This document shows positions 1 to 64,000 of a stretch of 64,000 nt of DNA, in pieces; positions within the stretch are counted from its first letter, which is position 1; every line of letters starts with the position of its first letter. The stretch comes from Argentina anserina (taxonomy: Eukaryota; Streptophyta; Magnoliopsida; Rosales; Rosaceae): the NCBI RefSeq assembly GCF_933775445.1, contig NC_065875.1, positions 14,397,001-14,461,000 on the forward strand. Direction: 5' to 3'. The notes under the pieces were generated by a model. The model ran no database searches, was not told where the DNA came from, and saw only the letters and a list, made by a program, of their open reading frames with translations. The position numbers were made by a program, and so were the translations under genes.

Positions 1-2728
1 GCTCAATCTAGCAATTGGGTCTGTGCAAGCTAGTCTCTTCTTCAAGCTCAAGCTCTCTTAAAATCTAATGGGGGAATCGATCAGTAGGATTTTAAATAGG
101 AGAAAGAGGCATGGGGATGATGGGTACACATGGAGTTGTGAAGCCATGTGGAGAGGTGGGGTATTAGCAGTGGAAGTTGGACCTATCTGTAAATTAAGTC
201 TTAGGAGCCCCCACAAGAATCATGTAGTGTGTCATCATATTATCCAATTGCCCCAAAAGAGATGAGGAACAGCCGGCAACAACCCACATTCAGATATCAA
301 ATCCGATCCAAGATAGGCTCAAAATCTCTAGCAAAACTTAGATACTTGGTTGTGAATGAGTTCTCTGCCTCTCATCCATATTTTTCCAAAGAGAGTGCTG
401 ATTCTGCGGTTCAAGATTCAAATAAACAGTCATATATGGTATATTGATGTTGCCTAGTGCTTATCGATTATCCTTATGGATATTTTAGTATAATTAATAG
501 GGTTGATGGGGAAGCTGTGTCATTCTAAGTTGCACGAGTCCAAAGGTGTGTCTCTAGTGTTTGTATGATCTTTGACGTTTATCATGTATCTAATGTTGCG
601 TGGAAGTATAAATCAAGCATGCAAGATCAATGAATTGAAGTTGCAAGGTGATTGAATGCAATTGCTTCTTTTTACCCAAGACGTGCATGCAAAGAGTTTA
701 TAACAAAGTGTTCAACGAATTGTCTTAAAGAAACTAGGGCAAGATCAACAGAGCGTTAAATTCTATTGAGGCTCTGACCGAAGTACAAACCAGGTTATAA
801 TAGTTATATATATATATATATATATGCATAATTAGTTTGAGGCAAATTTCTTCAAACTAGGGTTGGCCAGTGCCACATCTAGATGCTGAAACCCTCAAGA
901 TCGTAATGCACGGCCGGAATTGAAGCACCTAAGCACGGCAGAGAATCTACTCGCAAGATTCACACCTTGTATATATAAGACAGAAGAAGATAAGTGATGG
1001 GTGCTTGAAAATAAAACATTGCATGAGAGGAAAATATCACCATTGGATGAAAATGGCACACATTTGATCCACAATAAGATATGGTTAAGGAACATGTCGG
1101 TCTCAGACTGTAAATCCTTGTCAAACTACCCTTGGAGTCAAGCAGAGTGGGGCAACTAGTCATAACTATGAGAAAATAGACATGTTTGGTGCTTCTCACT
1201 TTTCCATCTCCCTTTAAGAAACATAACAGGGTATGAAGAATCTGTCAATGAAAGGCATAGAGCTGGCGCTGTCATGTACACCAGGCTCCATCTGTTTCAG
1301 TCAGGTAATTTGTTTACAAGCACAAACGTAGTAACAAAGACTATTCTACTTCCCAGTTTCCACTTGATATTTATAGTGATATATATATATCTCACTGCAT
1401 TTGAACTTTTACTCTTCTTTTCTGAAAGCAACTGGGTTGGAGTTACTTGTATGTGGGTGCTCTGTAGTCCACGTTCTGCCTCCACATTTCTGGCTGGCAT
1501 TGCCTGAGCTTATGGTTCATGGACCCTCAGGATTATCCTCAAACAATAATAATGCTTAGGTTATCATTACAAGCATTGAAATAAGAAATATTAATGTGAA
1601 AAAAATTACTCATTTCTTGGAGTGGAATCGTTGTCCGCAGTCGGATCCTAGAATGGAAGTAGAAGCTGATTCTAATTTGGCGTCAATTAATTTGGGCTTT
1701 TGAACAAAATTCGGGCTGCACAACCTCAACAAGTTTCAGTTTTTCTGTAACTTAGAGACCAGGGTACGTCCGTAGTCCGTACCATGCATAAGTAAATACC
1801 GTGCTTGATTTTATCGTCTAACCGACATGAAGATTTGATAATATGCTGTATTGTCTAGTGAGCATGTAGATTTGAACCATAGTACGCAGACGTTATATAT
1901 GTCGAATGAGAGATTCTGCAGGATAGTTAGCTGAGGTGATTTAACGGATTTTACTAGTAGTTTCCGGGAATAAATTTCCTCACTTGATGTCGTTAGTTAA
2001 TACCATACGAAAACATAGGACAGAAATTACTGGATAATGTTGTTGAGATTCAGAATGGACATATATTGCCGACTTGAGAATACCAGATATTGAGATGGAA
2101 GAAACATCGCCACAAGTAAAACTAATACTCGACCGCTATCCAAATCATTTGTGATATTTGCCTATTTTGTATCTCTGAGTTCACCTTGGCAATGAACCAC
2201 AGTATCTTTGGTATTTATTTTGTCGGATAAGTATCTTTGGGTTTTAAGACAACACAAGGTAATCTAATAATCCCCCAAAATTACAAGAAGGCATTATCTT
2301 GGTGGATAATAGTGTTCTAATACAATCCCATATAGCCTATTAACGCCAACACTCCCAGCCTTTATCATATTCGACTCATATTTTCATGTTGTGCTGTTAA
2401 TCATTCTCCATTTAGTAAGCTCAGATATTAATGAACAAACAAGTATATCAGCGCAGGTCAAATGCATGAACCATGAAGCATAGGTCTCCTATTTCGGAAT
2501 CATTAAAATTCATAACAGCCCTACATTTTTCATCCAGTATCTTCATCCAAATAATATACCATGAGAAACTGAGAATAGTAAAAATCTCATTGCCTCTCCA
2601 AGACATCAAACTTATAAGACATCAAATGACCCAATGGCTTGTTTACTCTGAGAAACAAAAAATTACAGGTTCGAATTGTAAAATCGACCTTGCCTAACCC
2701 ATTAGAGTAGTATGATTTTAGTATGAAC
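1..2728. other. intergenic, no gene recognised
   Basis: This stretch holds only short reading frames with no recognisable protein content. It is AT-rich and contains a (TA)n microsatellite near 804-825. It lies beyond the 3' end of the UBA3 gene, so its right edge probably includes that gene's 3' UTR. No tRNA, LTR or inverted-repeat borders were noticed by eye, but a repeat-library comparison was not possible. Confidence 0.5.
804..825. repeat. (TA)n microsatellite
   Basis: An uninterrupted run of alternating T and A of about 22 bases in intergenic DNA. Confidence 0.9.
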
Positions 2729-5700
2729 TCATGCCCCACCTGCTGCAGTTTCCATATCTGTAATCCCATCAACTCCCTTAAAAGCAACTCGCAACTTTCT
2801 CAGAACCGAAGTCTTTTTGTCATTCTTGGTGGTAGTACCAGTCACATGGACAACATCCCTGGGGATTTTACCCATTAGGTCATAGATAGATTTGCTTAAG
2901 TTTGATCTGGTCATCTCTTCTAGCACAGGTGGTGCTTGCATGTACAGATTCTTCCCTCTATGCGTAATGCTTGCTTTTGACAACATCAATTTAGGGTGTT
3001 CTTCGAGTAGCTCAAAAAACTGTTGATGCATTTTTAATTTAACAAGGATCAGACAAGCAATTCTTTATTTGATCTTAGAACACTACACCAAGGACTAGCA
3101 TCATTTGCGTACGACCTTATCTATACCAGTAAGTACTCTTAAATCAAGAACTTTCTCCTCTCACTATTCATGATTCACATAAATCCAATAAAACCATAGG
3201 AAACTGAAATACCTTTTGCAAAGTAACAGAGGTGTCCAGCTCAATAAGAACACCTGGGCCACATACAAGACAGTCTTTGTCCCTGACAAACTCGGTCACT
3301 TTCGTGTGAAGACCTTCTGCACCATTATACCTACAGAAGATTCTGATCACTTAAATGCCTTTGTTAAATTAGATAATAACTACAAAGACAATGCAATTGT
3401 TCACTTTATTCTTCACACTGATATTTAAGGGTGAGCTGCTACAGTGTGGTAACCTAATAACAATGACAGGATGCCTTACCGCAGTAGCAGAATTCAATAC
3501 ATATATATATATATATATATATATGATTTTGACGCCTACAACTATGCAGAAAGTTGTGGTTGCTACACACCTATAGCTAACTGAGATAAATCCATGGAGG
3601 TGATATAAAAGAGGTTGGTGCGCAATGGTGCATCAAGACATTTCTTATTATGATGGGTTAACTAACTGCCTATAAATGACATGTACAAATTACAACACTC
3701 AGTAGGATTCCTAAGTGAGGACCCAATTTTTGCCCCAATACTCATCATATCAACATGCAAAGACCACAATCGCTATAAGGTGTAGATAAGAAATTAGAAG
3801 AACAGATATTGTCAGAGCTTTGAACCCATGTTCGACATACAACCAGAAGTCTCAAAAATTCTCTTTGTGGTTCTAGAGAATGCTTGGGTAATGATAGGTT
3901 TGCAAAGACAAGCACTGTACAAGTATTCCTAATAGACATAGTATTACATGGCTTCTCAAACAAGTAAATGTTATGCTAATACACAGAAAATGATAATCTA
4001 AAGCATCTAGGAAAAGATTTATTAGTATATATATTGTAGGAATTCATGAGAAAGGGGAACATACGTTAGATAGTTCGATAGAGTTTTACTGCATCCAGAT
4101 ATAATCTTCAATGTTTCTAGCGCACAGGCAGCTGATATAATTGCATTCGTAGAAGCAATAGCCGGTATGATATTCTTCACAACCCCCTGTAATCAACTTA
4201 ATCAGCTTCCATCAAGAGTGACCAATAGCAGTTCAAAGGCTATAAGCCACTGATACATTGTATTTAGTTACCCAAAATTACAAAATCCTAAATCCTATTC
4301 TCTCCCACATGATTTACAGCAAGAGCCAAACTGTACAGTTATATTACAGAAAAACTTGATGAAAATAACCTTAAAATAACATATTTAACTACATATACCT
4401 GAGTGAGAGACAGTGTAACTCCTGGTATGCCGAACAATTCAGCTCTCTTGCTAGCCTAATGCATGGGTGCAGGACATAAATAAGTAAGTACATTTAACGA
4501 AAGGATAATAATTTAAAAAAGAAAAGAAACAGGGGTAGCACTAAATGAATACATGACTTACCTCATCGTACACCCACTTCATATGTTCAGGGACATCTGG
4601 ATCAAAAGCCTCTCCACTATGTACCTATATGTACAATGCAAGTTTAGATAGCAAATTCATGAGATAGTTTTTTTTTTTGTTAAGTAAAATCAACGGCAAG
4701 ATAGGACATAATGATTAAGTCATTACCTCATTCCATTTAATTAAGTGAGCATACTCAATACAATGAGCAGCAGTTCTAGGGGTTTCCGCAAGTGTGCATA
4801 GAGGGAACTTCACTTGAGGCGGAAAAAGCCATATTGTACACTCGAAGCACGGAGTCATCCCTGGCATAATGACCCTGGCATGTCCTTGAAAACCTTCCGT
4901 CCCACCGTCTACCATAGGTTTGACAGAATCTTCTTTTGGCTTATCATCAGCATCATACTCTGACAAAAGAAAAATTTAACACATGAAGCTTTATACTGGG
5001 ATTATTACATGATGTCTATTAGATCTCATTCAGGGGGTGACTTGCTTTGCTGTACGTGATGCCAGTTAGATCTCATTTTAATAGGCATCAGAGTAATTTG
5101 GTATAAAGAAGCACTTGAAAATAGTCCTGCTGTGGCATTATGCAAAGGGGCATCAACAGAAATGCCACATAAACAATATCAAATTGAAAAGACCTCATAC
5201 TAGAGATGAAGTTTCAAGACAAAATTTAACTGATGGCAACATTTCAAAGTCGAAACAAATATCATACATTTCAACAAGCAAGCTTAATGACCAAAATATA
5301 TAATATTTACTGGTTGTGTATATGATGTCAAAGCTAATTCCAACCCTCTGCAGGTAATTAAAAATTATTCTATTCAGGTATATTTATTCTGTTTATTTAA
5401 ATATCAGTGAATCTGCATAAAAGACTGTTAAAAGATCAAGAATCATAAGCAGAGAGCACATCTATTTTACTTGATAAACTACAAAAACTTAATTAATGGC
5501 AGCACCTAAAGTCATGTCATACTTCTAAACATTATGATAAATGTTGGAAAACATGATAAAATTTGAGCGAATAGGATAGGACAAAGAGGCATACCGAGAA
5601 AGCTACAAGCAACAGAGTTTATGTAGCTGCGGGCTTCAATCGAATCAAGACCAAGAGCAATGATGCTAAAATTGCTGTAAAATTCGAGTTCTTTGTCTTC

Positions 5701-6618
5701 GATGCGGCCGAAGTGTGGAATGATGTTAACCCCAGCAACTCTTTGCATCACACGTTTGGCAGCAACCTCAGCCTTTGGCTTTCCCACATCCTCAAGCCTG
5801 CAACAATAACTTCATGAGGAAGCATTCTAAATAAAAATGCAGAAGCTAGCACTTTTTACATCATTGCTAGGCATGTTCAAAACACATCTGATATAAAAGC
5901 AAACTACACGGTGAAGCAGTACATCGCACTGACGGCAGCTATAAACAAAGGACTCGCAGGTTCTTTCATCCTTAGTTTTTGCTCTACCAACTTACCAACC
6001 AGAGTGACATTGCAACCAAGGAAGCCAGAAAACATATCGAATTCAAGAAACATGAAAAGCATTGCAATCAAGACTGGCATGCACGCATGTAGTCATCCCC
6101 TACAGACTGTGAACCAATAAAACAATCTGTATGTGCATAAAACAGATTGGAACCGGACAAGCATAACATTCCAACGAAACATTCGAACCTAAGATTCTTC
6201 CCCGGCAACCCAAGACTCCAACTGACACTCGTCTAATCTCTAGAACCAATTTCATTGAGAAACCCACAACAATCTATTAAATCTCGAAATGAATAATCTT
6301 AAACCGAACACAAGAATGAAAAGTGGAGAGAGAAGAAAGTGGGGCTTGAAACCTGAAGAGAAACTGACGATTGAGATTAGTGACCTCAATGCGATCCATG
6401 TCGATGACTTCGAGTTCGCGAAACCCAGACAAGGCCAAGTCCTTGAGCAGTTCACAGCCCAAGCCGCCAGCTCCGACAACCAAAACCCTGGCGTAGTCCT
6501 TAAGGTCGTCTCTGAGTTCCGGGCCGGGCTCGAAGGTGGGTGCGACGAGGTTGCCGGGTCGGAGGAGGAGCCTGTCGAGGTCCCTCGAACGGCTCTGTTC
6601 GACGGCAGACTCCACCAT
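2729..6618 (-). CDS. ECR1: NEDD8-activating enzyme E1 catalytic subunit (UBA3/ECR1)
   Basis: This is the catalytic half of the heterodimeric NEDD8 E1 (partner AXR1 in plants). It adenylates NEDD8/RUB and forms the thioester passed to the E2 RCE1, which leads to cullin neddylation. Exons read on the minus strand are 6618-6353, 5797-5595, 4959-4727, 4624-4562, 4455-4399, 4186-4065, 3330-3213 and 3019-2729. All have GT..AG borders and compatible phases and give 450 residues, close to the family length. Visible features are the nucleotide-binding GAGGLG (about 49-54), the [16 protein letters not shown] adenylation segment, CxxC zinc ligands in PCFEC (about 194-197) and CLVC, and the catalytic cysteine in [10 protein letters not shown] (about residue 211). 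The C-terminal ubiquitin-fold region is encoded by the last exon. The start is the first in-frame ATG (MVESAVEQ); no ATG precedes it in that frame. It looks intact. Confidence 0.96.
3501..3524. repeat. (AT)n microsatellite in UBA3 intron 6
   Basis: Twelve AT units lie inside the intron between exons 6 and 7 of the UBA3 gene. Confidence 0.9.
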
Positions 6619-6811
6619 TGTTGTTGATTGCTGCTGATTTTTGCTAGGCTTCAATTTGACGCTATCTACTTCCTGTTATTACATGATCAAACCCGGGTTC
6701 TTCATACGTGTCTGGAAGTTCACCAAAAAGAGATATGATTAAAGATATATAATAAAGAAACTTATTGACCTAGTAGCTATTTAATGTCATAATAAAATGC
6801 TATTTAGTTAA

Positions 6812-8447
6812 GAAGATGTATTCAATTAGGAGGTTGTTGGATTTTTTTAGACTTTAAAACTCTAAGAGTATTCAATCTGGATTTTAAAAAGTCCATATAA
6901 ATCTTAATGTATTCAATTCGGATTTTAAAAATTCTATTAAAATTCGTTGGTATTCTCCCCGATTTTATTAATTGTTGGATTTTGAATGAGTTTAGAGGCC
7001 TAGGTATAAATACAAAATCGATTGGGAAATTTGGCCTCCTCCCTCAAGATTTTGAGATTCTGTCTCCTCTCTCTCTCACACACACTCCCAAAAGATGAGA
7101 GCTCACTGGATTTTCTCCACAATTAATACCAAGCTCAGGCTATGATGGATGGAGTAGACAAGGGCTATGAGCCTATGGGTGATGGAGTAAATTTTGCTGC
7201 GGCTCCTCCCAAAACGGCGTAATCGCCACCGCGAGCGACTCCAGTAACTCCCTCTTGTGACCATCGATCTCGGCAAAAGTCCAGTTTCATGTGCCATCAC
7301 CTCGGAAGGTATTAAACCCACTCTTTATTTTTCTTCTCTCATCATACGTAGTTGAATCTTGATCTGGTAGTTCTTGAATATTTTGGGTGAAGTGGCTGGT
7401 CTATAAGGTTACTAGGCATGTCCAATGTTTCATTTTTCAAGGTTACAAAATACCAAAGGACTGGAAAAATATACAAATCAGTTTCATGATGTCATTATTG
7501 GATTTTGAAAGGTTGCTGGAATATATCTTTGATTCTAATTTTTTTTCTGTACTGATTGCCTCTCTGTCTGATGTTCTTCTTCACTCTCTTGTGTTTTGAG
7601 ACACATTCATTTCCTCTGATAAGTTGGCTTTAGCTTGTACTGGTGGAGCTCTATGTTCAATATGTTGTAGTCTACTTTGCAACTTTAAGAGTGATAGACA
7701 AAAGATTAAGTAACAAGAGGTTCAAACTAAAACTATAGATATTGTTTCCTATAGTTTTTTTTTTGTACTTTTGGCTGACATCTTTTTGTTTTTGAAAACA
7801 ACATGATAGAGAGCTGGCGATGGGATATTACAAATGGTGCTGGTCTTGCTTCCTACCCAATTGACATTGATCGTAGAAAAATGATGATGATCTTTGGTGT
7901 TGTCGTCAAGTACAAGATTTCTTTTGATGACTTCATGTATAGCTTGAAGGATGAGGGTGGCAAGTCCCTCTTCAAGGATACTGGTGCTAACATCTTCCAT
8001 CCCATTACACTTGTCTTTGCTAGTGTCCATGTCCAATTTGACAAATAGCAGCTTTGAGAATGAGAACTCATATCTGGAAATATGGGAGTTCATATACCTT
8101 GTATAATTCAATAATATGGGAGTTCATCTCAAACATATTGTTACAATGGAATTGATATGAGAATCACTTTGAGTTGACACTAGTACCTGGAGAACCTATA
8201 ATGTTGTACAATGGCATATTATTTCAAGTCATCATGTTTTAACTTTATGTTCTGTGTTTTAATCAATTTGTTTTCCTTTATTTATTACAGTTTCAACAGT
8301 CTATGGACTTATAAAGTCTAAAGAAATCAATCTAATAAAATCTGACAAAACTCCCTATGAAATCAAAACAATCTATGGAATTTACAGATTCCATAGATTA
8401 TTAAAAGTCATCCAAAGTACTTTAAAATATGAATTGAATACACCCCC
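6812..8447. mobile_element. PIF/Harbinger-like non-autonomous element carrying host gene sequence
   Basis: The ends form an imperfect terminal inverted repeat. The left end reads GAAGATGTATTCAATT and the right end, reverse-complemented, reads GGGGGTGTATTCAATT (13 of 16 match). Both ends are flanked directly by TAA (6809-6811 and 8448-8450), the 3-bp TWA-type target duplication of PIF/Harbinger elements. Subterminal copies of the TATTCAAT motif recur on the left. There is no transposase reading frame, so the element would depend on a partner in trans. Its interior holds a decayed piece of an ADP/ATP carrier gene (7803-8048). The superfamily is inferred from TSD and TIR only. Confidence 0.6.
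7803..8048 (+). pseudogene. fragment of mitochondrial ADP/ATP carrier (AAC) gene
   Basis: The translated frame contains [12 protein letters not shown], an RRKMMM stretch, VKYK, then [15 protein letters not shown]. These match the third repeat of plant mitochondrial ADP/ATP carriers, whose signature is RRRMMM. Here the signature reads RRKMMM, the substitutions are many, and the last membrane segment is lost in frame. Only roughly the last quarter of the carrier is represented. It lies wholly inside the Harbinger-like element, so it is most simply a captured fragment. It is unlikely to make a functional transporter. Confidence 0.7.
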
Positions 8448-8649
8448 TAAGTAATTTCACACTTCCTCTCGACCATTTCTCCTCTGTTAATCCCAAATAC
8501 ACCCAAACCAAGACATCAACACTCGAAGAAAATTAAAATATATAATACAACCACAACTGATGCCATTCTTACCATGCCAAGATAATTGCATCTCAGAAAT
8601 TTTGGTTGATACTTCAAAGTACAGGTACTACCGAGAAGCTCACAGTAAG

Positions 8650-9590
8650 CTCCATAATAAACAAACCATAATACCAAAGTGTCCAGGTCCTCCAGAAGTA
8701 CTTGTTTGTAGCTCCATTCGACAAGCTTCAATGGAAACACCAAGGGAGCAAACAAAAATGTGAAATCTGACAGGAGGTGGTTCAGATAACTCGCAGATGA
8801 TAGAAACTTGTTTCCTAGAAACATTGCGCGTGCTTGACTAAATGGCTTATCCAAGATGCAGATGGAGTCTCTTCTCAATATAGGGCAAAGTTAGCAGCCT
8901 TTGCAAAAGCTGAAGTGCTAAACAAACAGCAGCCACCCACCCAAGATCAGGAATGTAAGTGCTCCATTTCCTTGAACCCTGGGACAATCTGAGCAAGAGA
9001 GGAGAGGAGTCAGACTGGACATCTGAAAAATAAAACACCAATGTAATTCCATAAACCAACTATAGCAAACTGATAAAAGAAAAATATATAAAAAGAGAGT
9101 ATGCACAGGAGACAATGATCCAGGCCTCCAGGGTTTTGCTCATTTAAGGTGAATGGTATCATAATGTAAGGTAGTATCAATATTGTACCACAAAGTGCAA
9201 CCTGGAAACATATAATTGCAGAGATTGGCAGTATAGACTACAGAGAATAGTTGAAAATTTTCCCTTTTTGGTCTGAACTTAATAAAAGATAACTGGTTTA
9301 CATTCTATTTTGAAGTGCCTGATACTTGTAAATTTATGAAACGCTTGACTACTAAGATCTAGGAATGAGAAGAAAAATAATATCACATCAAAAGAGGGAA
9401 AATGGAAGGAAGAAAAATATATTAAGGACAACATAACATTAGATGAAAAGAATTTAAGCATAAATGAAATGAATACTCTCAATCGGAGTTAATTGCTTGG
9501 GTATTATGGTCACCTTATCCTCAATGAAACACCGCGGACAAGCCGTAAACTGGATCATTCACCTACCCAGCTTAAGTTCATCTTCCCATT
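8650..9590. repeat. duplicated block A (left copy)
   Basis: Sequence from about 9028 to 9590 is repeated, with substitutions and small indels, at about 10350-10915. Shared landmarks include the GGTGAATGGTA and GTAAGGTAGTATCAA stretches, the TGCCTGATACTTG stretch and CACCTTATCCTCAATGAAAC. A further short match links 8650-8700 to 10295-10330 (the TGTCCAGGTCCT stretch). The right copy therefore appears to have lost the segment between them. Borders are approximate because they were read by eye. Confidence 0.7.
8847..9022 (-). other. unidentified exon-like open frame, possibly terminal exon
   Basis: On the minus strand a pyrimidine tract ending TTTTTCAG at 9023 precedes a 176-base open segment that closes with TAA at 8847. 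Its translation is rich in Leu and has an amphipathic or hydrophobic core (GWVAAVCLALQLLQRLL), then LPYIEKRLHLHLG. A second hydrophobic open stretch follows a plausible acceptor near 9185. I do not recognise the family. It could be the 3' end of a decayed membrane-protein gene, since it sits in a duplicated block. No complete gene could be assembled. Confidence 0.2.
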
Positions 9591-10295
9591 GTGTGTCGCA
9601 GCCTGGATCATTCCACAAGTGTCCTGTGTTGAAAACCAGAATATGTGCATCTCTCCACTTTCCGGAATTCCAATCTCAAAGTTGTTCCAACCTTTTGTGA
9701 AGCTCCTGAAGGAGGACGGCTTTGAAGGAGAAGAAATGGAGAGTGCAATTATAGCCATTAAATTTGAACTCCAAAAACCCCTTGTGCTTGGTAATTGGGT
9801 TGCCATTCACTTCGTAGATTGAATCCTTGTTGGGAACTGCTGAAGACAGCATGCATAGGAATGATTCCCACTGGTTTCTTCCAATGGATTCACCAACAAA
9901 CACTACTCGCTTGTCTCGCAGCTTTTCCAGCATCAGCTTTGCATCAAATCTGTTTTATTATCATTAAGATAATGATACCTGTGTTAGCTGATCGTATACG
10001 GACTGATCTGTTTGAGGATAATTAACAATACATAACTAAGATGAACCAATCTCAAGTATAAAATTTTCTTATCCAGGGAAAATCAAAGTTCATAAAACAA
10101 ATTTTATTAGCAAAACAGATTAAATTCAATTTACGTCAATTCAATACAAGTTACAAAACAAAAGACAAAGTTTTACGGTACTTCAAAGTTCAGACAGTTT
10201 ACGGTACATCAAGTTCAGACAGAACTAGAATATCAGAAAGTCAACTTGTAAGAAGGAACAAAATTAAGAAGACTACACATGGAGGTTCCATACCG
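9590..10295 (-). pseudogene. duplicated TBL exon 2 with flanking intron (block B)
   Basis: This is a partial copy of the TBL gene segment at 15600-16330, covering exon 2 and part of intron 1. The translated stretch [20 protein letters not shown] and the following residues match the intact gene closely. However, the esterase motif GDS is altered to GES, the frame breaks after the NGYNC stretch, and the donor end of the exon is replaced by unrelated sequence. Exons 1, 3 and 4 are absent. It lies between the two copies of block A and cannot make a working enzyme. Confidence 0.88.
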
Positions 10296-10915
10296 TCATC
10301 AATAAACAAGCCATGATACAAAACTGTCCAGGTCCTACTATAATGAACTGATAAAAAACCAATGTAACTTCATAAACCTAATATAACAAACTGATAAAAA
10401 AAATTAACAAAATGAACATTAAATGAGAGTTTCGTGAGAAAAACTGATCCAGGGTTTTGTTCATTAAAGGTGAATGGTAATGTAAGGTAGTATCAAGACT
10501 GTACCACAAAGTGTAACTTGGAAACAGATAATTGTAGAGATTGGCAGTACAGACTACACAGAACAGTTGAAACCTTTTCCTTTTTGGTCTGAAATTAATA
10601 AAAGCTAGCTGGGGTCACACTCTATTTTGTCAAGTTTAAGGACACTAAGTGCCTGATACTTGAAAATTTAAGCTACGGATTGACTACTAAGAATGAGAAG
10701 AAAAACAATATCACATCAAAAGAGGGGAAATAGAAGGAAGAAAAGTAGAACATGGACAACATAACATTCAATGAATTTAAATCAGGCATAAGATGAAATG
10801 AATATTCTCAATTAAAGTTAATTTCTCGGGTATAATGGTCACCTTATCCTCAATGAAACACAGCGGACAACCTGTAGACTGATCATTCACATATTCAGCT
10901 TAAGTTGATCTTCCC
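10295..10915. repeat. duplicated block A (right copy, with internal deletion)
   Basis: This is homologous to 8650-9590, with the part corresponding to about 8700-9028 missing. It contains no coding sequence of its own that I can support. Together with block B it gives the order A-B-A', showing that local duplications happened in more than one step. Confidence 0.68.
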
Positions 10916-11028
10916 AACCTGTAGACTGCTAAGATATAATTTGTCGTTAGAAAGGAAAAAGTAGTATTGGTTAATGCATTTGTTAAACTAGTGAAAAAGG
11001 GAAGCTGAGAAGAAATGAAAGATGGTGG

Positions 11029-12252
11029 TTAGAAAATCTTACCATGCTTGTAGAAATAAATCTGTGGCAATTGGGAATTGATTTCAATGAGATCAACAGA
11101 TCTTACTGTTTCCTGTTGAAACGTCTGGCACATACGACTTAAGTCAGAGTCAGACTCAGAGGAGTATTCCGGTTCATGGACTGAGTTAAGGAAGATGAAC
11201 ACCAACTCTTCAAGTTGTGGTGGAAACTGAAAATCAGCGAAGGTGTCCAGCTCCTCCCACACACCAATAACCAGCCTCTTCAAACAAGTGAGCCGGTCAA
11301 ATCCAGTGGGCACATATTTAAGCCTAGAGCAATGAGTTATCTCCAGATGCTGAAGAGAGGTGCAGAATTGGAGCCCCCTGGGTACTCTTAATAATCTTGA
11401 ACAGCCAACAATCCTTAACTTCTGGAGAGATACAATGCCCTGTGTGATAGGAAGTGATGTCAGATAATAACAATTCGATATCTCCAATTCCTGAAGAGAG
11501 GTGCAGTAGTTGAGCCCACTTCCTAGGCTTGTTAAATCGCAACAGTTACGGATGATCAATTTCTGGAGATACGGCATGCCTTGTGTCAACTCCTCGAGGC
11601 AAGGAAATGGCACCACCTCACCTTCTGCTGATGTCCTCGGTGCTTCCTTCCATCCATTCAATGAGCTCTTCGCACCCTTCTATGTAAAATGTTTCCAAGT
11701 GCTGGAAATAAAGCTTTACTAGCAACCATAAAACTCAATCCCAATACTTTCCAGCTTATGCATCCCTATAATCACAAGAGATTTTAACTTAGGTAGATGG
11801 CCGAGTGTTGGGACTCCTCCACAACTGTTGCAGTTTACTAATTGAATCTTCTTCAAATTTGGAAGACTCATTATCCATGAAGAAATTCTAGCACCCATAA
11901 AATTTTCAATGCTCAAGCTTTGCAAGTTACCATGAGGTTCCAGGCCATCTAACACATCCGTCTGATTGTCATCAGGTGTCCTCGGATATGTCCAGCGAAA
12001 TGCTAGCACACGTAAGCGACTCTTCTCCACTAAGCGAGCCTTCTTTGCTTCTTCTCCATCCCTAACATTTTCTGGCCCTCGAATAACTAATCGGCCTCTC
12101 AACTGGTTCAACCCACCCATCTCCCCACCAAGTTTGAAGTATCCTAGTGTTCCTAATGTTCGGAGATTGTTTAATCTCCCCAAAATATAACTTGTTTTAT
12201 ATATAGTTAACTGCTGGGAAACTTCATTCAACAACATTGAGCAAAATCTCAC
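11029..12252 (-). pseudogene. LRR remnant of a CNL-type disease resistance gene
   Basis: Two open stretches in different frames (12252-11719, then about 11700-11029) encode the leucine-rich repeat part of a CC-NB-ARC-LRR protein of the RGA/I2 type. Landmarks include LGRLNNLRTLGTL, LNQLRGRLVIRG, LPNLKKIQLVNC, LGHLPKLKSLVI and later repeats of the form SLQELEISNC.YLTSLP and SLQHLEITHCSRLK. The coiled-coil and NB-ARC parts (P-loop, GLPL, MHD) are missing. A TAG at 11719 and a frame change just downstream interrupt the array. It is best read as a truncated pseudogene; a very short transcribed LRR protein is possible but unlikely. Confidence 0.82.
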
Positions 12253-14426
12253 ATGAGTTAAAGTAGGAATCCTTGAAACATGTCAAGTCAGGCGTATTTC
12301 TACGGAACGGATTTTTATTAATACATATGAAAATAGAATAAAAACCTGAGTTTATCTTCCCTATCTCGATTATAATTTTGAAAGGCATTCCTTCTGCCAT
12401 ACAGAGTTGGTAATTCTTTTTATGTAAAAAATTAATCCAACTTGTTTTGATATGCTATAGTTGTTGCTTTATAGTCTAAATGTAAGCGCACACGCACCCA
12501 ATAAATGTGTGATAATTGAGAAGAAAGAAGCCAGAATTGATATACAGGCATACAGCATGCTTGATCGAGATTCAAAATGAGAATGGTTATTGGTACATAC
12601 CTTTGCCAGTGATGATAAACCAGCACACATTTTAGCAGTCAACCTTACAAATTTCGGTTGATCAGAATCTATCAGAACACTACTACCACTTGGGAGTAAC
12701 TCCATCCATCAGGATAACCCAACATCATCACTTGACAATGTCTCAAATCACACCTGTAGCTTGGAAATATATCAGTGATCCAGTGATCAATGTGACATTA
12801 AAAATGTAGCTACTGACAAATTACCATCTTTATCCAAACGGATATGAGTATCAACAGCAACTCTTAAATTTGTCCAAATTTTAGTAGTATCACTTCAAAC
12901 ATCCTCAAGTACGGGAAAATTCTAATTGAAGGTCTGAAGCGCTGCCTCCAGACCTGCCAACCCTACCTTTTTCTTAATTCTTGGTTAAGTACTCCTAATA
13001 TCCATCTTAAAATTGAATCGAAGTCAAAAGACATACATTCATATTTTATTGTAGTGTAGTACCATCTTCTGCTTCTGGTCCTGTAGTTCTAGTTTCTGAA
13101 AAACTCATAATGGAATTCATCAGAGAAATCATCCGCATCATGGTCGATGGAAGGTTTATTCACCCATTCTTACAATGCCTTGCTCTCATACTGCATCATC
13201 ATGTAACACTTTCCAATCCAGGATATGATACACCAAGTTCTTCTGTTAAGCCTCAAGAGCAAGAATGAATTGTTCCGATGCATGGTCACTTTAGCATGTA
13301 GTGCCTCAGCAGAAAACCTAAGCAGAAGGTTTACAAGCATCTTTGTAGGGAGGTCTACAGGCCATCTTTCATTCACTATGAAACGGAAAGAAAAACTTTC
13401 TGAGTCATGATATCAGTGACAAAGACCAACTCTTTCTCTCTTACTGTCTTACAATCAACGTAAGAATTGCATGTTATAAAGTGACCACTGTTTAATCATA
13501 TTAATCAACAGAAAATTCAGCCAAATAGAACAAAACCAAAGCATTGAGAATGAGGACATTTAGTACACTTAACATAAGAATTGCAATGTATGTCCTAACC
13601 AAGGTCTAAAAAATTAGTTATCAGTAATCCATAGTCAATGAAAGACTGAACTGGGCAATAAACATCAGAATATACGAACTCTCTGCTTCAAAAATGAAAT
13701 GACATAGCCCATGAATTTTTTTTTTTAAATGAATTACCAATAGAGTTTCAAGAAGATGAAGCTCCGCCCATGATTTATCTTTCTAGCTATAATTTCATGT
13801 AGTATATTGAGCCTATTGAGAATGGAAATCTACCTTTATTGAACAATTGGAGAAAAGAAGACAAGGTTAACTTTCAGAGTTAAAGTGCGACGGTGCTCTT
13901 CAGCTCTGGGCGTCAATAACAACCAGTTTGAGTTCGACCGTCTCTACTACTTCCACAGTGAGAGAAAGCACCAACATTTGGAGCCATTTATAGTTTCGGT
14001 TTCAGCTTCAGCCAAAACATTTGGAAGTAGAAAGTGACCACACAATCCAAGTCCTACCCTAAAAAACTAAAATGCTCCAAATTTGCTCTTGCCTGGCTAC
14101 TTCTGTTAATCCAGAATACCATAATATTATCCAGTTACATGCTACATACACAAGCAATATATACCATGGCAACAACTTTGTTATACTTCTCCACTGATAT
14201 CGGTAAATATTGATATATAAACAGAACTCTAAATAATTACATTTTCTTTTCTGAAAATAAATTACATTTTCTTTTCTGAAAATAAAGAATTCCAAAAACC
14301 CGCAATATTGATCTCTCTATTGACATTAAGGACCCAAACTGTGACAAAATTGATCTGTATCTGTTTTTTCCTTGGCAGTTCCTTTCTTTTTTCCCCAGGA
14401 ACCATTGCTGTGCAAGTAGAAGCCTT
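12253..14426. other. intergenic, no gene recognised
   Basis: No reading frame here shows recognisable protein content, and no transposon borders were found. The only structured feature seen is a 25-bp tandem duplication near 14235-14284. The right end probably includes the TBL 3' UTR. Confidence 0.5.
14235..14284. repeat. 25-bp perfect tandem duplication
   Basis: The unit starting AATTACATTTTC and ending CTGAAAATA is present twice back to back. It lies just downstream of the TBL stop codon, probably in or near its 3' UTR. Confidence 0.85.
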
Positions 14427-17186
14427 TCATTGTAGTAAAGAGATGTTCCTATTCATACCCGGCACGCTATCAGTTGATGCGTTCAATATACTAGTCCTCT
14501 CATGCTTTACAAACAGTGCATAGAGGAGTTCATTCCATGCATCTGGGACTCCTGGCAGACACCAATGGCTGCAATCTTGCCTGCGAATAGAGGAAGGGCT
14601 AAGCTTAGGACCCAGATAGTACAAAGACGAATGCCCATCTTTTCTTCGAGCTGTCAATTGTGTTACATTTAACACACTGAACTTCATTGCCTTAGATGTG
14701 TTTGAGAAAGCTGATAACACAGCATTGGCTATCCCGTATTGACTCCAAGATTCAGTAGGCACTAATGAAGAGGCTAGCTCAGGCAAAGTTTCCAGGTGAC
14801 AGTTTCCACCATTCTTCCAATCACCACCTCTGCATTATCATAATTAATTGATTTTTAGATATGTATACAACATATATGATCATCAAGGAATGTGTAGAAA
14901 AATCAGGGAAAAGTTAATTCAAGTAACAAAACAGACCTGAAATGCACAGGAGCATATGATCGAAAGAAAACCCGAGTCCTGTTTGGATTTACTGCAGTAT
15001 CTATCCATTGCATCACAGTCTCTATGGACCTGCGATACGCATCTTCTACAGTCATCTCCATCTTGACTTCTGCCCCTTCCTGAAAGTAACAACCCCTGAT
15101 CGAAAGATACTTAAATTAGTAAATCCATCAAGAGAATTCTATTTAAAAAAAGTAGGAATCATAAGACATAAGGTCACAAAGTTTTAAGACTTTAAATAAT
15201 ATTAGTGTTGCCTAAAAATGCACAATCTTTGCTTACTATACGGTCTATACCTGATAACATCCCCAATATGATCCTTCATGATGATCTTTTCACACCATTA
15301 TGACAAGTACAACTCCACCAACATCAATATTTTTATATCAAAATTTAAAGTTGATATCACACATTCTTCGGGTGAATAACATTTTTACGTATTGACTTCT
15401 TTTATCTTACCACAATCAAGTTCAAATCTAGAAGAGTTTAGAGTCGATCAAACCATCACCGCCTATCGCTTTTGACATTGACAGATCATTCATTCACTAA
15501 TGCAACTGACCCAAATCCATAGTAATATATGGTTTATGCCAAATAAAAATGTGTGCAGTCTACTAAGAAGTTGAAGAGGATTAAGATTTTAAGATTACCC
15601 TCTTATAGTCTTCTCATAATTCCACCAGTGTCCTGTGTTGAAAACAATAATATCTGCATCTCTCCACTTCGCAGAATTCCAATCCATTTGGTCCAATCTC
15701 AAAGTTGTTCTGACCTTTTGTGAAGCTCCTGAAGGCGGACGGCTTTGAAGTACAAGAAATGGAGCTCTGTAGTACTCCACAGTGCAATTATAGTCCTTAA
15801 ATTTGAACACCAAAAACCCCTTGTGCTTGGTAATTGGGTTGCCATTCACTTCGTATATTGAATCCTTGTTGGGAACTGCTGAAGATAGCATGCATAGGAA
15901 TGATTCCCACTGGTTTCGTCCAATGGAATCACCAACAAACACTACTCGCTTGTCTCGCAGTTTTTCCAGCATCAGCTTTGCATCAAATCTGTTTTATTAA
16001 CCATTAAGATAATGATACCTGTGTTAGCTGATCGTATACGGACTGATCTATTTTGAGGATAATTAACAATATATCTTTGTCTCCTATGGTTCAAAAAGAT
16101 CTCAAGTGTTAAATTTTCGCATCCAGGAAAAATGAAGTTCACAGAACAAATTTTATGAGGAATACAGATATCACATTAAATTTACATCGCCATCAATTCA
16201 CTACAAGTTACAAAACAAACGACAAAGTTTTAGGGTACTTCAAAGTTGAAACAGAACTAGAATATCAGAAAATTAACGTGTAAGAAATAACAAAATAACA
16301 AGACTACACATGAAACTCCCTACCGTCGTAAATTACAAAAGAAGAGACAAACTGTATACATCAGTACACTTCAAAGTTAAGACTACCCTAAAATCTAACC
16401 TATCATCATCATCATCACCACATATCCACGGTCCACTAGAATTCTAAGGTGGGAACTAAAAATGGTTGTCACTATCAGGCTAGTCATTTACCAAACGATC
16501 ACAATAACCTCCATTCATACAGAGAAGTCACACTAAGCTGAATAAAGTGGACCACTACATGATAATGGAATAATATCTAATCCTAAGTATTGTTATGCAT
16601 GGAAACCTGACTTAGCACTAATCAAACAACTTTTACACCAGAATTACAACTATGAACAACCATCTGAGCTTTACTCACACAATTATGGGTTCTCTTTCTC
16701 AATTCAACTATGCAATCAAAATGTACCAAATCAAAAATTGAAGTACCTGGGCAAGTTGCAACTTCTGGGTTGCCATCTCCACTTTGTATAAAACAAATCA
16801 GGCCGGCCATTCTCATTACACCTAAACCCTTCATCCAAAAAAGGGCATTCACTGGACTGATACAAAGGGTAGGCCTCATCCCACACCCAATTCCCATCAA
16901 ACACATCGCAACCACCTCCCTCCTCCCCTAAAAACTCAACTCTGAAATCCTTGCTAGACTCATTGCTCTGCAGCCACATGAACTGCTCCGACTGACCCGA
17001 AAACCGAAATCCCTTACCAACAGCTCTGTAATCCAAGTAAAAGAAGCATAGAATCACACAAACAGACACAAAGAAAAATCCCATTACCCCCAAAAAGGGC
17101 TCAAAGTGCTTCAAACGCTTGAACTTCTTGAAAGCTTCTGTGAATGGCATGGCTTCAGGGTCAGGCTCAGATGGCTCCTTAGACAT
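14427..17186 (-). CDS. TRICHOME BIREFRINGENCE-LIKE (TBL/PMR5) protein
   Basis: Members of this family are Golgi type II membrane proteins, and several are proven O-acetyltransferases of xylan, mannan, pectin or xyloglucan. Exons on the minus strand are 17186-16747, 15988-15599, 15095-14937 and 14829-14427, all GT..AG and in phase, giving 463 residues. Visible features are a short cytosolic N-terminus, one membrane helix (about residues 31-51), the cysteine-rich TBL domain starting at [12 protein letters not shown] (about 93), the catalytic GDS motif (about 166-168), GCYFQEG in exon 3 and the DxxH motif DCSHWCLPG (about 415-418). All family landmarks are present, so it is probably functional. 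The acceptor polysaccharide cannot be told from sequence. Exon 2 has a dead copy at 9590-10295. Confidence 0.95.
15600..16330. repeat. source copy of duplicated block B
   Basis: This covers TBL exon 2 and the adjoining part of intron 1 and is matched by 9590-10295. Similarity continues through the intron (the GATCGTATACGGACTGATCT stretch, the CAAGTTACAAAACAAA stretch, TACCGTC), which shows a DNA-level duplication rather than retroposition. Confidence 0.85.
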
Positions 17187-17401
17187 TGATACACACTAAA
17201 AACTCAGACTTTGGAATTTGGGGTAGTGAAAATAAGCAAGGATGGGATTTAATCAAAAGCCAAAATGGGGTCAAGGGAACTGCCCCATTGGGTTTCGGGT
17301 TTGCTTGGCAGATCAGTAATTGAATGAGGGAAGGGCTTAAAAAGGAGAGTCGGATGGGTGTGGAGGAAGCAAAGCAGCATTCATGGCGGAGGTTATGTCT
17401 C

Positions 17402-17427
17402 TATATATATATATATATATATATATG
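17402..17427. repeat. (TA)n microsatellite upstream of TBL
   Basis: A run of about 26 alternating T and A lies some 215 bases upstream of the TBL start codon, in the promoter or 5' UTR region. A short GA-rich run follows at about 17886-17915. Confidence 0.9.
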
Positions 17428-18217
17428 CTCTTTCCTCTTTTTATTCTCTTGTTAAACTTGTAGTCGTTGTAGAGATAGAAAGAGAGAAACAGATGAAACC
17501 AAAAACACTTTGAGATATGGTTGTGGTTTAGAACTGAACAGATTAAAGTTGCAGAATTTGAAAGAGGGTTTAAGGTTTTGTGGTGGCCAACTGAAGATTG
17601 ACGCGAACTGGGGGAAGAAGGGGAAGTCAAGTAACGGCCATGTTCTTTATGTGGGGACGTGGGAAAGTGGGGAGTAGGGTGAACTCCGGAAGGTCTTTGG
17701 GTCGTGCAGTGCACGCGGATATTGTGGAGCGTAGGTATAATCTGAACAGGTAAAAGGAAGCGGGGTGGTGAAAAATCAAAATTTTTAAATTAAATTAAAA
17801 ACAGCAACAGCAATCATTTGAATGGAAATTAAACTCAAGTTTTAATTTTTGGGTGCAGGAGGTTATTCTGGAAAAAAGATGTGTGTGTGAGAGAGAGAGA
17901 GACAGAGAGAGAGAATTTAATCACTGGTGATTAAACAGGATGATGGTGCAGCATAATTAGATTCCAGAACATAGATATGTACTTGGTGATGAGAGTAATT
18001 ATGAAGGAATTACTTAGAAAAGGAATGTGATTGAGGCATGAGCAGAGACTCTACCAATGATGAACATGAACTTGAGTTTAACCTGATACTTTGGTGCGGA
18101 GTAATGATGCATTGATAATAGTTTGTTGTTCGTTGTGTATTGTGTATAATTTGTTGTGGAATAGGCATTAATCAGAATTTATTGGTCGTCTTGAATTATG
18201 TGAGGTGCATGTTAGAG

Positions 18218-19048
18218 CAAAGACTAAAAAAATCGAAATTATTGTCGATATTTCGGCGATAATTTCAATTTTTTTTCAGATAAGGATATATTTTTGTCAT
18301 ACCAAATTAATTTCGTCCAAAATTATTGATATTTTTCAATATTTCCTGATATTTCTAATAAATTTAAATTTTGTGTACATTTTAATATAATTTTCTATAT
18401 AATTAATTCAATTTCACTACATTGTTAGTTACACCTTTCATGATTATTATCATATTTTTCATGTCTTATTAGGTCATGGATTAAATAAATAAAGTAAATT
18501 ATTGTTAATTCACAATCGTTAAATATGCACCATATCATATTAAATTATAATACAACTCATTATAACTATAAATTAATATTTATACCAGATTCACTATGTG
18601 GTATAAGGTTCTAATAATTAAAATTTTGTACAAAATCCTAATAATTTAAAATTTTATATCTCATAGATTCTCTACGTTGTTATAAATCACTCATGCAATT
18701 TCATGCTCAATGTATCATATTCATATGTATATAAGGTGTGATGACCTAGCCTTTTTTTAGGTTCACAGTCATAAAAAATTAGATGTTTAAATTTTCAAAA
18801 TTCTCAACTACTGTTTCACCTCAAATTACTATAACTCATTATAGACTAATAGTTATACAATATTTTCTTATGAAATATAGTAGATAATTTATCAAAGAAA
18901 CATCTCTCAAAATTCCATTCAAAATTTCCATGTTTTTATTCAAATTTCCATCAATTTTCTCAATTATTTTTCAAGATAGATATTTTTCCGAAATTTTCAT
19001 TTTTTAGACCTTCGATATTTCCGTCATCACCGATATTTTTATTCCTTG
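18218..19048. mobile_element. hAT-type non-autonomous element (MITE), 831 bp
   Basis: The two ends match as an 18-bp inverted repeat: CAAAGACTAAAAAAATCG at the left and CAAGGAATAAAAATATCG from the right (15 of 18). Both are flanked by the same 8-bp word TGTTAGAG (18210-18217 and 19049-19056), the target duplication length expected for hAT elements. Subterminal motifs such as GATATTTC and its complement recur near both ends. The interior is very AT-rich with no coding frame, so it would need transposase from elsewhere. Confidence 0.8.
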
Positions 19049-19056
19049 TGTTAGAG

Positions 19057-22000
19057 TGTTAGACTATAGAAGATGCAATTTTAGTTAATTCGATTGCACT
19101 TGTGAAACGAGTCTTTTTTCACACATAGTTAGGAAAAATATTACTTAAGGTAGCTACTAGGTTGTGGGAAGGAAGTAACTAATGAGTTGGAGGGCATGAT
19201 GGTATGTAGCTCTTTTTAACCCCACTCATACACATTTTAATCATCTCATCTCATCATACTACTACATTGTGAACTCAATTTATCCACATATCTACTGATA
19301 TATATGGATACTCTCATAGTCTCATTGTATCGCATTAAGTGCCAAATGATAATGTTATATCTCTTTTTTCTTTCTTATTCCGGCCATACATATTTGTTAT
19401 GCTCATATCTAAAGATAGCTAGCTACCAAGTGATAAAACATATATTATGACTAAATGGCATATATAGCAGAATTACCATCATACTTATGCCTGCACTTCC
19501 TGGAATCTACCGTCACTTCTCAACTGCTAAAGTTATGTGTGCTTTGATGATATAAAAACTTGATCCACACTCCAGACAGCAAGGTTGAAATTACATTCAG
19601 AAAGTGGACCTCTTTGCTGCTTTGGTTTAATGATCAATATACAAATAGAACGTGTCAATGCAATGCACTTGCCACTTTCCATCCCAAGCTTTCTCTGATT
19701 CTCTAAACACAAGCTTAAGTTATTAATGAAAGGGAGCAAGGAATACATGTGTAAGGCAAAGCAAGGAATTAGGAGGGAAGGGATCTGAGATTTGTTCTAA
19801 TTATTAATACAAGCAAGCTAGCACTGCTCTCTACCCAAAAAGATGGTATAAACTAAGATTAGTTTAGACTAGTTATGAATGTGGTTCTGGTGTAAGTCTG
19901 CATTCGTGGGATTCCATCGAATATCTAGGAAGAGGTTGAAACCTTAACTCACATGTCTTTTGTCTGTGACAGAACAGACGTAGAAACACCAATAACGTTG
20001 CCCAGATTGTATGCCGTGATTTTGCTGTTTTGAGTTGCCCAGATTGTCACATTGTCCCGTTTTCGACTTTCAGATCGACAAAATTTCTCTTTTCCGTTGA
20101 ACTCTTAGGTCGACTGATTCCCTATTAAGTTAGCTATAGATTGGTATTTTCTTACTAGGTTTGTTGTTTAGAGAATAAATAACGTCATCCTCATATTCTC
20201 CAGGTTTTGAGGCGAAGTATGATACGTACAAAGATGATGATTCTTCTGTGGTTGGAGAGCAAAGATTGAAAGGAATATGGCTTCAGTTGAATTGATTCTC
20301 TTAAGTAAAGAAATATCCTGCAGCATGACTATGGCATCTTTGGATACGAACAGAGAAGGGAAAGGATAGTTTTGCCGACTCGAAATTGCACTCAACAATG
20401 CAAATCGTCGAGACTTGAGAGTAAGATTCTGACTTGATGTGAAAGAACACTTCTTCCTATGCCAATAACAAGTTTGGACTAATTGGCTAAAAATATATAA
20501 TCTTTTGGATCATATGATATCCTATGTGTATTGGTTTCTCACCCAAAATAAATATATGTTTCGCCATGCCCACAATGATTCCATCTATTTCAGCTGTAAA
20601 GTATGATATTGTCAATGCAGTGCCCATGCCCTCCCCATATCTAACCAAAGGCAAAGCAACACTAGCAAGTCTGTCATCCATCAAGTAGTGTCCACATCTG
20701 GAATTCCACTTCTAAATCATCAAGCATATCTTTATAATTCTACTTCAATGTACTTGGATCCCCCCCCCCCCCCCCCCCCCAGAATGGTCAACAAAGGAAA
20801 ATTCATATAAAACTGTCCGAAAAGCATTTGAGACCAGTACAAACGAGTCTCACAATCATCATCAAGAACTATGCTCCAGCATCTCTACCTATCCATTTTC
20901 ACCTCCACCCCATCTACATTAACAAGTGATAATTTGTTAGAACAATATGATTACAGAACAAGTAGCTTCTTAAATGAACATCACTACGACAGTTGAAAAA
21001 CACTAAAGCCGGCATATGAACATCCACCCTGAGGTTTAAATTTAACAGTAGTAGTTTGGAGAAATGAGCAAGGATGGGAGACCTGGTTCATTGACTATTC
21101 CAGTAAGGTTGAAAGTTGGAACTATGTAGTCATGGTATGAATCAGAAGTTTTCAAATGGAAGACTTGAAGTAGAAGGTACCTATCAATACTAGGAACAGA
21201 CAAAATATGAGGGTGAGAGATGGAAGCCACATACACAAATTAACTGAGCGTCACTTTCCTAAAGTTCTACTGGAATACTAGAGATCAAATGCCATATAAA
21301 TGCCAATGGATGATGAGGGAATTGTTGTGTGTTCAGTGATCAAACAATGGAGCAGCACAAGCATCTTTAATGCAGTACTCGCAAATAAACAAGATTTTGG
21401 TGAATTATGATGGGGCAGATGGAACTAAAAACTCCATTTTCAACAACACATAACCTCTGCAAACAAGCATCCTAATCATAACTATGATTGGATAACCAGC
21501 TTGGGCGCGCTCACTGGATAAAATCCAATTTCTTTTAAGAACCAATAATGGTGATTGTCTAGAATGATTTTGATTCATGAAAACCCACTAATGAAAGAGC
21601 ATATCCTTAGGTAACTCTTTTAATCTTTTAATCTAATCTTTTATCTTCTTATCTTTATTTGAATCCCATGAACTAATATGTCTGTGATGGTTCATTATAT
21701 CTCCTCTATATATGGTTCAGCAGTTAAAAGGGGATATGGCTTCACTATATTTGTTTCTTGTGGCAAGTACAGCCACAATAGCATGCAGAATCATATCTTG
21801 GGATACAATCAGAATGAAAAAAAATAAAAAAAAGATCTATCTACTCTAAAATATGACCAAATGGGGATAATCTATATAACAACATCAGACTTTCATAAAT
21901 GTCATTATCTGCAAGTAGCAAACGAGTTTGTAAAATAGTAGGTGACAATAAGAACTATCAAAACATGTAAATGGTACTAGAGGTTCAAAGAAGTGAAGCT

Positions 22001-22549
22001 CCCTATACCATTATGATGAGCTCATGTTTGGAAATCACAAGAGTTCAAATTCAATGTATGAGTTTCCAAATTCCACTATCACGACCCTAAGAAGAAAAAT
22101 AAATCTAAAAAGCATTTGAAACCACTAAAATAAGCTGATAGTATTGTCGACATCAAGGGCCATATGTACATAATTGCAACAAAATAGATTGCTGCCTTAA
22201 TCAAACGTGATTAACCAAACCCTAACCCTTCAAGCATTCCCAAAATGCAAGGTCTAGGCCATAAAGCATTAGCTTTGATAGCGGAAACATACTACCAATC
22301 TATGACGATCAAATGCTGAACATAATGAAACCCTTCCCCTTGTACCATGGCATATACTACACCTGGACACCACAAAGAACTTGGATCATTTTCACATTTT
22401 GAATTCAATCTGCCGCCTTAAATAATTAAATTCGATTACCCTACTAATTTAGCTTTTCGAAAGTACATCAATGCAACCGAAACACCATAGGACCCAGTTG
22501 CTATAGATCACACATTAGTTTAAGACCGCAAAGTGCTCACTTAACTTGG
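19057..22549. other. intergenic, no gene recognised
   Basis: No coding sequence recognised on either strand. It contains a 21-base C homopolymer at about 20760-20780 and otherwise ordinary mixed sequence up to the chromovirus target site. Short open frames here lack any family signature. Confidence 0.5.
20760..20780. repeat. poly(C) tract
   Basis: About 21 consecutive C residues follow TTGGAT. Such tracts are rare in plant nuclear DNA and length-unstable, and they can also arise as sequencing or assembly artefacts. Confidence 0.85.
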
Positions 22550-22554
22550 TGAAC

Positions 22555-23081
22555 TGATGCAGCACAGTAGCTGTTTAGGAACCTAGATCACAAGCTCTAA
22601 GAACTGTAGGTTAAGCACACACTAATTTTAGGATTCACTCCCAGGCTTCACACCTTAGTCTAGGCTTCACAACCAAAACACTATAATTTGGGAATCTCTC
22701 ACAGGTTTCTCACCTTGGTCCTATCACAGGAAAATTCAGTGAACACTGATATTCTTATTCAACATAGCATATCCCAGCCTATGGGCTCTTACATTATTTA
22801 TACTAATATTTATAACTGACACCAGCTAGCCTTAAGTACTCATTAGGACTCTTAAATTTCAGAAACTGAAACATAAAAGGCCTAATAAAGTAACAGTTAA
22901 AAGACACAAGAAGACTCTTGAAATACCAGCTTAGAGACCTCTAGATCAGACCCTTCTTAAGCTGGAAATTAATAACCTGAGCAATCAATCAAACCATAAA
23001 GAGATATAATTATTAGCTGCTCTCTTCTTCCATCTCTTCCGTTCATAAAACTTAAAAGGCTTAGGTGTGATGTCCTCATCA
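22555..23081 (-). repeat. 3' LTR of chromovirus
   Basis: This 527-bp copy matches 27730-28256 almost exactly. In element orientation it starts TGATGAGGACATC and ends GTGCTGCATCA. The integrase/chromodomain frame runs about 97 bases into it before its stop codon. Confidence 0.95.
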
Positions 23082-24630
23082 GTTCTCCCCTGCTGAGAAG
23101 GGCTCGCCTCCGGCGAGATAAAGCTGTAATATCTTTCAAGGATATCTAGATCAATGCGCTGCAGCTCCTCCTTAGTTACCCAAGTGTTTTCAGAGTCGGG
23201 TCTGTCCTTCCATTTAATTAGATACTTCTGGTAGCCACCGTGTCTTGTGGACACCACTTGTTCATCAACTATGTCTTCTACCAATTCTCTCTTGGAGGTT
23301 TTAGAACGTGGTAGAGGTGGGGTGACAGTTGTAAACTCAGAAGAGAATGGTAGTAGAGGTATTGCAGGCTCTTTATATGGAAGCAAGTCCTCCACATTAA
23401 AAGTTGAACTGATTCCCATCTCGGGTGGAAGGTCTAACACATATGCATTGTTTCCTGTCCTCTGCAATATTTTGAATGGTCCCATGCTGCGGGCATGCAA
23501 CTTCCTCTTTGCCTTCCCTTTAGAGAAGCGCTCAGGTCTAACTCGGGCCATGACAAAATCTCCCACTGAAAACTCCTTGAACACCCGATGTAGATCAGCA
23601 GCCTTCTTATACTGATCATTACTTGCATTAATCCGACGATTAATCTCAGCATGCAACTCATGGATATGTGTTGCAGCAAACTCAGTGGCCGACTGTGAGG
23701 GTCTCTGTGACATGGCCATAGGAATGAGATCTATCAGCGCTCTAGGCTTGTGACCATAGGCAGCTTCAAAAGGACTCATACCTATAGCCCGGTTGACTGA
23801 ATTATTATAAGCAAACTCAGCAACTGGTAAAACTGAACTCCCGGATCTAATATGCTCACCAACCAAACACCTCAGCAAGTTTTCCTAGCTTCTATTCACT
23901 ACTTTAGTTTGCCCATCTGTTTGCGGATGGTAAGCAGATGAAAACTGGAGTTTGGTACCCATCATGTGCCACAAGGTCTTCCAAAAATAACTCATGAACC
24001 GAACATCACGATCAGACACTATACTTTTAGGCAACCCATGCAACCGAACAACTTCTTCCATGAAAAGCTTGGCTACTTCAGAGGCATCAAATGTCTTAGA
24101 ACATGGAATAAAGTGAGCCATTTTGAAAACCGATCCACAATCACAAATATTAAATCATGCTGCTGTGTTGTCTTAGGTAATCCTAGCACAAAATCCATGC
24201 TAATATCTTGCCAAGGAGTATGTGGAACCGGCAATGGCGTGTATAACCCGGTGTTTCGCCTCTTGTGTTTGGCCAGTTGACAAGTACGGCATCTTTCAAC
24301 AACTTTAGCAACATCACGTTTGAGACTAGGCTAATAGAAACGATCCTCCACAAGAGCAATGGTTTTGTCTCTACCAAAATGCCCAGCAATGCCACTAGCA
24401 TGTAGCTCTAAGATCAGAAAATCCCTCACTAACGTGCAGGGAATACAAAGTTTGGTTCCTTTGAATAGGATCCCATCTTGTAGAACAAACTCAGCACTTT
24501 TGGACTGCTTTTCCAAGAGAGCTGAATATATGCCTCCAAAATCTGGACAACTCAAATACTCTTCTTTCAAATTATCAAATCCAGCCACCTCCACACTAGT
24601 GTAAAAGTAGATTTCTGCGACTAAGAGCAT
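22985..24630 (-). pseudogene. chromovirus integrase with chromodomain (interrupted)
   Basis: The zinc-binding region (HASGIAGHFGRDKT and [10 protein letters not shown]), catalytic core ([31 protein letters not shown]) and GPF/Y-like C-terminal part (SMGPFKILQR) are all present. They are broken by a TAG where the family has Trp (24331), a one-base loss just before the MAHF motif near 24121 and a TAG at 23885. A chromodomain follows (YLIKWKDRPDSENTWV), the hallmark of chromoviruses. The final ~32 codons lie inside the 3' LTR. Confidence 0.9.
23082..23093 (-). promoter_or_regulatory. polypurine tract of chromovirus
   Basis: On the minus strand GCAGGGGAGAAC directly precedes the 3' LTR, the position and composition of a plus-strand priming polypurine tract. 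Confidence 0.8.
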
Positions 24631-25783
24631 CAGCCACTTTATTCTCCACTCCAGACTTATGCTTCAACACAAAAGTATACTCTTGGATAAATTCAGCCCA
24701 CTTTGCATGTCGTGGATTTAACTTCTTCTGAGAATTGAGGTAACGCAAGGCCTCATGATCAGAGAACAAAACAAATTCTTGTGGCAGCAAGTAATGTCTC
24801 CAATAACGCAGAGATTGAACCACTGCGAAAAATTCTTTGTCATATGTGGAATACTTTTGCTTGGCTTCATTCAATTTCTCACTGAAATATGTAAAAGGGT
24901 GCCCTTCTTGACTTAGAACTCCACCAATTCCCACACCTGAAGCATCACATGTTACCTCAAAAACTTTTGTAAAATCAGGAAGACGCATAACAGGGGAATT
25001 GATCATTCTTGTTTTGATCTCCTGAAATGCCTTTGCTGCTGCACTTGTCCACCGAAACTCCCCTTTCTTCAAACAATTAGTGATCGGGGCCATGATAGAA
25101 CTGAACTCAGCAATGAATCGCCGATAAAACGTAGCCAATCCATGAAAACTACGCACCTCATGAATATTTGTTGGTTCAGCCCATTCAGCAATAGCTCTGA
25201 CTTTCTCCGGATCAGCTTTAACACCTTTTGACGACACAACAAATCCCAAAAAGACAACCTCATTGGACATGAATGAACACTTTTTAAGGTTTGCAAACAG
25301 CTTCTCTTTTCGAAGAGCTATGCAGACTTGCCTCAAGTGAGCAAGGTGCTCTTCCTGGGATGTGCTATATATTAGAATGTCATCAAAATAAACAACTAAG
25401 AACTTACCCATGAATGGCCTTAAAACTTGTGTCATAACTCTCATGAATGTGCTGGGAGCGTTGGTTAACCCAAATGACATGACTAGCCATTCATACAAGC
25501 CATCCTTTGTCTTGAAAGCAGTTTTCCATTCATCTCCAGGTCTGATGCGGATCTTATGATAACCACTCCTCAAATCAATCTTAGAAAAGATCGTTGCTCC
25601 TGCCATCATGTCCAGCATATCATCAAGTCTCGGTATTGGAAATCGATACTTGATTGTAATTTTGTTTATGGCTCTACTATAGACACATCCTCCAAGAACC
25701 ATCCTTCTTTGGTGTGAGGAGGGCAGGAACAGCACATGGACTAAGACTCTCTCGAATGAATTCTTTTGCGAGAAGTTCATCAA
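24596..25783 (-). pseudogene. chromovirus reverse transcriptase and RNase H (frame-shifted pol)
   Basis: The frame overlaps the gag-pol frame by about 100 bases, which marks a frameshift in reverse transcriptase. Visible motifs are [14 protein letters not shown], the [11 protein letters not shown] stretch, the catalytic [11 protein letters not shown] and the RNase H domain from [17 protein letters not shown] through [10 protein letters not shown] to VADALSRR. These catalytic residues are intact. The product could only be made in full if the frameshift were bypassed. Confidence 0.9.
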
Positions 25784-27662
25784 TTTGCCTCTTCAATTCT
25801 GCATGCTCAGTTGGGTTCATCCGATAATGTGGTGAATTAGGTAATGTTGCTCCTGGAACCAGATCAATTGCATGTTGAATATCTCGAAGAGGAGAAAGTT
25901 CATTGGGAAGATCCTCAGGGAACACATCGCTGAACTGTTCTAGGACTGACTTAACACCCTGCGGCAGCGCCAAACTACTCAAAGGGTGAGATTCCTTTGC
26001 AAACAATACAAAAATTACAGAATCTCTTGTCGTCTCCTTCACGAAATCTCTGGCACTGATGATGTTAATGGATTTTGACTGCTCCCTGCTTGGTATCGGT
26101 TGAGACATAAGTCTGGGCTGAACTGGATTCAGTTTGATATGTTTTCCTTCATGAATAAAAGAGCATGTATTGGCACGGCCCGCCGTATTAACATCGAGAT
26201 CATACAACCATGGTCTGCCTAAAAGAATATGTCCCACATCCATTGGCACCACATCGCACCAAACAGTATCCTTGTAGGATGAAAATTGAATGGGTACCTG
26301 ACATCGCTGCTTTACCGGAATGGAAGACTTATCAATCCATGCTACACGGTAAGGTTGAGAATGATCAGCAGGGGTCAAACCCAATTTAGAAGCGGTCTGA
26401 GGAGAAACCACATTGATGCAGCTCCCATTATCAATGATGACCTTATAACTTCTGTCTCCCCTTTTAACATAAGTGTGAAAAATGGTCGTTCTCCGCCAAT
26501 CTTCAGCTTCCTTAGGTTGAGTCAAGGTGCATCTCACCACAGCCGTTTTCGGTTGAACATCTTCCTCTAGATCATCATCAGCTGGGATTTCAGGGTCATA
26601 AACTTCTTCCTCTAGGTGTACTTGAACATTAGCCTCTCCTTCTGTGCTAGCAGCAAATAGACTTCGTAATTGCTCTTTAGTTGGGCATTGACCAGCATAA
26701 TGGCCATAACCTTGACACTTATAGCACCGTGCGAGTCCTTCTCCCCGATTGCTAGATTGTACTCCCTTTCCCCTCTCAGTTTTCACCAGGGAATTGGCAG
26801 CATTAGAACCACTAGAATATGGAGATGATTTAGTGCCGGAAGCACTAGCACGAAATTCAAGATTCCGTTGGTCAAACCGCCTTTGTACAGGGGTTGTAGG
26901 ACTTTTTAAATAACGCTCCAATTCCAGCACAATTTGATAGGCTCGCTCCAACGAATATACCTCATGAGGAATCAACTCCCTTTGAAGTTCTGGACGAAGG
27001 CCGGTTCTGAAACGGGCAAGGGTTACAGATGGATCTTCAGTTATGTTACATCTCACCATAAATTCTTCGAACTTATCGATATACTCCACAACTGGCATGC
27101 CTCCTTGACGAAGGGATTGCCACTGGTCCAGCAAACGTTGTTGGTAAGCCAAGGGAACATACTTCTCCTTCAGCCTTTCTTTCATCTCATCCCATTCTGT
27201 AACAGGTTCTTCACCAGCCCTTGCAAGTCGCCTTTCCAAACCAGTCCACCATTCCCTCGCTTTGCCCACCAACTTCATCTTTGCAAAGCGCACCTTTCGA
27301 GCTTCTGACAATTCATACCAATCAAAATAATGGTCCATGTCTGAAATCCAATCCAAACATACCTTTGCATTTAGTTGGCCATCAAAGTTTGGAGCTTCAA
27401 CTTTAATAGACCTCAAAGCTTTCTCTTCAGGATCATATCCATCTTGCCCATTAATATTCCGGAGGGGCTGCTGCCTGCGAGCAATCCTTCTAGGCTGTGG
27501 TCTCCGTCCTCCGCCTACACTCTCTTCTTCATTGAGAATGGAGGCTTCAAGTTCTGCCAAACGCCGGTCAGAGGCTGCTGCATAGTCTTGCATTCTTGTG
27601 TCAATCTGTCCAAGTTGAGCGAGTACGGCTTCCAAGGTTTTAGCCACAGTTTCAGCATCCAT
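25677..27662 (-). CDS. chromovirus gag-protease and start of reverse transcriptase
   Basis: A 661-codon frame opens at ATG 27662. Its N-terminus is a predicted coiled coil (about residues 1-45), followed by the gag domain (core around [15 protein letters not shown] to [14 protein letters not shown]). A CCHC zinc knuckle [15 protein letters not shown] follows, and then a retropepsin-like domain with [12 protein letters not shown], where DNGS replaces the usual D(S/T)G, and [11 protein letters not shown]. It ends in the first part of reverse transcriptase (the [13 protein letters not shown] region), where a frameshift takes the rest into another frame. Gag and pol are fused here with no stop between them. 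Confidence 0.9.
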
Positions 27663-27713
27663 GGCTGAATGGGATTTCTATGGGCTGGAGCTAGAAATAC
27701 TAGAGCTTGTCCA

Positions 27714-27725
27714 GCTCTGATACCA
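27714..27725 (-). promoter_or_regulatory. primer binding site of chromovirus
   Basis: Read on the minus strand, TGGTATCAGAGC follows the 5' LTR after four bases. This is the usual plant LTR-retrotransposon site complementary to the 3' end of initiator tRNA-Met. Confidence 0.9.
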
Positions 27726-27729
27726 AAAC

Positions 27730-28256
27730 TGATGCAGCACAGTAGCTGTTTAGGAACCTAGATCACAAGCTCTAAGAACTGTAGGTTAAGCACACACTAA
27801 TTTTAGGATTCACTCCCAGGCTTCACACCTTAGTCTAGGCTTCACAACCAAAACACTATAATTTGGGAATCTCTCCCAGGTTTCTCACCTTGGTCCTATC
27901 ACAGGAAAATTCAGTGAACACTGATATTCTTATTCAACATAGCATATCCCAGCCTATGGGCTCTTACATTATTTATACTAATGTTTATAACTGACACCAG
28001 CTAGCCTTAAGTACTCATTAGGACTCTTAAATTTCAGAAACTGAAACATAAAAGGCCTAATAAAGTAACAGTTAAAAGACACAAGAAGACTCTTGAAATA
28101 CCAGCCTGGAGACCTCTAGATCAAACCCTTCTTAAGCTGGAAATTAATAACCTGAGCAATCAATCAAAGCATAAAGAGATATAATTATTAGCTGCTCTCT
28201 TCTTCCATCTCTTCCGTTCATAAAACTTAAAAGGCTTAGGTGTGATGTCCTCATCA
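27730..28256 (-). repeat. 5' LTR of chromovirus
   Basis: Same length as the 3' LTR, with few substitutions. It abuts the tRNA-Met-type primer binding site on its inner side and the TGAAC target duplication on its outer side. Confidence 0.95.
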
Positions 28257-28261
28257 TGAAC

Positions 28262-29400
28262 TTCAACTCAGATGGTCACAAATTACGATAATTGCGTGGG
28301 AAATGAATTTGGATGGAATCAAGGGCCCTCACTGGTTCAGCACAATTACAAGGGAGTATAACCACAAAAGTTTGTGAGTAAACAAACTACCCTAAATTTG
28401 ATATGCGCAGGAATACTACACAGTTTCAAGAAAAAAGAAACAAAGAGAAAGAAGTTTAGCTGTTATTTTAGGCAATTTAATAATATAGACGAGTAGTCAA
28501 GTACAAAAACACCCATGTTGACATAGCAATCACGATTCACCCCACCACAACCAGTTGTGACACAAGATAGTCTATAAAAAAATTTGCTAAAGGGATGATT
28601 ACCCACAATTATGAAATCAACAAAGCATGGTGTGCCGTGCATAAGCAGCTAAAGAAATGAGAGGAAACTATTAGGGGGCCTATTGGAACTGGAATTGGAA
28701 TTGAACTACTAACAGAGGAGTTGCTATACAAGGGTTTGCTGGAGACAGATAAATGTTTACACCACAGAGTTTCAAAAAGACTTGGTCATTATAGAATTGT
28801 AAGGCAGCGAGACAGTTTCTTTGAACACTGCTCCTCATCGACCTAAATTCTGATAAGGTATCATTTAATTCCTACATACCTACTAAATCAATACTATGCA
28901 TAGCGTATGAAGGTGAGACAGGACAGCCACATATGCAATTGAAATGAGCAATATTTTTCTTCCCTCAACTTGCATTTCAAATTTGATGCAATGCTAATTG
29001 AGTAGCTATTGATAATGAACCGCTTTAGTTCATAAACCAGAGATTCACTTGAAACTCACAAGTTTCCGGAGGGGTCATACATAATTATAGACCCACTTAC
29101 CATGAACAAATGTTTATTTGCCAGATACTCTCAATGTGCAGGTAATGCAGCTAAGCCTTTAAATGCATAGCACTAAACGACTAGAACCAACTAAGAGCAT
29201 TTTCTCACGGCTAGTATTTTCATATTCTATAAATCTAAATCAAGTACAAAGATTCCTAATTCCAAGAAATTAAGTTCAATTCAATGCCTCTCTAGGTCAT
29301 CAACAAACCAATGTCCACCTATAGTTCAATAACAATTAACAAAGCAGAAGAAGTGGAAACTTAGAAAGCTATAGCTATCTAGATAGTGAATCATACTCAC
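28262..29400. other. intergenic, no gene recognised
   Basis: This holds no supported coding sequence. It may contain downstream, unrecognised exons of the minus-strand transcript suggested at 29401-29597, because a good donor site (AAGTGAGT) follows that segment. No transposon ends were noticed. Confidence 0.4.
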
Positions 29401-29597
29401 TTAGAAATGACGGGTTGAGCTTGAGTTGGGTTGTTCTTGTTCTTGATCATGTTGCTGTTGCTCTGAGGAAGAAGACAGCTCGAACTGCTCAGCAGCAATT
29501 TGGGCTCTTTCAAGATAAGGCTTAAACCCAAGCTGCAGAATCAGGTATCCAAAATTCCAAATGCCAATGCTCCGAGCACTACTACCCCCGATCTCAT
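29401..29597 (-). pseudogene. small hypothetical gene, apparently frameshifted, divergent from NAXD
   Basis: An ATG at 29597 opens MRSGVVVLGALAFG and reaches TGA after 18 codons. The adjacent frame continues with FGYLILQLGFKPYLERAQ and a Ser/Gln/Glu-rich tail to a stop at 29401. Read together these would give a short protein with an N-terminal membrane segment. A one-base loss in the GGAATTTTGGATAC stretch would explain the break. A consensus donor overlaps the end (AA|GTGAGT), so the segment may instead be a first exon. I do not recognise the family. Its start lies about 400 bases from the NAXD start, in divergent orientation. Confidence 0.35.
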
Positions 29598-30003
29598 CGC
29601 ATTCACAGTCCTCTCCTTCATCCTTCCTCTCTTTACTTCCCAAATGAAACCGCACAACTCTATACAATAACCGAAGGCTAAACCAAACGACACCGTTTTA
29701 AGAAATACTTTGTTTTACAATGCCCAATGTCAATGGAGACCCACTACAGGTGTTGGCTATAACATTTTCCACAATACAAAAAGACACCTACTTAAAGAAC
29801 CCAGTTCAACATCTTGCAGAGGTTTTTGGGAGAAGAGGTGGATTCGAATCGTTAAAGGTCGAGCCTTTTTACTAGGTACGTATCTGACTTCTTCAAAGAT
29901 TATTACTTTATGCAGTTCTGATCAATTTTTTGTGGGTATTATTGAATTTTAAGGATTTGGACCATTTGGTGTTTGTGGGTTTTTAGTGGACGAAAGAGCA
30001 TTG

Positions 30004-33000
30004 ATGTTTGGAGTGAGTTGTGGGTTTGGTGCAAAGAGTTGTATTTATATGCTGGCTTCTTCAGCTGTGTTGAGAAGGCAACAGTTGGTGATAAGGTGTA
30101 TTGGAGTTGGGGGATACAGTGATCACAACATTGACAGTGATAAGAAAACAATGCAAGGAGTTGGGTTCAGTAGTGGAGCAGCTTTGGAGGCTGATGCTGA
30201 GAATGTTCTGAGGGCAATCACACCGACCCTTGATCCGAATAGGCACAAGGGTCAGGCTGGTAAGCTCTCAATGTGCTATTGATACCATTTCTTTTAGCTT
30301 TATTTACAATGCGTATTGCAAATATAGATGTAAATATATGTGTTGGTTGTATATGTTATAACGTTGATATGTTTGGCAACTGAACTTTAAGATAATCGGC
30401 ATCCTTTATCATTGAGATGTTGATTCTGGGAATGGCCGTATTGATCAATTGCCTTGTCAGAGTTGGATTGGTTAGTGTGAACATTAGGTGACTGGAGGGC
30501 AGCTGTAGTCTAGGCTTAGATTCTTCGGGTGTCTTGTTTGCGTCAATTTAAGTTTCTGCAGTGTTGTTCTTGCAAGTCTCTGGTTTATTTTTACGTGTTG
30601 CTTGCGGACTTCTTCTCCACTTTTCTTGTATCATTCTTTTAATCACTGAAATTTTTTAAGAAAAAACATGAGCATTTGGAAAAATTGGTTGATCAGTGGT
30701 ATCCTGCTATATATTTGCTTGTTTTGTCTGGTTTGTAAATGTTCTCAATATATGACAGTTCTATCTGATGTCTCTTATGTGTGTGTATTGGAGAAAGGAG
30801 CATGTGCTTAAATTTCCTCTCTATCTCTTTGCTGGTCAGGAAAGGTAGCTGTCATTGGCGGGTGCCGTGAGTACACGGGTGCTCCATATTTTGCTGCTAT
30901 TTCAGCATTGAAGATTGTTAGTGGCATGCCGTTATTTTCATTTCTAGATAAAGTCTTAATTCAAATTATCTTCACTTGGTAAACTTGATAAACAAAAGCA
31001 TACCCTTTTATCTCAGGGTGCAGATCTATCCCATGTTTTCTGTACAAGAGATGCTGCTTCAGTTATAAAAAGCTACAGTCCTGAGTTGATCGTACACCCA
31101 ATATTAGAGGAGTCATACAGTGTTAGGTTATTTAGTTTTCAATACTAATTCATTTGATTATAATAATCAAAATATAAGTCCTTATCATCTAGTGAACTGA
31201 TAATTTTTTTTAACCCATTTTTAGGGACGAGGACAAGAGCTTTATCTTAGAAAAGGTTCTTGGTGAAGTTGATAAGTGGATGGAAAGATTTGATTGTCTT
31301 GTCATTGGTCCAGGCCTGGGAAGGGACCCTTTTCTTCTGGTTAGCTTTTGGTGATTTAGTTATGTGACGAGCTCTCCTAGGTAGATGATGATGTCTAACT
31401 GGAATGACATATGATCCAGGATTGTGTCAGCGAAATTATAAAGCATGCAAGACAGTCCAATGTTCCAATAGTCATAGATGGGGTATGTAATTACAAGTGC
31501 CTATATTCATACTTCAGATCCTGCAACGAAAAAAATGTGTTTTCATATGTAAGTTTCACCATACATGTTCTTGTTCTAAAATGGTCAGTTAACGTCATAA
31601 TATTTTTCAGGATGGACTCTTTCTTATTACAAACTGTCTTGATCTTGTAAGTGGATATCACCTGGCTGTCCTGACTCCAAATGTAAATGAATACAAGCGA
31701 CTTGTAGAAAAAGTTTTGAGTTGTGAAGTAAATGACGAAGATGCACGTGAACAATTACTATCTCTTGCAAAAAGGTAAATACCTATTTCAAATTCTTTTG
31801 TATTGTGCTTTTAGCAGCTCACAACTGGTTGTATTGTATATTTTATTCAGTCTCAAGACTTGGTATATATTTGGTTGGTATCGTTACTCCCTTCTGAATT
31901 CTCATGCATGAACTTAGGCAATGTGTGTATTAGCATTCTTACATCAGGACTGTTGGTCAGTCATTTTTTGGGTAGTTCAGATTCGGAATTGGATGATGCT
32001 TTGTTCAATACTTTGCTGTCTATGCATGAGTATCCTTATCAATTTGTGAATAAAACTTTAGATTTAAGGCAAATGATTTATGATGAATTTCATCCCATAC
32101 TTTATATGATACTTGGGTATTTCAGATTGTTTGCTTGTGTTATTACTATGCTTCCATTTTATAATTACATTCGTATGGTATTTGAACTGTTGAACTTTTG
32201 TCTATCAGGATTGGTGGTGTAACTATACTTAGGAAAGGAAAAGCTGACCTCATTAGTGATGGTCAGACAGGTGCGTAACAATATACCTGTATGTTTTGTG
32301 CTGAGGAGGCACTTTGTGAAGCTTTTGTTTGGCTAACATTACTATTCCTTGATTCATATTTTTTCATATGTGACCACGTGTCCTTTGAGAATGTAGGTTT
32401 GTGTCTTACAAATTCATGCTAGTGGGAGTCATTTTGTGTTTCACACTTGGTCAACTCTTTGGACCATGATTTGAACCAAATAATCTGCTTGGGGGACTAA
32501 TAATTTGCTTTAAACAAATGCATGAATTAAACCTTTTTGTTTATAATATAATTTCCCTCAGATACTCTGTCAATCAAGTGAACTGAATCTCAGAACTTAA
32601 GCGTGCTTAACTTGTATGTCTCTAGATGAACCGTCAAAGATGGTGATAGCATGTTTTTACTGTTATATGAGTTTCAGTTATCTGTTGTGCAAGTCACTTG
32701 GTTTCGACACAGTATCAAAAAAATTCAAGGCTCTGTGCCTCCTTTTGTGTTCTCAAATAAAGAAGCCTGAAATGCTTAGTTCTAAGATTATATTCTTTAT
32801 TCAGTTAAATCAGTCAGCATATATGGTTCTCCTCGAAGATGTGGTGGACAGGGAGATATACTTTCTGGAAGGCAAGTTTTTGTTTCCAAGTTTCAAACCT
32901 GTGATTGTGAATGGCTTCTTTTTGTATGTGGGAACTGGTGAGAGTCCTTCAATTTATGTTTCTCTCCAAGAATACATTACCCAACATCCACACGCATGTT

Positions 33001-33591
33001 TGTTCATGGGTGAGAGAGAGATGGAGTACTGCAAATTCAATGTCTCCATGTCCTGGTTACCATTTCAAAAACTATGTACATGTGCGTTGAATTGATTGTC
33101 ACCAACTGATGATTTGTCTTTAAAACCCAGATCTTGAAAACTTGCTGGATGCTACAATTCTTTACACTAACTGATACGGAATATGACATGTTTTTGTTGC
33201 TCCAGTGTTGCTGTCTTTCTTTCATGGGCCCGACAAACTATCACAGTTGAGGATTTGAATATCAGGTTACACTGTCTAAACATGTCGAAGTTGTGGTTTC
33301 ATGTACTTTTACCCCATATTTGACAAGTAATGTTGCCAATCTATATATTTGCAGTTCTCGAAACCCCACGATGTTGGGTTGCATTGCTGGTTCTATCTTA
33401 ATGAGGAAGGCTGCATCCCTTGCTTTTGAGAATAAGAAAAGGTCAACCCTCACTACTGACATCATAGAATGCTTGGGAAAAAGGTAAAGGGTGCTGCCTG
33501 TAACAACAGAAATTTTCATGTCCAAATTTAGAATTAAGTTAAGAGATTGTTCTCCTTGTGCAGTTTGCAGGATATTTGTCCAGTTCCCTGA
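30004..33591 (+). CDS. NAXD: ATP-dependent (S)-NAD(P)H-hydrate dehydratase
   Basis: This metabolite-repair enzyme converts damaged (S)-NADHX/NADPHX back to NADH/NADPH using ATP. In plants it works with an NAXE-type epimerase. Exons are 30004-30259, 30840-30916, 31017-31126, 31225-31339, 31420-31482, 31611-31774, 32209-32270, 32806-32872, 33206-33265, 33355-33483 and 33564-33591, in phase throughout (376 residues). Landmarks are [48 protein letters not shown], the [11 protein letters not shown] stretch, GGVTILRKG and the ATP-site [10 protein letters not shown]. The intron after 32872 has a GC donor (AG|GCAAGT). The upstream ATG adds a possible organelle-targeting leader; ATG 30049 ([12 protein letters not shown]) would give 361 residues and fits the family start about as well. 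It looks intact. Confidence 0.95.
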
Positions 33592-35104
33592 TGCTTTTGA
33601 TCTTCAGCTGATAGAGTTGCATGCATTGACATTCAGAGTGACCCTCAAGTTCATTTCTGAAGACCAGGATCAGATTAACTTAATTTCCTTCACCATTTCC
33701 AAGCTTGTTGAACTTTTTTTTTTTTTTTGGTTACTTGTTTGGTGGAAACAACTTCTCTGGTATATAGAAGTCTGGCTTGCTGCTTTCATTATCACAAAAT
33801 GAATGAGTGACATTATGAGGGTGATATCTTCATTGACCTCTAACTCTATGCCACATTTCATGATCAGGGAGCATGTGGATAGACTAGTTATACAGATGGT
33901 ATATCTTCTAAAGTTATAATAGTGAAAGCACTTAAGTAATTCGCAGGTTTAATAGATTTCTTCATTTCTATAATATCAAGAATAGCCATGCGGCTAAATT
34001 TTGTTCCAATTTTGCTAATTGTTATTTCACAATGATATATATCACATTTTAGGCAGGAACGGCGTATCAAATGCGACTTATGTAGACTGAAACCATCAAA
34101 AATCCAAAACTAGACCTTGACGGAAACTTTTCATGCTGGAATTCGTATGCAATAACCAGCCCTGTGCACATGAGGCAACGACCGAACTTGTTTTATATAT
34201 ACGTACCTTTCAGAGATACGTTTAAATCGAGAATTGAAACTATACCAGTATACAATCGCAATATTGAAGTTGTATCAGTTCATGAGATTCATCAACTTCC
34301 ACACGCCCTATCTTATTTTCAAACTTCCACAATTGATGACAAACCGGCCTTGATGCAATTCTTCTTTTATTTTTTGGTAATGTTGACTAGGCAAGAAGGC
34401 ATATGGGGTTTACCCCAGTTTTTCTTAAACAACGTCAAAACTTTCACAGCTTGGATTTTTGCCGCTGAAGTTCAACAAGGTTGGAATTCATTTTCCATCT
34501 TGCTTCTTTGATGTCTTGCTGAGTCTTTAGAAGGCTTTGACTTGCATTATAAATGATTTTTAGGATGATAACATGGTTTTCCTGAACTGCGATCGGGAAG
34601 TAAAACCCTATTTGTTGTTACTATTAGGATTTAGAGTGTGACCAACAAACCAAAGTGGAACTTAACATTTACCAAAAGCCTTGGCTGAAACGATGCCAAG
34701 CGTCTCCATCACTTTACAGAAACATCTTCCAAGATGTCATTCCACATCTAAATGATGAAAAGAATGTAGCTAGCTTCAATAAATGAGTAAACCTTATGGT
34801 TGATGATCCAAAATAATAGATTCCAACACCTTCTACAGAAAAACTTCAAATGCCAGCATCCATCAATACAAGGCTTACGAACTGTTCTAACAAATAGTTA
34901 TAGAGCAAAGTGTTTAACTACTGATTGTAATCATAGATATGAAAGTTATCTCCCCTTAAGTCTCTAACAACACCTCCTGCATAACCTTTTCATTTAGCAA
35001 TCATAAACACTTTGTATCTCTAACTGGAGGTAAAGCGAATTGTGTATCAAATAAGTAATATGGTAAACCTTCAAATTACAAACAATTATTTGCCAGTAAC
35101 CCTT
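33592..35104. other. intergenic between NAXD and NF-YC
   Basis: The left part probably includes the NAXD 3' UTR and the right part the NF-YC 3' UTR, since the two genes converge. The few short open frames have no recognisable content. A T-homopolymer occurs near 33715-33730. Confidence 0.5.
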
Positions 35105-35887
35105 TCACTCAGAATCTTTGTGTGGCTGCTGTTGCTGAGGCCAAGCTTGCTGAGTCATGTATGGGTGTGTTGGTTGGCCATACATATTTTGATCCATCAC
35201 AGGCTTTCCCACCATCATTCCAGGAGCACCGACCGGCGGTGGAGGCGGAGCTGGCATGTAATAGTACGGAAGACCATCAGCCGGACCGACAACTGGAACA
35301 TTCCCACCTCTTGGGATCGATGCAAGAACCTCATCTTTCAAATCCTCTCTGGGGACAATATCAACTAGAAAATCAAATATATCAGTCCTTGTAATTGCTG
35401 CTGCAATGTCATTCTTTTGCAGTGTTCTCCTTTTGTTCTCCTCTGTGTGATTCCAAGACCGTAGTGTCAACTCCAGAATAAACATCTCACAAGCCCTGGC
35501 AAATATGACTGGTGCTTCAGCCGATATCATCCTTACATCCTCATCAGCCTTCATAATCTTCTTAATCCTGGCCAATGGTAAACTATGGTTCTTGAAATCA
35601 TTAGCCTGCTCTATTTCTTGATACTGACCTGACCAAAAGCTTTGGAGTTGTTGCTGTAGTTGCTGTTGTTGCTGCTGGTGGATGTGCTGATAAGCCTGGT
35701 GTTGTGCAAGCTGAGAAGGTGCAAAAGGACCACCCGGCTGCGTGGGAGATTGCATCATTCCACCCGATCCAGTTGGAGAGAGTCCCATCATCTGGCTAGG
35801 CTGATATGGGTTCACTCCATATGATGCTTGACCTGCACTTCCTGGGACTCGTACTGTTGCTGGATGTCCATGCCCCTGCTGATCCAT
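35105..35887 (-). CDS. nuclear transcription factor Y subunit C (NF-YC/HAP5)
   Basis: NF-YC pairs with NF-YB through histone folds; with NF-YA the trimer binds CCAAT boxes, and with CO/CCT proteins it acts in flowering and light or ABA responses. The coding region is one uninterrupted exon of 260 codons. A Gln/Pro/Met/Gly-rich N-terminus contains a poly-Gln run (about 71-82). The histone fold spans about residues 95-180 and holds LPLARIKKIMKADEDVRMIS, EMFILELTLRSW and the LQKNDIAAAI stretch, then DIFDFLVDIVPRED. A Pro/Gln-rich tail follows. The start ATG lies one base after a splice acceptor (TACCAG|G). That fits a 5'-UTR intron, common in plant NF-YC genes. The closest relatives by composition are NF-YC1/3/4/9-type proteins. 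Confidence 0.96.
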   Translation of the reverse strand: MDQQGHGHPATVRVPGSAGQASYGVNPYQPSQMMGLSPTGSGGMMQSPTQPGGPFAPSQLAQHQAYQHIHQQQQQQLQQQLQSFWSGQYQEIEQANDFKNHSLPLARIKKIMKADEDVRMISAEAPVIFARACEMFILELTLRSWNHTEENKRRTLQKNDIAAAITRTDIFDFLVDIVPREDLKDEVLASIPRGGNVPVVGPADGLPYYYMPAPPPPPVGAPGMMVGKPVMDQNMYGQPTHPYMTQQAWPQQQQPHKDSE

Positions 35888-37390
35888 CCTGGTATAAGGT
35901 TGGAAAGTAGAAGTTTTCATACACAGTATATTTTGACAATCAAAAATCAAGTTTCCAAGAGCCAAATAAAATTAAAGAGATTGCTGTATATCAAAATAGG
36001 ATTTGGTTCCCTGATAAATGCTTGTAATCTGACAACTATATAAGTCAATTGATCTAATACAAACCTGGTATTCAAAAGGAGATAGAGTCGCTTTTAAGTT
36101 CTACACTTTTTATATAGTAAGTCAGATATCTAGAATTATTGAAAACCAAAAGACCTCATTTGATAACATCATAACAAGCAATGTACGACTTCCCTTCGAA
36201 GATGACTAACTTCTCCCACCATAAAGTACACTAGACCATAACCAAACTTTGCCCCTACAAGGTCAGTCATAGCCATACAAGTAAATGTAGTACTCCTACT
36301 ACCACTGCATCTTGGTCCAATTTAGTAGTCAACCTACCAAAATCTAACTACCAATTTACCTTTTATTATCATCCAAATAGCTGATCACCATAGGAACTTC
36401 CAATTATCTTAAATGTTGCAAACCGAGACTTTATTTGGATTTGAGTATTCTGCCTTAACTAGAATTATTTTTGATTCAGAAACAAGTACATAGCTCATAA
36501 TTCAGGCAAGTCCCAACTAAAAGTGTACAAGAACAAATTACACATGGCAGACGATTACACACCCAATACTAATCAGAAGCTATGAAAACCAGACCACGGC
36601 TTTTATCTGAAACCCCCGTAGACCATACCAACCTACACTATCTTAGACATTGCACAACCGAGACCAGTTCAAATCGAGTAATCTGGCTTAACAAGAAAAG
36701 TGAACAACCATTATCTTCTGCAAACATACAAGTTATCTGCACCTTGTGAGTTATACAACACAAGCACGAAAAGCACTTAGCAGACCTTTTCACACAAGAT
36801 TACTCAACAATTCATACCCCGAACCTCGCTAAAACCTACCCACAAGTTCTCAATTTTCTTCCAATCCTTAAAAAAACATTCAAAAAGCAAAGTAACACCA
36901 ACCATAGAGAAAACACTCTTGTCTCTGATTTCCTTCATATAAACAAACTGCTTATACATGGCCACATACTATTACTACACCGACCAATCTATACACATGA
37001 GTTAGTTCACCACCCACTTAATCTAGCTCCAGGGTTTCTAAACCCCTAACAAACATAATCAAGAAAAATCTCCACACAGAAAGCATTAAAATTCAAAAGC
37101 AATAACCCTTACAAAACTAAAACTCAAGCAGAAAAGTAAAGAAAGCCGGTACCTTTGGTCTCTCTGCCTCTTCTCAGATTCTGCCTCAACCACCTGAAAA
37201 GCAGCAGCCTATAAAGAAGCAAATTCCAGTTAATCACAAGAGTATTTGAAGCTGGGCTTCAATGGAAAAGAGTAAAGCTGCAAAAACCAAGATATTTGAG
37301 AAAGCAGAGAAAAAAAGGACGAACCTTTACGAATTGGGTTTGTGAGAAATTGGGAAATGTGAGAGAAGAGTGGAGTTGGGTTGGGGGGAT
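35888..37390 (-). promoter_or_regulatory. NF-YC 5' UTR with a ~1.26-kb intron
   Basis: The acceptor at 35889-35890 (minus-strand CCAG) directly precedes the start codon. A fitting donor is AAAG|GTACC at 37153/37152, giving an intron of 1264 bases. The upstream leader exon would extend to about 37390, which is a pyrimidine-rich leader-like region on the minus strand. The intron itself carries no coding frame. Transcription start and exact donor are inferred. Confidence 0.55.
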
Positions 37391-38340
37391 CGAAGGTGGT
37401 GGGGGTCTCAACTCTCATCCCTTCTAGTTCCCACTATAAAAAAGCGCCAGTTTTGGTTCCTCGTCCCAACTATAGCTTTTGGTTTGACTTTTCCTGTCTG
37501 ACGATTTTGTCCCTCTTCCTATGTTTTTGGTGGAATTATTTAAGTGGGAGATATATCTGTGCTGGATCAGTGACTCACCTGTCTATTTTATTGTTTTTCC
37601 TTTTTAGTCGGTACCCAATTTCACTCCTTTTTTTTTAATTAATGGGATAATATCTAGAAATTTAATTTAGTTTGAGAAAGGATTTAGGGTGTTGATATGC
37701 TTGAATAGCATATGGCACTTTTGAGTGAGAACCGATTTGTAAAATGCTGATGAAAGTATGTACAATTGATTAGTTTTGGTATCCAAGGTACAATTGATTT
37801 TTTTTTTGTCAAAATTGTCTTATTCGTACGAAACGAAGTGGATGTGTTAGATGGTGCTAATAGCGTGGGTTAACTTCGTGTTAGATGATGTACTAGATTT
37901 CTTAAATGACTTCACATGTATAACATATCTTTTGAAATAGGCAACCGACACTTTGGTGAATTATGGTACACTTCTTCTATCATGGTATTATGAAACAATC
38001 CTCCATCATTTATCTTATCGCATTGAGATAGTGACTAATTGGGTATCCTTCATTTTCCACTTCGATAGCTTGCCTATTTTTTTGTTAGCTTTTGCATGGA
38101 GGTTTGGTTTGGTCACATCATAAGTTTCTATTATCGTTTAATAAATTGCTAAGATCTTACATTAATGTCTTATGCAGAAAACTAAAGGATTATGGAGAAA
38201 ATTAAGAAATAATGAACGTACGAAAGAAATTTGCCTCAATCCTAGTTAGTATAGGAACGCAGTTCAACTATTCTAGTAACCGCTCGATGCAACCCGATCA
38301 TCAACTGAGGTGGCATGCCAAAAGTCGATACAAGAATTCA
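37391..38340. other. intergenic, NF-YC promoter region
   Basis: AT-rich sequence upstream of the NF-YC leader with no supported gene. Several T-homopolymers are present; no transposon ends were found. Confidence 0.45.
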
Positions 38341-38349
38341 AAGGGTAGG

Positions 38350-40130
38350 AAATGAACAAGAGCATTGACATGAGATACTTATGTTTGGGGCAAGAAACTT
38401 TGTCATTGTGGCGTTTGATATGAGAACTTTGTGCGACGTTCTTAACATGTTTTTTATCTCTATTTGTACTTTACTTAGCCCTTATTATTGTAGTGTTGAG
38501 TCATTGAGTCGAGTTAGAAGACTTTGGTGGCGTTGGTTGCCTTTTGGTGCTAAAACGGGTGTAAAATGCAGAAATTATCGAGAGTACTACATAGTGGTAT
38601 TCCTTGTCGAACTAGGAAACCTAGTTGGGTTAGGATTTTTATTATTCGACATTTCTGTGACATTTGCGATTTATATTTATTATTTTCTTTCCTTATTTTC
38701 AGAATTAAATGTGAGATGATGACTTGGAAATTATGGAAAGAAAGAGGAGAATAAGGAAACAAAAGGAGAAAAAGGAAAGAAGTAATTTTGTTTCTGAATG
38801 AGATGAAAATGAAAAAGTATGCAGCCTCAAATGAGGGAAGGTTCATCCGGCCATTAAAAGGAAAGAAAAAGAAAAGAATAAACAAAAGAAGAAAAAGGAA
38901 TGAGAGAACTAAGAGATAATTCTGAAGAATGCATGTGGGCTAGAAGAAGGGAGAATGCATGTGACCAACAAAGATGATCATCATTCAATCAGGAAGGAAA
39001 GAAAAGAAGAAAAATGAAATAGAGAATCAGCACATGACCATGTAGCCCCTCTCACCTATTCCTCTATAAATAGCATGTCATTCCTACACAAATAGCATCT
39101 CCATTATCTCACAAACAAAGCCGAATTGCTGCCTAAATACATCCAGAAAATTCAAGCCAAAAACATTCATCCATCATCACCAAGCCGTGCTCATCTTCCT
39201 CCTCCACCAATTCGAATTCATCCTTGCTTCATCCTAGAAGGTTTCTAATGTGTGATTCATCCATGGCTTGTAATCTTTCTTTTTATTTTCTGAAATTTTC
39301 GAATTCATTGTATGATTACTTGTATGTTATTTTCGGTTTTATATATGAAGAGCATAAATTCAGACTTATTTGGTTTTATGTTTTGATTGTATAAACTCAT
39401 GAGATTTGTATGTATGCCGTGTATAATGAATTAGGGCAGTAGGTTTTCGAAATTGATTTAGGTTTTATTTCAATTTATTCCTTGAATTCGTACATCTAAA
39501 TCAATGTTTGAGGAAGCCAAGGCCATGGTTCTCCTAAGGTTGCGATTTAATTCACTAAAGTGTTCTTTGATTGAATATGCGCTTCGTGTTTCAATTATTG
39601 ATATTTGTTTAAGGTTGTGATAGTTCTAGGAATTTGCATGTTTAATCAAGATGAGTGACGCCATGCTTGCTTACATGTTTACAATTCGACTTATTGTGCT
39701 TATGTGCTACTTTGTTGTTTAACTAGTACGCTTCGTTATGTTGAACTTTTTCTAGCATATGTTTAGGATTGAACGCTTCGTTGATTCTAAATAATTAAGA
39801 AATCTTAATGATTAGATGAACCGCTTCGGACTCTAATTAGAATTGAAATTGAAATTGACTTAACAAGAATCGAAAATACGTGCTGCCTATATGTTGTTCT
39901 ATACGTGTCATACATGTTTCATGAATATAATTCGTGTTTTGGGTATTTGATGAGTGGTTGATCAATTGTATATAAGTAATTTAAGATTTATTTTAAGTTG
40001 TAGTTTTAGAATCCAAATCAAATCCCCTATTAACATGATAAGTTTTGAGACCCTTTTGATTTCCTGGACTGAACGATCCCTGCTTATTTTATACTAACGA
40101 AATGTTTTACAGAATTTATTATAGACGTTC
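38350..40130 (+). repeat. possible degraded LTR or retrotransposon-derived sequence
   Basis: A promoter-like CTATAAATAG box near 39063-39072 is followed by a long AT-rich leader. Toward the right end comes a GAACGATCCCTGCTTATTTT stretch of a kind I associate with plant retrotransposon LTR ends. There is no protein domain, no second copy in the window and no convincing target duplication, so limits are approximate. A solo LTR is the most likely reading; an unrecognised non-coding transcript is the alternative. Confidence 0.3.
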
Positions 40131-40981
40131 TAACCAACGATCTATCAGCGTTGTGTAGCTTAAACTCATGATCGCCTCCATAGTCACCGGGACTCAGCTT
40201 CACGATTGTTAATGAGAACACAAACTTCAAAAACTAGGAGCATCGATAGCAAGTGCAGTGTTAGCAGTGCGATAGTTATGTAGAATTGTAGGACCTAGGA
40301 AGGAAACTATGAGGGATTGCATTTCGTGTTTTTTAATTGAAAGAGTGATATCCTGTTAAACTCGACTACTGATGGTAAAGATCGACATAATTCTTATGCA
40401 TAACTAGAGATCAAAGGAAATTTTCTGTATGTAGTTGGGAGATAGTTGTGATCGTTGTGCGTGCTATAACCCCATAGAGCACAAGCGAGTTGAAATCCGA
40501 CGGGTTAATTGGGTGGGTTTAAATGATCGATCTCTTTCAATGTAACCATAACAAAGTACGACTCACAGTTGATTGGGATTGGTTCAAGTCATCGACTCGT
40601 AAACATCAATTTTGATTCAGAGTGAGAGAAATTTGTGTATAAACTCCTATATAACTGCGTTGCGAAATGCCGTAAACCATTAAAAGGGACTGATGGTGGA
40701 ATTCATCACTGACTTCAAGCCTCGATACAAACTTTATTAAACATTAAACGTAGCTGTACATTGGTAGAAGCTAGAACACATAAGACCAACTAAGGTAAAA
40801 GAAGAAAAACAAAGCTCTCTCCCAAATTACTCGCTCCCTATCAACAAGTTACCAATAATTCCAGGTATTTACATGGCCTCTGATGCATCATTCAACACCA
40901 TATAAACCTCAACCTCTCGCCCTGAAATGGATAGTAGTAGATTTTGATGAAGACGCACTTTCTCAATATCACGAACGTCTT

Positions 40982-43368
40982 CTACTTTGTGGCTGCAAGA
41001 ACTGCTGGCCCTTCAACCTGAAATTTTCACCCCACACCAAGTTGAGAAATCTTGTTGAAATTATAAATCAACATCATTAAAGTTGGTGTGAAATGTCACC
41101 ATCTAGTATGCTATTATTGCTTCTTTAATAAACTAAAGCATGAATGGAAGAGACAGGAGGGAGCTAGACAGATGCATTCAAAAATGTCTCCCCATCCTTA
41201 TCTTCCAAGTCATCTGCCCTCAATTTCGCTGAGCGCGACAGTGACTCTGAGAGCTATATTCATTGCCCCAATCAACATCTAAAGCTAAACACTATTTCTC
41301 AGCACAAAGCAACCTCTGTTTCTAATTCAAGACATTAATAAGTAATGATAAGAGACAAATATGCTAGAACACTATGATTCTGAGGAACCATAATCAGGAA
41401 TTGATTGATTTGATTCTATAGCTACATGCTATTAAATTTAGAGTCACTTGAATTACCTTAAATGTTGCACCCCAGATTTCTTCATCAGTAGCAGGTACAG
41501 CAGTGATCACATTTTTAGGATTCTCATAGCTTCTGAGTCCTCCAACAGTTGTGGAGTAGAAACAACCTGTACAAATCAGAGACACAATTTTTAACAGAGT
41601 AGATTTTTTCATGTATATCTCATACATCATCATCATGTTATGATATTTCATAAACTGTGGTCCAAAAAGGTAGAGAATCAGGTACCATTAGATATTTAGA
41701 TCCAAGAACTTTCCAGTAATGAATTACGGGTAGATCATAAATAGTATACCCACCTTGAGGGAATGAAGCAAGTGACTTGCCACACGCACCCTTAAGCAAG
41801 TCTGCATCATCAGCAAAGGCCACATACCCATCAGCAGTGATTCCCCAAGAGAGAGGCACCTTGCCAAATTGGTCCTGTTGCATGCACACCAGACCCCATT
41901 GTTATTAGAGGTCAATTATCATTAAGCTCTACCACCATTTCTTTGAGGATCAATGACTTACAGAAGCAACAAACACGGTGGAGGTGGACTTGTCATATAC
42001 AATGAAAGCAAAATTTCCGCGGAGATGGCCAACCACATGGTTGGGTGGGTAAGGCGCCCGGTCGCGAAGCGCCTTGTAAGCCTCAATGACCAAAAGCACT
42101 TCATTTGCAGACTTGGCTAGGCCATATTGCTGCTTCAGGCTTCCCAAGTTCTCAAGTGCTCCCTCAAACAAGCAGAATATATCATCCTTAACAGCAAATG
42201 ACCTACAAGTTCACCGCACCACTCTAAGTTACATAATTTTATAGCAATCAGATAGACGCATAATTGTATACACCGCGTTTATAAAAATCAAGTGAGCTCT
42301 ACCCAGTCACTATGACTCGATTATTTTTGTGTTCACACCACAATTATCGAAATTAAAATACAATTGGGAAGCTACCAGCTAGATTTGATTGGTCCAAAAT
42401 ACACGTTACAAGATTATATTTTCGAATAAATGCATAAACAAAATATTCGATATAGTTCCAAAAAAAATACACCACAGAATAATTGAATAGCATCACCATC
42501 ATCCACTATATCCATCCAAGCACATGTAGGCCCCACCTAGGTCATTCTCATCGTCTCCCAATATTTCTGGGAGGAGCACTATGAGAATGATAGAGACATC
42601 CACCAAATCGGGTCGAGTCTCCAGAGTGTTCATCCAAATTAAGAAATTCAATTTCTAATTTTATGGAAAATCATTTATTTTACAACTATCTATCTCAAAA
42701 ATTGAAAGGGAAAAACACAGGGAACAGAAATCCACAATAAAAATAAGGAAACGACAAAGACACCAATAATGAGGGTCATATGCCACGTGGCGCAATCATG
42801 TTGAGTGTGGTCCATTCGAGGACAATCAAGTCAACAAGATAAGCGTCACGTGGCGGTCATGCGGAGATCATCATCATCAGATCAACGATTAGCATGATTT
42901 GATTGTGAGAAATATCATGATTGATGAATTATTCCCTAACCATTTTCACGCCGGTTCATATTTCAATCTCCAAACACACGACACGAGTCATAAGCAAGCA
43001 AGAACAAAATTCACTCCAACAAATATATATATATATATATAGGAAGATCTGATAAATCTTGCACTTGGTTAAATGGATTCCTGCTCTTAATTAGTTTGAT
43101 AACAAAACTAGAAATTAAAATCTAGCAAGCAAGCTAGGAAGCTCAAAACAGATAGTATTTCATACCTGGGTTGCATGACGGACTCGTTGTCGTGGCTGTA
43201 GGCCAGCTGGACGTGGTCGCCGACCTGTATGGACACGGCCGAGGCATTGCTGCGGACGAAGCGGTTGATGAGCGCATCCGCCGTGATCTTCGGCGACGGG
43301 GTGCGGCTACCGGCGGCCACAAGCTCGTCCGGCGGGGACACTACGGCGCTGCTGAACACTCCCAACAT
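40982..43368 (-). CDS. aluminium-induced protein with YGL and LRDR motifs (DUF3700)
   Basis: This plant-specific protein is related to stem-specific TSJT1 and has a class-II glutamine-amidotransferase-like (Ntn) fold. Its biochemical role is not established; relatives respond to aluminium, auxin, sugar starvation or stress. Exons on the minus strand are 43368-43166, 42202-41962, 41874-41754, 41566-41457 and 41017-40982, in phase, giving 236 residues. The name-giving motifs are visible: YGL (about 94-96) and LRDR (about 113-116), with FAFIVYDKSTSTVFVASD, the PLSWGITADGYVAFADDADL stretch and EEIWGATFKVEGP at the end. The start MLGVFSSAVVSPP is the family's usual one. The long first intron (42203-43165) carries two G-box cores. 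Confidence 0.95.
42783..42852. promoter_or_regulatory. paired G-box/ABRE-like cores in intron 1 of the DUF3700 gene
   Basis: Two CACGTG cores occur 63 bases apart, in CCACGTGGCG (core 42784-42789) and TCACGTGGCG (core 42847-42852). Both extend to ACGTGGC, the consensus of ABA-responsive elements bound by bZIP factors. They lie in the first intron, about 520-580 bases downstream of the ATG. Function is inferred from motif only. Confidence 0.5.
43022..43041. repeat. (AT)n microsatellite in DUF3700 intron 1
   Basis: About 20 alternating A and T within the first intron, near its 5' splice site. Confidence 0.85.
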
Positions 43369-43499
43369 GACTAACTGAGGATGAAAACGATAATCGGAAA
43401 ATGCTTTCTCTGTACTTTCGATGAGAGATCGAGGAGGAGCTAGAGCTGGAACAAGTGATGGGATCATTTGCAAGGGTGGGGGAGGATGACATTTATAGG

Positions 43500-45143
43500 G
43501 AAGGGAGCGGGGGCATTTCCGTCTTTCTCTACCCGTGTGGGTTTCATTTTTTAACTATTTAAATATGCATTTGTTTGATTTAGAGCGAAGCAGTCCAAGG
43601 CATGTGGTGCGTGGGGCCCGCTTGAGGTGGCGATGATTCCTGAGGTGAAGGTGGGGCCCGGTGGAGGTGGTATGATTACATGCCAGGCCAAACTGAAGGA
43701 CTTGAGGGCGGATTGAGTGAGAAGAGGGGATTTTGTTATCGGCTGCGGGAGGGTGCGGGGACTCACCAGTGCCTTCGTCATTTTTGAGCTAATAGTGTCG
43801 TGCCACGTTAGGGAAGATTGCTCGTCGGAGAAATTTGGTTTCCGTCAGGTGTTACTGGAGTTTTACCCCTTTTATCAGCTTTCGGTGATTTTATTGCAGA
43901 ATTGTAGGAAGTCTTTACTTCGGACTTCGGAGACGAGTTCATCACTTTCTTTTGGCTTCATGGAAGACAATAGTATTTTCTAAATATTGGCTCATTCTAG
44001 TTTTATCAATGAATCTACTAATAACTGATTGTTAAAGTACGACTTTAAAGTTGAATGATTTAGAATTGTTTGACTGCGGTGCGAGATGAAGTTATACCAC
44101 AAAATTAGTTACCAGTAATTATGTTACATGTTACTATGGTTATGTGTAACTAGTACATATTACAAAATTAGCAAATTATGATAATAATCATGATTCTTTT
44201 TAAATTAAGTTTACATACTATCAGTATCTTGCTCATTCTAAAAAAAAAAAAAATCAGTATCCTGCTAACTTTGCAATGTTTATTATAAGCAACCCTCAAC
44301 ACTAGAATTAGACCACAATGGGTATCAATGTTTTGCAACTATGAAGCTAGCTAGACAGTAGGTTTCATCACAATTAGAAAATAGATATCGCACGCTACAA
44401 GAAATATTTGGTAAGCAACAACTACAAAGTTGGTAAATATCATGTCCTACTTTTATGAAGATGAAAGCGTGATCATGCAATTGAAATCTCACTTAAGTTT
44501 TCCTATAACACGCATGTGTAGAGTTACTTAATTGCACCAGTCAAGCTTAATCGGATGACATTACATAAAGGAGCAAAAAATTCTAAAATACCATTGTTTT
44601 CTCACCAATATAATTAAGTTAGTCAATCATCTCCAATCCGAATTAGTAGCTACTTCGCAACCCGAACCAGATTGTTGGAATCGTACGTGTGTGAGCTATA
44701 TTATATATATTATAGTCGATTAAAGGCACATATAGGAACTATTTATTTATAAGTTAATTGGTACCACTTGTGCAAATGTGATAAGATTTTAACTACATCT
44801 GCAAACAAATTTACTTACTCAAACACACTAATGCTTGATGAATACTAGCTAATACGGCCAACATAGCATATGGAATCGTATTAACAAAAAAAAAAACATA
44901 TGGAATAGTAGTAGACTGATGATTGGAGGCCAAGCTAATCTCCCTATATATACTTGTTACTTGATTAGATGTTATTTGTTCACGATATCAAGTTACCAAC
45001 CAACAATTAATTCAGATTCACACTTTGGTAAAGAACTTTGCATTCCAAATCTTTGTAAATGATTTATTAATTTCCAACAAGTTATTCTCCAATCTTCCAT
45101 TTCTTAATCTTAATAAAGATGTGTCTAAGCGGATTCGTCTATG
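43500..45143. other. intergenic, no gene recognised
   Basis: The left part is the promoter side of the DUF3700 gene. The remainder is AT-rich with no supported coding frame or repeat. Confidence 0.45.
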
Positions 45144-45267
45144 GTGCAGCGCTGCATACCATACATACCGAATCGGACGGTAGATAGAGGGTATCTTAAA
45201 ATATATGTGAGGCCCGTGTGGTGTATGAATGGTGGATTAGAGGTATGTATGGTATGCAGCGCTGCAC
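45144..45267. mobile_element. 124-bp inverted-repeat element (MITE-like hairpin)
   Basis: A perfect 26-bp inverted repeat (45144-45169 and 45242-45267) bounds about 72 bases of unique sequence. Each arm contains the self-complementary decamer GCAGCGCTGC followed by ATACCATACATACC. The left arm is preceded by TATG and the right arm followed by TA, which may hint at a TA target, but no clear duplication is visible. The family is unknown. Confidence 0.65.
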
Positions 45268-45766
45268 TAAAGAATTTCCCTGTCCAAACTTCTATTTTCC
45301 AAAACCATGGGTGGACCGTGGTACACTAGGCTAATTCTGTTGGCAAAAGTTCCACGTGTAGGAGGTAAATATAACTAATATTAAACGAATTATGATTTGC
45401 CAAAAAAAAAAACGAATTATGAGCTGCTTGCATGTGTGCAGGATTAAGGATATGAATGTAGTACTAAATGATCCCAAATTAGATTATAAAGAAATTTGGT
45501 TTTCATGAAAAGGCTAGGAATTTGGTTTAATTAAGTGGGCAAAATCAAATTAGGTCGAATCATATATGTCGGACATCTTTTATTTCAATTGGATGGAACA
45601 AGTTTTAGGGAAAAGTATTATTCGTTTTGGGATCTTTATTAAGCCTCAAGTGAACATTGTAATCATCTGATGCATGGTACTATATATTCAAAGTGATCTT
45701 CCTTTCCATTTGCACTACAAGATGTAATAGTTGGGAATATACGTACCCTAAGAGGTCTCACAGTCC

Positions 45767-45815
<49 letters not shown>

Positions 45816-47518
45816 CTGTATAATAAGCACTCACATAGATGATGCGAGCCTATAGTACGTAATTGATTCACATACGTACATTTACCAAAATAATTATCAC
45901 TGCAATATTGCTATGATGGTAGTCCTAGTGCATCTATATCATAAGCTCTCGTAAGGAAACCAAATGAAAAACTTAGAACACACAGGTGCATACATACGAG
46001 GTGATATTTCCTGTTTTTAACGTGAAATCTAGAGTGCTTTTTTTTTATAACGAATGAAATTAAAATCAGGATGGTCATGGGTTAATTAAACATTTTTTCT
46101 TTAGGGTTGTAATCACAGATGAGATCGAAATATTTCTTCTTCAACAAGAAAGAGTGCGTAGATTCATTCTCAGCTAGAAATGAAAACCTAGCAAGCTGCT
46201 AGTTCCCGGAGAGGGGCTCCGAAAGAAGATCGAGGAAGAAGAATATGAAACAAATTAAGTAATTAGGTTTAACGTGTAAATATTCCGTTTTGACAGAGTC
46301 AAATGCTCGTCAGTGTCGGCGCCCGTGGTTTTGATCGATCAAAACATAATATTCCTCAAGCCCACAGATCATTTTTGTCCTATCCATCGACTCCATTACT
46401 AATTTCCACTCTATCACGATACTCCTCTCCCTCAGGAATTTTATAGTTTTAACATTGTCGTCCTTAATTATATATCTCTCATATCTGTAAACCTGCAGGC
46501 TGCAGCAACACCATATATCACCATAATTCGCCAAAGAAAATAAAATAAAAATAGCTTCAGAAGCAAACTACAAATTTGCATGAACAAACTCGCTCGGTTC
46601 TTCTAGGTCTGTCTCATGTATTCTTTAATTTCTTGTCTGCTGACTGCTAAGTTTACGTGGACTCGTCTAGATTAATGAGCTTACTTACATGCGTCATTGA
46701 TTAGCTTGATTATATGAAGAATGATATAATTGCAAAACAAATCAGAGAACTATATAGATGTGCTACGTACCCCAGAATAACTGAGACGTATTTGCAACGC
46801 TGTGCATACAACACATTAATTTCTCATTATATTAAGACAATTCAAAACTTTCATAACTCTGTTATATAGAAGAACAACAAATTAAACTAACGACTAACGT
46901 TGATCGCCCATTAGGCCATTATATACAATTATTTTTTCATTTTTTTCTTCGTAAATGGTACAGTAAGAACCCCAAGAGATGGATGCAAGCTGCGGGACAG
47001 ATAGATATATACATGCATGTGGTCCAAATTTCCAATGTTATTGGATCACATTCTTAGATTCTCAGTTTCGTTAAAACAATTATTACTAGCTAGCTAGCTA
47101 GGGTTAACGATGGTAAAAACATGCGTAACGATCACAACGATCGATCTCTTTCACTTTCAATTCAAACTCTTCTGCTTTGTTTACATTAATCAAACTCTTA
47201 GATGATTAAACCAAGCAATACGTTTTAAGAACCCTTTCCACACTAGCTAATTAAAGATAAGCCACTAGCTAATTAAGGATAAGCCTAAAATTTCACATCC
47301 AATGAGCTTGGGGTTGAGTATATAAAATTATGACAGTACGTTTTGGTATCTTATTTCAATCATATATAATCTTAGCTAGCTAGATTTGCGTAGTAAACCT
47401 GTATATATATAATATACTGATAACGAATATGTTCTAGAACTAGGGGTTTGGACCCTTGCTCTGTTAGCTTATATAAACTTAAATAGTTATTGCTTATACG
47501 TGTCTTGGCCTTAAATCC
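45268..47518. other. intergenic, no gene recognised
   Basis: Apart from the AT microsatellite this region shows no recognisable coding content on either strand. Short open frames around 46300-46530 lack an ATG start and any family signature. Confidence 0.45.
45770..45811. repeat. (AT)n microsatellite, about 42 bp
   Basis: The longest AT dinucleotide run in the window, in intergenic DNA. Confidence 0.9.
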
Positions 47519-47521
47519 TTA

Positions 47522-47743
47522 CACTACAAAAAAACATAAGTAAAAGCCACAAATACAAAAGTCACAAAAGTACGGAGGTGGTCATTATGAAAAGATCTCA
47601 CATTTGTGTCAATTTAATTATTATAATAATTTAATTGTTCACATTTGCATCAAAATTGTGGCATTTTTTTACAACAGTCACATGGGTAACACCCACATAC
47701 TAGCCACATTTAAATGTGTTTATTGCTAACTTTTTTTGTAGTG
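47522..47743. mobile_element. CACTA-type MITE, 222 bp
   Basis: The element begins CACTACAAAAAAA and ends with its exact reverse complement (13 bp). It is flanked on both sides by TTA (47519-47521 and 47744-47746), the 3-bp target duplication typical of CACTA/EnSpm elements. Inside are further subterminal inverted matches around CCACA and CACATTT. No coding capacity. Confidence 0.85.
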
Positions 47744-47746
47744 TTA

Positions 47747-50336
47747 ATCTGGACTCTGATGCCCTAATAACTGTGGATCATTCTTTTTCCCGTTCTTGAT
47801 AAACTGAGTCATAGCAGACGAACAACAAACCGTATATCAGTACTATTTCTTTAGCACTTTTATCGATTCATAATTAAGAAGACGAATGATAAAGAGAAAT
47901 TAATTAAGGGGACGTAAGCACGTTACCACAATATACATAGACGCAAGACGTAAAGCCAATAAGTTAACGATATTCCTAAACCTCCCGAAGTGATGAAGAA
48001 GAAGGGTGAATAATATTAGAACCCTAAACCCCAACTGTAATCCCAATTTCATAAGTAAGAACATGAACACCCAGATTTTTTTTTCTGACAAAAATTGGTC
48101 TCCCCATGACAAGGTAATCGATGAACAAAGGAATAATGAGCTTTTTTTGGGTCTGAAAAGGAATAATGAGCTAGAATGATGGTTATTCGTGCTGGTGGGA
48201 CTAATTAACCCTAGCAAGTGGCAATGCATATGTGGCCATGATATTCAGCGAATAAAGAACCAAGTTTTCTTGGATTTTGATGAAAAGTATTTCGCTGACA
48301 TACATAGCTAGGGTTTCGCTCAACCACTAGTCCACACCCTCGATTAAGACTCATGCTCAAATCTCATTTTCGTTTCTTTTCACTTTGAAATATCGTATCC
48401 AACTATCCAAACTCGTATCTTCCTAAGGCCTGTGCTCTCTCTGGCTTTCCTTTGTTTGCTTCTTGTATGTTTGTTTGCTCTTTCGGGGTAATACAAGTAT
48501 CTTTTCCAAAAAAAAAACGTATCTTCCTTTTTCCATTGACCATGGGATACCTTCCAAATTCATCGATCGCAAGGAGATTGTTGTGTGAAATATAATTCAT
48601 GCCTCAATAGCCGATTGGTCATCTGTACACACTGACACACAGAAAACACAATGTGAGAGCCACTGCTTATTCGGGACCAACAACTTGATTGAAATCTCAA
48701 TTTTGTACTAAAAATGTTTACAAAAAAAAAACAGTTATGGCTAGTATATATCTATTGTCCGCCATCTGGATTTTCTGATATAGTGTTCCTTAATTAGCTA
48801 GCTTTTTCTCATGTTCTCCCTGAAATTAGTCTAAAACAAAATGTGGGGAACTGTAGCCCTAGCAAAGTAATGAGCTAATGACAACATTAGGGTTCAGCCA
48901 AGACAAATGTGAAAGAATAGCCCTAGAAATGAGCTAGCCAATGATGAAATCCTAAGTGTAGGAGCGATCGAGAGTTATAACAGGTTTTAGTCTTAAAAGT
49001 GTTTGATCCCATAATGTTTATAAATTTCAGTTCTCATTTTGAGTAATAGGTCGGCTTGTTCTTTCTTTCTACCAATGAAGTTTATTTTTCTTTCGAACCT
49101 TAGCTAGATATTTTGTAGCTTCAATACGAATTATCCAAAGATCTTTTCGAGGAAGATTAATTGTTGGTATGACCAGGTCGATCTTGATCCATTTCCTAAT
49201 GAGAAATGAACTTTACTATCAAGATGAAACACCCCATCTGCTTCCAGATAAAATAAAAGAGTAAAACACAACACACACATCAAACATCAAAGTGGGAAAC
49301 CACTCCCCATCAAGACAATAAACCTCAACAATAATTAGTGGCACTTTTTAATAATTTATTTCTCATGAAAGCAAATGGGAGACAAAAATTAGGTGACTAA
49401 AGGTTACTCATCCAACTAGGAAGGACTAAACTGGAGTTTAATGTCATCATCCCAGGGTGTATGGAACACCAAAACGTTGTCGCAGGCTCTTCTCTTAATT
49501 ATACAATGCAGCTTAATTAGTTTAATTTGATGAGGAAATCTATGGTCACTAATTTAAATGACATACATAAGGGAACATGGTTTTGTTAAATTAAAAACAG
49601 ATGTAGGAGCACTGAGAGAAGAGTTTGGAGTAAGTTGTTTAAAGAGAGATTTTGATTGATGCGATGTTCATGGTTTTCTCCACGTCAGGTTTGCATTATT
49701 TAAGTTTGGCTGAAAGTGATCGCTGAAAGTGATCGAGTGTTCGGCTAGCTCTATCTCAGGCAACAGGCAATGACCATGTTTAGTTTAAAGCTAACATTTT
49801 ATAAAATTTGTGAATTCAATCTTAATTCTATGAATTTGTCAATAGCCAGAAAATATATATACCCCAGAAAGTGAGGAATCTCACTACGGCATGCTTCAAT
49901 AATTATGTGTACGTAACTAATATTATGGTGCGTAGGAACCAGATCGATGCTGCTACTCTCAATTATTTTCTTAGATAGAATATACATGAGCTATAATATT
50001 GGGGGTTGTACGGTTCATGTAGTTGTAATTGATGACGAGGGAAGAAGAATAGATCTCCAATCTTGCTCTCTCAAACTTAATTTACCAAAAACAACGGTAC
50101 CAAGTGAATAAGAAATTTGAGTGCATGCCGTGTTTAAAGAACTGATCGATGAACATTGAATATAGCCCATGATTCAGTGATTTAGAAGTACGAACTAGCT
50201 AGCTAGCATGCAATCCATAAATGCCGAAATTAAAAGGAACAACATTATACAACAAATCTGTTCAACTTCGATCATTTATATTTCCATTGCCTATAAAAGG
50301 GGATCAAAAGTTATTTTGCTGTTGGGAGAATAGAAC
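47747..50336. other. intergenic, no gene recognised
   Basis: AT-rich DNA with many GCTAGC/TAGCTAG-type words. No supported coding sequence, LTR or inverted repeat was found up to the target site of the nested retrotransposon complex. Confidence 0.45.
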
Positions 50337-50341
50337 ACTAC

Positions 50342-50518
50342 TGTTGCACAGTGACAAATGTGGCTTGTGGATCACCAATGTATTGATATTGTTTTAATAT
50401 AATCATCTTTAAGATATTTGGTTTTAATCTCAAAAGACTTCAGTATAATTAGATATTATTTATTCACTTATAAGTTGTATTTGTCACATTTCAGATGTGG
50501 GATCTCTCTTCTTCAACA
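50342..50518 (-). repeat. TRIM LTR0 (leftmost, 3' LTR in element orientation)
   Basis: 177 bp, similar to the LTRs at 61842-63532, sharing the TGGATCACCAATG stretch, TTTTAATCTCAAAAGA, CTTATAAGTTGTAT and the terminal CTTCTTCAACA. It is the most divergent copy. It is followed by TTCCCCCT, the left half of the polypurine tract that copia A interrupted. Confidence 0.85.
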
Positions 50519-50525
50519 TTCCCCC

Positions 50526-50971
50526 TAAAGGCGTTTGTCAATCCACATAGATTTCCTAATCTGCTCAAGAAAACCTTGTTTCAGTAAAGTTGACTTTTAC
50601 ACATATTTGATTTTCAATTCTTAAGTCGTCTGCTGTTTAAAAAAAATCTATTTTGTTAAATCCATATCTGACCCGGTCTATGTTTATATCATACCATATA
50701 TTATGTTGTCAATTATCTTTGATTGGTTTGATCCATGTTTTGTGGCATGAAAGCAGATCTGAGTCTCTTTGGCTTAATCTCTATATATACAACACTAGCA
50801 TGGACTAGTAAATGTGAGCTTTTAGATTATATGCTTGAGATATACATGTGTGATAGTGCATGTGTTATGCGATGTCAACTGTGTTCATTCATAGAAATAT
50901 GATATTTCTCCCATTGCAATCTTAGATTGAGTGTTACCTGCATAATTATCTCATTGAGATTAATTTGTCTA

Positions 50972-51007
<36 letters not shown>

Positions 51008-51284
51008 CCTACAACAAGAAGATGCTGACTCATGAATGAGTTTTAGAATATAGTTTTTGTGATTCAAGTTAGCCGAGTTGGCTAGTAAAGAGATCTCAAA
51101 AGAGTCTCTACTTGTAGAAGTTATATTGTAAACATCATTCGTAGTAAATGGTTGTGTGGACTACGTTAAAGTCCCGTAGTGGTTTTTACCAATTGTTTTG
51201 GTTTCCACTATAGTGAAGAAACTCCTATCTTTGTGTGATTGAATTTGTGTGATTTCATATTACTCTTACTCTCTAATACTTTTA
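50526..51284 (+). repeat. 5' LTR of copia A
   Basis: 759 bp, including a (GT)n run at about 50977-51002. It contains about 155 bases near 50780-50930 and about 60 bases near 51007-51070 that the 3' LTR lacks. Confidence 0.85.
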
Positions 51285-51286
51285 TT

Positions 51287-51298
51287 TGGTACCAGAGC
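51287..51298 (+). promoter_or_regulatory. primer binding site of copia A
   Basis: TGGTACCAGAGC sits two bases after the 5' LTR and differs at one position from the standard tRNA-Met complement TGGTATCAGAGC. Confidence 0.75.
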
Positions 51299-51331
51299 AG
51301 GTCACTAAACGCAACTAATGAGATTAGGGAA

Positions 51332-51744
51332 ATGGAGAGAATTTCAATCAATACTCCTCCTTCGTTCGATGGGACTGGTTACGAGGATTGGAAATTAATG
51401 ATGCAGACATTCATCAATGCTTAGGATAGCAAGTCTTGGCGATGCATCTTGGTAGGGTGGAGGCTTTAGTTAGAGGAAGTTGGTGCCAAGGCTAAAACTC
51501 TGGCAGACACGTCCATTGATGGTGTTACTAAATCAAAAGAGGAGCAAATCCTCAAAGACGTCACCAAATGGACTCCAGAAGAAATTGCATACAGTGAGGC
51601 GGAAAATAAAGCAAGGAATGCTCTGTATCATGCATTGACCAAAGATGAACGTCAGCAAATCAAGTACTGCATAAACTCAAAAGAAGTGTGGGATACTCTT
51701 CAACTAAATTATGAAGGTAATAAAAAGGTGAAAAAACATAAACT
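51332..51744 (+). pseudogene. copia A gag, 5' part
   Basis: The ATG at 51332 opens MERISINTPPSFDGTGYEDW, the usual start of copia gag (the F.G..Y..W motif). A stop follows within about 30 codons. Gag-like sequence continues in other frames (KWTPEEIAYSEAENKARN, ALTKDERQQIKYC) until copia B cuts it at 51744. Confidence 0.8.
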
Positions 51745-51928
51745 TGTTCCGGAATAATTACTATTCTACCTTTGTGTGTGTCTTAGCCTAATAGGTTTCA
51801 TGTTAGGAGATAGATTAGCATCTTTGTAATAGATTAGGACTCCGAATCCTACGGGATTGTGATTTTGTAATGCCTATATATAGGCCCCCATATCATTCAA
51901 TAATACACAATTATTTCATCCTACATCA
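51745..51928 (+). repeat. 5' LTR of copia B
   Basis: 184 bp containing a TATATATAGG promoter-like box near 51876-51885. It is followed by CGTTATCACGCAC, a candidate primer site of a non-standard type. Confidence 0.88.
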
Positions 51929-51989
51929 CGTTATCACGCACTTTGTCCTAAAACCATGAACTTTTAGAGCCTTAGAATTTTTTTTCTCT

Positions 51990-52260
51990 CTTCTCCTCCA
52001 CCGTCCGCTGTCGTCTTCGGCCTCCGGCATCTCCTCGCCGGCGCACCTCCTGTTTGCCGCCGCTGCAACCCCCCTCCCCGCTGCTACCCCCGTAGCCCTG
52101 CAAGCCCTACACGCGACCCCTGCAGCCCCCGCATCGAAGCCCCCGCACTCAGCCCTCCCCGCAGCCCCTGCAACTACCCCCGCAGTCCCGCACGCAGCCC
52201 TCCCCGCAGCCCCTACAGCCAGCCCCTGCACGCAGCCCCGCAGGGTCTCCTCCGCATTCG
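51990..52260 (+). repeat. GC-rich Pro/Ala-type low-complexity tract
   Basis: Degenerate short units such as CCCCGCAGCCCCTGCA recur here. The base composition is far more GC-rich than anything else in the window. It occupies the leader or gag start of copia B. Either strand reads as low-complexity protein (Pro/Ala or Gly/Ala), and I do not call a gene. Confidence 0.6.
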
Positions 52261-52299
52261 CTCCGCTAAAACATCTTTTTGCCCCGTAAGTCCCCGCAT

Positions 52300-55200
52300 C
52301 AACGCATCCAAAATTACTCCTCCCGCATATTCACGCAAGAAACGCGAACTTCACAAGCAAGGTCTTCGCCCAAGAGAAACTACTCCCGTCTACTACAAAC
52401 CTTCAAAGGTAAATTTTTCATAAACGTTTCCGCTTTTGAACATATATATATAAATTATCAGCCGCTATTAGCCTTTTTCATGTCTTCTTTCCTGCATTTC
52501 TTATAACGCCGATGAGACCACAGCAGGATATGATTCCCCTCTTGGTCGACGTTTTTCGTGTGACGGTTCTGGGGGAGTCACGTTATTATTTAAAGGGAAG
52601 AAATCAATTTCGTGTGGTTGTCTGAGTACACCGCTGTTTTGGGAGCGATCATGAGAATTGCCGATATGTATTGATTATTTTGTGACCATATACATCACAA
52701 CCATTCTAATTCCGGTTACATACTTGAATAATTTTGATTATTCGAAACCAATACAACCCTCGTTTCTCATGGATGTGTCGCCATCGCGACTGTTATTTGA
52801 ATGTTTGAGTTTTCTTAAACTCTTGTCTATAAATGATAATCACAAGGTCTACATACTCATTTATTTGAGTTGATTCATTACTCTGATGCAGCACTATTTG
52901 CTGACAAAAGATCTCAAAAATAACGCATTTTATGGGACACACTTAAAAGTGATTCAATAAACGTCTATGGCGTTCTATTACCAGAGTTGACCTTGAACCA
53001 TACTCCACATCCGAGAAACACATGCCAGTTTTGGCACCTGTATCTATTTCTTGAGGGAATTTTAGAGATAGAAACGTAACATGCTTCCATTCTCAAGTAA
53101 GCACATTTTTTAGCTTCAGGCTACGGCTCCGCCCGATCTGATATGCAAGATTTTGTTGCTACGGACTTTTGATTAGTAAATCTATTTTGACTATGTTTTC
53201 TGCTTATTATTTTTCAAGTATGACGTTGGCATTGCCATGTTTCTTGCTCGACTTTAGCTTAAGTCATCTATTGGAATTGGAAGGTTGGTTGTGTTGTATT
53301 AAATATTGGCATATTCAATAAAATTTCTCGTATTCCTTGTTTACAAGATGATCTCGTGAGAATTTAATTTGCCTTGACTTAACATGAATGATCAACATTT
53401 GCAACTCACGTGGTTTTTAAATTGGCCGCTTTTGGGTTACATGGGACCCCAATAGTACTACATTGTCATTTAGACCTTGAAATTTGGAAAAAACGGACCT
53501 GGGAACGTCAAAATTGACATCGTTTTTCCCGGTTACTGTTCCGGCGTTTTCGCCGCCTTCCGGCCACTTGCCGGCGTTTCCGGCGCCACCATCTAGTTCC
53601 TGCCGAGATCCCCTATCGGACAGCAGCCCCGGCCTCCTTGCCGGCCAGCTCCGACTGCCGCCTGTCGGTTTTCCGGCAATCGGCGCTGCCGGTTCCGGCG
53701 AGTTTTTGACGCTTTTTTCGTCGTTTCTCGTCATTTTTCTGACATATTTCCCGCAGTTTTTACTGCCACGTTTTCCAGTCCAAATTTCACTCGGTTTTGA
53801 GTTTTTTTGGCATGGTTTTCCGGTTAATTTTTCGGTTTTCTCCAAGTCGTTTCATAGCTCAAACGATTTTATTATTATTGGTGACCACCCGCACCAAATG
53901 GATGGTTTACCACCCAAATTTTTTGGTAATCAACTGCTCCAATACTATATTTTTCCAACTCTTAAGTTGAAGAATGTAGTTCTATTGCCATGTGATACGC
54001 TCGATGTGATTGCAAATTTGTTTCAATCCCTCCTCTTACAATATCCTACGGTGTATTGTCTAGAGAAGTTCATTGCGTTGTTGACTCTCTTAATTTTATT
54101 TTGAGCATGTCCCGCCGTGAAATCGAGTGTCTTGCTAATTGCGTAACCACCCACACTGTTCTACGGCGCATGTAGTTGTTTTACGTATCTCGTGCGGAGA
54201 TTGTGTTTTATATCTCCGTGCCTTGCTAAGTTTTCAAAGGCCATATGTGTCAATGATACATTTTCATCTTGATATTTGTGTTAATAATGGAGAGGAATAA
54301 ATCTGTCAGCTTTCATTGATAGTAGCTTTTTCAAGCTTAGATATAGCTTTGCTTGCCTGCAGCAGTAGCTTTATGTAACTCAAGATTCTTTAAATCATGG
54401 GCATTTTTCAAGTCCCGGAAGCGATTGGAGGATCACCTCACCCGTGCTCCACACGGTGAGGCTGTGCCTACCCGTGCATCGCACGGTGTGGCCGAGCATG
54501 CCTCTCTCGGCAGCTCCACGGCTTTCATGCCATCGGTGGCAGCATCCTCTCTTTCACAAGAGCTTATGATGCCTCCCGTGCTTTCTAATGCCTCCATGGC
54601 AATTTCTGATGCCCATCGCTCGTTTTGTAAAGCTTGTTCTCTTGCTAAATTTCAAAGAAGTCATTCTTTTGCTAAGGCTTCGACTGAGAACATTCCATTC
54701 TTACAAAGTATTTAAGGTGACATTAGTGGACCCTATCCAACCGAATGTGGAAATTTTTCGGTATTTTTATGGTATAGGTTAAGAGCATCGACGCGTTGGT
54801 CACTCGTCGGTTTGCTTTCCACATTGAACGCTGCATTTGCTAAAGTTTTTAGCTATGATCATCATCCTAAGGGCTCACCACCCTTCCTATCTTCTCAAAT
54901 CTATTTGATTGGATACCGTTGGAGAGTTCACCTCCACGACTTTGATGATTTCATTTTGCATATCTACTGGGATCGTCGTTGAACATATTATTCCTCATGT
55001 TCATTCATTGCACGATCTAGCAGAGCTCGGACTTGGTTATGGGTACTAACCTGCCGAGTTTTGCATGGGGATATGTAATGATGTTGCATGCAGCGACACT
55101 TATTCGTTTTAGACCTACAACTTGCCAAGCGTTTAGTGCGTACCAGATGGTTACTGGATACAATTTTCACTAAACGCCTATTTGGTTAAAATTGTTTATG

Positions 55201-57560
55201 TGCCTTTATTGTAGTTATCTCAATGAGTTTACTTGAAACGATTAAGTATTTTGGTTGGTTATGAATCACCAACACTTGTCTGCTATTTCCAATCTACAAC
55301 TGTGAATCTCTATCCTGCGATTTTAGCAGACGATCACTTTGATTAGACATACTTCCCGTCGTTAGGGGGAGAAATGGAATGCTCCCATTCTGGTTTTAAC
55401 GCTAGGAATTGACGTGGTGTGGCACTATGTCTCATTAAGATCCCGCACTACTCAAAGTGAGCAAAAGTGCAACACATTTTCAACCTCCAGAAAGTCAAAG
55501 ATTCGATGCTTAATGACTTTACTGATATTGTGAAAGTGACGAGATCGCACATAAATGCTGTGATGTGCCGGTAAGGTTGAAACTCTCATAATATGGGAGA
55601 ATTTCATATGACCTGGTCCTAGCACCGTTGGCACCATCCCTGACAGTGGGAAGGAAGCCGACGATGACGCCATCGTACGCTGTGGTGTTGTCGGCGCCGG
55701 TTGTATTGCATCACAAAACAAGGGCGGCAAACACAAAGATGGACTAGTAAGGGTCATAGCTTCGATCTTGGCTCCTACCTAGATGAGGGGGAGACCATTA
55801 TTCTATGGAATCAAAACCAGAAAGAAACGAAGTGCGTAGGCACAAGTATTTCGCCCATCATCAAGAGATATTCTCTAAACATGTGTATCAACTAAGTTTC
55901 TGTGGGACGCTACAAACTCATTTTGTTGATGTTAGAGAAGAATAGAAATCTCACAAATTGATCGTATACAGCGCGCGCGTGTGTTTAATGGATTGATCTC
56001 CCATGATTGATGATGTATTCGCTTATGCTCTTATCCCGTTGTAAAGCATAAACAATGAGCAACTTGACCGAAGTGGAAAGAATCAATACAGGCTGAACTA
56101 GAATTGTTATGTTGGTCGTTGTTCGTAAGTGTAATGAGAAAGATGAAGTCATGCGATATATGCAGGACTTATGGCGCAAAGATTGTCTCATTATCCTAGT
56201 ATTGACTACGATGAGTTATATTCTCTTGTTATTGACATAATTGCTTTCCGCTACTTGATCAGTAGTAGTGTCCTTGAAAACTGATTTGCACCATATGATA
56301 GTGGTCATAGGATATCTGTAAAGGGATCTTGACGCAGATATGAGAGTGCCCGAGGGACTTTAAATGCCTCCAGACTACGGAGAGCTTATATAATCAGATT
56401 GCGACGTTTGAGAGAATGTAGTACAATCGATTGCAAGAACTCATACCCATATCTGTTCATATGAAAGCTAATTCTTGATTCTCGATTCCGTCTAAGTAAA
56501 GATTCATATATATAAGGGTTGTTGGGACACTATTGCTTTCATTATGATGTGATTAACTATGCGCCTATGCATCGTCATTGGACTTGCATTGCTCCCTTGA
56601 CATGGGTTTAGTTCTACACTTAGTGAACCAACACAAATCTTATCCACACTAACACCGCCAGCAGCTCCAGCAACATCAATGTACGCCTTGGTGTAGCAAT
56701 CGACACTGGTAGCGTAAATGATACGTACGGTTCCGTCTCGGACCAAAATCAGTCCTTCATTGGTTTATTCCCCCATTTATTTGTGAAAGACACATTGAAT
56801 GTGACAAATCAGAATATGTCCAGTTTCGTAGGTCAACTTCAATGAGACCTACAAGACATCTCGCTCGATGAAATATGGTGAAAGTGGTACCATTGGAAAG
56901 GCATATGTGTCTAATTTCCAAGGACACCAACCATTTGTTCATAGCTATCATATTGAGTGAGTTATGACCATTTTAGCAAAGTAGGACAGTTCTGTCTGGA
57001 AATTTGCAAGTCAGTCAACTTCGACAGAGCACTGTGAACTGCTCCGATCGGATTAGGTTGTGAACTTTATGTCATTAGAAAGCCGTGTCTACTTTCCAGA
57101 ACATTTTACGGTTCGGTGATACCTATTTTGACGAAGAAGTTATGGCCGTTTAAGTGAGTGAAGATCATTCTATCCGAGAATCTGATTTTCATTGCAAACT
57201 CTTGTTTTGAGTTGTTATGCAATCTTGTTTCCTAAGATCTAAGTTTGGCTAAGTATAACATGTATGATCTAAGGATGTGTGGCTAGATTAATGATTAATC
57301 ATGGGCCCAAGACTACATTTGAGAAGCATATAATGAATGTTGTATACGTTGTTCTTTGTACTCCATGATTATGACACTAATCAGGGGGAGTTGTTTCGTA
57401 GACTTCAAGGGGAGTCTACCTCACATGATGCTATTAAATGTAGGCGGTGCTTTATGCTCTTTTTCCCTTCCATCAAGCTTTTGTTTTTACCCAAGAGGTT
57501 TTTATTTTGCTTGACAAGGTTTTTACCGAGGCAACGATGTGTGCACCATGCAACCTAGGC
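52300..57560 (+). pseudogene. decayed gag-pol of copia B
   Basis: Scattered blocks fit a copia polyprotein. Near 53890-54110 there is gag-like sequence. Near 54350-54715 there is a pre-integrase to integrase stretch ending FCKACSLAKFQRSHSFAKAS. Near 54715-55180 come integrase core fragments with GPYPTECG and ASTRW. Near 56330-56400 comes a reverse-transcriptase-like PEGL context. Frames change repeatedly and stops are frequent. No continuous catalytic domain remains, so this copy is dead. Confidence 0.65.
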
Positions 57561-57578
57561 ATGCGACACAAGGGGGAG

Positions 57579-57761
57579 TGTTCCGGGAGAATTACTATTC
57601 TATCCTTGTGTGTGTCTTAGCCTAATAGGTTTTTAGTTAGGAAATAGATTAGCATCTCCGTAATAGATTAGGACTCCGAATCTACGAGATTGTGGTTTTG
57701 TAATGCCTATATATAGGCCCCCATATCATTGAATAATACACAATTATTTCATCCTGCATCA
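57579..57761 (+). repeat. 3' LTR of copia B
   Basis: 183 bp, near-identical in layout to 51745-51928 with scattered substitutions, directly after the polypurine tract at 57570-57578. Confidence 0.88.
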
Positions 57762-58559
57762 AAAATGCAATTATTACTAAAATAGTTTGAAATTTTTTAG
57801 ATGAAGGACGATGAAACCATTAATCAATACCGTAAAAGGGTGATTACCATTACTGGAGCCATTCCTTCACTTAGTGTTCGAAAAACTATTCCTGAAGATG
57901 AAATAATGCTCAAAGTTCTAAGATCACTTCCACCAAGGTTTGAGACAAAAGCTATCACAATTTCTGATGCCTATGATCTTGATCAGTACACACTGGTTGA
58001 GTTAATTGGAAACTTAAGAATCTATGAAGCTGACTTAATGGAAAGGATCAGAAGAAGGTAAAATCTGTTGCTTTCAAAGTTACAAAAAAGGTAGAGCCTT
58101 CAAAAACTCAAGATCTAACTACTGCTGAGTTTGCTTTAATGACTAAAGAATTCAAAATTTTCTTAAATAGAAAAAAGAATTCTAAGAATAAAAACAAACG
58201 GTTTGATAATAAGCTTGAGAAGACTAATGGTGCTTCTTCCTCCCAAAAGAAAAATCATGCTAAAACTCAGTGTTTTGAAATATGGAGGAATATGGCATGT
58301 TGCTATTAATTGTGGTAACATGAAGCAAAAGGAAGAAGAGAAGAAAGCCCTAAAATCATCATGGAGTGATGATGATGAGGAAGAACAAAATGTAGCCTTC
58401 CTTGGTTCAGTCAAGAACAGTGATAGCTCAAGTGATGAATCATCTGAAGATGAAGACGAAGAAGTGATAAATAGCTCCATGATCCCTTTAAACCTAATCA
58501 TGTTTACAGATGAAGAAGACTCTTTATGGTTTGAAACAAGCACCAAGATCATGGTATGA
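57762..58559 (+). pseudogene. copia A gag, 3' part with a damaged zinc knuckle
   Basis: After copia B, gag resumes with MKDDETINQYRKRVITITGA and the LKVLRSLPPRFETKAITI stretch (UBN2-type). A later frame gives CFKYGGIWHVAINC, a zinc knuckle in which one expected Cys is Tyr. An Asp/Glu/Ser-rich acidic stretch follows. Several frame changes separate the blocks. Confidence 0.8.
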
Positions 58560-58609
58560 ATGTTTGTGCACTTATCTCCTCAATTGCGGTTATGTCTGAG
58601 GTAACATCG

Positions 58610-59478
58610 ATAAAACCTTATTTGTTAAACGAGTTGAGTCACAACAAATAATCGCTCAAGTGTATGTAGATGACATAGTGTTTGGAGGCACTTCACATAA
58701 GCTGGTGAAAGAGTTTCAAAACATTATGGCTAAGGAGTTTGAAATGTCAATGTGTGGTGAACTGACATACTTCCTTGGTTTGTAAGTTTCCCAAACTGAT
58801 GAACGAATGTTTCTATCACAATCTGAATATGCTACCTCTCTTGTTAAAAAAATTGGTCTTGATTCTAAGAAACATGTTGTAAAACCTTTGAGCACTACTA
58901 CCAAACTACATGAGGATAAAGATGGTCAGAGTGTAGAGCAGACTCTATACAAAAGCATGACCAGTAGTCTACTCTATCTCACTGCTAGTATACTCAATAT
59001 CTCTTACAAAGTTGGTGTGTGTGCTAGATTTCAGGAAAACCCTAAGGAATCACATTTGGATGCAATCAAAAGGATCATTCGCTATGTTTCAGGGACAACA
59101 ACATGTGGCATACATTATACCTCTGAGACTAACATCGAAATTGCAGGGTTCTCGGATGCTGACTCGGGAGGCAATCTTCAAGATGGAAAAAGCACATCTG
59201 GAGGCTGTTTTTACATTGGCAACAATTTGGTTTCTTGGCACAGTAAGCAATACAACTACATTTCCTTATCCATAGCAGAAGCTGAATATGTAGCTGCTAG
59301 AAGCTGTTGCACACAACTATTATGGATGCAACATATGCTACACGATTATGGGTTTGAACAAAAAATTCTTACTCTTTTCTGTGATAACACTAGTGCCATA
59401 AGCATTGCTAAAAAACCTGTACAACACTCACGCACTAAACATATTGATCTTCGTTATCATTTTATCCGTGATTTGTAG
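58610..59478 (+). pseudogene. copia A reverse transcriptase (C-terminal part) and RNase H
   Basis: The frame enters abruptly in the middle of reverse transcriptase at about KTLFVKR. It contains the catalytic YVDDIVFGGT and, after a TAA at about 58782, a 223-codon open frame (58807-59478). That frame carries the connection and copia RNase H motifs: ADSGGNLQDGKSTSGGCFYI, VSWHSKQ, AEAEYVAARSCCTQLLWM, DNTSAISIAKKPVQHSRTKH and DLRYHFIRD. Protease, integrase and the first half of reverse transcriptase are missing between this and gag, so an internal deletion removed roughly 2.5-3 kb. Confidence 0.88.
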
Positions 59479-60106
59479 AGAAAAATATGCTAGAACTCAG
59501 CTTTGTTCCCTCTGAGCGGCAACTTACAGATATCTTCACTAAGTCTCTGGACATTGACAGGTTCGTGAGCCTGAGAAATGCCTTAGGGTTTTGTTCAACA
59601 TCATAAAGAACGAAAAGGGGGAAGGAAACTAGTAAGTGTTTTCATCCAAGTAAATAAGGAAAATGTTGTGTGATTTGTGATTAGCTTTGCAGATTTTTGA
59701 GTCCCTTTCTTTCTTCTTTCTTCTCTCTTGCGTACTAGGTGGTTTGGTCTATATCTCAAAAGGCTAAGTTCTCATTATGGCATATACGATACGAATCTGT
59801 TAGATTGATCGTCCAATTCGTTTACGTGTGATTGTAGGATTTTCAAGTTTCTAGGGATTTGCATGGTGTCCAAATGTCCTAGTTATTACTAGGATTCCCA
59901 AAGTTGTGTTCCCTTGTTCATTTTGTGTTAGGTGTTAGGGTTTCGTTGTGCTATTATTTAAACCTCTATCACTGATTCATTCTTCTTCCATCTTTCTCTT
60001 TGTTCTCGATTGCTTTTCATTGTGTGCTTAGTGTGCAGAACATGGTGAGAACAAAGAAACCACTCACATGAGAGGTAGTCACAGGCTTCATGGAGCATAT
60101 TCTAGT

Positions 60107-60588
60107 CTTCTGACTCTTCTCCATTCCATGCCGCAACACCATTTCCAGTTTCCTCCTCCACCACCACATCCGGCGCCATTACCTCCTTTTCGGAGCCAGT
60201 TCTTCCTACTAATGTTTCTTCTGACCCTATTGTTACTGCACTTCAGCGTGCACAACAGTCTCAAGTCACTCAGACGGACCGCATCATCGGCATGCTCGAC
60301 CGGATGGAGACGATGCATTCTCGTGATACGGAGAAGGTGGAGCGCACGTTGCACATCATGATGGAAGTCATCTTTGCTCAAGGAGATCATGGTTGTGTTT
60401 CTCCCTCACCAAGTCCTCCTCACTCTTCTGATTCAATGGACTCTCAAGGTTCAACCCCTGATGAGGACCCTGTTGCACCTGGCCCAAGCTCTGGCCATCG
60501 TCACCACTTCTCTCAGTTGGAAAAGAATATGAGAAATATGAGGGAGGCTACACTCTGGGAGGAAGCACGGAAGGAGACTGATTTGTAG
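60107..60588 (+). CDS. extra downstream open frame of copia A, function unknown
   Basis: About 160 codons stay open after pol and before the 3' LTR. The N-terminal part is rich in Ser, Thr and Pro. A likely coiled-coil segment follows (TDRIIGMLDRMETMHSRDTE to HIMMEVIF), then a Ser/Pro/Asp-rich stretch and a charged end. No ATG opens this frame at its left border. A separate ATG at 60042 (MVRTKKPLT) ends after nine codons, so the true start may be lost. Position matches the additional frame of SIRE/Maximus-like copia elements, sometimes called envelope-like; here no membrane or envelope feature is visible. Confidence 0.4.
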
Positions 60589-61015
60589 GCGGCACGCAAG
60601 GTGGCCAAGAACAAGTCCACCAACTCTTCTTGCAAGAAGTAAACCCCCATTTGTCTTTCCATGGGAGAGTAGTAGTTTTATTTCGTCAAGCTTCTAGTGT
60701 TTTTAATCCTGGGTTGTAATAATGCAAACTTGCACATAGCTATCTTTGATTTATTATGTTGAACTTAGCTGGTTTTGCTTCTTATTTACTAAACAATATT
60801 TCAGTTTTTATTTGCTTTTTGTGTTAATCTTAAGAGTTGGAACATGATGGAAATTGATTCCTTCCTAAAGCTCTTAAGACATCTTCTTGTTATTCTAGTT
60901 CTATGACTAGTGGTATCAATGAAGGTATAACCGAAGCCATAGTTTCTTGAAAATCAAACTTATACTATTTTTACAGGACATTGACGAAACAAGTGTGGAA
61001 TGACAAAGGGGAGAT

Positions 61016-61312
61016 TCAAGGTGTTTGTCAATCCACATAGATTTCCTATTCTGCTCAGGAAAACCTTGTTTCGGTAAAGTTGACTTTTACACATATTTGA
61101 TTTCCAATTCTTAAGTCGTCTGCTATTTTAAAAAAGCTATTTTGTTAAATCCATATATGACCCAGTCTATGTTTATATCATACCATATATTGTGCTGTCA
61201 ATTATCTTTGATTGGTTCGATCCGTATTTTGTGGCATGGAAGGAGATCTGATTTTGTTTGGCTTATTGAGTGTTACCTGCATAATCATCTCATTGAGATT
61301 AATTTGTCTATG

Positions 61313-61372
<60 letters not shown>

Positions 61373-61592
61373 CCAGTTAGTCGAGTTGGCTAGTAAAGAG
61401 ATCTCAGAAGAGTCTCTACTTGTAGAAGTTATATTGTAAACATCATTCACAGTAAAAGGGTTGTGTGGACTACATTAAAGCCCCGCAGTGGTTTTTACCA
61501 ATTGTTTTGGTTTCCACTGTAGTAAACAAACTCTTATATTTGTGTGATTGAATTTGTGTGATTGCATATTACTCTTCTCTCCAATACTTTTA
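61016..61592 (+). repeat. 3' LTR of copia A
   Basis: 577 bp, homologous to 50526-51284 but lacking two internal blocks and carrying a longer (GT)n run (about 61316-61367). It ends CAATACTTTTA directly before CCCCCTCGCATGCAACC of TRIM interior 1. Confidence 0.85.
61316..61367. repeat. (GT)n microsatellite, about 52 bp
   Basis: A GT dinucleotide run inside the copia A 3' LTR. The corresponding run in the 5' LTR is about half as long (50977-51002), showing slippage after insertion. Confidence 0.92.
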
Positions 61593-61841
61593 CCCCCTCG
61601 CATGCAACCTAATTTTTAGGGTTGCACGTGTAATTCATTCGGTCCAATTTCCACATTGGAAATCGGTATATGTGATTTGGTGATTTGCTCTAATTCCTAT
61701 TTCAGAAATTGGCACTACAGTCCATGACCTATTGCGAACACTTGGTATGAAATTCGATGAACCCAAATTTGGGCCCAGTATGCTTGGGAAATCCCCATAC
61801 GGTCAGGAGAAGTAATTGGAGAGAGACCCGCTCTGATACCA

Positions 61842-62013
61842 TGTTCAACATGGAAAAGCATGGTCAGTTGATCACCAATTACCGATATTGTCCAAACTTA
61901 ACCACCTTTAAGGTATTATGTTTTAATCTCAAAAGATCTCGGTACAATTAAGTATTATCTATCTATTTACAAGTTGTATATTATTTCAGATGTGGGATTT
62001 CTCTTCTTCAACA
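61842..62013 (-). repeat. TRIM LTR1
   Basis: 172 bp, bounded by the primer site (GCTCTGATACCA on the plus strand) at its left and by CTCCCCCTCAC at its right. Carries a few small deletions relative to LTR2-LTR5. Confidence 0.85.
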
Positions 62014-62263
62014 CTCCCCCTCACGTGCAACCTAATTTTTATGTTTGCACGTGTAATTCATTCGGTTCAATTTCCACATCAGAAATCGGTATATGTGATT
62101 TGGTGATTTGCTCTAATTCCTATTTCGGAAATTGGGACTACAGTCCAAGACCTACTGCGGACACTTGGTATGAAATTCGATGAACCCAAATTTGGGCACA
62201 GTATGCTTGGGGAAGCCACATACGGTTAGGAGAAGTAATTGAGAGGAACCCGCTCGGATACCA

Positions 62264-62444
62264 TGTCGAATAGGGACAAGCATGGTCTGTGGATCACCAA
62301 TTACCGATATTGTCCCAACTTAACTACCTTTAAGGTGTTAGGTTTTAATCTCAAAAGAGCTCGGTACAATTAGGTATTATCCATCCACTTATAAGTTGTA
62401 TATTATTTGTTACATTTCAGATGTAAGATCTATGTTCTTCAACA
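62264..62444 (-). repeat. TRIM LTR2
   Basis: 181 bp, with the same borders as LTR1. Interior 2 (62014-62263) lies between LTR1 and LTR2. Confidence 0.85.
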
Positions 62445-62695
62445 CTCCCTCTCACGTGCAACCTAATTGTTATGTTTGCATGTGTAATTCATTCGGTACA
62501 ATTTCCACAACGGAAATCGGTATATGTGATTTGGTGATTTGCTCTAATTCCTATTTCGGAAATTGACACTACAGTTCAAGTCCTGATGTTGACACTTGGT
62601 ATGAAATTCGACGAACCCAAATTTGGGCTCAGTATGCTTGGGGAATCCCCATACGGTTAGGAGAAGTAATTGGAGAGGGACCCGCTCTGATACCA

Positions 62696-62876
62696 TGTTG
62701 AACAGGAAAAAGCTTGGTCCGTAGATCACCAATGACCGTTATTGTCCCAACTTAACCACGTTTAAGGTGTTAGGTTTTAATCTCATAAGACCTCGGTACA
62801 ATTAGGTATAATCTATCGACTTATAAGTTGTATATTATTTGTCACATTTCAGATATAGAATCTCTCTTCTTCAACA
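62696..62876 (-). repeat. TRIM LTR3
   Basis: 181 bp. Interior 3 (62445-62695) lies between LTR2 and LTR3. Confidence 0.85.
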
Positions 62877-63124
62877 CCCACTCACATGCAACCTAATTTT
62901 TATGTATGAATGTGTAATTCATTCGGTCCAATTTCCACATCGGAAATCGATATATGTGATTTGGTGATTTGCTCTAATTCCTATTTCAGAAATTGGGACT
63001 ACAGTACAAGACCTACTGCGGACACTTGGTATGAAATTCGATGAACCCAAATTTGGGCCCAGTATGCTTGGGGAAGCCACATACGGTTAGGAGAAGTAAT
63101 TGAGAGGAACCCGCTCAGATACCA

Positions 63125-63184
63125 TGTCGAATAGGGACAAGCATGGTCCGTGGATCACCAATTACCGATATTGTCCCAACTTAA
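63125..63184 (-). repeat. TRIM LTR4, truncated
   Basis: Only about 60 bases remain. At 63184/63185 the sequence jumps from the LTR (CCCAACTTA) to the middle of an interior (ATTTGGTGGTTTGCTCC), which implies a deletion of roughly 200 bases. Interior 4 is 62877-63124; the partial interior 5 is 63185-63350. Confidence 0.8.
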
Positions 63185-63350
63185 TTTGGTGGTTTGCTCC
63201 AATTCCCATTTCAGAATTTGGCACTACAGTCCAAAGCTTAATGCGGACACTTGGTATGAAATTCGATGAACCCAAATTTGGGTCCAGTATGCTTGGGGAA
63301 TCCCCATACGGTTAGGAGAAGTAATTGGAGAGAGATCCGCTATGATACTA

Positions 63351-63532
63351 TGTTGAATAGGGACAAGCATGGCCCGTGGATCACCAATGTACCAATATTG
63401 TCTCAACTTAACCACCTTTAAGGTGTTATGTTTTAATCTCAAAAGACTTCGATACAATTAGATATTATCCATCTATTTATAAGTTGTATATTATTTGTCA
63501 CATTTCAGATGTGTGATCTCTCATCTTCAACA
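63351..63532 (-). repeat. TRIM LTR5 (rightmost, 5' LTR in element orientation)
   Basis: 182 bp, complete. It is flanked on its outer side by TCTAC, which pairs with ACTAC on the far left of the complex. Confidence 0.85.
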
Positions 63533-63537
63533 TCTAC

Positions 63538-64000
63538 GTATCCCACATTGAAGCTGTGGTAAGAATTAATGGAAGTTTAATTTGTTCAAAGCTAGAGAGA
63601 GAATTGGTAAATAAAAGTCTGAATTAAGAGCAAATGATGAAGGAAGCATAAGTTAAGGGTTTTCAATTGTTTCCCTTATTGGCTTATTTACAAACAAATT
63701 GGACTTGAAAGAGAGTTGGTACGTAACCATCAACACCAAATTATTGTAGGATAGTGGTAGTTGTGATTCTGAACTTAATTCAGTTGCAGCTGATGTCTAT
63801 TCTGACATAATATCACAGAAGTACATGACATCAACTTCAAGTTCAGTTACATGCATGCATCAGATTTTCGTGCACTAACTACCAGCTAGCTTGCTCCATT
63901 GGCTTGTTGATCATCCAAGTAGACAGGTATTAGTAGAAGGTGTGAGGCTGGGATTGCAGGGTGGGATTTTCAAAACTTGAAAAAGGAGAGCCCCTGAAGC
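63538..64000. other. intergenic, no gene recognised
   Basis: Sequence beyond the TRIM complex, with no supported coding frame. Too short to judge whether a gene begins here. Confidence 0.45.

What the first reader, a model, noticed from the sequence alone, without database searches (positions are those of the whole stretch)
50342..63532. A tandem TRIM-like array with five interiors, itself the landing pad for two nested copia elements
Seen: six LTR copies (one truncated) of about 172-182 bp alternate with about 250-bp non-coding interiors. Each interior has a tRNA-Met primer site on one side and a G-rich polypurine tract on the other, and the outermost flanks (ACTAC/TCTAC) almost match. Known: TRIMs are short LTR elements without coding capacity, and tandem LTR-interior chains arise by unequal recombination between LTRs or from concatemeric cDNA. 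Inferred: one TRIM insertion grew into an array and was later split by copia A and B. The relative ages of six LTRs and four copia LTRs can be read from one locus.
Basis: partly seen in the sequence, partly recalled or inferred. Interest (0 to 1): 0.75.

Follow-up and report, generated by a model that had tools for sequence, protein, structure and literature searches.

The report
Tandem TRIM array split by retrotransposon
A miniature, gene-less jumping element in a plant chromosome has turned into a row of six end-repeats and five middles, which is a known kind of structure; relatives elsewhere in the same genome are fused to a larger jumping element, which hints at how such rows can start.

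Summary
Window 50342-63532 carries six LTRs (one truncated) alternating with five non-coding interiors of a TRIM on the minus strand, with a tRNA-iMet primer site, polypurine tracts and 4/5-matching flanks ACTAC/TCTAC. Copia A (50526-61592, TSD CCCCC) splits interior 1. Element B (51745-57761) is nested in A, but no coding domain supports calling it copia. Tandem TRIMs are known: 129 subfamilies in 35 of 43 plant genomes. Of 23 family-A loci read, only this one is an array. Its inner LTRs differ less (K80 0.114-0.147) than the LTR pairs of 15 single copies (0.149-0.395), and a recent exchange tract links I2/W3 with I4/W5, so growth or homogenisation after insertion fits best. A sister subfamily suggests that other arrays form before integration: in eleven loci a TRIM unit is joined to a foreign element, mostly exactly at the shared primer-binding site. 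Nine partners have copia-like LTRs; the three whose interiors were read in full are one copia family. Six of seven tested loci have a TSD. One 0.5-kb element has two different LTRs inside a perfect TSD. Those chimeras, not the window array, are the surprising part.

The parts
50337..50341 (.). left target-site duplication ACTAC
   Evidence: matches 63533-63537 TCTAC in 4 of 5
50342..50518 (-). LTR W1 (3' LTR in element sense)
50519..50525 (-). start of interior I1 (PPT side), cut off by copia A
   Evidence: the flanks joined without copia A read TTCCCCCTCGCATGCAACC, colinear with I2 CTCCCCCTCACGTGCAACC
50526..61592 (+). copia A, LTRs 50526-51284 and 61016-61592, ends TA..TA (5' LTR) and TC..TA (3' LTR), TSD CCCCC/CCCCC, iMet-type PBS near 51287; decayed
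   Evidence: copia gag PF14223 pieces; tblastx to copia pol; K80 0.109
51745..57761 (+). LTR element B nested in copia A, LTRs 51745-51928 and 57579-57761, flanks AAACT/AAAAT (4/5); no coding domain found
   Evidence: K80 0.082
61593..61841 (-). rest of interior I1, PBS at right end
61842..62013 (-). LTR W2
62014..62263 (-). interior I2
62264..62444 (-). LTR W3
62445..62695 (-). interior I3
62696..62876 (-). LTR W4
62877..63124 (-). interior I4 (right half plus W5 is a recent exchange tract with I2/W3)
   Evidence: 12 of 15 mismatch/gap columns in the first 136 of 310 columns, 3 in the last 174
63125..63184 (-). LTR W5, truncated; about 200 bp missing between it and what is left of I5
63185..63350 (-). 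interior I5, left part deleted
63351..63532 (-). LTR W6 (5' LTR in element sense)
63533..63537 (.). right target-site duplication TCTAC

Best explanation
One TRIM of family A (LTR about 180 bp, interior about 250 bp, no genes) inserted once on the minus strand, copied by proteins of some other element. After insertion, exchange between its LTRs and units (unequal crossing-over and gene conversion) built, or at least re-homogenised, the row of units W2-W6, leaving W1 as an outlier. A deletion fused W5 to I5. Copia A inserted into interior 1 and moved W1 11 kb away; B then inserted into copia A. Shown: anatomy, near-matching flanks, nesting order, the exchange tract. Inferred: that exchange rather than a ready-made concatemer gave the unit number, and that a helper element supplied the proteins.
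For: Outer flanks match 4/5 (chance 0.016). Inner LTRs W2, W3, W4, W6 differ by K80 0.114-0.147 (all 6 pairs), below all 15 two-LTR family-A copies measured (0.149-0.395); interiors differ by 0.05-0.135. W6 carries eight derived sites not in W1, six of them shared with at least one inner LTR; of 18 W1-derived sites three are shared (Fisher p 0.008). I2/W3 and I4/W5 share a recent tract while I3/I5 (0.135) and W4/W6 (0.147) do not, which fits conversion rather than a dimer duplication.
Against: A single unequal exchange between W1 and W6 predicts inner LTRs that are W6-like on the left and W1-like on the right; W1's derived sites are mostly unshared on both halves. Except for the tract the units are nearly star-like, as a concatemer would be. 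W1 has a long branch (0.15), so W1-W6 may overstate the age, and some of the asymmetry may be rate. The tree puts W1 outside the W2-W6 group, but one search found a tree 2.67 log units better with all five together. In the sister subfamily, chimeric and mixed arrays look pre-integrational.
Confidence: 0.55

Rival explanations
1. The array entered as a ready-made concatemer. Co-packaged TRIM cDNAs were joined during reverse transcription by strand transfer at the primer-binding site or LTR, integrated once, and only later exchanged sequence.
For: Single near-TSD. Near-star unit distances. In subfamily B, foreign elements and TRIM units are joined at the PBS within one TSD; clean three-LTR arrays have TSDs in 5 of 6; two further arrays, L050 and L059, mix the two interior types. 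In the three young B arrays interiors are as diverged as outer LTRs: L049+L051+L053, 10/622 vs 8/540, summed.
Against: Inner units here are younger than insertions of single copies. In the three older B arrays interiors are less diverged than outer LTRs (L052+L054+L055, 29/673 vs 42/530, summed); over all six 39/1295 vs 50/1070, while between loci the two rates are about equal. None of the six clean arrays mixes interior types. A template-origin test on shared variants was uninformative because LTR homoplasy is high.
Confidence: 0.36
2. Two or more independent TRIM insertions side by side; W1 belongs to another element than W2-W6.
For: W1's nearest LTR is in another locus (L009, 0.174) rather than W6 (0.207); W1 falls outside the W2-W6 group.
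Against: Units share LTRs exactly without host sequence between them, I1 is colinear with I2 across the copia A insertion, flanks match 4/5, and a tree with all five LTRs together is 2.67 log units better than the one.
Confidence: 0.06
3. For the chimeric loci of subfamily B: a one-LTR TRIM circle recombined into an already resident copia at the 12-base primer-binding site, instead of a fusion before integration.
For: Would give the same type I junctions and leave the resident's TSD intact.
Against: L103 has LTR_B-INT_B-LTR_X, no copia interior and a perfect TSD GATCG, which circle integration does not make. L094/L106 has the reverse arrangement.
Confidence: 0.2

Closest known systems
Tandemly arrayed TRIMs (TA-TRIM), Gao et al. 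2016, PMC4717578
   Same: alternating LTRs and non-coding interiors, one 5-bp TSD, reported from 35 of 43 plant genomes
   Different: here L6I5 with one truncated LTR, split by a copia; the maize figure legend shows arrays up to L5I4
Wukong TRIM of maize, PMC4528315
   Same: arrays with 3 to 7 LTRs, nested insertions; unequal crossing over proposed
   Different: another TRIM family in another plant (sequences not compared); no chimeras in the passages I saw
Cassandra tandem arrays, PMC7215508, and 'complex' pear elements, PMC4668562
   Same: TRIM arrays, TSDs in 4 of 5 Pbr118 complexes, the same debate about mechanism
   Different: Cassandra has a 5S RNA domain in the LTR; none here
Template-switch complexes, Sabot and Schulman 2007, PMC1950507
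   Same: three-LTR complexes with one TSD explained by a jump between two RNAs in one particle
   Different: their four complexes (two Angela, Squiq, Opie) join members of one family, though they ascribe VejuL and BARE2 to jumps between different RNAs; the B chimeras here join different LTRs at the shared primer-binding site
OsajRetroS10 / OsajLTRA10, PMC4717578
   Same: TRIM linked to a copia carrying a duplicated stretch that ends in the PBS
   Different: there TRIM and copia share LTRs; here the copia LTRs do not resemble the TRIM's (by eye)

Membership tests
TRIM | short LTRs (about 100-250 bp) with TG..CA ends | tested here: met
   172-182 bp, TG..CA in five of six copies; W5 is truncated
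TRIM | primer-binding site and polypurine tract at interior ends | tested here: met
   GCTCTGATACCA / CCCCCT and variants, (I5 has lost its PPT end); iMet gene ends
TRIM | no coding capacity, interior of a few hundred bp | tested here: met
   I2-I4 248-251 bp, I1 7+249, I5 166; no ORF of 150 aa or more there
TRIM | dispersed copies with 5-bp TSD | tested here: met
   22 further family-A loci fetched; >=4/5 TSD in 11 of 16 two-LTR copies
TA-TRIM (tandem array) | three or more LTRs alternating with interiors inside one TSD | tested here: met
   L6I5, TSD 4/5
Cassandra | 5S rRNA domain in the LTR | tested here: not met
   Rfam scan of 49500-64000 at E<=1: no 5S
Retrozyme | hammerhead ribozyme in the LTR | tested here: not met
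   Rfam scan of 49500-64000 at E<=1: none
Template-switch complex (Sabot and Schulman) | TSD around the whole complex | tested here: met
   4/5 here
Template-switch complex (Sabot and Schulman) | outermost LTRs highly alike | tested here: not met
   W1-W6 0.207, inner pairs 0.114-0.147; W1 long branch
Ty1-copia (element A) | copia gag/pol domains | tested here: met
   PF14223 in two pieces, one above and one below the gathering score, (the 58786-59475 piece had no Pfam match); tblastx to copia pol
Ty1-copia (element B) | copia gag/pol domains | tested here: not met
   three of its seven open pieces of 90 aa or more scanned, no Pfam match; decayed, so absence is weak

The most novel reading that the evidence does not exclude
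In this genome TRIM RNAs are reverse-transcribed in the same particles as one copia family, and cDNAs are spliced to one another by strand transfer at the shared primer-binding site. Unlike pairs give TRIM-copia chimeras and elements with two different LTRs; like pairs give the tandem TRIM arrays, including the ancestor of the one in the window. The chimeras then name the helper of a TRIM directly, without any shared LTR sequence.
Probability: 0.42. Interest if true: 0.66.

Novelty: new member of a known kind. Interest (0 to 1): 0.42.

Why it matters
Whether tandem LTR elements arise before or after integration is called unresolved in 2025 (PMC11899658, discussion section read). The window array mainly shows exchange after insertion. 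The sister subfamily shows fusions that look pre-integrational, with a larger copia as partner. For 278 of 289 TRIM subfamilies no retrotransposase-encoding relative was found (PMC4717578, section 18 read); junctions with foreign elements at the primer-binding site offer an LTR-independent way to identify helpers.

Tried and rejected
Cassandra and retrozyme membership: rejected. Dimer duplication [I2-W3-I3-W4] to [I4-W5-I5-W6]: rejected, I3/I5 and W4/W6 are not close. Simple W1 x W6 crossover mosaic: not seen. Position-specific clustering of middle LTRs in B arrays: no signal, star-like. Shared-variant test for two templates: uninformative, LTR homoplasy background 0.64. Two of eight candidate foreign junctions (L101, L104) turned out to be small LTR changes and were dropped from the chimera count. 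One hit (C6:12431977, L043) is an ordinary B copy with one base change; three of its seven hits were not examined. It raised the concatemer rival from 0.33 to 0.36 and the novel case from 0.40 to 0.42 and lowered the best explanation from 0.57 to 0.55; the two-insertion rival went from 0.07 to 0.06 because the better tree had not been weighed. Species name: not established; a host gene search (best 120 listed) gave a 95% unnamed match and named plants at 67-82%. Failed scripts: (boundary fit wrong, results not used) and the last part (repeated). Paper searches for TRIM-foreign fusions at the primer-binding site (listings, plus passages of PMC4668562 and PMC5668417) showed no such report.
Full report
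Observation. Read on the minus strand each unit is LTR, primer-binding site TGGTATCAGAGC, interior, purine tract, LTR. The primer site fits five initiator tRNA-Met genes of the same genome (recalled query; eight matches in all, five exact). W5 keeps 60 bp and is fused to the right part of I5. Interior I1 begins with seven bases at 50519, is interrupted by copia A, and resumes at 61593; joined, it reads like I2. The outer 5-bp flanks match in four of five places.

Neighbours. Copia A has LTRs of 759 and 577 bp, a perfect CCCCC duplication and two gag pieces of the copia type; its pol piece is 31-51% identical at protein level, in same-strand matches, to the copia discussed below. Element B has 184/183-bp LTRs, TG..CA ends and a 4/5 duplication; three of its seven open pieces of 90 aa or more were scanned and gave no Pfam match. 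K80 between LTR pairs: copia A 0.109, B 0.082, in line with the nesting.

Family A in the genome. Five searches (each scores only the 40 best candidates, so counts are lower bounds) and two fetches gave 22 loci besides the window. L031, fetched with them, proved to be subfamily B and is not counted. At least one further hit (C3:26185662) was not fetched. None of the 22 shows three or more LTRs alternating with interiors; L029 (C7:20863000-20870500) holds copies in both orientations and a further LTR. Fifteen copies with both LTRs alignable have LTR distances of 0.149-0.395, mean 0.22. The family is old and star-like.

History of the array. Inner LTRs (0.114-0.147) and interiors (0.05-0.135) are less diverged than that. 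W1 stands apart (0.207-0.263 from the four other full LTRs). W6-derived sites are shared with inner LTRs (6 of 8), W1-derived ones mostly not (3 of 18). I2/W3 and I4/W5 are nearly identical over 174 aligned columns (3 mismatches) and ordinary before that (12 in 136). I read this as exchange among units after insertion. It does not exclude a concatemer at the start, because exchange would erase the difference. One clade for all array LTRs or all interiors is neither shown nor rejected (p-AU 0.56 and 0.46); for the LTRs the tree with all five together was the better one by 2.67 log units, which the search had missed.

Sister subfamily B. Its LTR is 75-83% identical to family A's in most copies and the first 35 bases of the interior are shared. 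It is larger: 309 interior-LTR and 290 LTR-interior junctions at up to three mismatches. Six loci are clean three-LTR arrays, five of them with a duplication of at least 4/5; L049 has none. They were found with a query that favours arrays, so they give no frequency. All six have two interiors of one type (207/207, 208/208 or 233/233). Two less clean arrays mix the types: L050 (233, 207, 234) and L059 (207 type, truncated, then 232). Among the exact primer-site junctions listed (about 100 rows) I counted by eye six pairs at array spacing. In a sample of 20 exact polypurine-side junctions (the first 20 in contig order that I had not yet fetched, of about 94 listed, so already known arrays are excluded) none had a third B LTR and two (L086, L094) ran into a foreign LTR.

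Chimeras. In eleven loci B sequence is joined to another LTR element. Type I, foreign interior, B-LTR, B-interior, foreign LTR: L060, L062, L063, L065, L105, exact at GCTCTGATACCA on both sides (L060 with one base change in each site); L064 has the left join only, L086 is exact on the right only. Type II, B-LTR, B-interior, foreign unit, B-LTR: L094 with L106. Type III, B-LTR, B-interior, foreign LTR and nothing else: L103 and L102. L061 has two B units in a row and then a foreign LTR, with part of the primer site lost at the join. Duplications: CAGTA, TTCAC, AGAAG, TTTTC and GATCG perfect in L060, L062, L063, L065 and L103; 4/5 in L094/L106; none in L102; L061, L064, L086 and L105 not tested. 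These flanks were read by eye from the printed sequence. An estimate free of the search bias: of 89 exact B-interior ends (81 followed by T; 8 not), six run into a foreign LTR, a lower bound because a foreign LTR that begins with T, as in L060, is not seen.

Partner. In L060 and L064 it is another TRIM (L064 by eye). In L062, L063 and L065 it is one copia family, interiors 86-91% identical in DNA over most of their length, with gag, gag-pre-integrase, integrase-side SH3 and reverse transcriptase domains in L065. L094 and L061 run from the foreign LTR into a start like L062's copia interior (by eye). L086, L102, L103 and L105 have similar LTR starts, but their coding parts were not read. I did not measure how common this copia is among other iMet-primed elements, so its role as helper is inferred.

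Meaning. L103 is the sharpest case: an element of about 0.5 kb with a copia-like LTR at one end and a TRIM LTR at the other inside a perfect duplication. A plus-strand strong-stop DNA of the copia transferred to TRIM minus-strand cDNA at the shared primer-binding site would give exactly this (inference from the standard reverse-transcription scheme). The same transfer between two TRIM cDNAs could start an array. For like-with-like arrays the signs are divided: interiors in the three older clean arrays are less diverged than outer LTRs and none of the six mixes types, which argues for exchange within one element or sibling transcripts; the young ones show no such deficit, and L050 and L059 are mixed.

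Literature. Seen: abstract and discussion of PMC11899658; sections 8 and 18 and passages of PMC4717578; passages of PMC4528315, PMC7215508, PMC4668562, PMC5668417; abstract and part 1 of 2 of the main section of PMC1950507. Tandem TRIMs and template-switch complexes are in print. The listings showed no report of TRIM units fused to an unrelated copia at the primer-binding site; the library lacks most subscription journals.

Noticed in passing
L103 (C6:913300-914000, reverse): An element of about 0.5 kb with a TRIM LTR at one end and a copia-like LTR at the other, primer-binding site between, TSD GATCG on both sides.
   Followed up: yes
L062, L063, L065, L105; L094 with L106; L060, L064; L086; L102; L061: Chimeras of B-TRIM sequence with a copia-like element (or with another TRIM), joined at the shared primer-binding site on at least one side (L061: site partly lost).
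   Followed up: partly
L050 (C7:23237900-23240900), L059 (C2:4253200-4256000): B arrays that mix the 207- and 233-bp interior types.
   Followed up: partly
C2:21967072, C2:23541553, C7:16663445; L093: B-LTRs preceded by a primer site in an unusual upstream context; may be further chimeras.
   Followed up: no
L022 upstream of 723; L029 upstream of 5844: Family-A LTRs preceded by GATACCA but not by the family-A interior; possible chimeras or deletion remnants.
   Followed up: partly
window 50526-61592: Copia A has TA..TA ends in its 5' LTR instead of TG..CA, with a perfect CCCCC duplication.
   Followed up: partly
window 51929-57578: Interior of element B shows no recognised coding domain in the pieces scanned; it may be a large non-autonomous element.
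   Followed up: partly
L032 (C4:23634900-23637900): Two B-TRIMs in opposite orientation about 250 bp apart, each with its own perfect TSD.
   Followed up: no
window 22985-27662 (-): Long open frames that look by eye like a gypsy-type gag-pol; not scanned.
   Followed up: no
window 35105-35965 (-): Nuclear transcription factor Y subunit C-like gene.
   Followed up: partly
window 11029-12252 (-): Two open frames with leucine-rich-repeat-like sequence, by eye.
   Followed up: no
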